DNA from: Rhodospirillales bacterium
GTDB lineage: Bacteria; Pseudomonadota; Alphaproteobacteria; BOG-932; Roseiterribacteraceae
DNA: 39,223 bases
Reading direction: 5' to 3'
NCBI GenBank assembly: GCA_028291345.1
Contig: JAQGIF010000171.1
Span: forward strand, 1 to 39,223
Positions 1 through 39,223 of this stretch are shown here, one piece after another. Within the stretch, counting starts at the first letter, position 1. Each line of letters begins with the position of its first letter. The translations under genes were made by a program, and so were the position numbers. The notes under the pieces were generated by a model. The model made no database searches. It saw only the letters and a list, made by a program, of their open reading frames with translations, and was not told the origin of the DNA.

Positions 1-156
1 CTCGCCGAACTCGGTGCTGCCGAGCGCACCAGCTCGATCTCCGAATGCGTCGGGGCGGTGTAGGCCGGGTTGATCGGTGTCCCAGAATACCGGCAATCGA
101 CCCATGACCACGACCCGCGCCGCCGGCGCCTCATCACCAACCGGACCTTCGTCCAT
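1..156 (-). CDS. possible 5' end of a leftward gene running off the left edge
   Basis: An ATG at 156 on the minus strand opens 52 codons with no stop before the window edge. The peptide starts MDEGPVGDEAPAARVVVMGR and I do not recognise it. No convincing Shine-Dalgarno sequence lies close to the ATG, and another minus frame is open over much of the same DNA, so this may be chance. The strong inverted repeat at 247-279 would suit a promoter or operator for a gene reading left from here. Confidence 0.2.
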   Translation of the reverse strand, partial: MDEGPVGDEAPAARVVVMGRLPVFWDTDQPGLHRPDAFGDRAGALGSTEFGE

Positions 157-246
157 GACTAAAGTCCGGATTCTCCCGGTCCAGCCGCCAATCAGCGCGC
201 TTGTTTCCTGGGCATGCGGCCGGCCGGCCGGGTAATCCCTACATCC

Positions 247-279
247 ATCATCGAATACTCATTTATGAAATTCGATGAT
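247..279. promoter_or_regulatory. perfect 10-bp inverted repeat, candidate operator or stem
   Basis: ATCATCGAAT (247-256) and ATTCGATGAT (270-279) are perfect reverse complements separated by 13 nt, in an AT-rich island between the edge ORF and the SnoaL gene stop at 326. Neither side carries a T-tract, so an operator is more likely than an intrinsic terminator. The rest of 157-325 shows no gene that I can support. Confidence 0.4.
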
Positions 280-325
280 CATATAGGATCAGATATTCTG
301 CTTACTGCTGCTAGCTCCGGCATAA

Positions 326-805
326 TCAGGCCGAGGGCGGGCTCAAGATCTCGCCTTTTGCCGACCACAGGATCCGGGCGGTCAAAGCGCTAAGCCGCCA
401 AGCCGGGCCCTGTCGCACGGCCTCGAACACATACTGACCGCCATTGACCAGCAGGTCGCGGATACCATCCCGGGAGAATATGTCGGGATTCAGGTAGTCG
501 ACCCGGCCGGCGGCGTGATCGCCGTCCAGTTCGACCTGGAAATTGGCCAGCAGATGCTGCGTGTACTCGAGAGACGGCACACCCATAATTTCGCCGAGCC
601 ATTCAGCGATCTCATCACGTCTGCCGCGACGTCCCATGGCGCCTGTGTAGTCGATCAGCGCATCCGCCGTGAACACCGTCCGGTAGCTTGTCCAATCCCG
701 GGCATCGCAGGATCGCGCATAGGATATGAGCAGGTCCTGGAGTGCCTGCTTGTCTTCCAGGCGTTGGAGCCTTTCGTTGTCCATCTCCTGTGGCTTCGGC
801 GGCAT
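326..805 (-). CDS. SnoaL-like (NTF2-fold) protein
   Basis: This 159-residue protein looks like the SnoaL-like/NTF2 superfamily: small cone-shaped alpha+beta proteins that act as isomerases, cyclases, dehydratases or non-catalytic subunits. The N-terminal helix region (residues 11-35, LEDKQALQDLLISYARSCD) and the following FTADALIDYTGAMG segment are typical of the SnoaL_4 type. The length is normal for one domain, with no signal peptide, so a cytoplasmic location is expected. The ATG overlaps the TAA stop of the upstream TonB receptor as TAATG, which implies translational coupling. A second ATG at codon 8 has a purine-rich stretch directly against it, too close to act as an SD. The reaction cannot be read from sequence; the coupling suggests a role with the receptor's substrate. 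Confidence 0.85.
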   Translation of the reverse strand: MPPKPQEMDNERLQRLEDKQALQDLLISYARSCDARDWTSYRTVFTADALIDYTGAMGRRGRRDEIAEWLGEIMGVPSLEYTQHLLANFQVELDGDHAAGRVDYLNPDIFSRDGIRDLLVNGGQYVFEAVRQGPAWRLSALTARILWSAKGEILSPPSA

Positions 806-3609
806 TACGAAATTGGCCCGCCGTCATAGACGATCTGGACACGCCGGTTCTGCGGTTCCTTCACCCCGTCGGCGGTGGGCACCAGCGGGTCGCGCTTGCC
901 CTTGGCGACGATCTGGATTTCCGAGGCCGGAATGCCGTCTTTCTCCAGCTGGGCCGCGACCGATTCCGCACGGCGGCGGCTGAGACGCATATTATAGGCG
1001 TCCGAACCAACCGTGTCGGTATGACCGGTCACCGTCAGCTGCGTGGCCTTGGCCGGCCCAGCATTGGCGGCGGCCTGGTTCACGATCGTCACGGCCTGGG
1101 GCGTCAAATCTGACTTGTTGAAGTCGAAAAACACCAGATAGTTCTTCGGCGCGGGAGCCGGAGCCACGATCGGCGGCGGCACATAAGCGGCGGGCGCCGC
1201 TTCCTGCGTGGAGGCCGGCCCACCGAAGTCGATCGAGAGATCGACGCCGAAGGTTCGCGGCTGCATGAAGTGGCCGTCGATCGTAAATCCGGCATCGACG
1301 CCATATTCCACTTCCTGCACATCGGTCAGATTCTTGCCCCAGAGTGCGATTTTGCCGGTCGTGTTGCCGAGCGGCACGTCGACCAGCCCCACCCGCGCGT
1401 TCAACATCCAGAATCCGGCAGGATTGACAACGGACTCGAGCGCACTGGAGATTCCGCCGACGACCTCATTGCTGGAGATCTGCGTAAAGACCTTGCTGCG
1501 ATATTGTGCGTCGATCTCAGCCTGAATGTGGCCGCCCCATGAGAAATCCGCGAAGTCATATTGAACGCCGCCAGAGAAGGTGTATTCGGGGTCGAACAGC
1601 CCTTTAACCAGACCGCCGACCTGAACCTGGGTGCCCGAGATCGAGATCGTCTGCTGGTTGGTGCTGCCGTGATTGAAGCCGAAATTGGCAAAGACGCGGG
1701 CGCGTTCGATCGGGATCACGTCGAGCTCGGCCTCGGCGCCCCTTATAATCTCGTGACCGGCATTCAGGAAGTGGACCACTCCGTTGTAATACTCGATCTG
1801 CCGGTTTCGGTAGTCGGAGTAGAAGACGTCGGCGTTGAATCGAACGCGGTGATCGAAAAATTCACTTTTGACGCCGATCTCATAAGCGCGCAGATGCTCG
1901 GGGCTGAAGGGCGTCCCATGGTAGGTGCCGCCGGTGAGGTGCCCGGTCCCGACCTTGGCATAGCTCATGATGTCTGGGGTCCAGTGGTATTCCGCCAGGA
2001 CCTGCCAATCAGCGTCCGTGAAGCTGGGATTGAAGACCTGAACAGGTGGACCGGCAAGGTCGTATTCGCGGTCGTAGCGTTCGTCCCAGGTTTGCCGGAC
2101 GCCCGCCGTCAGATTCAGCGAGTCGGTTGCGTGCCAAGTCCCCTGTGCGAACAGTGCGTACGATGCATTGTCGATATAGGCGTTGTCGTTGAAATCCGTG
2201 AACCGATTGAGCGGCGGCAGGGTGTTATTGGGCAGCGAGCGCAATATGAAATAAGGATTATATTGCGTGCCCTGCTCGTCGAAGTAAAAGAAGCCTGCCT
2301 GCCAGTCGAACGACTCCATCCTGCCGATGAACTGCAATTCTTCCGAGACTTGATGCTGGTCCCGCTGCGCAAGGGTACCCTGCAAGGTGAATAGGCTTCC
2401 GCCCGGTCCCAAGCCGAATCCTGGAGGTGTGCGCAGCGTGTTGCCGTCGAATTGGCTGCCGACATTGGTCTGATGAAACTCCCGGTAGGCCAGGATGTTC
2501 TTGACCGTCAGCCAATCGTTGATGTCATAACTCGCAGTGAGACTGTTGCCCCAGATCTGCGCGTCCGTCGGACCCTGCAAGGGTTCCGATACGGCGCCCA
2601 GCCGCGTAAGGGATACTGTGTTGCCGCCGCCGAGCGCTGGCTGCAGCGAAAACAGGAGCTTTGCGAAGTCGCCGCCTGGCCCTGGCGAAAAGCCCAGAAC
2701 CTGCGTCGCCTGCTGAACAGAGGTGTCGTCCGTATAGTCGAACTTGTAGTCGAGGAGCAGGTTGTCGCCCCGGTATCGCACGGCGGCGTAGAAGGCGTCG
2801 GCGCGGTCGCCGCCGAACTCATCCGCGGCCGCGACGTCGCCGAACCGCCCCTGGGTTGCCGCGCCGTAATGGATGACGGTACCGCCGGCCAGGTTCTTCA
2901 CGTAACCGTCGGTCTGATCGTGAGCGTATGAAACGAGGACGCTGATGCCGTCGAATTCAGGAAACTCCACTCGTGTCTTTGTACGAAATCTACCTTGGTT
3001 GCCAAAGGTGAAGTCTTGTTTGCCGCCCCACTCGCCCGACGGCGTGGCGGAGATGTAGTTGATCGCGCCGCCGGTGGTGTTGCGGCCGAATAGTGTACCC
3101 TGCGGGCCGCGCAGCACTTCGATACGTTGAATGTCGGCGGCCTCGAACTGAGTACCGAGGTCGCGTCCAATATAGACACCGTCAAGATAGACGCCGATCC
3201 CAGAGTCGAGTTGAAACGAAAATTGCGGAGTGGTGATGCCGCGCAGCGTATAGACCGCGGCGTTACCCGAACCCGATTCCTCGATCGAGTAGAAATTTGG
3301 GACCAGGAAGGCAAGATCCTGGATTGTGTCGATATGCTGGTCGGTTATCTGAGCCGGCGTAAACGCGGTCACGGCGACGGGGACGTTTTGCAGTTTCTGC
3401 TCGACCTTTTGCGCCGTGACCACGATCTCTTCCAGAACTGGCCCCGATGCCGACCTGGTCTGCGCCAGCGCCGGCAATGACGAACCGGCGAGAAGCGACG
3501 CGATTGCAAAACCAGCCACCCGAGCGCGCGGCCTCCATTGCAAATGAAACGTTTGATTTTCTAGCCCGGCCGGAATTCCGGCACACGAGGTCTCCCTTAT
3601 CGAAGTCAT
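805..3609 (-). CDS. TonB-dependent receptor with C-terminal OmpA-like domain
   Basis: This is a 934-residue outer-membrane active transporter driven by TonB-ExbBD. A signal peptide is visible near residues 30-50 (VAGFAIASLLAGSSLPALAQ), followed by a TonB-box/plug entry (LEEIVVTAQK), the plug with the LRGPQGTLFGRNTTGGAINY segment, and a beta-barrel ending near RTFGVDLSIDFGG. A Pro/Ala-rich linker then leads to an OmpA-like peptidoglycan-binding domain (about 823-934) with the conserved Asp in TGHTDTVGSDAYN and Arg in LSRRRAESV. Typical receptors end at the last barrel strand, so this is an extended architecture. Both the barrel C-terminus and the OmpA domain would be periplasmic, so the topology is consistent. 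The start has GGGGAAG upstream at good spacing. It is co-transcribed with the SnoaL gene. The substrate is unknown; the context suggests a lipophilic organic compound. Confidence 0.95.
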   Translation of the reverse strand: MTSIRETSCAGIPAGLENQTFHLQWRPRARVAGFAIASLLAGSSLPALAQTRSASGPVLEEIVVTAQKVEQKLQNVPVAVTAFTPAQITDQHIDTIQDLAFLVPNFYSIEESGSGNAAVYTLRGITTPQFSFQLDSGIGVYLDGVYIGRDLGTQFEAADIQRIEVLRGPQGTLFGRNTTGGAINYISATPSGEWGGKQDFTFGNQGRFRTKTRVEFPEFDGISVLVSYAHDQTDGYVKNLAGGTVIHYGAATQGRFGDVAAADEFGGDRADAFYAAVRYRGDNLLLDYKFDYTDDTSVQQATQVLGFSPGPGGDFAKLLFSLQPALGGGNTVSLTRLGAVSEPLQGPTDAQIWGNSLTASYDINDWLTVKNILAYREFHQTNVGSQFDGNTLRTPPGFGLGPGGSLFTLQGTLAQRDQHQVSEELQFIGRMESFDWQAGFFYFDEQGTQYNPYFILRSLPNNTLPPLNRFTDFNDNAYIDNASYALFAQGTWHATDSLNLTAGVRQTWDERYDREYDLAGPPVQVFNPSFTDADWQVLAEYHWTPDIMSYAKVGTGHLTGGTYHGTPFSPEHLRAYEIGVKSEFFDHRVRFNADVFYSDYRNRQIEYYNGVVHFLNAGHEIIRGAEAELDVIPIERARVFANFGFNHGSTNQQTISISGTQVQVGGLVKGLFDPEYTFSGGVQYDFADFSWGGHIQAEIDAQYRSKVFTQISSNEVVGGISSALESVVNPAGFWMLNARVGLVDVPLGNTTGKIALWGKNLTDVQEVEYGVDAGFTIDGHFMQPRTFGVDLSIDFGGPASTQEAAPAAYVPPPIVAPAPAPKNYLVFFDFNKSDLTPQAVTIVNQAAANAGPAKATQLTVTGHTDTVGSDAYNMRLSRRRAESVAAQLEKDGIPASEIQIVAKGKRDPLVPTADGVKEPQNRRVQIVYDGGPIS

Positions 3610-3833
3610 TTTTTCTTCCCCAAAAAGGCACAGCCGATGTTTTGTGGTCTCCCAGCAGTGCTGCCGTATTTACTGGACCGCTCCAGACGAACGCGGAGGG
3701 TCGGTGTGTTTTATTTGAATATTGGTTAACATAGGTTTTCGGCGTGATCAGCCGGGCATTGAGTGGGGGTCCTGCGGTGAGCCCGCCGGTATCTTGCAGA
3801 CCGTTTGGGATCAGCCTTTGTCCGTCGGCGTGC

Positions 3834-4613
3834 TTACTGGGCCATGTATTCGCCACCGTTGATATCGAGCGTCGCGCCGCTGACCTCCCCGGCATAGTCG
3901 GAAAGCAGCATGATGATCGCATCGGCGCAGGCCTCGTCGGTCGGAATATGGCCGAGCGGAATATTCGCCGCCGTGTGCGCCTTGAGGTCCTCGATCAGCA
4001 CGCCGGTCTCGGCCGAGAGGGTTTTGAAATAGCTTTGCACGGGGTATCCCCACATATGCCCCATCACGACATTGTTCACGCGGATATTCTTGGGGCCGAG
4101 TTCAAGCGCCAGCTGCCGCGTCGTCGCCTGGAGTGCGGCCTTGGCGGCGGCATAAGCACCCTGCCCCTTCAGCGGCCGGCGGGTGACCATGCTGCTGATA
4201 TTTACCACCACGCCCTTGCCGGCCGCCTCGAAGGCCGGCAGCACCGCTTTGGTCAAATTCAGGGGGGCGAACAAGGTGACGTCGAAGATCGCACGCCAAT
4301 CGGCCAGGTCGGCCTCGGCAAACGGCACGAAACTGGCCTTGTAGGCGCTGTTGACGATCCCATCCACACGCCCGAACCGGCTGAGGGCGGCATCCACGAC
4401 GCGAGCGCAATCCTCCGGCCGCGCCAAGTCGGCAAGAACAGGAATCGCGGTGTGGCCGAGCTTGCAGATTTCGGCAGCAATTTCCTCGATCACAGGCTCT
4501 TCACAGCCTGCCAGCACCATATTGGCGCCCACCGCGGCGCCTTGGCGGCTGAGCTTGCTGCTCATGCCGCGACCGACGCCGCCGACGATGATCGTCTTGC
4601 CGGCGAGAATCAT
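3834..4613 (-). CDS. SDR family oxidoreductase (variant motifs)
   Basis: A 259-residue short-chain dehydrogenase/reductase with a Rossmann fold, expected to interconvert an alcohol and a ketone using NAD(P). The catalytic Ser lies in NISSMV and the Tyr/Lys pair in YAAAK. Two motifs are unusual. The cofactor loop reads VGGVGRGMSS instead of the classical TGxxxGxG, and NNAG is replaced by NSAY. This points to a divergent SDR subgroup rather than a dead enzyme, since Ser, Tyr and Lys are intact. AGGAGA precedes the ATG at good spacing. It is the third gene of a leftward set behind the two-domain VOC-like gene and the P450, 47 bp after the P450 stop. It may oxidise a hydroxyl installed by the P450 (inference). 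Confidence 0.9.
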   Translation of the reverse strand: MILAGKTIIVGGVGRGMSSKLSRQGAAVGANMVLAGCEEPVIEEIAAEICKLGHTAIPVLADLARPEDCARVVDAALSRFGRVDGIVNSAYKASFVPFAEADLADWRAIFDVTLFAPLNLTKAVLPAFEAAGKGVVVNISSMVTRRPLKGQGAYAAAKAALQATTRQLALELGPKNIRVNNVVMGHMWGYPVQSYFKTLSAETGVLIEDLKAHTAANIPLGHIPTDEACADAIIMLLSDYAGEVSGATLDINGGEYMAQ

Positions 4614-4660
4614 GATGCGATCTCCTAGCGGATTGAAATTGCCAACAGGTAAGACGGGTT

Positions 4661-5881
4661 CTAGCCGGTCAGCGAAATGGGAAGAGTTTCAGCGCCGCGC
4701 ATGAAGGAAAGGCCGCCGGAGATCTCGGCCTCACCGGCCACGGTCATCTGGGGGAACCGCCGGACAAACACCTGGAGCGCCTCAGCCATTTCGGCCCGCG
4801 CCAGCGCTTGCCCCAGGCAGAGATGCGTACCGTAGCTGAAGGTCAGATGACGGTTCGCGTTGGCGCGCCCGATGTCGAACCGTTCCGGATCGGGAAACAT
4901 TGCGGGATCGCGATTGGATGCGAACGAATTCAGGATCAGAGACGTGCCGACGGGCAGCACGACGCCGCCATAGGTTGCCTCCTGCATCACACGCCGCAGG
5001 AATACATGAAGCGACGGCTGCAGCCGCAGCGCCTCCTCAACCGCTCCAGACGCCAATGCGGGATCGTCGAGGAGCCTACCCCACTCCGCGCGGTTCTCCA
5101 TCAGAAGCTGGATCACCCAGCCGAACTGGTACCGCGTCGTATCGTGGCCCGCGAACAGGAAATTGACCAAGGCTCCCAGCAGTTCAGCCTCACTGAGCTG
5201 TTCCCCTTCGACCTCGGCGGCGATCATAGCCGATACAAAATCGTCCTGTGGCCGGGCGCGACGCTCCTTCACCAGTTCACGGCAATGGGCGTAAAGGCCG
5301 GTCAGCGCCGCATCGATCGTCGGCACATGGGGGACAAGCGGGAACTGGGCCAGTCGGCCGAGCTCGACTGTCCAGGCGCCGAACTGGTCCATGTCGGCCT
5401 CAGGCACGCCGATCAGGGTGCACAGAACCTCCAACGGGTAGCGGTGGGAGAAATCGGCCACGAGGTCGCAGGTTTCCTGCCCTGAGCAGCGATCGATCAG
5501 CCTGTTCGCGACCGTTTGCATCACCGGTCGCAGCCCGTTGATTCGCGGCAGGGTGAAGCCGCGCTGAAGCACCTTGCGGATGCGGTCGTGACGGGGATTC
5601 TGGATCAACGGCAGCATTCCGTTGAGTGCATATTCGACGATCAGGTCCGACCCGCCGGCCTCCCGGTAGAACTCGGTGCCGGTGCTGTCCAGCTTCGGGT
5701 CCAGCACCATCTGCTTGATGACGTCATAGGTAATGACTTCGTAGCCGCGCACTGTCTTGACGATCGGCGAGCGGACGCGGGCTTCGGCGAATACCGCGCC
5801 CGGATCGCTCAGATAGTCGGGTCCTTCGAGATCGATCCACGGCAGATCGGCGGAAGCCAAAGGGATGGGCGAGCCAGTCAT
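4661..5881 (-). CDS. cytochrome P450
   Basis: A 406-residue soluble bacterial P450, expected to be a haem monooxygenase hydroxylating an organic substrate. In this numbering the I-helix oxygen-activation motif AGHDTT is at 244-249, the ExxR motif EEALR at 282-286, and the haem-binding loop FSYGTHLCLG at 348-357, with Cys355 as the thiolate ligand. I chose the ATG at 5881 (MTGSPIPLASAD). The longer reading from 5986 overlaps the upstream gene by 40 bp and adds an Arg-rich, non-P450-like segment. No ferredoxin or ferredoxin reductase is encoded in the window, so electrons must come from partners elsewhere. It lies between the two-domain VOC-like gene and an SDR in the same orientation, which suggests hydroxylation followed by dehydrogenation. 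Confidence 0.95.
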   Translation of the reverse strand: MTGSPIPLASADLPWIDLEGPDYLSDPGAVFAEARVRSPIVKTVRGYEVITYDVIKQMVLDPKLDSTGTEFYREAGGSDLIVEYALNGMLPLIQNPRHDRIRKVLQRGFTLPRINGLRPVMQTVANRLIDRCSGQETCDLVADFSHRYPLEVLCTLIGVPEADMDQFGAWTVELGRLAQFPLVPHVPTIDAALTGLYAHCRELVKERRARPQDDFVSAMIAAEVEGEQLSEAELLGALVNFLFAGHDTTRYQFGWVIQLLMENRAEWGRLLDDPALASGAVEEALRLQPSLHVFLRRVMQEATYGGVVLPVGTSLILNSFASNRDPAMFPDPERFDIGRANANRHLTFSYGTHLCLGQALARAEMAEALQVFVRRFPQMTVAGEAEISGGLSFMRGAETLPISLTG

Positions 5882-5946
5882 GGATATCTCGGATCGGCCG
5901 CAAGGCGACGCCGGTGAATCTCGCTCCTCATCCCCAAATGCCACCC

Positions 5947-6840
5947 TTATGGATTGTCGTTGAACGCGTTGAGATCGCCCGTCCAACCCTCGTAATGTCT
6001 TGCAACGATAACTTCAATTCCACCCGTCGTCGCCGGATGGGAGATATTATTTTCACCCATCAGGTACGAACGCGGAGCCTCGCATATCAATTGCTCCCGC
6101 CCCTCGTCGCTCAGGCGACTGATATGCTCGTTGAGGTCGCTGAGCCCCTTATAAAGGAAGCCGACGCAAAGCAGGCCCTCGCCATGGGTATTCATGATGT
6201 ATTCATGGCACGCCCCTTGCGAATCCCGCTTGATGAAACCGGCATCGTCGCGCAGTTGCATCAGACCGATGGCGTGTGTTTCACCGTCCACCAGGAAATG
6301 ATGCATCTTGAATTGGCGCGCGGAATCCGTTTCTTCGGGCGTGTTGATACCCTTCAGGCCGAGAATGGCCTGCCAGATCGGCACCGATTCCGACAGGCTC
6401 TTGACCGAATAGTCGAACACATAGGGCAGCGGGTTCAGCTTCCAGAATTTCTCGGAGCCGACAATGTTCGGTCGCTTTGTCGTAAAGACGATATCCGTGC
6501 CGCTGGCATATTTGGCCGACAGGCGGGCGTCGCCAGTCGCGGGATCCACTTCGATCGGGACGCCAAGCGCGCGGATGGCGTCGACCCGCGCACCGACATC
6601 GTCGGTACGCAGAACCAACTCGGAATCGCCGGCCCGGACCTCGTGCTCCGCCTCTATCAGATCCATGTAGACGATGCCGTTGCTGAAAAAGCGCTTCCGC
6701 TTCCGCCCGTCGGGCGTGAGGTCGGTGATCGGCGCCTTTTCATTCAAAATTGCCTCCCACCGGCGGGTAGATTTCGCCCAATCGTCCACAGCAATCGTCA
6801 ATCCTACCGGCTCGACAACTCCACCAACCCCGTATGGCAT
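5947..6840 (-). CDS. two-domain VOC-like protein (paralogue A)
   Basis: This 297-residue protein has the length and internal repeat expected for two vicinal-oxygen-chelate modules, about residues 8-130 and 138-285. The usual VOC metal positions are not filled: the opening strands read VGLTIAVDD and LPYVFDYSV with no His, and the closing strand reads GGIEVIVARHYEG. It is therefore unlikely to be a standard Fe(II) extradiol dioxygenase. It is clearly paralogous to the protein at 14270-15139, sharing LTxAVDDWA, ETDSARQF, THGEG and EEGW-type tail features. The start at ATG 6840 is set by GGGGAG a few bases upstream; a GTG at 6846 is the longer alternative. It heads the VOC-P450-SDR set. The function is unknown; an isomerase, lyase or binding role is possible. 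Confidence 0.8.
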   Translation of the reverse strand: MPYGVGGVVEPVGLTIAVDDWAKSTRRWEAILNEKAPITDLTPDGRKRKRFFSNGIVYMDLIEAEHEVRAGDSELVLRTDDVGARVDAIRALGVPIEVDPATGDARLSAKYASGTDIVFTTKRPNIVGSEKFWKLNPLPYVFDYSVKSLSESVPIWQAILGLKGINTPEETDSARQFKMHHFLVDGETHAIGLMQLRDDAGFIKRDSQGACHEYIMNTHGEGLLCVGFLYKGLSDLNEHISRLSDEGREQLICEAPRSYLMGENNISHPATTGGIEVIVARHYEGWTGDLNAFNDNP

Positions 6841-7052
6841 GACCACTCCCCGATGAAGCCCGCATGAAAAGCAGGATTCACTCCTGTTGAATTAGACGTT
6901 CCCTGGGCTTTTAGCCTCTATTATTCATTCTACTCAGAATTTTATTGGTTAGATTTTGCATTCGCAAGGAAAGAGCCCCAGTAAAGACCGTGGATGATTG
7001 CCGGTATCAGGGACGGACCCCGTCGGGCACGTGGCGGGGGCCCACCGAAGCC

Positions 7053-7817
7053 TCAGCGGACCAGAATGCCGCCATCCACGGCTAGGACATGCCCGTTGAT
7101 GTACCGCGCGGCCGATGTGCAAAGCCAAAGAGCGACATCCGCCACGTCATCCGGCAACCCAATCCGGCCGGTGGGAATCGTGCCCCTCAGCTGGCTTTCC
7201 CAGGCTGGGATCGCCAGGGTGTCGGCGGTGAGCGGTGTGTCGATGATCCCGGGCGCGATGGCGTTACAGCGAATGCCGCGGGCGGCATATTCGTTGCAGA
7301 TAACCTTGGTCAGCCCGATGACCCCATGCTTGGCGGCGGTATAGGCGGGCGTGCCCGGGAAACTAACCAGGCCAGAGATCGAGGCCATGTTCACGATAGC
7401 GCCGCCACCGGATTCGAGCATCAGCGGGAGCTCATAACGCAGACAGTGAAAAACGCCGGACAGGTTGACGGCGATGATCCGGTCCCAGCGTTCGAGCGGG
7501 TAGTTGTCGGTTGCCTCGACCACCGGGCCGTCACCGATCCCGGCATTGTTGATCGCCACGTCCAGGCGGCCGAACCGCGCCCGCACCTCGCCGACCATCC
7601 GTTCGCAGTCTGAGGCGACCGCGACGTCGGCCTGGACGAAATGGGCCGTGGCCCCCGCGCCGCGCAGTGTGTTCGCGACGGCCTCGCCGCTATCGCTTTT
7701 GATATCGGCCAACAGCAGATATGCGCCACGCTCGGCGAACTTGCCGGCGATGGACCGGCCGATCCCGCTTCCCGCGCCGGTGATCAGAACCACGCGGCCC
7801 TCCAGCTCGTCGGCCAT
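7053..7817 (-). CDS. SDR family oxidoreductase
   Basis: A 254-residue classical short-chain dehydrogenase/reductase. The dinucleotide loop TGAGSGIG, NNAG, the catalytic Ser in MASISG and the YTAAK Tyr/Lys pair are all present, and the C-terminus VDGGILVR is typical of the family. The Asp in LLLADIKSD, at the end of the second strand, favours NAD over NADP. I prefer the ATG at 7817. A TTG at 7826 overlaps the TGA stop of the upstream GMC gene (TTGA) and could be used by translational coupling, adding three residues. It is the last gene of an SDR-GMC-SDR leftward set, so it probably acts on the product of the GMC flavoenzyme or a related alcohol. Confidence 0.92.
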   Translation of the reverse strand: MADELEGRVVLITGAGSGIGRSIAGKFAERGAYLLLADIKSDSGEAVANTLRGAGATAHFVQADVAVASDCERMVGEVRARFGRLDVAINNAGIGDGPVVEATDNYPLERWDRIIAVNLSGVFHCLRYELPLMLESGGGAIVNMASISGLVSFPGTPAYTAAKHGVIGLTKVICNEYAARGIRCNAIAPGIIDTPLTADTLAIPAWESQLRGTIPTGRIGLPDDVADVALWLCTSAARYINGHVLAVDGGILVR

Positions 7818-7822
7818 GGGGT

Positions 7823-9451
7823 TCAAACCGCGCCGAGCGGATGGACGTTCGACGGCGGCAACGGTGCTTTGCCCAGGATCATGTCCGAGGCTTTCTCGCC
7901 GATCATGATCGTTGCCGCGTTCGTGTTCCCGGAGGAGATGTACGGCATGATCGAGGCATCGACTACCCTCAGCCCCTCGATGCCGTGCACCTTCAGCGTC
8001 TCGTCGACAACGGCCAGCTCGTCCTGCCCCATCCGGCAGCTTCCGACCGCATGCATGTCGACCGGCGTGGTCGCGCGGACGAAGGCGTCGAACTCATCGT
8101 CGGTGTTGACGTCGGGACCGGGCGTGATCTCGACGTCGCGATACTTGTCGAAGGCGGCCTGGGCGACGACCTCCCGGGCCAAGCGGAATCCGGAGCGGAC
8201 CCTTCGGCGATCGCTTTCGGTGGCGTAGTAGTTCGGGTTAACCAGGGGCAGGTCCATCGGATTGGCCGACCGCAGGCGAACCTCGCCCCTGCTGTCCGGC
8301 CGCAGCAGCGCGCCGCGCACCATGAAGCCATGCTTGCCGACGATCTTCTGGCCATTGCCCATATAGATCGCCAGCACCATGATCAGCTTCAGGTCCGGGT
8401 CCTTGTGTTGTGCCAGTTCCGAATTGACGATGGCGACGACCTCGACCGGCGGCACGGCGAGCGGGCCCTTGCGCAGAAAGATGTATTCAAGGCCGGCGCG
8501 CAGCCCATTGAACGGGTTGTTGAAATAGCCGTAGAGCGTAATCGGCACCTTTGACGTCACCTGGATCGAGAAAGGCATGTGGTCGTGCAGGTTGAGCCCG
8601 ACGCCTTTAAGGTCGAGCACCGGTTTGATGCCGTGCTCGCGCAGGTGAGAAGGATCGCCAAGGCCCGACAGCATCAGCAGTTGCGGGGTGTTGTAGACAC
8701 CGGACGACACGATCACCTCGCGCTCCGCCATGACCTGCTCGGTGCGCCCGTCCCTGAGATATTCGACACCCGTTGCCCGCATGCCCTTGAACAGGATGCG
8801 CGTCGCATGCGCATCGGTGATGACCGTCAGGTTCGGCCGGCCCCGCGCCGGACGCAGAAAGGCATAGGCCGTGCTCATGCGTCGGCCCTTCGACACCGTC
8901 ATCTGTGTCGGCCCGAAGCCGTCCCGCTGGGCGCCATTAATGTCCTCGTTAAACGAATAGCCCGCCTGCTGGCCGGCTTCGCACCAGGCGGCCGACATGG
9001 GGTGGGTCATCGGTGAACGCGTGATCCGCAGCGGCCCGTCGCCGCCATGATACGGGTTCGCGCCGAATTCGTAGGATTCCGAACGCTTGAAATAGGGCAG
9101 CACTTCACGATAGGACCAGCCCACGTTCCCTTCGGCTGCCCACCGGTCATACTCGCTGGGAGAACCGCGATCGTAGATCAGGCCATTGATGGAGCTGGTC
9201 CCGCCCAGCACCTTTCCGCGCGGATCGTAGAGTTGGCGGTTGTTGAGATGCACCTGCGGCGTCGTGATGTACTTCCAGCAATAAAGCCCCCTTCGGAGCA
9301 TGATGAGATTGCCCGCCGGGACATGGATAAGGGGGGTACGATCGCGGCCGCCGGCCTCCAGCAAAAGGACCCGCACGGCGGGATCGGCCGACAGCCGGTC
9401 GGCCAGAACGCACCCGGCGGACCCGGCTCCCACGATGACGTAGTCGTACAT
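7823..9451 (-). CDS. GMC family FAD-dependent oxidoreductase
   Basis: A 542-residue glucose-methanol-choline oxidoreductase, a choline-dehydrogenase-like flavoenzyme that oxidises an alcohol to an aldehyde or ketone. The N-terminal ADP-binding motif is GAGSAGCVLADRL (about residues 8-20) with the FAD-contacting LLLEAGG. The GMC signature KVLGGTSSINGLIYDRG follows at about 80. The C-terminal part contains HAVGSCRMG and SGNTNAATIMIGEKA, which carry the catalytic His and Asn. Length is normal and there is no signal peptide. GGGGAGGG precedes the ATG. It starts 29 bp after the upstream SDR stop and nearly abuts the downstream SDR, so the three are very likely one transcript. The natural substrate cannot be deduced. 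Confidence 0.95.
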   Translation of the reverse strand: MYDYVIVGAGSAGCVLADRLSADPAVRVLLLEAGGRDRTPLIHVPAGNLIMLRRGLYCWKYITTPQVHLNNRQLYDPRGKVLGGTSSINGLIYDRGSPSEYDRWAAEGNVGWSYREVLPYFKRSESYEFGANPYHGGDGPLRITRSPMTHPMSAAWCEAGQQAGYSFNEDINGAQRDGFGPTQMTVSKGRRMSTAYAFLRPARGRPNLTVITDAHATRILFKGMRATGVEYLRDGRTEQVMAEREVIVSSGVYNTPQLLMLSGLGDPSHLREHGIKPVLDLKGVGLNLHDHMPFSIQVTSKVPITLYGYFNNPFNGLRAGLEYIFLRKGPLAVPPVEVVAIVNSELAQHKDPDLKLIMVLAIYMGNGQKIVGKHGFMVRGALLRPDSRGEVRLRSANPMDLPLVNPNYYATESDRRRVRSGFRLAREVVAQAAFDKYRDVEITPGPDVNTDDEFDAFVRATTPVDMHAVGSCRMGQDELAVVDETLKVHGIEGLRVVDASIMPYISSGNTNAATIMIGEKASDMILGKAPLPPSNVHPLGAV

Positions 9452-9480
9452 CCCCTACCCTCCCCTCGGAGGCCGCGACT

Positions 9481-10290
9481 TCACGGCGTTGCTTTGCTGT
9501 CCGGAACCGTTGCCCATCGAGAAATCGACCAGCCTCCGTCGATCGGAAGGGTCTGCCCGGTAATGTAGGCGGCGGCCGGACTGGTCAGAAACAGCACGGC
9601 ACCGGCTATGTCGCGTGGCGTTCCCACCCGGCGCATTGGTATCTGCGCGAAATAGGGCGCCATAGCCGCGGGATCATCGAGCATACGCGCATTGGCACGG
9701 CTGGCGGTCATTCCCGGCGCCACCGCGTTTACCCGGATATTCTGGTTGACCCACGCGATACCAAGCGTCTTGGTTGTCTGCACCAACGCGGCCTTGGCCG
9801 CGCCATAGCCGGCGATCCCGTCCCAGCCGAAGAACGATGTCATCGAGGCAATTCCGATAACGCTGGCGCCGCCCGGAAGCTTGCTGCCCGACAACAGATC
9901 CCGGCATGCCGTGGCCATCCTGTAGCCACTTGTCAGGTTGAGCCGAAGCGCTTGCTCGAAAATATCCGGGTCATATTCGTCCTGATTGGCATTGGTGAGG
10001 ATGCCACCGGCATTATTGATGAGGATGTCGAGCGCCGGCAGCGAATCCGCGATCGCCTCGATGCGCCGATCGTCGGGAAGGCGCAGCGGCAGATAGCGGT
10101 ATCCGCCGAGATCGATCCCGTAAGACGCGGGATCGTCGTGCGTGCCGGTAATGATTACCTCCGCGCCCGACTTCCGATAGGCCGCGGCGATGCCGGCGCC
10201 GATGCCGCTCGTCCCCCCGGTCACCAGCACGGTATAGCCGGTATAATCAAAATGAATGATCGGCCAGTCGGTGCCGGATGCTTGGGTCAT
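9481..10290 (-). CDS. SDR family oxidoreductase
   Basis: A 269-residue short-chain dehydrogenase/reductase with TGGTSGIG in the cofactor loop, NNAGG, the catalytic Ser in IASMTS and YGAAK for Tyr and Lys. The C-terminus carries the usual ITGQTLPIDGG strand. It is the first gene of the SDR-GMC-SDR set. Ribosome-binding signal before the ATG is weak. A perfect CGGTTC-CT-GAACCG inverted repeat sits about 24 bp upstream of the start, where an operator would overlap a promoter. The specificity is unknown; the setting suggests an alcohol/ketone step in the same pathway as the GMC enzyme. Confidence 0.92.
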   Translation of the reverse strand: MTQASGTDWPIIHFDYTGYTVLVTGGTSGIGAGIAAAYRKSGAEVIITGTHDDPASYGIDLGGYRYLPLRLPDDRRIEAIADSLPALDILINNAGGILTNANQDEYDPDIFEQALRLNLTSGYRMATACRDLLSGSKLPGGASVIGIASMTSFFGWDGIAGYGAAKAALVQTTKTLGIAWVNQNIRVNAVAPGMTASRANARMLDDPAAMAPYFAQIPMRRVGTPRDIAGAVLFLTSPAAAYITGQTLPIDGGWSISRWATVPDSKATP

Positions 10291-10313
10291 AGTAATCCAG
10301 GAGGATGTTGGGT

Positions 10314-10327
10314 CGGTTCCTGAACCG
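10314..10327. promoter_or_regulatory. CGGTTC-CT-GAACCG inverted repeat upstream of SDR/GMC operon
   Basis: A 6+2+6 perfect inverted repeat lies 24 bp upstream of the SDR start at 10290, in the only sizeable gap (122 bp) between the LLM-SRPBCC pair and the SDR-GMC-SDR set. The compact symmetry fits a dimeric repressor half-site pair better than a terminator, because no T-tract follows. A GGTATCC copy at 10371-10377 in the same gap resembles the boxes near the XRE regulator gene. Confidence 0.35.
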
Positions 10328-10412
10328 GCGCTACCATAGGGCGCACAGGCGATACATTCGGGAATAGAGCGGTATCCAAACGAGAGACTAACGGGCTCAA
10401 ATCCCTAGGCCA

Positions 10413-10898
10413 TTATCCACCGGTCGAATGCGCAATGCGCTCGGCCTCCTCCTTGAGTTCGATCGCGACGGTATCCAGGCCCCGTTGCACCCACACGCCG
10501 TGCCGGGAATATAGAGCCTCTGCCGTGTCGCCCAAGAATGTGTCGGTGCTGTAGTAGCGGCAACGGTTCGGCGAGAGCGCTTCGAGATGTTGGTCCCGCC
10601 GGGTCAGGTGGGGTGACGCCGCCTCCGGCGGATGCTCCCAGGCGAGATGCCGGGGCCGGTCGAAGATCCTAAAGTAGTGAGTGACGACGTCGACCGGCTC
10701 AGTCCCCTTCATCGAAGGGACCCATAGCTTAAGTTGCGTTCCCAGCGGATCGCCCAGCGGCAGGTCCGTGTCGATCTTCGGTGTGAAGCTGTTCCACCGG
10801 GCGTAATTCGCGAAGTCGACCAGCACATCCCAGGCGACAGTATCTGGCGCGTCGATCTCGATATCGATCGAGCGTATTTGCAACGGCTTGGGGCTCAT
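10413..10898 (-). CDS. SRPBCC (START-like) family protein
   Basis: A 161-residue protein resembling the SRPBCC/polyketide-cyclase-like fold, which forms a deep hydrophobic cavity for ligand binding or cyclisation and aromatisation chemistry. The opening strand IRSIDIEIDAP, the WDVLVDFANYARWNSF helix region, and a long C-terminal helix (VQRGLDTVAIELKEEAERIA) match that family. I start it at ATG 10898, where ATGA overlaps the stop of the upstream LLM gene. The longer reading from 11006 runs 108 bp into that gene and adds a low-complexity segment. Coupled translation with the LLM oxidoreductase suggests that the two handle the same compound. Whether it is an enzyme or a binding protein cannot be told. 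Confidence 0.85.
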   Translation of the reverse strand: MSPKPLQIRSIDIEIDAPDTVAWDVLVDFANYARWNSFTPKIDTDLPLGDPLGTQLKLWVPSMKGTEPVDVVTHYFRIFDRPRHLAWEHPPEAASPHLTRRDQHLEALSPNRCRYYSTDTFLGDTAEALYSRHGVWVQRGLDTVAIELKEEAERIAHSTGG

Positions 10899-11794
10899 GC
10901 AGTGTCCTTCCAGGCTGCAAGGCGATCCAGGAAGGCTTCGAACCCGCCCTCGTCCCTGCAATACATCGTGGGATAGATTTCGAGGTGGGTTGCACCCGCC
11001 GTGCACAGGGCCGGCGCCTGGGCCAGCGTGGCGTCGAGGTCGCCAAGCCCGTCCGCGCCCCGCACCGGCGGCAGCATCGTCCGGATCGCGAGCGTCGACG
11101 GATCGCGCCCGCGCGCCACCATTGCCGCCCGTATTTCGCTCACCGCGCAGCCGATCTCAGCCGGCGACAGGCCGAGCGGGATCCAGCCCTCGCACCATTC
11201 GGCGAGCCGCGCGATCCAACGACGGGTCGGCGCGCAACCGAGCCAAATCGGAATGCCGCCGCTCTGGACCGGGCGCGGATAGGAATAGACCCCTTCAAAT
11301 GCCACATGCGTACCGTGGAAAGAGGCGGGCGCGGAGCGCCACAATGCGCGGCAGGCACGGATTTGTTCTTCCAGAATGGCGCCGCGATTGTCGAACGGCA
11401 CGCCGACCGCATCATATTCCAACCTCTGCCAGCCGACGCCGAGCCCGGCATCGACCCGGCCCCGCGACAGCGCATCCAGCGTAGCCAGCTGCTTCGCGAG
11501 AAGGATCGCCGGGCGCAGCGGTGAGATCAGGATGCTGGTCGACAGGCGAATGCGCGAGGTCGCGCCCGCAACCGCTGCCATGATCGTGATCGGTTCGTAC
11601 CAGGGATAATCGAGCGGGGGCGTGAACTCGCCAAAAGGATAGGCGTCGCGAACCGCGCCCATCGCAAGATGGTCCCCGATGAAGACCTGATCGATGCCCT
11701 TATCCTCAGCCAGCCTGACCGCCTGCCCGACGGCAGCGATATCGCCGCCGAACCATTTGTGCAGGTCGAACAGGCCGATCGCCACCTTCACCAT
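10895..11794 (-). CDS. LLM class flavin-dependent oxidoreductase
   Basis: A 299-residue luciferase-like monooxygenase-family protein with a TIM barrel, using reduced FMN or F420. Recognisable parts are VKVAIGLFD at the first strand, DQVFIGDHL, the RIRLSTSILISPLRPAILLA strand-helix, and LSRGRVDAGLGVGW. I choose ATG 11794 because the paralogue at 31921-32814 starts with MAKIAIGLYG, aligning with MVKVAIGLFD here; ATG 11806 adds four residues and lacks an SD. No flavin reductase is encoded nearby, so the reduced cofactor must come from elsewhere. It is translationally coupled to the SRPBCC gene. Possible reactions are Baeyer-Villiger-type oxygenation or hydride transfer; the sequence does not decide. 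Confidence 0.9.
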   Translation of the reverse strand: MVKVAIGLFDLHKWFGGDIAAVGQAVRLAEDKGIDQVFIGDHLAMGAVRDAYPFGEFTPPLDYPWYEPITIMAAVAGATSRIRLSTSILISPLRPAILLAKQLATLDALSRGRVDAGLGVGWQRLEYDAVGVPFDNRGAILEEQIRACRALWRSAPASFHGTHVAFEGVYSYPRPVQSGGIPIWLGCAPTRRWIARLAEWCEGWIPLGLSPAEIGCAVSEIRAAMVARGRDPSTLAIRTMLPPVRGADGLGDLDATLAQAPALCTAGATHLEIYPTMYCRDEGGFEAFLDRLAAWKDTA

Positions 11795-11999
11795 GTTCCG
11801 GTCCATTCTGGTTTATGGGCCGAGCCTATGAGAATTCGCACGTTAAGTATCTTCCGGCACGACCGAGGTCCCTCCTGGATACTGACGGTCTCGCCCAGTG
11901 CAACCGGCGCGCGCGCAGTTGCCGCAAACCGTCGCTTCAGGGTAATGGCTATGCCCGCGGGCCAGCGAAGCATGAGGCGCGGCGCAAGGGAGGATGCCG
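11795..11999. promoter_or_regulatory. divergent promoter region, LLM operon and VOC gene
   Basis: About 205 bp separate the leftward LLM gene and the rightward VOC gene and must hold both promoters. Visible structure includes a GGATAC box at 11877-11882, matching boxes near the XRE gene, and GCAAC (11900-11904) paired with GTTGC (11918-11922) around a GC-repeat core. I could not assign -35/-10 elements with confidence. Confidence 0.45.
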
Positions 12000-12476
12000 A
12001 TGACCGATACTTCGATCACACTGTCGCATATCGGGATTTGCGTATCTGACCTCGAGCGGTCGCTCCGCTTCTATTGCCAGGGTCTCGGCTTCAAGGAGGT
12101 GCAGGCCTACCTGGTCGGCAACGAGTACCGCAAGCTTCTGGAACTCGACGCCGAGATCGCGCTGGAGACCCGGTTCCTGGCGCGCGACGGCTTCTATATC
12201 GAGTTGCTGCATTTCCGGTCCCCCCCTCATACCGGCACGGGCCAGCGCAGGCCGATAAACCTACTCGGCTTCACGCATATGAATCTGCGCGTCGGCGACG
12301 TCGACGCGGTCATCGCAACCATCCGGGCCTATGGCGGCGCGGTTCACGATCACACGCGAACGCGAATCGAGAACGCGCAGGGCCAGGTCGAGACCGACGT
12401 CATCTACTGCAACGATCCCGACGGCGTCAGGATCGAAGTCTATACCAGCCCCCATCCCGCCGTCCGTGAGCCTTAG
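12000..12476 (+). CDS. VOC family protein (glyoxalase/dioxygenase fold)
   Basis: A 158-residue vicinal-oxygen-chelate protein with two beta-alpha-beta-beta-beta modules in one chain. The four metal-ligand positions look complete: His in LSHIGICV, Glu in FYIELLHF, His in FTHMNLRV and Glu in VRIEVYTS. A divalent-metal enzyme such as an epimerase, lyase or isomerase is therefore plausible. The start at 12000 is fixed by AAGGGAGG at 11986-11993, six bases upstream; the in-frame ATG at 11994 directly abuts that sequence. Its stop overlaps the convergent regulator stop by 4 bp (12473-12476). It is transcribed alone and away from the LLM operon. The exact reaction is unknown. Confidence 0.88.
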   Translation: MTDTSITLSHIGICVSDLERSLRFYCQGLGFKEVQAYLVGNEYRKLLELDAEIALETRFLARDGFYIELLHFRSPPHTGTGQRRPINLLGFTHMNLRVGDVDAVIATIRAYGGAVHDHTRTRIENAQGQVETDVIYCNDPDGVRIEVYTSPHPAVREP

Positions 12477-13396
12477 TTCACACGAGGCCGCGCCGGTTCC
12501 TGCATTACGGCCGCTGGCGCTCTTACTCCATCGGCCCCGGCGCCGCTTACCGCGCCTGCAATCGATCGCCGCCGGGCCGATTTGGGAATCAGCATGCGGC
12601 CGTCCTCTAGTTCGACCGTCCAGTTGATCCGCTTCATGGCCACCACGACCGCCGTCCATTCCTTGTGTTCGCGCGGCAAATGCCGGTCGGCATCGCGGAG
12701 CGTGCGCACCGTCCTGACGAAATGGCGAACGAGTTCCTCGACCTGTGCGATCGAGGACTTGGACAATTCGGCCGACTGGTAGGCCGCGGGCGCGTCGGGC
12801 TCGGCGAAGTTCAGGGTCATGAAATCGCGCTTAATCATCTCATCGATGATCCGCCGCATCGGCCCTCCCTTGCGCCAGTCCGGGTCGCGCGCGGTCAGCA
12901 ACCGCACCTTGTTACCGGGCAGGAGGTCGATAAGCTGCAGGCGCTCGAGCGCGATCAGGCAACCGACCAGCGTGGCTTCGTCGAGATCGTATTCCGCCTG
13001 TATCTCCTGCGCGGTCCAGCCATTGGAAAGCAGGAACCGCACTGTCGCCAGCAAGCGGTCGCGCGCGAGTGCATCCTCCTGATATTGCGTCAGCCCGCGC
13101 TGGCGGCCTTGGTCATCGGCTTTGACCGCCTCGGCCAATTCGGTGAGGCTGATGTCGAGCAGCGCGCAGATTTCCTCCATGCGCCCCACCGTCAACCGAT
13201 CGGTGTTGAAATACCGCTTCACCGTCACCGTGCTGACGCCCAAAGCCTCCGCCACCTTTCGGTATGGAATGCCCTGCACGCGCAGCAGTCGCTTCAATGT
13301 TTCCTTGAACGCCCCGGTCTCGCTATTCGCCCTGGGCACCAGAGTCGCATGATCGTCCAAGGAAGCCTCTTTCGGCCCCCCGATCGAATTCCCCAT
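12473..13396 (-). CDS. XRE-type helix-turn-helix transcriptional regulator
   Basis: A 307-residue regulator. Residues about 30-90 form a Cro/C1-type HTH: RKVAEALGVSTVTVKRYF carries the recognition helix, followed by a stabilising helix bundle (MEEICALLDISLTELAEAV). Residues 110-170 (LATVRFLLSNGWTAQEIQAE, then LIALERLQLIDLLPGNKVRL) look like a second, winged-helix-like segment. The C-terminal 100 residues are unassigned and end in a basic, Ala/Arg-rich tail. GGGAGG lies 6-7 bp before the ATG. It is divergent from the six-gene operon starting at 13715, and the shared spacer contains several GGATAC boxes, so local control of that operon is the simplest model. Whether it activates or represses cannot be told. 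Confidence 0.88.
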   Translation of the reverse strand: MGNSIGGPKEASLDDHATLVPRANSETGAFKETLKRLLRVQGIPYRKVAEALGVSTVTVKRYFNTDRLTVGRMEEICALLDISLTELAEAVKADDQGRQRGLTQYQEDALARDRLLATVRFLLSNGWTAQEIQAEYDLDEATLVGCLIALERLQLIDLLPGNKVRLLTARDPDWRKGGPMRRIIDEMIKRDFMTLNFAEPDAPAAYQSAELSKSSIAQVEELVRHFVRTVRTLRDADRHLPREHKEWTAVVVAMKRINWTVELEDGRMLIPKSARRRSIAGAVSGAGADGVRAPAAVMQEPARPRVN

Positions 13397-13714
13397 CTTC
13401 CGCCTCCCATACGATTGCCGTGGCCTGTCCCGGCACGGCCAGGCAGACCTTCTTATCCGGGAGCGTATCCATGGATGACACCGCTATGCAATCATTCCCT
13501 GATAAGAGGGTAAGAGAATGGATACCGGTGTCTCAAACGGATACCAGCCAGGTCTCGGTAGCGATCCGGAGGCTGCCGGAGCGCGCGCCGGATGACCCTC
13601 ACGGGATCGCATCCAGACCCTGCGCCTTTTATCGCGCTCCCCAATAGCTTTTAGCGTTGCGCAGTTCCCGCCATCTTAACACTCTGTCGCCAACCAAGAA
13701 GCGGGAGGACGGGC
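13397..13714. promoter_or_regulatory. regulator/operon intergenic region with GGATAC boxes
   Basis: This 318-bp divergent spacer contains no gene but has clear repeats. GTATCCAT at 13465-13472 is the reverse complement of ATGGATAC at 13518-13525. AATGGATACC (13517-13526) and AACGGATACC (13536-13545) are direct repeats 19 bp apart. GACACCG (13477-13483) pairs with CGGTGTC (13526-13532), and CTTATC (13452-13457) with GATAAG (13501-13506). The layout of helically phased boxes between a regulator gene and its neighbouring operon is what an autoregulated operator looks like. The binding protein is inferred to be the XRE regulator. Confidence 0.5.
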
Positions 13715-14251
13715 TTGAATTTCGCGGACGAGACGGTGATCCAGCACGGCTATGTGGTGCGGGACCTGGAGGCGAGCCTCGGCTATTGGGTCGATACGAT
13801 GCGCACCGGCCCGTTCTACGTCGTCGACAACGCGCTCGACGGCATGACCTATCGCGGCCAGCCGACCTCCGTTCGCTGGACGACGGCGCTCGGCTATCGC
13901 GGATCGATGCTGATCGAGATCATCCGCCAGAACGACGACAGCCCATCGATCTATCGTGAGCACCTCGATGCGCGCGGACCGGGCTTCCATCATTTCATGC
14001 TGAAAACGTCCGACTTCGACGCCACGCTGTCCCGGTTCGAACGCGCTGGCTGTCCGCCCGCGTTCGGACGGATGGGCTCCGGCGAAGAACGCTTCATGTA
14101 TGTCGACACGGTAAAGCCGCTCGGCTGCTTCATCGAACTGTACGACATGATGCCGGGCACCTTGGATCTGTTTCGCCGGATCCAGTCGTCCCATGAAACA
14201 TGGGACGGCAAAGACCCAATCCGGCCGTTTTCATCGCTGTACGGCGGATAG
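13715..14251 (+). CDS. VOC family protein, TTG start
   Basis: A 178-residue VOC-fold protein, first gene of the rightward six-gene operon. Ligand positions appear intact: His in VIQHGYVVRD, Glu in MLIEII, His in GFHHFMLKTSDFD and Glu in CFIELYD. That pattern resembles the methylmalonyl-CoA-epimerase/glyoxalase-like branch, so metal-assisted epimerisation, isomerisation or lyase chemistry is possible. The start is a TTG at 13715 preceded by GGGAGG (13703-13708) six bases away. No ATG in the frame lies near the start of the domain; the first internal ATG is at the DTMRTGPF region, inside the fold. The next gene begins 18 bp downstream. The substrate is unknown. Confidence 0.87.
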   Translation: MNFADETVIQHGYVVRDLEASLGYWVDTMRTGPFYVVDNALDGMTYRGQPTSVRWTTALGYRGSMLIEIIRQNDDSPSIYREHLDARGPGFHHFMLKTSDFDATLSRFERAGCPPAFGRMGSGEERFMYVDTVKPLGCFIELYDMMPGTLDLFRRIQSSHETWDGKDPIRPFSSLYGG

Positions 14252-14269
14252 AAGAAAAAAGGGGAAGTC

Positions 14270-15139
14270 ATGCCGCTTGGTGTTGGATATTCGGAGCCCG
14301 TGGCGCTTACGCTGGCGGTCGACGATTGGGCGCGCACGGTCCGCAAGTGGTCGGGTCTTCTGAACGTCAAGCCCGCGGTCACCGACTTCACGAACGACAA
14401 GCGCAAGCGCGCCCGGTTCGCATCACGTTCCTTCGTCACCATGGACCTGATCGAGGCCGGGCTCGATGTCTTCGCCGGCGATACCGAACTCACCCTCCTG
14501 GTGCCCGATGTCGCCGGACGGGCGGCGGCCTTGAAGACACTGGGCCTCTCGGTCGAGGCGGATCGGGCGACCGGCGATGCTCGTCTAGCCGCAAGGCATG
14601 CCAGCGGCATCGATATACTGTTCACCGCGAAACGCCCCGAGCCAGTCGCGCAGGCCATGATGCCGCTGCCCTATGTGCTTGACATATCGGTCAACGACAT
14701 CGCCGCTATCGCACCGGTCTGGGACGCGATCATGGGCATCGAGGGGACCTATACCTCCATCGAGACAGATTCGGCGCGCCAGTTCGCGATGCGCCACTAC
14801 GTGACGGCGGGGGAAATGCACGCCATCGGGCTGATGCAGATCGCCTCCGGCATCTTCGTCAAACGGGATTCGCTGGGATCGTCGCATGTCCATGTGCTGA
14901 AAACCCATGGCGAAGGCACGCTGTGCATCGGCTTCCTCTACAAGACCGACCTTGACGCCCATATCGCCAACATTCCGGCCGACATCCGCGACCTGCTGAT
15001 CTTCGAGGAACCGCGCAGCTATCAGATGGGGCGGAACAACATGTCCCATGCCGACCAGACCGGCGGCGTTTCGGTGATCCTGGCGCAGCATTTCGAGGGC
15101 TGGGGCGGCGACCCGCGCGAAGCGCGCGCCGACAAATAG
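14270..15139 (+). CDS. two-domain VOC-like protein (paralogue B)
   Basis: This 289-residue protein is a paralogue of the one at 5947-6840, colinear over its whole length. Shared blocks include LTLAVDDWA near residue 12, IETDSARQFAMRH near the second module, THGEG followed by LCIGFLYK, and EEPRSYQMG near the C-terminus. As in the other copy, the first-strand positions that normally hold metal ligands read VALTLAVDD and LPYVLDISV, with no His, and the last strand reads GGVSVILAQHFEG. A bona fide extradiol dioxygenase is therefore unlikely. GGGGAAG precedes the ATG. It ends 1 nt before the next ORF starts, so translation is coupled. Having a copy in both the P450 set and this operon suggests a core, non-redundant step. 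Confidence 0.82.
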   Translation: MPLGVGYSEPVALTLAVDDWARTVRKWSGLLNVKPAVTDFTNDKRKRARFASRSFVTMDLIEAGLDVFAGDTELTLLVPDVAGRAAALKTLGLSVEADRATGDARLAARHASGIDILFTAKRPEPVAQAMMPLPYVLDISVNDIAAIAPVWDAIMGIEGTYTSIETDSARQFAMRHYVTAGEMHAIGLMQIASGIFVKRDSLGSSHVHVLKTHGEGTLCIGFLYKTDLDAHIANIPADIRDLLIFEEPRSYQMGRNNMSHADQTGGVSVILAQHFEGWGGDPREARADK

Positions 15140-15140
15140 G

Positions 15141-17267
15141 ATGGCCCGGTTCAAGCATCTGCTGTCGCCGGGGCGCATCGGCTCGCTCCAGCTTCGCAAC
15201 CGCATCTTCATGACCCCGATGGGGTCGAACTTGGCGGACGAGGACGGGATCACGGGCGAGCGTATCCGGACCTATTACACCGAACGAGCCAAGGGGGGCG
15301 CAGCGCTGATCACCATGGGGTCGGTCTCAATCGGCTACCGAGAGGGCTCGAGCAACTGGCGGCAGGAAGCAATCTCCGACGACCGCCACATTCCCGGCAT
15401 CCGCGCGCTGGCGGATTCGGTCCATGCGCATGGCGCGAAACTGTGCGTCCAGCTGCACCATGCCGGGCTGGTGGCGATGAACGACATGTTGGACGGGCGC
15501 CCGCTCGCCACGCCGTCCATTCCGCCGGCCGGTAAGTCCGGCGACATGATGGACGCGTTCCTGGAAGACGAGTTCCACATTTTTACCGCCCCCCACGCGA
15601 AGATGGGCGCGATCAAGCATCAGGTCCTGACCGCGCAGGAGATCGAACGGCTGGTGCAGATGTACGCCGCGGCGGCGGAGCGGGCGAAGCGCGCCGGGGT
15701 AGACGCGGTCGAGATCCATGCCGGCCACGGCTATATCATCTCGTCCTTCCTGTCCCCCTATTCCAACCGACGCACCGACGAATATGGCGGATCGGTCGAG
15801 AATCGCGCCCGATTCCTGGTCGATATCGTAAAGGGCATCCGTGCCGCCGTAGGCGCCGATTTCCCGGTTTGGGCGCGAATCGATTCGGAGGAGTTCCTGG
15901 TTGACCAGGGCATCACGATCGGCGATTCCTGCAGAACGGCGCAGCTGGCCGAGGTGGCCGGACTGGATGCCATCAATGTCAGCGCCTATTCCGACATGGC
16001 GAACGGCATCGGCCATTCCGTCGCGCACGCAACCCACATTCCTGGCAAGTTCGTGCCCAATGCCACGGCGATTAAACGCGCGGTCGGCATCCCAGTGATC
16101 ACCGCCGGCCGGATCGAACTGGATCAGGCCGATCGTTACATCGCCGAGGGCCGTTTCGATTTCCTCGCCCTGGGACGCAAGCTGCTTGCCGATCCGGATC
16201 TGGCCCGGAAACTGGCGGACGGCCGGGAGGACGACATTCGCCCATGCATCTATTGTTACACCTGCATCAGCCAGATCTATTTCGGCCGCCATGTCCGCTG
16301 CGCGGTCAATCCCGAGGCAGGCTTCGAGCGCGAGCGGGAAATCCGCCCTGCGGAAACGAAGAAACGGATCGTCGTCATTGGCGGCGGCCCGGCCGGCATG
16401 GAGGCGGCGCGCCGTCTGTCGCTCAAGGGCCATTCGGTCATGCTGGTCGAGCAATCGGACCGGCTCGGCGGGACGGCGCAATTCGCATCCATCGCCTACG
16501 AGCCGAACCAGGGAATCGTTGATTGGCTGAAGCGCCAGCTCGCCCAGTCGAACGTCACGGTCAAATTGCGGACCCTCGCAACACCCGAACTGATGTGCTC
16601 GCTTAAGCCGGACGAGGTCGTCGTGGCGACCGGCGCCGTGCGCACGATGCCGGACATTCCGGGTTCAGACCGGCCGAACGTGTTCAGTGGCGACGAGATG
16701 CGCAAGCTGGTGCTGGGGCAGGATCTGGATTCGCTGGCGAACAAGGTGGATCGGCAGACGCGATGGGCGCTCGCAGCCGCCGCTATGAGCGGCGTAACCA
16801 AGGATCTCGCCCTGATCCGCTGGGCGAGCAAAAGCTGGATGCCGTTGGGCAAGCGCATCGTCATCATCGGTTCGGAGCTTGTGGCGCTGGAACTGGCGGA
16901 GTTCCTCGCCCATCGCGGGCGGACCGTGAGCGTGGTCGACGAAGTCGCCAAGTTCGGCGCCGGCATCCAGATCGTCCGCCGCTGGCGTGTGCTGCACGAG
17001 GCAAGAGAACTGGGCGTGGCGCTGCTGCCGCTGGCGCGGGATATCCGGATCGGCGAAGGGGTCGTGACATACGTCAATCCGCACGATCAGGTGCGCAGTA
17101 TTACGGCCGACCATGTGATCGTTGCCAAGGGCGCGCATGGCAATCTCGACCTGGCTGACTCTCTGAGGAGCGCGGGCTTCAGCGTCCATACAGCCGGCGA
17201 CTGCGACGGCGTCGGCTATATCGACGGCGCGATGAGTTCCGCGGCGGAAGTCGCGCAGGCGCTATAG
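15141..17267 (+). CDS. OYE/FadH-like FMN, 4Fe-4S, FAD oxidoreductase
   Basis: A 708-residue protein with the layout of 2,4-dienoyl-CoA reductase, trimethylamine dehydrogenase and BaiCD/BaiH-type enoate reductases. Residues 1-360 are an old-yellow-enzyme TIM barrel (LQLRNRIFMTPMGSN, then VEIHAGHGYIISSFLSPYSN). The 4Fe-4S cysteines lie at about 369-388 in PCIYCYTCIS with a fourth in VRCAVNP. The FAD Rossmann motif VVIGGGPAGMEAARRL is near 412. It would reduce or dehydrogenate an activated C=C bond, using NAD(P)H through FAD, the cluster and FMN. The second nucleotide-binding loop reads IIGSELVALELAEF and lacks most of the usual glycines. The ATG follows the upstream stop by 1 nt. In a steroid-like pathway this could act on an enone (inference). 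Confidence 0.92.
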   Translation: MARFKHLLSPGRIGSLQLRNRIFMTPMGSNLADEDGITGERIRTYYTERAKGGAALITMGSVSIGYREGSSNWRQEAISDDRHIPGIRALADSVHAHGAKLCVQLHHAGLVAMNDMLDGRPLATPSIPPAGKSGDMMDAFLEDEFHIFTAPHAKMGAIKHQVLTAQEIERLVQMYAAAAERAKRAGVDAVEIHAGHGYIISSFLSPYSNRRTDEYGGSVENRARFLVDIVKGIRAAVGADFPVWARIDSEEFLVDQGITIGDSCRTAQLAEVAGLDAINVSAYSDMANGIGHSVAHATHIPGKFVPNATAIKRAVGIPVITAGRIELDQADRYIAEGRFDFLALGRKLLADPDLARKLADGREDDIRPCIYCYTCISQIYFGRHVRCAVNPEAGFEREREIRPAETKKRIVVIGGGPAGMEAARRLSLKGHSVMLVEQSDRLGGTAQFASIAYEPNQGIVDWLKRQLAQSNVTVKLRTLATPELMCSLKPDEVVVATGAVRTMPDIPGSDRPNVFSGDEMRKLVLGQDLDSLANKVDRQTRWALAAAAMSGVTKDLALIRWASKSWMPLGKRIVIIGSELVALELAEFLAHRGRTVSVVDEVAKFGAGIQIVRRWRVLHEARELGVALLPLARDIRIGEGVVTYVNPHDQVRSITADHVIVAKGAHGNLDLADSLRSAGFSVHTAGDCDGVGYIDGAMSSAAEVAQAL

Positions 17268-17279
17268 GGGATCGGAAGA

Positions 17280-17705
17280 ATGGCGGATGATGAGGAAAGG
17301 ACCCAGCTCAAACGGCGGCTTTTCGACGAGATGGTGAGTGCGTTCGGCCGGAAGGAATTCGACCTGTTCGAAACCTATTTCATCGCCGATGCGGTGTTCG
17401 AATGGCCCTATTTGCCGGTTCCCGACTTTCCTCACACGATGGTCGGCGTTCACGCCTTCCGCTTGGCGACCGAGCGCGGCATGGCCGATTTCGACCCGTA
17501 CCGTCACCGCGTCACCCAGTTCTACGACATGGTGGACACGAACATGCTGATCGCCGAATACGAATCCGACACGGTCTATCATCCGACCGGCAAGCCATAT
17601 GCCAACAAGTATTTGGGGATCGTCCGGTTTACCGGCGACAAGATCAGCTACTGGAAGGAATACATCAATCCGATGCTGATCAAGGATGTGATGGGGATAC
17701 TATGA
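17280..17705 (+). CDS. SnoaL-like (NTF2-fold) protein
   Basis: A 141-residue single-domain SnoaL/NTF2-fold protein, with the usual N-terminal helix (LKRRLFDEMVSAFGRKEFD), a short acidic loop (FIADAVFEWPYLPVPDF) and C-terminal strands (YLGIVRFTGDKISYWKEYIN). Members include ketosteroid isomerase, polyketide cyclases and limonene-epoxide-hydrolase-like enzymes, so an acid/base isomerisation is a reasonable but unproven guess. It starts 12 bp after the flavoprotein gene. Its TGA overlaps the following aldo/keto reductase ATG (ATGA at 17702-17705), so the pair is translationally coupled. The partners suggest a role around a carbonyl intermediate. Confidence 0.85.
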   Translation: MADDEERTQLKRRLFDEMVSAFGRKEFDLFETYFIADAVFEWPYLPVPDFPHTMVGVHAFRLATERGMADFDPYRHRVTQFYDMVDTNMLIAEYESDTVYHPTGKPYANKYLGIVRFTGDKISYWKEYINPMLIKDVMGIL

Positions 17706-18745
17706 AACACCGATTGCTGGGGCGGACGGGCTTGCTTGTCTCCGAAATGTGCCTGGGTACGAACACGTTCGGCGGGGTCGGCAATCCCTATTGGGAGCCG
17801 CTGGGCGGCCTGGACCAGCAAGCTGCGACTGCGATGGTCGGCCGCGCCGTCGAGGCGGGGATCAATTTCTTCGACACCGCCGACATCTACGCCGCCGGGG
17901 AAGCGGAGGAGCGGCTGGGCCAGGCACTGAAGGACGTCGGCGCGAACCGCACGGATATGGTGGTGCTCACCAAGGCCGGCATGCGCATGGGGAGTGGCGT
18001 CAATGGGGTGGGCTCGTCGCGAGCGCATCTCCATTCGGCCCTCGATGCCAGCCTGAAACGCCTCGGCACCGACTATGTCGACGTGTTCATGCTCCATCAA
18101 TGGGACCAGCTGACCCCCATGGAGGAAACCATGCGGGCGTTGGACGACTTGGTGAAGGCGGGAAAGGTCCGCTATCTCGGCTGCTCGAACTTTGCCGCCT
18201 GGCAGGTGATGCTGGCGCTGGGCATTTCGGACCGGGAACGTCTGGCCCGGTTCGAAGTCGTCGAGGCCTACTACTCGATCGGCACGCGCGAGATCGAACG
18301 CGAATTGGTGCCGATGTTGCTACACCAGAATGTCGGCCTGACCATGTGGGGCGCACTGCTGGGCGGTGTGCTGACCGGCAAATACAAGCGCGGCGGCGAC
18401 CTACCTGGCGGCACGCGGTTTTCCGGCGGCATCTGGATGCCCTTCGAGCAGGAGCGCGTCTTCGATATCGTCGACGCCATGCAGCCGATCGCCCAGGCGC
18501 ATGGTGTTTCCGTAGCGCGCATCGCCCTTGCCTGGCTTCTCCATCAGCCCGCCGTCACGAGTATCGTGTTCGGTGCCCGAACGCTGACACAGCTGGAGGA
18601 CAATATCGCTGCCGCCGACATCCTCCTGTCGAGCGACGAACTCGTGGCTCTCGATAAGGTAAGCGCTCTTCCCTCCGAATACCCGACCTGGAAAATAGCC
18701 GAGGCCCTGGCTGATCGCCCGATGCCGGATCTCAGAGGCGGTTGA
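17702..18745 (+). CDS. aldo/keto reductase
   Basis: A 347-residue aldo/keto reductase with the opening MKHRLLGRTGLLVSEMCLG. The catalytic tetrad is visible: Asp in FDTAD, Tyr in the adjacent DIYAAG, Lys in VLTKAGM and His in VFMLHQWD. The C-terminal NADPH-binding segment is present (SIVFGARTLTQLEDNIAAAD). It belongs to the YajO/Gfo-like aldo/keto branch of long AKRs. It should reduce a ketone or aldehyde, or run in reverse, with NADPH. The start is the ATG at 17702 overlapping the SnoaL stop, with GGGGA about five bases upstream. A longer open reading from 17402 is only the open frame inside the previous gene. It is followed by the MFS gene after 7 bp. Confidence 0.93.
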   Translation: MKHRLLGRTGLLVSEMCLGTNTFGGVGNPYWEPLGGLDQQAATAMVGRAVEAGINFFDTADIYAAGEAEERLGQALKDVGANRTDMVVLTKAGMRMGSGVNGVGSSRAHLHSALDASLKRLGTDYVDVFMLHQWDQLTPMEETMRALDDLVKAGKVRYLGCSNFAAWQVMLALGISDRERLARFEVVEAYYSIGTREIERELVPMLLHQNVGLTMWGALLGGVLTGKYKRGGDLPGGTRFSGGIWMPFEQERVFDIVDAMQPIAQAHGVSVARIALAWLLHQPAVTSIVFGARTLTQLEDNIAAADILLSSDELVALDKVSALPSEYPTWKIAEALADRPMPDLRGG

Positions 18746-18752
18746 ACGGACG

Positions 18753-19904
18753 ATGAGGAACTTCCTTGGGCTGGTCGTCCTCCTGACCTGCGGCCAGTGC
18801 CTGGCCATCATATTTCAGGCGGTGGTTCCGGTCTTGCCGGGCATCTCCGAGTATTTCGGCGGCGGGTCGGCCGGCATATTCGCCGCCCAGATGATGATGA
18901 CGCTGCCGAGCATCGGGCTGATCTTCGGACCGCCGATAGCCGGCGTCTTCAGCCGGTACTTCGGCTCGCGCAACGTCCTCCTCGCCGCGCTGGGGTTATT
19001 CAGCGCATTGGGCCTAGCGGGCCTCGTCATCTCCGACCGAACGACATTGCTGGCCTCGCGGCTGGCGCTCGGCCTGGCTGGGGGCGGCATCGCGACGGGC
19101 GCGACGGCGCTTATCGGCGAACGCTGGGAGGGCGCGCAGCGCGCCCGCATGCTGGGACTCCATTCCGGCTTTTCATCGGCGTTCGGCCTCGTGTTCCTGC
19201 TGTTGTCCGGCTTAATCGCAGAAATGGGCAATTGGCGGACGCCGTTTGCGATCTACGGAATAGGTTTCATCTTTCTTGTCGCCGCCGCCTTATCGATCGA
19301 TTCTGCGCCCCTCGCCGGCATAGCCCGCACCGGCAGCCGGCGTGCGGACCTGAAGCCGCTATGGTGGCTGTATCTGGCGATCGTCGCGCTCTGGACGGTC
19401 GCCTGGATGACAAACGCGCAAACTTCGTTCCTCCTGACTGAGGACGGCATCACCGGCTCGGGCGTGCAGTCCCGGGTCATATCAGCGTCCCTCGCGACCA
19501 ACATGATCAGCGGTTGGAGCTATGGATGGATACGTACCCGGCTGGCGCCCTCGTCTATCCTTATGCTCTGTCTGGCAGCGATGAGCGCCGGCATCACCAC
19601 CATCGGCCTTTCCCACGGGCCAATGACGGTCGCGATCGGCTGCGGTTTGACCGGCGCTGCCGTTGGGGCACTCGGCCCCTATTTCTTCACCTTCATCAGT
19701 GAAACGGCGGCGCCGGAATCGCGCGGGCAGGCGATCGGCCTGGCCTATGCCTGCATGTTCGTGGGTGACTTCTTCAATCCGCTGGTGATGACGCCGCTCC
19801 ATGCCGCTTTGGGTATCCATAGCGCCTTCATCGCTGTCGGCGTCACGCTTACCGTCGTAACCGTCGCGTCGACAATGCTCCGGCTGAAACCGGCCAGGCT
19901 CTGA
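18753..19904 (+). CDS. MFS transporter
   Basis: A 383-residue major facilitator superfamily permease of the inner membrane, with about twelve hydrophobic segments starting at FLGLVVLLTCGQCLAIIFQA. Two halves are separated by a polar loop near residues 190-205 (AGIARTGSRRADLKP). The short loop SRYFGSRN between TM2 and TM3 is a typical MFS feature. As the last gene of the six-gene operon, 7 bp after the AKR, it would carry the substrate or an intermediate across the inner membrane, matching the outer-membrane receptors. Direction (import or export) is not readable. The ATG has only weak SD support and probably relies on coupling. Downstream, a convergent gene ends 114 bp away. Confidence 0.92.
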   Translation: MRNFLGLVVLLTCGQCLAIIFQAVVPVLPGISEYFGGGSAGIFAAQMMMTLPSIGLIFGPPIAGVFSRYFGSRNVLLAALGLFSALGLAGLVISDRTTLLASRLALGLAGGGIATGATALIGERWEGAQRARMLGLHSGFSSAFGLVFLLLSGLIAEMGNWRTPFAIYGIGFIFLVAAALSIDSAPLAGIARTGSRRADLKPLWWLYLAIVALWTVAWMTNAQTSFLLTEDGITGSGVQSRVISASLATNMISGWSYGWIRTRLAPSSILMLCLAAMSAGITTIGLSHGPMTVAIGCGLTGAAVGALGPYFFTFISETAAPESRGQAIGLAYACMFVGDFFNPLVMTPLHAALGIHSAFIAVGVTLTVVTVASTMLRLKPARL

Positions 19905-20018
19905 CGTCGAACGCTTTTGACGACATCGTCGTCCGTGCGGGTCGGCGGGATGTGCGCTCACCACCCGCTGGTCGGAAGACCCCGACACAGGAAGGTGGTG
20001 CTCCTGCTGGTATCCGCA

Positions 20019-21260
20019 TCACTGATCCAGCCACCGCCTGTCATAGTCCCGCGCCCGCTGGTCAAGTTGCCGGCGACGCCATTCCTGGTCGATTCTGGCG
20101 GGTCGGGTAGGCAGGTTGGCGAACAGATCGTCGATCGCAAGAACCTTGGCTTCAACAGCCGGGACTGTCCCGCCTGCCCTTTCGCCCTCGATCGCCGCCC
20201 AACGCAGGAAGATAAGACCCTCGGGCACGCCCTCAGGATCGATCCAGTTTCGGAACCCATGGTCGGCCACCGAAACGACGAACGTAAAGCTGCCGTCCGG
20301 ATTGGGTTCGGCCTGAAGGGAATTCAGGCTTGACATACGATGAACCGGATCGCGGGTGGTTCCCCAGATGGTCGTAACAGGGACGGTGAGGTACCCCGCA
20401 CCGCCCGGTTGAAGGCTCAAAACAAGTGCCTCGCCCTCTTCTAGCGCGAAATGGCCGATGGAATAGGCTTGTGTGACCAGCATTCCATATTCGGATCGGA
20501 TTAGCGGCTGTGGAAAGACGTTCGCCGGCTGCCTGAATGCCAACTCGTGCAACCGGATGGTCTCGAAGAAAAATCGATTGATCTTGGCGACTACCGATCG
20601 GATTTCCTCGGCTTCCGAGCGCGGTTGCGACGACGGGCCGCCGGTTCGCGCCACCGCCAGCCGGGTTGCGCGTTGATGCTTCCAATCGGCGATGGTGTCG
20701 CGGACAACCATGAAGCTTGCCCCCGCCCGTGTCTGGATATAGTTGGTGCGGCCGTCAGCCGGTTCAGGCGCGACAGTAATCGTGAATCTTCCGTCGGACG
20801 CTACTTCCAGCGTTTCCCCTGACACGTTGCCGACAGTGAACCAGTCGTCGCCGAGTAGCGAAAATTCAACCACCTGCGGACGATGCCCCACGACTTGGCC
20901 ACTCAATATATAGGTGGATGCGCCGTCCATCGGCACGATCCGATAGACGGTATCCGGGTTCTCGTCCAAGCCCTTCGGCGCCGGCGTTTGCTGGCCACCC
21001 ACATGTCTCGCCGGACGCTGCACTACCGTGACGCGCGGATATGCGGGGTCGTCATTTAGCCCGTTCATAATCCCGAAATAGGTCAGTTCATCCATCGCCG
21101 TCTTGAAGATCGCATGCGATTCCGGTGTTGCGTTCGGAAGGGACGCAATCAGCCGCTCTTCGCCATCCCGCCGCGCCCGTAGAATGGCCGGATGCGATAG
21201 CAGGCGGAGCGCCTTTGTCTCCAAGTCGTCTTGCAGTGCAAACATCATTGGTGATTCCAT
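20019..21260 (-). CDS. DUF1214-like domain protein
   Basis: A 413-residue protein whose central and C-terminal parts resemble DUF1214/DUF1254-type sequences: an ENPDTVYR segment near residue 100, a long beta-rich middle, and a FSYxI/Leu-rich strand region ending with WIDPEGVPEGLIFLRW near 350. These families have no settled function. No signal peptide or membrane segment is evident and I see no cofactor motif. It is the third gene of a leftward set after the molybdopterin oxidoreductase and the sulfotransferase, 61 bp after the latter. The end is convergent with the MFS gene. An accessory or ligand-handling role in the same pathway is the best guess; the family assignment is from pattern recognition. 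Confidence 0.7.
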   Translation of the reverse strand: MESPMMFALQDDLETKALRLLSHPAILRARRDGEERLIASLPNATPESHAIFKTAMDELTYFGIMNGLNDDPAYPRVTVVQRPARHVGGQQTPAPKGLDENPDTVYRIVPMDGASTYILSGQVVGHRPQVVEFSLLGDDWFTVGNVSGETLEVASDGRFTITVAPEPADGRTNYIQTRAGASFMVVRDTIADWKHQRATRLAVARTGGPSSQPRSEAEEIRSVVAKINRFFFETIRLHELAFRQPANVFPQPLIRSEYGMLVTQAYSIGHFALEEGEALVLSLQPGGAGYLTVPVTTIWGTTRDPVHRMSSLNSLQAEPNPDGSFTFVVSVADHGFRNWIDPEGVPEGLIFLRWAAIEGERAGGTVPAVEAKVLAIDDLFANLPTRPARIDQEWRRRQLDQRARDYDRRWLDQ

Positions 21261-21321
21261 AAGCCTGCGCTCCGTAATTCAGGGTTTTTAGAAATAGGCC
21301 GTATGCGTTCGCGCCGAACGG

Positions 21322-22596
21322 TCAATATTCGTTCGGGACCTTGAAATACTCCTGATAGCGCTTGTATCTCCGGCGTTCATCGGAGGCCACGGCTTCATCT
21401 TCGGCCGCGTTCTTGTACTGGTGCTTACCGTGAACGCCCTGCGGTTTGCTGGCCAGATAGGCCCGCATGCGCTCGAAGGCGGCCGGATTCACGTCAAGAC
21501 CGAGTTCACGGTAAGCGCGCTCGATGGCTTCCATCGGCGACTGCATGAATTCATGATAGCGCAAGTTGGTATAGGCGCCTGTCTTGATGGTGCCATTTTC
21601 GATCCATTGGATCACCTTGTCCCACATCTCGGCGCGATTATCGGCCAGAACCCATTCGGCGATCACATTGCCGCCCCAAGGGTCGTTGGTGCGCCAGTAA
21701 TAGATCGCCCCTTGGACGCTGACGATCGAATCGCCCGACGTAATCGGATCACGATGGGTGAAGATGAACTTGGCGTCCGGATAAAACTCGAGCAACTGCG
21801 GAAGACGCGGCAAATGCGTCGGGTTTTTTAAAAGCCAATGCGGCTTTTTGTATTTCCATTGGAGATATTTCAGCGTCTTTCTGTGCCAGGCGAAATGATG
21901 ACTGACATCCTGTTCGGCGAAATATTTTTCCCAGGATGGAATCTGGAACCCTAATGGCCAGACTTCGGAAAGGAAGGCCGGGTACGTGAATTCGATGTCC
22001 TCCACCGCCTGGTTTCCATCCCAGCCGTGCATTTTCTTCCATTCGGGGGAGATCGCGTAGACGAATTCGGCTATCCCCTGGGCTTTCGCGATTCTCGGGT
22101 CGCTGTCATAGGTCTCGGCGACGGGTGGCGGGGCGGGAAACAAAGCCTCCCATTTCCGGACTGATCGGAACTGCGGATCATAGGACATGACGTCCTGCAG
22201 AATGGTTGTTCCCGACCGGCCAAAACCGATGATGAAAACGGGCTCGTTAATGGTCTCCGCCTCAATCTCGGGATGTTTCTTGCAGGCGTCCACAATTTCA
22301 AGCCGCGCCTGGAGATACATGAGCATATCCGAGCGTGTGAGAATGCGGCCAATGAAGTGAAGCTTGGCCTCCTCCTCAATCAATCGGATCAACATTCGAA
22401 AATGTGGCTGCCAATTGTCATCGCCGAAATCGGAAAGGCCGGTATTGCGTGTCGCGTGGTCGAGTAGCGATTCTTCATCCAGCGGCACGATGCTCTTGAT
22501 ATCAAGGAGATCGCCTAGCGCAATGAAGCGGGCGACCCAATCCGGACGTTTTTCAGGCTCCCATACAGCTCGACGATCGAAAGACCCGCTTTCCAT
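21322..22596 (-). CDS. PAPS-type sulfotransferase
   Basis: A 424-residue sulfotransferase-family protein expected to transfer sulfate from PAPS to a hydroxyl. The 5'-phosphosulfate loop GFGRSGTT is at 124-131, and the 3'-phosphate binding strand/loop FIFTHRDP lies at about 277-284, followed by a Ser-containing TSGDSIVSV. HLPRLPQLLEFYPDAKF just precedes it. The length is larger than classical cytosolic enzymes but suits the bacterial Sulfotransfer_3-like group. GGGAAGGG precedes the ATG, which begins 5 bp after the molybdopterin oxidoreductase stop. Sulfation in a catabolic cluster is unexpected. It might mask a toxic phenol or alcohol, or the family member may have another role. No PAPS synthesis genes are here. 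Confidence 0.88.
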   Translation of the reverse strand: MESGSFDRRAVWEPEKRPDWVARFIALGDLLDIKSIVPLDEESLLDHATRNTGLSDFGDDNWQPHFRMLIRLIEEEAKLHFIGRILTRSDMLMYLQARLEIVDACKKHPEIEAETINEPVFIIGFGRSGTTILQDVMSYDPQFRSVRKWEALFPAPPPVAETYDSDPRIAKAQGIAEFVYAISPEWKKMHGWDGNQAVEDIEFTYPAFLSEVWPLGFQIPSWEKYFAEQDVSHHFAWHRKTLKYLQWKYKKPHWLLKNPTHLPRLPQLLEFYPDAKFIFTHRDPITSGDSIVSVQGAIYYWRTNDPWGGNVIAEWVLADNRAEMWDKVIQWIENGTIKTGAYTNLRYHEFMQSPMEAIERAYRELGLDVNPAAFERMRAYLASKPQGVHGKHQYKNAAEDEAVASDERRRYKRYQEYFKVPNEY

Positions 22597-22601
22597 GGAT
22601 T

Positions 22602-24809
22602 TCAGCCCTTCCCTGCCCCATCACCTTCTATTCGGCGAATATTGACAGGGATCGCGCTCATCCGCGGAATCCCCGTATAAGGATCATAATCAACGTCCGC
22701 CGAAATCAGGCGCCCCGTGCTGGCACCGTTCGAACGCGGATCCTCGTGCTCACCGGGATTTTTGCCAAATCCATGAGCCATCGAAACGACTCCGGGGCGA
22801 AGATCATTCGTGACTTCTATAACCCCGGTAATCGCGGCGCGGCGCGATCGGATTTCCACAAGGTCGCCCGTTTTTACGGAAAGGCGCATCGCATCGTCGG
22901 GGTGGATGAAGGCAGGATTGTAACCCCAGCGACGGCGCTGCTTTGGGCTGAAATGCCAGGACGAATTATGCATATCGTTCAGCCGCCGCGACACCAGCCG
23001 GAAGGCAAAATCCCCGGGGCTCGGCTCCGCCGGCTCGGCCGCCACCAAGGCCAGTTCAGCCATCATCGTCAGATCGCCGAGTTCCAGACGTCCCGTCCAA
23101 TCCTCGGGTCGGGCTTCGACCCGCATTATCGGGCGATCGAAGATAACGCCGCGGTCCGACGCCTTGGCGCGCAGTTCCGACAGCGATACCGGCGATCCAT
23201 TCAGCATGATGCGCCAAATCTCATCGTCGCTGGGGACGCGGCTCATGTCGGGTGACACGGCATAGTCCCGCCCCAACATGGGGTTGAGGTATGAGGCCGG
23301 CAGGATATTCAGCTGCAGCTTCTGCGCCTGGGCTATTCGGTAAAACAAATGCCAGTCATCGATCAGGTCGGCACCGGCTGGAACGGGCATGATGGGATCG
23401 GCCCAACGGCCATATGGAACAGGATAGCCCCAGCCCGATCCGGCGCCTTGCACCATTTCCTGCACGATCGTGGGCTGACCGGTTTCGAGTGGCAGGGTCG
23501 GTGCGATAACATAATGCGACAGCTCTCCGGTGGCGGTCATGACCGGATCGATGCACACCAAGAGATCAAGGGCCTTCATCGCCGCGTGGGTTTTGATCTG
23601 GTCGGGCCAGGCGAGCATAGGATTGCCCCCCAGCACGAACAACGCACGTATCTTCCCCTCACCTTCGGTCAGGATTTCGTCGGGAAGCGCCGCGGTTGGC
23701 AGCCCGGCCGCCGTTTCTCCGAGGTCTTTCACCCGCAATGGCATGCCGAAACCCCAGGCGGGCACTGGCCCCGGCGTGCCAGCAATCGCCGGCCCCCGGT
23801 TGATGAGAACCCCGGGATTGCCAATTTCGTCACCTTCCTGAAGCCAGTGCCCGCAAATGGTCATCAGCGATTTTCCGAGATATTCGACCAAATTGGCGCG
23901 ACCAGCCATATTCGGCCCGGTACCCAGATTAACTCCGCCCCGCCGCCCAGACGCGTAAAGGCGCGCGGCACTCTCCAAATCCGCGGACGAAATGCCGGTA
24001 TGCGCAGCAACAAATTCAGCGGTGTAGGGCGCGACCGCCTCTATCAGCCGTTGGAAATTGGCTGTCTCACGCGCGACGAAAGCTTTGTCGTAGAGTTCTT
24101 CCTCGATAATTACCCGGATTAGGCCCGCGAGCAGCGGGACGTCCTGCCCCGGCTTGCATTGGAGATAGACATCCGCCTCCCGGGCACATTCGGTTCGGCG
24201 CGGATCAGCGACGATTAGCTTGAAACCGCGTTCCTTCGCCTTCTTGAGCGCCCGCGCCGGGTTAACCTGCAGGCCGCCATTCATCGAAATGATCGGGTTG
24301 GTGCCGATCAGCATCCAGACATCGGCGTGCGCGAGCGTGGGCGCCCCGGCGAGCCAGGTGCCGTGAAGCGCCGGCGCGGTCATCTTGCCCGGTTGATCGA
24401 TCGTGATGCTGGTGAAGATCATGCGCGAACCCAAGGCCGCCATCCACGCCATCCCGACCTGCGCCGTTCTTACGTCGCACGCACCGTTTGTGCCGATATA
24501 CATGGCGACCGAACGAGGCCCGTGTTGGGCAACGATGTGGCTGACACGATCCGCGATCTCCGAGATTGCAAGGTCACTAGCGATCGCATCATGAGCGCCA
24601 TCAGGTCGGCGTTTTTGCGAGGCTAGGAGACGCTCGGGGGCAAGATGCATCGCTGGAAATTCACGCCCTTTGATACATGTATAGCCAAAATAGAGAGGAT
24701 CGTCCTTGTCGCCATAGACCTTGGACGGCATGGCGCCCTCGAACTCGACAAGCAAGGGGCACTGAGCGTGGCATGCCCGGCAAATAGTCGACTTAATGGT
24801 CTTGGTCAT
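22602..24809 (-). CDS. molybdopterin oxidoreductase (DMSO-reductase family)
   Basis: A 735-residue DMSO-reductase-family molybdenum enzyme binding bis-MGD and an N-terminal 4Fe-4S cluster. Cluster cysteines are at 10, 13, 17 and 45 (STICRACHAQCPLL, then YTCIKG). The molybdenum-ligand region reads SITIDQPGKMTAP (about 134-146), placing Asp138 rather than Cys or Ser near the metal; this is inferred from alignment by eye. The C-terminal dinucleotide-binding domain is present (WGYNPAFIHPDDAMRLSVKT). There is no Tat signal and no adjacent small Fe-S or membrane subunit, so it is probably a cytoplasmic single-subunit enzyme. It leads the sulfotransferase and DUF1214 genes. It could hydroxylate, hydrate or reduce the substrate; the reaction is unknown. 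Confidence 0.92.
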   Translation of the reverse strand: MTKTIKSTICRACHAQCPLLVEFEGAMPSKVYGDKDDPLYFGYTCIKGREFPAMHLAPERLLASQKRRPDGAHDAIASDLAISEIADRVSHIVAQHGPRSVAMYIGTNGACDVRTAQVGMAWMAALGSRMIFTSITIDQPGKMTAPALHGTWLAGAPTLAHADVWMLIGTNPIISMNGGLQVNPARALKKAKERGFKLIVADPRRTECAREADVYLQCKPGQDVPLLAGLIRVIIEEELYDKAFVARETANFQRLIEAVAPYTAEFVAAHTGISSADLESAARLYASGRRGGVNLGTGPNMAGRANLVEYLGKSLMTICGHWLQEGDEIGNPGVLINRGPAIAGTPGPVPAWGFGMPLRVKDLGETAAGLPTAALPDEILTEGEGKIRALFVLGGNPMLAWPDQIKTHAAMKALDLLVCIDPVMTATGELSHYVIAPTLPLETGQPTIVQEMVQGAGSGWGYPVPYGRWADPIMPVPAGADLIDDWHLFYRIAQAQKLQLNILPASYLNPMLGRDYAVSPDMSRVPSDDEIWRIMLNGSPVSLSELRAKASDRGVIFDRPIMRVEARPEDWTGRLELGDLTMMAELALVAAEPAEPSPGDFAFRLVSRRLNDMHNSSWHFSPKQRRRWGYNPAFIHPDDAMRLSVKTGDLVEIRSRRAAITGVIEVTNDLRPGVVSMAHGFGKNPGEHEDPRSNGASTGRLISADVDYDPYTGIPRMSAIPVNIRRIEGDGAGKG

Positions 24810-24947
24810 ACAATCCGCCCTGTCGCAACCCAGACCAGTCTAGGCGCTTCCCCACCGAAAGCGCCCATAGTGCGATGAATATTGGGCGCCCGTCGGCGGC
24901 GGTTTCCGCTTGTAAATGGATATGACGACCGGCGGCCAACATCCGTA

Positions 24948-27860
24948 TTATGAAGTAGGTCCTCCCGAATAGACGATCTGGACCCGCCGGTTCTGCGGCT
25001 CCCGAACCCCGTCGGCCGTCGGAACGAGAAGATCTCGTTTACCCTTGGCGACGATCGCGATCTCGCTGGCAGGAATGCCGTCCTTTTCCAACCGCGCCGC
25101 CACCGATTCCGCGCGGCGACGAGACAGGCGCATGTTGTATGCGTCCGAACCTACCGTATCGGTGTGACCGGTCACCTCAAGCTGTGTAACCTTGCCGGCG
25201 TTCTTCGCCGCCTGGTCAACGATCTCACCCGCTTGGGGAGTCAGGTCGGACTTGTTGAAGTCGAAGAACACGAGATAGCTCTTTGGAGCCGCAGTCGGAG
25301 CTTGAACCGGCGGCGCGGCATAGGTGGTTGCGGTCGTTTCAGCCGGCGCGCTATTGGCGGCGAAGCGGTATTTCAGCGAGAAGCCGAACATGCGCGGCTC
25401 GTTATAGGTAAGCGCCGTGTAGCCGAGCTGTGAATAAAGCGGAAATGCCGCCTCGACATGCGTGTTATCCAGCGCGTTTGTCATGAAGAATCTTGCATCG
25501 AGGGGGTAGCCAAAAATATTGGTCCAGTCGACACTGATATCAAGCTGATCGAATGACGGCCTGATCGGAAATATCTCCCCAGGAACATTGGTTGTATATT
25601 CGTGACTTATGAAATAATACGTCGCTGATACGGCAACATCCCCGACTGATTCGTCAAGCGGCAGATGATAAATGCCGTTTATGCTGTACTGCCATTTCGG
25701 CAAGTAAAGAAACGGCGGGTTGGCAGTGGTCGCTCCGAGCGCTACAGGATATTCGTTGTAGTGGGAATAAAGGTAGGAGGCGTGCGGCGATATCTCGAGC
25801 CCGGTCACCGGAATAATCGTCGCTTCGAACTCCCCTCCCTCAAGTTCTGCACTCGCGGCATTCTGCTCCAGCGACACCGAATGGATAGCGCCGCCCGCAT
25901 CGACCACCGTGACGGTCTTCTCGACGCGGATCGCCTTGTAGTCGGTATGGAAAATATCGGCATTGGTTCGGCCGCGAACGCCGAAAAGCGTCCAGTCGCT
26001 TTTGACACCGATTTCGACGTCGGTCACATGCTCAGGCTTGAGGCTTTCGAACTGGACCGGAACCTGCGGGTTCGTCGTACCGGGACGATAGGCGTTGCCC
26101 GACCGAACATAGATCAACGTATTAGGGTCCAACTGTTCGTCGAGGCTGAGATTCCAGCCATAAGAGCTGAAATGGGCGTTCGAACCGGCGGAACAGTTGC
26201 GGTCGAAATTGATCGTCGCGCAGTTTGTCGGCGCCCCGTCGGCCCCTCGTATGATATTGGGGCCGTTGGTGCCGCGTTCCTGCACGGATGCGAAATCCCA
26301 GGTGTAGCGATAGCCCGCGGTGAATCTGAGACCCGACACATAGTCGGAAAGGTCATAGATCCCGTGGGCGAATAACGCCTGGCTGCGGCTGGAAAGATAG
26401 AAATGATCGTAGCTCGAGCCACCAAGGGCCGTATTGATCTCGGTGGTTTGGCCCAGCGGATGATCGAACTCCAGAAAACCGCCAAGAACCCATTGCAGCT
26501 TATCGTCCAGCGACTTGCCCTGAAGCTGAATTTCCTCGGTATATTGCACGGAGTTGTCATTCCAGCCCTGATTATTGATCGGGTCACCGATGCTGAGGAT
26601 CGGAAGAAACGTCCCGGAATTCTCAGCCGATGTCAGTTGTTTGAAGATTCGTGCCGCGGCGATGTTCTTGAGTGTCAAGCCCTCGGCGATGTCCCAGGTC
26701 GCCTGGTCTGTGAACCCATAGAAATAGTCCTTGCCGATGCCGGGGGTCGATCGTCCGATAACCGTCCTGACTCCGGCAGCCTGCTGTTGCGCGAAAACCG
26801 ACCGCAAATTTGGAAAGAATGAGAACGCCCCAGCCGCGATTCCGGCTGCCGCGGTGGCAGCGGCCGTTGCCGGGTTAGACAATCCCGCGACGCCAGGGCC
26901 ATTCCCCAGGGTCAACGGGATATTCAGGCCGGGCCCTAGAGGAACGCTGCCGAACGGCTGAGCCGGATTGATGAAGGACAGAATTTTGGAAGATCCGTTC
27001 GTATCCTGCCAATATCCATCATAGATAAAATAGTTCTCAAAATCGTCCGTCGGTCTGAACGTCACACTGACACGCCAAGAGTAATTGTTATGATTGTCAT
27101 AATCCTTGCTCGTAAAAAAATCTTTCGTATATCCGTCACGTTGTTGCGATTGACCGGCGACTCTAACCAAAAGCTTATCTTGAATGACGGGAACATTGAT
27201 GGCGCCTTCAAACTCCCGATCGCTATAGTTTCCAAACGTTGCCTGGACATACCCTTCGAATTCATTCGTCGGTCTTTTCGGTTCGATCGAGATGAGACCG
27301 CCGATCGAATTCTTGCCGAAGAGAGTGCCCTGTGGCCCTTTGAGAACCTCAAGGTTGTCCAGATCGAAATAAAAGCCCTGCGACGTTCCATGCGTGACGC
27401 CATCGGCCGAGTTATAGTCGACAGTTCCTAATGGCACGTCGGCGAAATAGGCCACTGTCCCTTGGAGACCGCGTAGCCGGATTTGGCCGGAATAGGGCTC
27501 GTTGCCGTCGGAGCCGAAAGACGTATCCGTGAGCGACGGCACGTTACGCGCCAAGTCGGCGAGACGTAAGATGCGTTTTTGATCAATATCGCTCTGGGTG
27601 AATACGGTTATCGAGAGCGGCACCGCCTGGGCGCGTTCGGCGCTTCGCCGGGCCGTTACGACGATTTCTTCCAGTCCGCTTTCAGCCGAAGCCTCCGCGG
27701 TTTGCGCCACTGCCGTTCCGCCTCCGGCAAGTGCGGTGATCGCGACGCTGGCGAGGAGCGCCGTCACCGCCGATACATGCCCTCCGCGGTTGCGTAATTT
27801 CCAAAGCGCCGCCGACCCGATGCGGGTGGCATTAGTCGATGTCCTGGCACAATGATCCAT
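24948..27860 (-). CDS. TonB-dependent receptor with C-terminal OmpA-like domain
   Basis: A 970-residue outer-membrane receptor, the second fusion in the window. A signal peptide ends near residue 53 (VAITALAGGGTAVAQ), followed by GLEEIVVTARR and a plug containing LKGPQGTLFGKNSIGGLISI. The barrel ends near RMFGFSLKYRF, and a Pro/Ala linker leads to the OmpA-like domain at about 861-970, again with TGHTDTVGSDAYN and LSRRRAESV. The barrel is far less like the 805-3609 receptor than the terminal module is. GGGGAGGAG precedes the ATG with an 8-nt gap. It lies 138 bp upstream of the molybdopterin oxidoreductase in the same direction, so it may be co-transcribed. The ligand is probably an organic compound handled by the neighbours (inference). 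Confidence 0.95.
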   Translation of the reverse strand: MDHCARTSTNATRIGSAALWKLRNRGGHVSAVTALLASVAITALAGGGTAVAQTAEASAESGLEEIVVTARRSAERAQAVPLSITVFTQSDIDQKRILRLADLARNVPSLTDTSFGSDGNEPYSGQIRLRGLQGTVAYFADVPLGTVDYNSADGVTHGTSQGFYFDLDNLEVLKGPQGTLFGKNSIGGLISIEPKRPTNEFEGYVQATFGNYSDREFEGAINVPVIQDKLLVRVAGQSQQRDGYTKDFFTSKDYDNHNNYSWRVSVTFRPTDDFENYFIYDGYWQDTNGSSKILSFINPAQPFGSVPLGPGLNIPLTLGNGPGVAGLSNPATAAATAAAGIAAGAFSFFPNLRSVFAQQQAAGVRTVIGRSTPGIGKDYFYGFTDQATWDIAEGLTLKNIAAARIFKQLTSAENSGTFLPILSIGDPINNQGWNDNSVQYTEEIQLQGKSLDDKLQWVLGGFLEFDHPLGQTTEINTALGGSSYDHFYLSSRSQALFAHGIYDLSDYVSGLRFTAGYRYTWDFASVQERGTNGPNIIRGADGAPTNCATINFDRNCSAGSNAHFSSYGWNLSLDEQLDPNTLIYVRSGNAYRPGTTNPQVPVQFESLKPEHVTDVEIGVKSDWTLFGVRGRTNADIFHTDYKAIRVEKTVTVVDAGGAIHSVSLEQNAASAELEGGEFEATIIPVTGLEISPHASYLYSHYNEYPVALGATTANPPFLYLPKWQYSINGIYHLPLDESVGDVAVSATYYFISHEYTTNVPGEIFPIRPSFDQLDISVDWTNIFGYPLDARFFMTNALDNTHVEAAFPLYSQLGYTALTYNEPRMFGFSLKYRFAANSAPAETTATTYAAPPVQAPTAAPKSYLVFFDFNKSDLTPQAGEIVDQAAKNAGKVTQLEVTGHTDTVGSDAYNMRLSRRRAESVAARLEKDGIPASEIAIVAKGKRDLLVPTADGVREPQNRRVQIVYSGGPTS

Positions 27861-28441
27861 GATCGCGACTCCTCCCCGAAAATTTTCTCTTTAGTTACCA
27901 AATGAACTAATATGTCGTATTTGGTCAAAATGATCATCAAATGGGGACTAATGAAAGTCAAGACACTTACGCAGGAGGCAACGCACGGCACGCCGCGGTG
28001 AATCTCGCCGACCCAGGCATATTGATCGACCGTGATGCTTTTCAGATCGTCCGGCGGTCACTCCGTCAATTCCGATATCTGCAGTGGTGCGAGTGGCTAA
28101 ATATTCCACTAATGGTTTGATCTTACTTATATATCTGACCCCATATTCCGATAGGAACCAATTCGTCCTCGACCTACTCCACGCGCTTCCTACGCGATTT
28201 TGTCACGACCAATTCCGATCAGCTCATCGTCGGTCGCGAATCTCTTCACATACCGCTGAGTCATAATAGTCAGAACAGTCGGACTGCATCCAAAAAAGCC
28301 TTCTTGACCAAACATTGATAATATAGTCAACATCGTATCACTGGATTGCCCGCCGCTTTTCGGGTTTGGTCGCTTAAGCGAGCAGTATCGGTGTGGGAGG
28401 CAGCCAATGGTACCTGCATATCTCAAAGTGAGGCGAGGAAA
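27861..28441. promoter_or_regulatory. 581-bp divergent intergenic region
   Basis: This spacer holds the promoters of the leftward receptor and the rightward SnoaL-flavoprotein pair. It is AT-richer than its surroundings and has no gene I can support. Inverted repeats include ACCAAAT (27897-27903) with ATTTGGT (27919-27925), TTAGTT (27891-27896) with AACTAA (27905-27910), and the perfect palindrome TCGCTTAAGCGA at 28370-28381. TTGACCAAA occurs on the plus strand at 28304-28312 and on the minus strand over 27919-27927. I could not place -10 boxes reliably. Confidence 0.5.
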
Positions 28442-29281
28442 GTGGGCAGGGATTTGACGGCCACTGAGCAAAGGCACGTCGCCGTCGCGCACGAGCATAT
28501 GGCCGCGGTCGTCGCCGCGTCGAAAGACCCGGCCGCTACGCCGCGTCTCGCGGCTTTACTTGCAGACGATTTCACGTGGCAAACACCATCGTCCGATCCG
28601 GCACGCGGCACCCTGCGGAACAGGGATCTGTATCTCGCCGTCGTCGGCAACCCCGCATTCGTGCCGGAGCCAGAGCGGTTCGTCGACCTTGAACTGAAGA
28701 TACTGGCGACGACGGCGCAGGGCAGCCGGGTCGCGGGTGAAGCTCAGTCCTATTCGGTGCGCCGCGACGGAACGATCTACCACAACCACTATCATCAACT
28801 GTGGGTGTTCGATGACGCTGGCAAGATTTCTGAGTACCGGATTTACGATGACAGCGAACATGTCGCGTCGGTTCATGGCGAGAGCAATATAAAGGTCGTT
28901 CGAGACTTCCTGGACTACCTTTCCTCGGGAAATGCGGCCGCCGCGGCTGCGCTTGCGGCTGAAGATCTGAGCTGGGCGTTGCGGACCAGCGGCGCGGGCG
29001 AACGCATACTGGATAAGAACACCGCGTTCGCCCTGATCGCCGACGCCCGAGGCCAGGCAGCGTTATCACTGATTGCCCCGCTTCCCGATGGGATCACAAC
29101 ACAAGGCGAGCGGGTCGTGGTGGAGGCTGAAGCGCGAACCGACGGTGGCAGCGGCGATATCGTGCAGGCCGAATGGCGGCAGTTTGTCTTCACGATGAGC
29201 CAATGCAGAATCCAGACGATCCGCGAATATATCTACCCCGAAGCTTCCCACTGGTTTCTCAGCACGCCCGCCGATGGCTGA
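28442..29281 (+). CDS. tandem SnoaL-like (NTF2-fold) protein
   Basis: This 279-residue protein appears to hold two NTF2-fold modules, about residues 10-140 (through YHNHYHQLWVFDDAGKISEY) and about 148-275 (VRDFLDYLSSGNAAAAAALA to FTMSQCRIQTIREYI). Tandem SnoaL domains are seen in some steroid- and terpenoid-pathway proteins, where isomerase or hydratase activity is proposed. I choose the GTG at 28442, with GAGGAAA just before it. The longer reading from 28346 has a basic, non-conserved leader. It overlaps the next gene by 8 bp, so the pair is translated together. With a KstD-like dehydrogenase downstream, a role on a ketone or enone intermediate is the natural guess. Confidence 0.75.
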   Translation: MGRDLTATEQRHVAVAHEHMAAVVAASKDPAATPRLAALLADDFTWQTPSSDPARGTLRNRDLYLAVVGNPAFVPEPERFVDLELKILATTAQGSRVAGEAQSYSVRRDGTIYHNHYHQLWVFDDAGKISEYRIYDDSEHVASVHGESNIKVVRDFLDYLSSGNAAAAAALAAEDLSWALRTSGAGERILDKNTAFALIADARGQAALSLIAPLPDGITTQGERVVVEAEARTDGGSGDIVQAEWRQFVFTMSQCRIQTIREYIYPEASHWFLSTPADG

Positions 29282-30980
29282 TTACGAAACCGATATATTG
29301 GTTGTCGGGTCCGGCGCGGGTGGAATGACCGCGGCGGTGACGGCCGCCGCCGGCGGTGCGCGCGTAGTGGTTATCGAGAAAAGTGACTTGTGGGGCGGCG
29401 CCTCCGCGACCTCCGGCGGCTTTATCTGGATTCCTGTCAGCCATCTTGCCGAAGCGGCCGGGGCCGAAGATTCCCAAGCCGATGCGTTTTCTTATATCCG
29501 TCAGCTAACTGACAAGGTCATTCCCGATGCCACCATATGGGCGTTCGTGCGCAGCAGCCGGGAAATGCTTGAATGGCTCGAAACGAACAGTTACGTGCGC
29601 TGTCGATCGATCCCTTATGCGGATTATCGACCCGAGGTCGCGGGCGCGAGGCTCGGTTACCGCACGCACGATCCAGTGCCTCTTGACGGCAGACTTCTCG
29701 GGGCCGCGCTTGAGCAGATGCGCCCCTCGGCGCCAGCGGTTCTGCTGTTCAACCGGCTGGCCTTCACGATGGATGACGTTCATCCGCTGCTTCACAGACC
29801 GCCCGGCTGGTGGCGTGTGTTGCTCCGCGTTCTCGCGCGTTACTACCTGGATATCGGGCAACGCCTCAAATCGCGTCGCAATCGCTTCCTCGCGGCGGGC
29901 AACGCCCTGCTCGGTCGCCTTAGGCTTTCACTCGACGATCATAAAGGCGCGGTCTGGCTGAATACGCCGCTAGTCGAATTGGTCCAGCGTCCCGGAGACG
30001 GGCGCATCATCGGTGCGATCGTGATGCGTGACGGACAGCGTGTGCGGATCGATGTCCGCAATGCGGTCATTCTTGCCAGCGGCGGATTCGAACATAACGC
30101 TGAGATGCGTCGCACCCATTTGGGCCAGTCCTGGAATCCCGACTGGAGCGGGTCGATCGAAAGCAATACGGGCGACGGTCTCGCCGCCGCCGAAAAGGTA
30201 GGCGCACAAACCGCGAATTTGGATTCGGCTTGGTGGGGCCCGATGCTGAAGCTGCCCGATGAAGACCAGGCGCGATTGTTGACATTCGAACGCGCGCTGC
30301 CCGGCTGCATCATCGTCAACCAGGGCGGACGCCGTTTCATGAACGAGGCATCCGCCTACGACGTCGCGGCGGTCCGAATGTTCGAGTCCGACCGGCCGGG
30401 CGAAGGTACCATCCCGTCATATTTTCTGTTCGACCGCCGCTACCGGGATCGTTATCCGATCGGCCCGATCATTCCACGCACGCCCGACTGGATTCAGCAA
30501 AAGGGCGCCAGGCAGATCCTAATCCGCGCCGATAGCTGGAGCGAGCTCGCGACCCGAATCGGCCTCCCGGCGGACGTCCTCAACGACACCATAAGCCGCT
30601 TCAACGCCGACGCAGTTGATGGCAAGGATTCCCTGTTTGGGCGGGGCGACAGTCCCTATGACCGTTATTACGGTGACCCCAAGGTGACGCCGAATCCCAA
30701 CCTCGCCCCTCTCGATCAACCACCCTTTTATGCCGTTCCTGTTTATCCCGGCGACATCGGGACGAACGGCGGCGTCGTGACCGATGAAAATGCTCAGGTT
30801 CTCGACCAGCGGCACGTTCCGATCCCGGGCTTCTATGCGACTGGAAACGTCACCGCGAGCGTTATGGGGCACTCCTATCCAGGAGCGGGCGCAACGCTCG
30901 CGCCGGCGATGACTTTCGGCTACCTGGCGGCAAAGCATGCAATGAAGCAAACGACGGACGTGCCAGCGGTTGCGTCTTGA
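29274..30980 (+). CDS. FAD-dependent, 3-ketosteroid-dehydrogenase-like flavoprotein
   Basis: A 568-residue flavoprotein of the fumarate-reductase/3-ketosteroid delta-1-dehydrogenase type. It has the FAD motif VVGSGAGGMTAAVTAAAGG at residues 8-26, then GGASATSGGFIWIP near 42-55, and ILASGGFEHN in the middle. The C-terminal PFYAVPVYPGDIGTNGG and GAGATLAPAMTFGYLAAKH blocks match KstD-like enzymes, where Tyr and Gly in the first block help remove hydrogens next to a carbonyl. It would desaturate a cyclic ketone or run in reverse. It starts inside the preceding SnoaL gene, 8 bp before its stop. The true substrate may not be a steroid; related enzymes act on other cyclic ketones. Confidence 0.9.
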   Translation: MADYETDILVVGSGAGGMTAAVTAAAGGARVVVIEKSDLWGGASATSGGFIWIPVSHLAEAAGAEDSQADAFSYIRQLTDKVIPDATIWAFVRSSREMLEWLETNSYVRCRSIPYADYRPEVAGARLGYRTHDPVPLDGRLLGAALEQMRPSAPAVLLFNRLAFTMDDVHPLLHRPPGWWRVLLRVLARYYLDIGQRLKSRRNRFLAAGNALLGRLRLSLDDHKGAVWLNTPLVELVQRPGDGRIIGAIVMRDGQRVRIDVRNAVILASGGFEHNAEMRRTHLGQSWNPDWSGSIESNTGDGLAAAEKVGAQTANLDSAWWGPMLKLPDEDQARLLTFERALPGCIIVNQGGRRFMNEASAYDVAAVRMFESDRPGEGTIPSYFLFDRRYRDRYPIGPIIPRTPDWIQQKGARQILIRADSWSELATRIGLPADVLNDTISRFNADAVDGKDSLFGRGDSPYDRYYGDPKVTPNPNLAPLDQPPFYAVPVYPGDIGTNGGVVTDENAQVLDQRHVPIPGFYATGNVTASVMGHSYPGAGATLAPAMTFGYLAAKHAMKQTTDVPAVAS

Positions 30981-31012
30981 AAGCATGCTGCCTAGACGGT
31001 TTTCCAATATCG

Positions 31013-31028
31013 CCGCCGTTAGCGGCGG
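31013..31028 (+). terminator. GC-rich hairpin after flavoprotein gene
   Basis: CCGCCG (31013-31018) and CGGCGG (31023-31028) form a 6-bp stem with a TTAG loop, 33 bp past the flavoprotein stop. There is no T-run after it, so it may only be a pause or processing site rather than a canonical intrinsic terminator. Confidence 0.35.
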
Positions 31029-31103
31029 TCGCTCGGGACGGCATATCGTCGCCGAGGCTGGAAATCGAGACTCGATTCTGAGACAAGAGTGGGTTCAAAA
31101 AAG

Positions 31104-31141
31104 TGAGGCTCGTCGAGCTAGTTACGCCTCATAGAGTCTAT
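31104..31141. promoter_or_regulatory. inverted repeats upstream of TetR gene
   Basis: TGAGGC (31104-31109) and GCCTCA (31126-31131) form an inverted repeat around a 16-nt core. ATAGA-G-TCTAT (31131-31141) lies immediately after. Both sit 25-60 bp before the TetR start, where autoregulatory TetR operators usually lie. Which of the two is functional, if either, is not clear. Confidence 0.4.
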
Positions 31142-31166
31142 CAGATTTTAATGAATTTGTAGGTCG

Positions 31167-31865
31167 ATGAGAAATAACGAAGACTCAACTCCCTCGACTC
31201 CCGCGGAGGGCCGGCGCCAACTGAAATCGATGGAACGGCGCCGGCGCGTATTGGCGGCCGCGAACCGTTGTTTTTCCCGAAACGGATTTCGTAAAGCATC
31301 CGTCGACATGATCGCGGCGGACGCCGGGGTCTCCAAGGGGCTTGTTTTCAGTTTCTTCGGGCACAAAGACGGACTGTACGACGCGGTTATCGAACAGACG
31401 CTGACGGCGTGGGTCGGTTTCGCCGAACATCAGGCATCCCGCTTTCACAATCAGCCGGTGCTCGAATTGATCGGTATGTTTCGCGGCTCGTTCGAGTTTG
31501 CCAGCCACTCGCCAATGCTTCGGGTGCTAATGGCGAAACGCGACCGCGAAATACAGGAGCGCCTTCATAGCCTTCCACGGACGGTTCGCGATTGGCAGGG
31601 ACGGTTCGCGGACGTGATTCAACGCGGCATCACCCAGGGCGTGTTTCACACCGATATCGACCCGCATCTCACCTCGCTGGTGATCCACGAGGTTCAGAGC
31701 CTCTATCTCGATCAAATGATCGACACCGAGAAAAGCGAGTATGACCCGGAAAGGATGGAAGCCGCCCTGCAGCTTATGGTTCGGGGGCTTGTCAACGCTG
31801 CCGGGGAGCGCGCCTTGGAATCGCAACTCGCCGCGTCGAACTCTCATGTGCGAAAGCGGCGGTAG
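31167..31865 (+). CDS. TetR family transcriptional regulator
   Basis: A 232-residue TetR-type repressor. The N-terminal DNA-binding domain spans about residues 22-72: RRRVLAAANRCFSRNGF, then the HTH helices VDMIAADAGVSKGLVFSFFG and HKDGLYDAVIEQ. The C-terminal ligand domain (about 80-215) is helical and unassigned, as usual in this family. The first ATG has a weak AGGT before it. It is convergent with the LLM gene at 31921 and follows the SnoaL-flavoprotein pair in the same direction after a 186-bp gap. It probably senses a pathway compound and controls itself and nearby operons such as the flavoprotein or the 31.9-36.6 kb genes (inference). Confidence 0.9.
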   Translation: MRNNEDSTPSTPAEGRRQLKSMERRRRVLAAANRCFSRNGFRKASVDMIAADAGVSKGLVFSFFGHKDGLYDAVIEQTLTAWVGFAEHQASRFHNQPVLELIGMFRGSFEFASHSPMLRVLMAKRDREIQERLHSLPRTVRDWQGRFADVIQRGITQGVFHTDIDPHLTSLVIHEVQSLYLDQMIDTEKSEYDPERMEAALQLMVRGLVNAAGERALESQLAASNSHVRKRR

Positions 31866-31920
31866 TAGCGACGAGGACTGGCGCCCTTTCGACAGGTTTG
31901 CCGCTGACAAAAACTCCGCG

Positions 31921-32814
31921 TTACTCCTTGATCGTTAGCGCGCGCTCATAGAATGCGTCGAGGTCGCTTGGATCGCGGCAAAACATGCTGGGCAAGATTT
32001 CGAAGACTGTAGCGCCAGCATCGAGCAGCGGTGGCACCTTCGCCATCATCGCCTTGAAATCCGCTGTCCCGTCGGGTTTGTAACTCGGCAGCAGCAGAAC
32101 ACGCACGTCGAGCCCGGCGGGATCGCGACCGCGCGCATCGAACGCTGCTCTCAGCCTGACAACAACCTCCTTGACCCTGGCAGGGTCGCTGTCCATAGGA
32201 ACCCATCCGTCGCCGAATTCCGCGATGCGCTCCACATTCTTTGGTGTCGGCGCAAGCCCGAACCAGACCGGGATCCCGCGCTTTTGCTCCGGAAACGGCA
32301 GGGAATACATGCGGTCATAATTTACGGTTTCGCCGTGGAACGTCGCCGGCGCCTCGCTCCATAGTTGCTTGCAAACCTTCACCTGCTCGTCCATCCGGGC
32401 GTAACGTCCCTCCCATGGAACGCCCGATGCGTCATACTCTTCCTTCTGCCAGCCCAGACCCAGGCCGATGGTGACGCGCCCATGCGATATCGTATCCAGA
32501 GTAGCCAACTGCTTGGCCAACAGGACCGCCGGCCGCAAAGGCGCGATCAAGATACTAGTTGAGAGGTTGATGCGATTCGTTACGCTCGCGATGGCTGAGA
32601 GCGCAATCAGCGGCTCATACCAGGGAAAATCGAGCGGGGCCGGAAACGGGCCGTATGGATAGTTATGGAGGTTCTCGCTCATAATGACATGGTCGGTGAT
32701 GCTGACTTGGTCGACGCCTTTGCTGTCGGCCAAGCGGACAGCATCGATCACTGAAGCGAAATCCCCTCCGAACAGCCCCTGCAACCCATAAAGTCCGATC
32801 GCGATCTTGGCCAT
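31921..32814 (-). CDS. LLM class flavin-dependent oxidoreductase
   Basis: A 297-residue luciferase-like flavin enzyme, paralogous along its length to the protein at 10895-11794: both have AIGL at the first strand, WYEP near residue 70, and a STSILIxPLRPAxLLAKQLA strand-helix. Reduced FMN (or F420) would be supplied by a partner not present here. GGGAG is 7-8 bp before the ATG. It ends 55 bp from the convergent TetR stop and follows the SDR at 32844 by 29 bp, so the SDR and LLM probably share a transcript. Retention of a paralogue in each half of the window suggests related but different substrates or steps. The reaction type is not decided by sequence. Confidence 0.9.
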   Translation of the reverse strand: MAKIAIGLYGLQGLFGGDFASVIDAVRLADSKGVDQVSITDHVIMSENLHNYPYGPFPAPLDFPWYEPLIALSAIASVTNRINLSTSILIAPLRPAVLLAKQLATLDTISHGRVTIGLGLGWQKEEYDASGVPWEGRYARMDEQVKVCKQLWSEAPATFHGETVNYDRMYSLPFPEQKRGIPVWFGLAPTPKNVERIAEFGDGWVPMDSDPARVKEVVVRLRAAFDARGRDPAGLDVRVLLLPSYKPDGTADFKAMMAKVPPLLDAGATVFEILPSMFCRDPSDLDAFYERALTIKE

Positions 32815-32843
32815 TTGTTCGCTCCCTTGTTAAAATCGCGCTG

Positions 32844-33593
32844 TCAGGTTGAGGCGCCGTCGATTGGAATGAGCGCCCCCGAGAGGTTTCCTGAAGCCGG
32901 CGAGGCGACGAAAATCGCCACGCGGGCAATCGCTTCCGGCGGGGTGACACCGATCGGAGATAACGGGATTAGACGCATAACCTCCGGGGCCGTTACATCT
33001 GGATAGGGCGCATACAGCATCGGGGTATCGACGCCGCCCGGCGCTAATACGTTCACCCGAACGCCACGATTCGACAACTCCTTAGCCATGGATTTCGTCA
33101 TCGCGACCATCCCACCCTTGGACGCGCAATACGCGGCCAGGTAGGGAAGCCCCAGATGCCCCGCCATTGACGAGATATTCAGAATCGATCCGCCATTTGC
33201 GATCAGATGCGGCAGGACGGCCTGCGACATCGCAAAGGCGCCGGTCAGGTTGACCGCGAGGATACGGTTGAACAGCGCGATATCGGTATCTTCAATATGG
33301 GCGTTTTTCATAAGCGCGGCGACGTTGAACAGCATTGTCGGCGCGCCGAGTTCGGCCACCACTTGCAAGACAATCCCCTGGATTTTGTCGGTAGCGGCCA
33401 CATCGCAGCCGATCGCGATCGCCCTGCCACCGGCCGCACTGATCGCCGCTGCAACTGCTTGCGCACCGGCCTCGTTAATATCCAGCACGGCAACCGCACC
33501 TCCCTGCTCCGCGACCTGCAGGCAGATTGCTTTGCCTATACCGGAACCGCCGCCGGTAACGATCGCGCAATGATTTTCCAAGGGTAATATCAT
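32844..33593 (-). CDS. SDR family oxidoreductase
   Basis: A 249-residue classical short-chain dehydrogenase/reductase. TGGGSGIG binds the dinucleotide, NVAAL occupies the place of NNAG, the catalytic Ser is in ISSMAGH and Tyr/Lys are in YCASK. VLDINEA, with an Asp at the end of strand 2, suggests NAD preference. GGGAAG precedes the ATG at good spacing. It follows the LLM gene at 33670 by a 76-bp gap and precedes the other LLM gene, so this is an LLM-SDR-LLM group with further SDRs upstream. An alcohol/ketone conversion in the same route as the LLM enzymes is likely. Confidence 0.92.
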   Translation of the reverse strand: MILPLENHCAIVTGGGSGIGKAICLQVAEQGGAVAVLDINEAGAQAVAAAISAAGGRAIAIGCDVAATDKIQGIVLQVVAELGAPTMLFNVAALMKNAHIEDTDIALFNRILAVNLTGAFAMSQAVLPHLIANGGSILNISSMAGHLGLPYLAAYCASKGGMVAMTKSMAKELSNRGVRVNVLAPGGVDTPMLYAPYPDVTAPEVMRLIPLSPIGVTPPEAIARVAIFVASPASGNLSGALIPIDGAST

Positions 33594-33620
33594 TTAAGGC
33601 TTCCCGATAAACTTTGCTTA

Positions 33621-33645
33621 TTTCCGGAATAACTTTACACGGAAA
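33621..33645. repeat. TTTCCG...CGGAAA inverted repeat
   Basis: TTTCCG (33621-33626) and CGGAAA (33640-33645) flank a 13-nt core in the 76-bp gap between the LLM stop at 33670 and the SDR start at 33593. No T-tract follows on the transcribed strand, so a terminator is not supported. An operator or processing hairpin is possible. Confidence 0.3.
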
Positions 33646-33669
33646 CCAAAAAAAACCGACATTCGGATA

Positions 33670-34815
33670 CTAGTAACTTTTGACCGTTTGCTGGCCAGAA
33701 TTAAAATAGGGAATTAGATAATTCCCGATATTCGTGATCGTTTCGATAATCGCTTCATGCGGTATCGTGCCCATCTGCAGTAAGAACAGAATTTCGTCGG
33801 CGCCAGCTGCTTTGAGCCGCTCGACATAGCGGATCGCACTATCGACGGTGCCGTAGGCGTCGTCCTCGATGTGATAATTGCCCAACGTGTCGATATTGAT
33901 GGGAAGGTTTTTCTCAATCAGCATTTCAGTGAATTGCGCCCTGGACTTGTCGATTTCCTTCGATTGCTCCGTCGCGATCAAGTCGGCTACATCCGGCTTT
34001 GGGCCTCCGGCGTACCAATAGGTCAGGGAGTCAGCGAAGAATTTTTGGCCACGCAAGCCCATCCGGCGCGCCTTGGCTCCATCCGCCAATATCACGGCCG
34101 GACACAGCGCCGCGAAATGCTCGTTGGGGCGAAATCCAACCTGGTTGGCTGGGTTGCGCTCGGCGAAGCATTTGCGATAGATCTCGTTCTTGCGGGCAAT
34201 TTCGTCAGGTCCGCTCATGCCCAATACCAAGGCGCCCATGCCACGGCTGCCGGCAGTGACGAGTGTTTCGGCTCGGGTACAGGCGAGATACATCTTCGGA
34301 TGCGGGGTCTGGTACGGCTTGGGCCAGATCGGCCGCGGCGGAATCGTAATCAAGTCGCTTTTGTGCTCGAAATCGCCGTCCAGCCACATCTTCGGAATCA
34401 TATACATGGACTCGTCGATCTGCGGCTGCAGGTCCTCAAGCCGATTACCGAAAGCCCCCGCCTCTTGCGGTGTCCCGCCCTTGCCCACGCCGAATTCCAG
34501 GCGCCCCCTCGACAATATATCGAGCGTAGCGATCCGCTCAGCCACCTTGATCGGATGGTTCATGTTGAACGGGAGACAGACCACGCCGTGCCCAACATGG
34601 ATGCGGGTGGTTTTGGCGGCGAGATACGCCAGAAACGTCTCGGGCGCGGACATATGAGCATATTGCGTCAGCGACGTATGCTCGACCGCCCATATGCAAT
34701 CGAATCCAAGCTGTTCCGCCAGAATGCTCTGCTCGATCATTTCATGGAAATTTCGCGCCTCATTTTCCCGTGAGGTATCCACCATTTGCGCTTCATAAAT
34801 GATCGAGAATTTCAT
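33670..34815 (-). CDS. LLM class flavin-dependent oxidoreductase (long form)
   Basis: A 381-residue luciferase-family protein of the longer, alkanal-monooxygenase-like type: MKFSIIYEAQMVD at the first strand, FDCIWAVEHTSL, then THVGHGV-like TRIHVGHGVVCLPFNMNHP and ILSRGRLEFGVGKGGTP. It is not closely alike to the two shorter LLM proteins here, so it is a separate subfamily. It would use reduced flavin from another protein to oxygenate or oxidise an organic substrate. AAGGTGAG precedes the ATG. It is separated by 53 bp from the SDR stop at 34869, in the same direction. Ring-opening or ketone monooxygenation is a possibility only. Confidence 0.9.
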   Translation of the reverse strand: MKFSIIYEAQMVDTSRENEARNFHEMIEQSILAEQLGFDCIWAVEHTSLTQYAHMSAPETFLAYLAAKTTRIHVGHGVVCLPFNMNHPIKVAERIATLDILSRGRLEFGVGKGGTPQEAGAFGNRLEDLQPQIDESMYMIPKMWLDGDFEHKSDLITIPPRPIWPKPYQTPHPKMYLACTRAETLVTAGSRGMGALVLGMSGPDEIARKNEIYRKCFAERNPANQVGFRPNEHFAALCPAVILADGAKARRMGLRGQKFFADSLTYWYAGGPKPDVADLIATEQSKEIDKSRAQFTEMLIEKNLPINIDTLGNYHIEDDAYGTVDSAIRYVERLKAAGADEILFLLQMGTIPHEAIIETITNIGNYLIPYFNSGQQTVKSY

Positions 34816-34868
34816 GGGGAACTCACCTTGCTGTGAATTTTGAATAGACTTGAGGCTTGATCCCGCGC

Positions 34869-35678
34869 TTATTGGCCGCCGCTCACCAGCATGTCCGAGC
34901 CGGTAATAAGGTCCGCCTCCGGACTGGCAAGATACGAAGCGGCGCGCGCGACGTCTTCAGGAAGGCCGATGCGGCCGATACGGTTCGGCATAAAGCCGGC
35001 CATCACCTGCGCCTCAATCTGGCTCCAATCCTCGCCCCACCCATTCTCCTTGGCCAAACCACGCAGCCATTCCGCCACGGACGGCGTGACGATGAGTCCG
35101 GGGCTGATCGAGTTGACTGTCACCCCCGTGCGAGCGAGCACCTTCGACAGACCGACGGTCATGTTGAGCATAGCGGCCTTGCCTGCCGAATAATCCGGGA
35201 TAACCATGATCGGGTCATGGCCGACGACGCTAGCGATCTGGATAATCCGTCCCCAACCCCGGGTTTTCATCGCCGGAACAAATGCGCGGATCATGCGCAC
35301 TGCCGACACAACGTTGGACTGGTATGTCGCAACCCAGTCGTCCGGCGTCGTGTCCAGCCAGGCGGCATTTCCCCCGCCCGCCGACTCCCCTCCGGCATTG
35401 TTCACCAGGATATCGACATCCCACCCTTTGGCCGTGATGTCGCCGACGATTTCCGCGGCGCTGTCGTCCCTTGAAAGCTCCCCGATGACCACATGTGCGT
35501 CGCTGTCCCCGGCGCGTATGTCCGCGGCCACCTGTTCCGCCCGTTCCCGGTTCCTGCCGTGAATAATGACGGAAGCGCCGTCCTGAGCCAGCCGCCTCGC
35601 GATCGCTTCACCGATTCCGGAGCTGCTGCCGGTGATCAAGGCACGCTTTCCGTGAAGATTAGCTGCGGTGCGTTCCAT
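34869..35678 (-). CDS. SDR family oxidoreductase
   Basis: A 269-residue SDR with TGSSSGIG, NNAGGES, the Ser of IQIASVVGH and YSAGK as Tyr/Lys. The Arg of IIHGRNRERAE at the end of strand 2 indicates probable NADP preference, unlike the neighbouring NAD-type SDRs. It is a 3-oxoacyl-ACP-reductase-like member. The SD is weak before the ATG. It lies 56 bp after the SDR at 35735 and 53 bp before the long LLM gene, all leftward. It may reduce a ketone made by a neighbouring dehydrogenase or monooxygenase, but specificity cannot be read. Confidence 0.92.
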   Translation of the reverse strand: MERTAANLHGKRALITGSSSGIGEAIARRLAQDGASVIIHGRNRERAEQVAADIRAGDSDAHVVIGELSRDDSAAEIVGDITAKGWDVDILVNNAGGESAGGGNAAWLDTTPDDWVATYQSNVVSAVRMIRAFVPAMKTRGWGRIIQIASVVGHDPIMVIPDYSAGKAAMLNMTVGLSKVLARTGVTVNSISPGLIVTPSVAEWLRGLAKENGWGEDWSQIEAQVMAGFMPNRIGRIGLPEDVARAASYLASPEADLITGSDMLVSGGQ

Positions 35679-35734
35679 TCATGGCCCCATCAATAAGAAA
35701 GTGAAGCGGCGCCGGCGGAGGTGGGTTTCTGTTT

Positions 35735-36571
35735 CTAAACCGGGAGATCCAGAAGGCCGGCTAATCCCGCCATGCCCGCACTGTAGCCGCCATCGACCGG
35801 GTAATCCCCGCCCGTGCAGGCAGAGCCGTCGTCCGACGCGAGCAGCAGCACCATGGGCACGATTTCGTCGATTCTTTTACGCTGCGCATTCAAGCGCCTA
35901 AGGATCCGGTAGGCCATCTTATCACCCAGTTCGAGCAGGTGTTCGTCGCTCATGCCCTCAGGAAAGAACGGTCGTCCAATGAATGGATTTCCGGCATCCG
36001 GATTGACAGTGTTAACGCGGATGCCGTGACGCCCGAGTTCCACCGCCGCCACCTTAGTCATGCCGCGCAAAGCCCACTTGGTCGCGGCGTAGGCGATCAA
36101 TCCTTGGTCGCCGGGGAACACGCCGTCGGTCGACCCGATATTGACGATTGAGCCTCCGCCCAGCCGCTTCATGATTGGCGTGACGGCGCGAATTCCCAGA
36201 AACGGGCCGATCTGATTGACGCGAATTGCGCGCTCATATTCCGCCAGCGTCGTGTCTTCGAGCGGGGCCAGCACGAGGACCGCCGCATTGTTGATCAGTA
36301 TGTTCGGCCCGCCAAAGGTCTTCTCCACCAGATCGATCGTGCGCGCCCAATGGGCCTCGTCGGCCACGTTCAGTTCGGCAAATTGCGCATTCGGGCCAAG
36401 TTCAGTGGCCAATGCCCTGCCTGCATCGACGAGTATATCGGTGATGACAACCTTTGCCCCCTCGGCGACAAACCGGCGTGCTATCCCCTCCCCGGTACCT
36501 TGGGCAGCCCCAGTGATAATCGCTACCTTTCCAGTCAATTTCCCTGTCGTCATGCCGCTATTCCCCGTCAT
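35735..36571 (-). CDS. SDR family oxidoreductase
   Basis: A 278-residue SDR with TGAAQGTG as cofactor loop, NNAA in place of NNAG, the Ser of IGSTDG and YAATK for Tyr/Lys. It resembles the 3-alpha(or 20-beta)-hydroxysteroid-dehydrogenase-like group, for which IGSTDG and VDGGY are common, so a hydroxy-ring substrate is possible. The Asp of VVITDILVD favours NAD. An N-terminal ATG has AAGGGA upstream; a second ATG at codon 7 is an alternative. It is the first gene of the leftward group ending at 31921. Its upstream region has TTTTGACCAT on the minus strand (36701-36710), similar to elements near 27.9 kb. Confidence 0.9.
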   Translation of the reverse strand: MTGNSGMTTGKLTGKVAIITGAAQGTGEGIARRFVAEGAKVVITDILVDAGRALATELGPNAQFAELNVADEAHWARTIDLVEKTFGGPNILINNAAVLVLAPLEDTTLAEYERAIRVNQIGPFLGIRAVTPIMKRLGGGSIVNIGSTDGVFPGDQGLIAYAATKWALRGMTKVAAVELGRHGIRVNTVNPDAGNPFIGRPFFPEGMSDEHLLELGDKMAYRILRRLNAQRKRIDEIVPMVLLLASDDGSACTGGDYPVDGGYSAGMAGLAGLLDLPV

Positions 36572-37181
36572 CTTTCCATCCCTTATTTTCTTGCCGAACT
36601 ACATTTCCATAAGAATGGACGCATGATCTGCCCGCGCATGCGCATCGCCTTTTTTAGCAAGCACGCTCAATACCCTACTCACTGAACAAATGTGATGTAA
36701 ATGGTCAAAATGTTTTTTTAAGGATTAGCTTGCAAGCGAGCTCGGTGATTTTTGGAAGCTGAGAGAATCCGCTGCTGTACCCTAAAACTCGACCTAGAGG
36801 TCGCGAGGAACTTGAAGCAACGCGGCCAGCGTCCAGCCCGCGTGGCCAAGTACCGGCAAACGTCGAGGTAAATTCCGATGTAAATGTCGAGGTAAACTGT
36901 CGCAATATATCGTCGCTTCCCGGCAAGTCTGTCAGTCTCAACGGCCTTAGACTTCACCTGGTTGAAGCGGTCGCAACTATTGATCATTTACGGCCGCCGC
37001 TACCTTAGCGCCTTTGTAGCCGTGGGCGGTTGAACCTGCTCTTACCTGCACCGCTCACGACACTCTTGTTCTTTAGGCCTAGACTCATAGCGGCCTGCCT
37101 GTAGCTATTGACTAGGATCAACAGCATCGTCGTCATCCATCTGGTGAAGCGAGGCTCCTCGCCCGTCAACGCCGCCTGGGC
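36572..37181. other. gene-poor stretch without supported CDS
   Basis: Open frames here (for example on the minus strand at 36705-36987 and 37005-37232) have compositions unlike the surrounding genes, and I recognise no family. The 5' part carries the likely promoter of the SDR at 35735-36571. The middle part holds the 12-bp repeats. The area may be remnant DNA next to the broken transporter. Confidence 0.4.
36863..36896. repeat. 12-bp tandem repeat, three units
   Basis: Three units start 12 bp apart at 36863, 36875 and 36887: TCGAGGTAAA, CCGATGTAAA and TCGAGGTAAA, each followed by two variable bases. A degenerate fourth (TACCGGCAAACG) precedes them at 36851. A copy of GATGTAAATG also occurs at 36694-36703. 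The array is in gene-poor sequence and could be iteron-like or a regulator-binding array. Confidence 0.5.
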
Positions 37182-37660
37182 ATGGGCGCGCTGAGCTTCA
37201 CCAGCACGGTGCTGAAGGGTGCCGCAGGCCATATGTGTGAGACCAAGTCGCCAAACGCATTTTTCGTCGCTGGGCTGCTGTTCCAGGCCGCTGGTTGTGC
37301 ATTGCTGATCGTCGCAACGAGCAGTCTGATCGAATTCGCCGCCGCCTTCGTCTTCGGAACTTGTTGGCCTTTGCGTTGGCTGGGGCTGGGTTGGGCTGAT
37401 GCGCTATTTCGGCGGCACGACCGGCGCAGGGATCCTGGCGCCGCGCGCTCCTTCCGCTCGTGCTGTTGGTTACGGCTGTTGGCGCCACGGGCTCTATCGG
37501 CACCGGCATTGTCGCCACCGCTGGGATATCTTCACACCGATCTCGGGCTCTATACCGTGGTGTTGTCCCTGCTTGCGGTGCCGGTGCTGCTAATACGGGG
37601 CACAAACCCGCCGAGACCGAAGTGGCAAATAGCTGCTTGCGCAGGCCGAAGCTTACGAAC
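37182..37660 (+). pseudogene. frameshifted remnant of an MFS transporter
   Basis: Transporter-like hydrophobic segments occur in all three plus frames in order. FFVAGLLFQAAGCALL and EFAAAFVFG are in one frame from 37182, RYFGGTTGAGILA in the next from 37399, LLVTAVGATGSIGTGIV in the third from 37460, and LGLYTVVLSLLAVPVLL back in the first. The order matches the last part of a major-facilitator permease (strand loops and a final transmembrane helix). No single frame is intact, so at least three frameshifts are needed. The 5' half is missing. This is a decayed gene, not a functional one. It is not the same protein as the MFS gene at 18753. Confidence 0.6.
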
Positions 37661-37747
37661 TCGATATCCTCACGCGGCGGCAGTTGGATGGTCCAACGCC
37701 GCTTTCCAGCCCCGAATCAGGAAAGCCTAATTACTCTGCGGCTGCCT

Positions 37748-38758
37748 TTATGGCTTGCGCGCCACCACCAGCCGTTGCGGCGTAGGCGGCAGTTCCACCA
37801 ACTCGCAATTCGAGAAACCGGCAGCCCGGTGCATCGCGTCCAACTCGCTGTAGCGGTAAGCCTTGCCCTTCGGCGTCGACACCAGCATCACCATGCTGAA
37901 CATGGCGGCGAGCGGCGGCGAGATGCCGTCATCGTTGGGTACGAATTCCAGCGTCACCACACGGCCGCCCGCACCCAACGCGTCGAAGCTCTTGCGCAGC
38001 ACGTTCTCGCAGGTTTCGACATCGAAATGGTGCAGGAAATTGGTCAGTAGCACTACGTCGTAGCCGGTTCCGAACGGCACCTCGAATGCGCTGCCCGGCA
38101 ATGTGGTCCAGCGATCGGCAATCCCGGCTGCTGTGGCGTTGTCCCGCGCGACCTCCAATACTTGCGGCCAATCTTGCGCCACGATGCGCGCGCCCGGTGC
38201 CGCTTTCGCGATCTCGATCCCGAAAAGGCCGTGGCCTGCCGCTATGTCCAATACCTTGGCCGGTTCCCCGCCCTTTACGATCAAGTCGGCCATCATCTTG
38301 GCGGTGAAGCTGGCGAACGATCCCATACCTTTGGCGAATTCGATCCAAATCGGCGCCTCAGGCGCAACGTTGGCAAGTCCCACCGGTCCGCCGCGGCGGA
38401 CCACCGCTGCGACGTCGGACCAGCTCTGCATCATCTCCGGCGCCATCAGGAAGCCTGCCATGCCGCCCATATAGGCGGGCGATTTCTTATCCAAAAACGC
38501 GGCGGCGTCCGGGCCCAGGCGGTAGACGCTGCTGGATTTCTCCAAAAGTCCCATCACCGTCAGGCTATCGCAGAGGGCCTCGACACCGTGCTCGCTCGCC
38601 TGGCAACGGGCGGCCAGTGCTGCCGTAGAACCGGCCCCTGCGGCGATCTCGGTAAAAAGGCCAAGATCGATCCCCGCCTTCAACATGGCGGATCCCTGAA
38701 ATCCGTTCAGCAGCCCCATGATTCGCTCTGGGGAAGGCGCGGCGGCAATATCGGGCAT
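37748..38758 (-). CDS. class I SAM-dependent O-methyltransferase-like protein
   Basis: A 336-residue methyltransferase with an N-terminal dimerisation/winged-helix part (residues 10-100, MLKAGIDLGLFTEIAAGAGS) and a C-terminal Rossmann domain. The SAM motif VLDIAAGHGLFGIEIA, the acidic residue in AQDWP and NFLHHFD are visible. The layout matches plant-type/acetylserotonin or hydroxyneurosporene O-methyltransferases. It would methylate a hydroxyl of a small molecule. I start it at ATG 38758, with GGAG nine bases upstream; an upstream reading to 38863 adds 35 non-conserved residues. It stands alone next to the MFS remnant, with no coupled partner. Methylation could be a detoxifying or modifying step; the target is unknown. 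Confidence 0.87.
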   Translation of the reverse strand: MPDIAAAPSPERIMGLLNGFQGSAMLKAGIDLGLFTEIAAGAGSTAALAARCQASEHGVEALCDSLTVMGLLEKSSSVYRLGPDAAAFLDKKSPAYMGGMAGFLMAPEMMQSWSDVAAVVRRGGPVGLANVAPEAPIWIEFAKGMGSFASFTAKMMADLIVKGGEPAKVLDIAAGHGLFGIEIAKAAPGARIVAQDWPQVLEVARDNATAAGIADRWTTLPGSAFEVPFGTGYDVVLLTNFLHHFDVETCENVLRKSFDALGAGGRVVTLEFVPNDDGISPPLAAMFSMVMLVSTPKGKAYRYSELDAMHRAAGFSNCELVELPPTPQRLVVARKP

Positions 38759-39029
38759 GGACGTCGGCTCCGTCTGTTGGAGATCTTGTCGAGCAACATA
38801 ACCCGAAATGCACCGCCCCGACGAGACGGCGAATGCATAAGTCAAAAGTGCATGCGCGGACACAATAGATTGTCCAATGTCAGCTCGGCATTATGGCGAG
38901 CGCCCTACCCGGCCTATTTCCTGGTGTAGTTCTCTGGAATCTTGGGTTCCTGGCCGGCGAAGGTCATTGCCGCCGATCCATGGAACTGCCAGCACGACAA
39001 AAACAAAAGGGGGTTTTCGGTGACAAGTA
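38759..39029. other. upstream region of O-methyltransferase gene
   Basis: The SD of the methyltransferase sits at the start of this stretch on the minus strand. The rest shows no gene I can support; frames over it are short or shadows. No clear promoter or repeat was seen. Confidence 0.35.
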
Positions 39030-39221
39030 TTAGGTATCGGCTTGGGCTAAGACCACAGGGTCGTATCGGTGCGGCTTCGGCCGCTTGCTCAGCGCTCTCA
39101 AACGTTCAAAAGGCAGTTCGCTCACAGCCAAGACTGGCGGCAGAGGAACGACTAGTTTCCGGACCGTAGACAGTGCTACGCCAACCCCCAATCCGCGCCT
39201 TGATATAGGAATGTCAGGTAT
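39030..39221 (-). CDS. possible 3' end of a leftward gene from beyond the edge
   Basis: A minus-strand frame enters from the right edge and runs 63 codons to a TAA at 39030-39032 with no other stop. It contains LSTVRKLVVPLPPVLAVSEL and ERLRALSKRPKPHRYDPVVL, which look protein-like, but I do not recognise a family. An alternative plus-strand frame over 38942-39169 is also open. Low confidence because both ends are not visible. Confidence 0.3.
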   Translation of the reverse strand: MPDIPISRRGLGVGVALSTVRKLVVPLPPVLAVSELPFERLRALSKRPKPHRYDPVVLAQADT

Positions 39222-39223
39222 GT

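Follow-up and report, generated by a model that had tools for sequence, protein, structure and literature searches.

A handful of dedicated proteins, namely Lpp, Pal, OmpA and OmpM, are generally held responsible for attaching the outer membrane to the cell wall. OmpA and OprF consist of a small 8-strand barrel, a short linker and a C-terminal OmpA domain with an Asp/Arg pair, such that an internal beta-signal is followed by a periplasmic domain, and they occur in one or a few copies. Pal is a single, lipid-anchored protein that works with Tol, and TpgA (NCBIfam NF047726), a peptidoglycan-associated protein of OmpA type, serves as partner to a trimeric autotransporter of the outer membrane. 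In the OmpM tethers of diderm Firmicutes, the same outer-membrane protein anchors to the wall and takes up nutrients, having an N-terminal SLH wall-binding domain on a porin (PMC10628300).

Here we describe TonB-dependent receptors of bog alphaproteobacteria that resemble OmpA and OprF in their order of barrel, linker, OmpA domain and internal beta-signal, but in which the barrel is that of a 22-strand active transporter with a plug, present in ~30 copies. Their plug, TonB-box-like motif and barrel are those of ordinary TonB-dependent transporters such as FyuA (the best structural match), Fiu and FecA, which, unlike them, stop at the last strand with its beta-signal and lack a wall-binding domain. 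The tail is homologous to the domain of Pal, with which it shares the GHTD/RRA motif, though it is fused to integral barrels, and it differs from TpgA in not being a separate partner protein. OmpM differs in its SLH domain, in being a porin rather than a TonB transporter and in belonging to the Terrabacteria (PMC10628300), and it is not known to share a tail across barrel families. TonB receptors, OmpA domains and barrels that double as tethers (OmpA, OprF and OmpM; PMC10628300) are thus already known, whereas we found no description in the open-access full-text literature of any active TonB transporter that carries a peptidoglycan-binding domain, of such a fusion in ~40% of a genome's receptors, or of one tail spread over unrelated barrel families.

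Two fused receptors in one window

The window, that is, the whole stretch of DNA analysed, comprises 39,223 nucleotides of contig JAQGIF010000171.1 of a Rhodospirillales bacterium. A preliminary description, made from the letters alone, had proposed that a TonB-dependent receptor at 805-3609 is fused to an OmpA-type peptidoglycan-binding domain and that the same design recurs at 24948-27860. Both proved to be exact open reading frames on the minus strand, encoding proteins of 934 (gene 1) and 970 (gene 2) amino acids with a shared layout: a plug, a TonB-receptor barrel, a Pro/Ala linker of ~25 residues and a complete OmpA domain. Barrel, linker and OmpA domain lie in one uninterrupted frame, with no frameshift found in the translated linker of either gene.

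The N-terminus of gene 1 resembles a signal peptide in translation and is followed by a TonB-box-like motif, EEIVVTAQ (residues 60-67; 3409..3432, minus strand), of which E60 and V64 are invariant among 24 fused paralogues; TonB genes exist in the genome. The Plug domain (PF07715) covers residues 73-182 (3064..3393, minus strand), and the beta-barrel spans about residues 190-796 (1222..3042, minus strand), its last strand being the beta-signal strand PRTFGVDLSIDF and its Pfam match, TonB_dep_Rec (PF00593), extending over residues 320-761 (E 6.6e-28). Members of this receptor family usually end at the last barrel strand; gene 1 continues past it through a Pro/Ala linker (residues 797-822; 1144..1221, minus strand) into an OmpA-like peptidoglycan-binding domain (residues 827-922; 844..1131, minus strand). 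This domain matched PF00691 over model positions 1-98 of 98 (E 2.4e-20, 73.2 bits against a curated cut-off of 27.2), and phmmer linked it to E. coli OmpA and Pal.

The predicted structure bore out this architecture. An AlphaFold2 model of gene 1, computed from 55 aligned proteins of the window and the loci, was confident for the plug and barrel, with strands of high pLDDT up to residue 796, and disordered at residues 800-830 (pLDDT < 50), in agreement with the linker read from the sequence. When this model was compared to known structures in Foldseek, FyuA (4epa) ranked at the top (E 3e-38), with Fiu and other TonB-dependent transporters also among the leading matches. The tail was modelled weakly in the full-length prediction because the tails are too alike; modelled alone with diverse OmpA domains, it reached a moderate pLDDT of 78 and matched the OmpA C-terminal domain, YfiB and Pal. 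The C-terminus of ordinary TonB-dependent receptors is on the periplasmic side, and so the added OmpA domain would sit in the periplasm, where OmpA domains work.

In gene 2, Pfam identified a Plug at residues 78-188 (27297..27629, minus strand) and the same tail as in gene 1, with an OmpA domain at residues 865-958 (24987..25268, minus strand; E 4e-19). Its barrel was not reached by PF00593 and was recognized by a paralogue profile, which covers residues 70-846 of the 980-residue frame. Neither a small 8-strand barrel (OmpA_membrane or OMP_b-brl) nor an SLH domain was matched by Pfam among the window genes. Densely packed enzyme genes surround both receptors (3834-10290, 10895-11806, 15141-24809 and 29274-36571), including short-chain dehydrogenases, luciferase-like monooxygenases, a P450, GMC and molybdopterin oxidoreductases, an aldo/keto reductase and a sulfotransferase, a set that looks like one for the breakdown of a terpenoid or steroid-like compound.

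The conserved peptidoglycan-binding Asp and Arg expected from the preliminary description were found in both genes. D271 and R286 of A. baumannii OmpA are ligands of diaminopimelate (PMC6572160), and their counterparts in gene 1 are Asp865, within the motif GHTD (1015..1017, minus strand), and Arg880 (970..972, minus strand), 15 residues apart as in the A. baumannii protein; gene 2 retains the pair as D901 and R916. An alignment of 24 fused proteins shows no variation at either position, and the pair is intact in all 67 distinct tails with a readable motif, the lone tail without it being a frameshifted, decaying copy. The binding function of the domain therefore appears to be under selection. 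Judging from homology, the tail most likely binds the wall non-covalently, like OmpA and Pal, which would pin the transporter.

Occurrence of the tail in the genus and beyond

The source genome (5.63 Mb in 401 contigs, 3.9% estimated contamination) contains 39 OmpA-domain and 64 Plug places. Fused receptor frames number 27, set against the 64 plug-bearing receptors, and three of these frames are truncated where a contig ends; in the loci read, at least 29 receptors were tail-less. In a sister species (G001), with 45 Plugs, frame length points to at least 19 frames with both domains, while two genomes of the sister genus each hold a single fusion, of 882 aa (in G003, among 47 Plugs) and 914 aa (in G004). 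Throughout 84 fused frames, overlapping loci included, the linker between the barrel and OmpA profiles spans 21-28 residues. Given that this genome has 27 fusions, that two further metagenome-assembled genomes from the genus have many and that a 3-contig sister-genus genome has one, the pattern is neither due to chance nor, as the preliminary description had argued from its recurrence, a chimera of one locus.

The domain is not confined to TonB receptors. In the source genome an OmpA domain of the receptor-tail type also ends an autotransporter, a PagL-type barrel and a small OmpA-type barrel, and it stands N-terminal on a BBP2 porin. The autotransporter beta-domain with a C-terminal tail was found in two species (L054:735-3449 in the source genome and L084:2404-5319 in bog_932, both plus strand), the PagL-type lipid A deacylase barrel with a C-terminal OmpA domain in the source genome (L056:2904-3821) and the sister species (L226:1474-2376), both on the minus strand, and the BBP2 (OmpL-like) porin, with the OmpA domain preceding the barrel, likewise in both (L055:1-1464, minus strand; L221:1633-3354, plus strand). 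A 390-aa protein of the source genome (L058) joins a small OmpA-type (OMP_b-brl) barrel to the tail domain. The domain is thus of use to outer-membrane barrels at large, and the fusions belong to a genus-wide expansion in bog bacteria that comprises ~30 transporters and a few unrelated outer-membrane proteins.

Some copies of the tail are interrupted, one (L042) by an in-frame TAG between linker and domain and two (L050 and L057) by frameshifts. Thus, the tail is decaying in some copies and is not indispensable to each receptor. The TAG of L042 (3198-3200, plus strand) is single and the frame beyond it otherwise intact, and it may reflect ongoing tail loss, readthrough or a sequence error. Tandem arrays of at least three fused receptors occur at L074:1727-13471 and L033:550-9711 (both plus strand), and two intact genes of L074 are separated by the degenerate remains of a barrel end and tail.

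A scan of named genomes found fused relatives only in bog_932, in 'Alphaproteobacteria BOG_genome_mining.73' and on one contig labelled Acidobacteria; the remaining matches were OmpA proteins of 320-430 aa or separate adjoining genes, and apparent fusions in Rhizomicrobium and REEB230 were rejected as the latter. The Acidobacteria contig, from a MAG named 'Acidobacteria bacterium', carries a fused receptor at L075:4656-7709 (plus strand) with a tail of the bog alphaproteobacterial type, and so its label or bin is probably wrong.

We also surveyed samples of the class (385 genomes from 173 families and 276 genera) and the phylum (299 genomes), scoring the best 6-8 candidates per genome in a way that favours this tail type, such that rare fusions to other OmpA types may escape. 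Among the matches listed, no receptor with this tail was found outside the family, and the search of open-access papers for earlier accounts had come up empty as well, which counts against the proviso of the preliminary description that such a fusion might be common and described already. In the class sample the same tail type sits mostly on frames of 230-570 aa, and among the matches listed frames above 850 aa are confined to this genus and to a single one in each genome of the sister genus. Three long frames that the phylum sample listed beyond the genus (G246, G326 and G507) and a 1276-aa frame (G018) were not TonB receptors. The same holds for two long proteins of another alphaproteobacterial family that end in an OmpA domain, of 2066 aa (L271:403-6600, minus strand) and 1510 aa (L272:418-4947, minus strand). 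In a plasmid search, two of 675 matching records spanned 80% of the query, and the best 15 places all stopped at residue 795, the end of the barrel. In the samples searched, the tail on receptors is restricted to one clade.

Divergence of barrels and tails

Among the fused genes of the source genome, barrel identity ranges from 14 to 75% (median 27%) and tail identity from 72 to 97% (median 86%), with a correlation between the two of 0.10. At the DNA level, identity between fused genes sets in at the linker and is back to chance level (0.25) past the stop codon, giving the shared segment sharp boundaries. In three pairs with barrels 48%, 33% and 17% identical, the tail DNA is 96%, 95% and 92% identical, respectively, with runs of over 80 identical bases, and pairs with 15-33% identical barrels have tail DNA that is 90-95% identical.

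Strong purifying selection explains part of the tails' amino-acid identity. At fourfold-degenerate sites paralogous tails agree at 0.52, where codon usage would predict 0.40 and orthologous barrels of the two species agree at 0.49; with the best tail paralogue, agreement is as high as 0.92. Of 43 genes, 35 have their nearest tail, but only 17 their nearest barrel, within the same genome. Mean fourfold tail similarity did not differ between paralogues (0.53) and orthologues (0.57; p = 0.32), indicating that the tails have been homogenised in part, and recently only in certain pairs. From these patterns, tail DNA seems to have been copied from gene to gene, and we infer gene conversion (ectopic recombination) as the probable process.

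A tree of 117 receptor barrels, from which the tail was left out, requires at least 24 changes in tail presence (gains or losses), 20 of them forced by well-supported branches, with the reservations that long branches make some deep placements unsure and that L042 was scored tail-less though a tail follows its stop codon. The tail has thus been gained or lost repeatedly, and a large sub-clade of 38 rows includes 30 with the tail. One pair of near-orthologues, L158 of the source genome and L077 of bog_932, shows 77% DNA identity as far as the last strand, after which L158 ends (...GFTLDLKY-stop) whereas L077 goes on via the linker into the tail. No remnant of a tail was seen behind L158, and the pair is compatible with either gain or loss.

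Probable wall anchoring and its alternatives

We consider it probable that the tail is a transferable peptidoglycan anchor, carried by many barrels and partly homogenised by recombination, which tethers transporters to the wall. Peptidoglycan binding and tethering are read here from homology. The transporter's C-terminus would exit the barrel into the periplasm and continue through the flexible Pro/Ala linker into the OmpA/Pal-type domain, whose binding of peptidoglycan diaminopimelate would tether the transporter to the wall. As a transferable module, the tail would have been grafted repeatedly onto different receptor barrels and four non-TonB barrel families, its DNA being partly homogenised by gene conversion while the barrels diverged, presumably for different substrates. 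The outer membrane would then be pinned to the wall via many of its own transporters, besides the usual dedicated tethers, and possible benefits are envelope strength under a large transporter load or a limit on transporter movement. For the more extensive claim, that recombination has copied an anchoring module throughout the outer-membrane proteome, from TonB receptors to autotransporter, PagL, BBP2 and OmpA barrels, with many transporters anchoring the membrane and the tail evolving in concert beside variable barrels, we put the chances at about even.

That most carriers, 27 of them in the source genome, are TonB-dependent receptors would suit a tail that aids TonB-driven transport, either by fixing the distance to TonB/ExbBD or by bracing the receptor against the pull on its plug, in line with the preliminary description's idea that anchoring could keep the transporter near the TonB machinery or stabilise it. 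We regard such a role as unlikely, given that more than half of the source genome's receptors do without the tail and that the number of TonB_C matches in this genome equals that of a sister genus with one fusion. Moreover, the autotransporter, PagL-type, BBP2-type (with its N-terminal domain) and small OmpA-type barrels bear the same domain and do not use TonB, and therefore a general wall anchor fits better than a TonB-specific role. As a separate observation, two to three TonB C-terminal domain matches stand in a row at G001:C42:8454-9224 and G000:C3:3365-4049, three of them within one 396-aa frame in G001, which suggests a TonB protein with repeated receptor-binding domains.

Alternatively, the tail could serve chiefly as a handle for recombination, a 3' end kept constant for barrel swapping and tandem amplification, with wall binding secondary or inherited. 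The near-identical, sharp-edged tail DNA of genes with distant barrels, the tandem arrays of at least three fused genes (L033 and L074) and the degenerate tail copy between tandem genes all speak for it, but diaminopimelate ligands kept in 67 of 67 tails make it a rather improbable main function; a handle role beside wall anchoring may exist and is compatible with it. Somewhat more doubtful still is a history devoid of active spreading, in which an old fused ancestor was duplicated and its tail kept by purifying selection and lost repeatedly; the constrained amino acids of the tail, the sub-clade with 30 of 38 rows tailed and the one fusion in the sister genus agree with it. Against it stand synonymous sites of paralogous tails above the codon-usage expectation, paralogous tails about as similar as between-species orthologues though their barrels split long before, 90-95% identical, sharp-edged tail DNA next to 15-33% identical barrels, and the presence of the domain on other barrel families. 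An artefact of assembly or binning might be suspected in fragmented genus genomes, two of which are known metagenome bins, and with the contamination estimated for the source genome, yet three genus genomes agree, this one 39-kb contig holds two fusions, orthologous fusions recur between species and the 3-contig sister-genus genome has one, and we deem it very improbable.

If the tail acts as a wall anchor, nearly half of one organism's active transporters appear, from their sequences, to be wall-bound, and if many transporters are tethered by their tails, a large part of the outer membrane may be held to the wall by way of them. The family offers a natural test of whether TonB-dependent transporters need diffusion, of how they are pulled on and of how membrane and wall share load. 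It further provides a clear example of a single domain that has spread across unrelated outer-membrane barrels and evolves partly in concert, and it can be used to study how barrel proteins acquire periplasmic modules and how BAM treats an internal beta-signal in a large receptor barrel.
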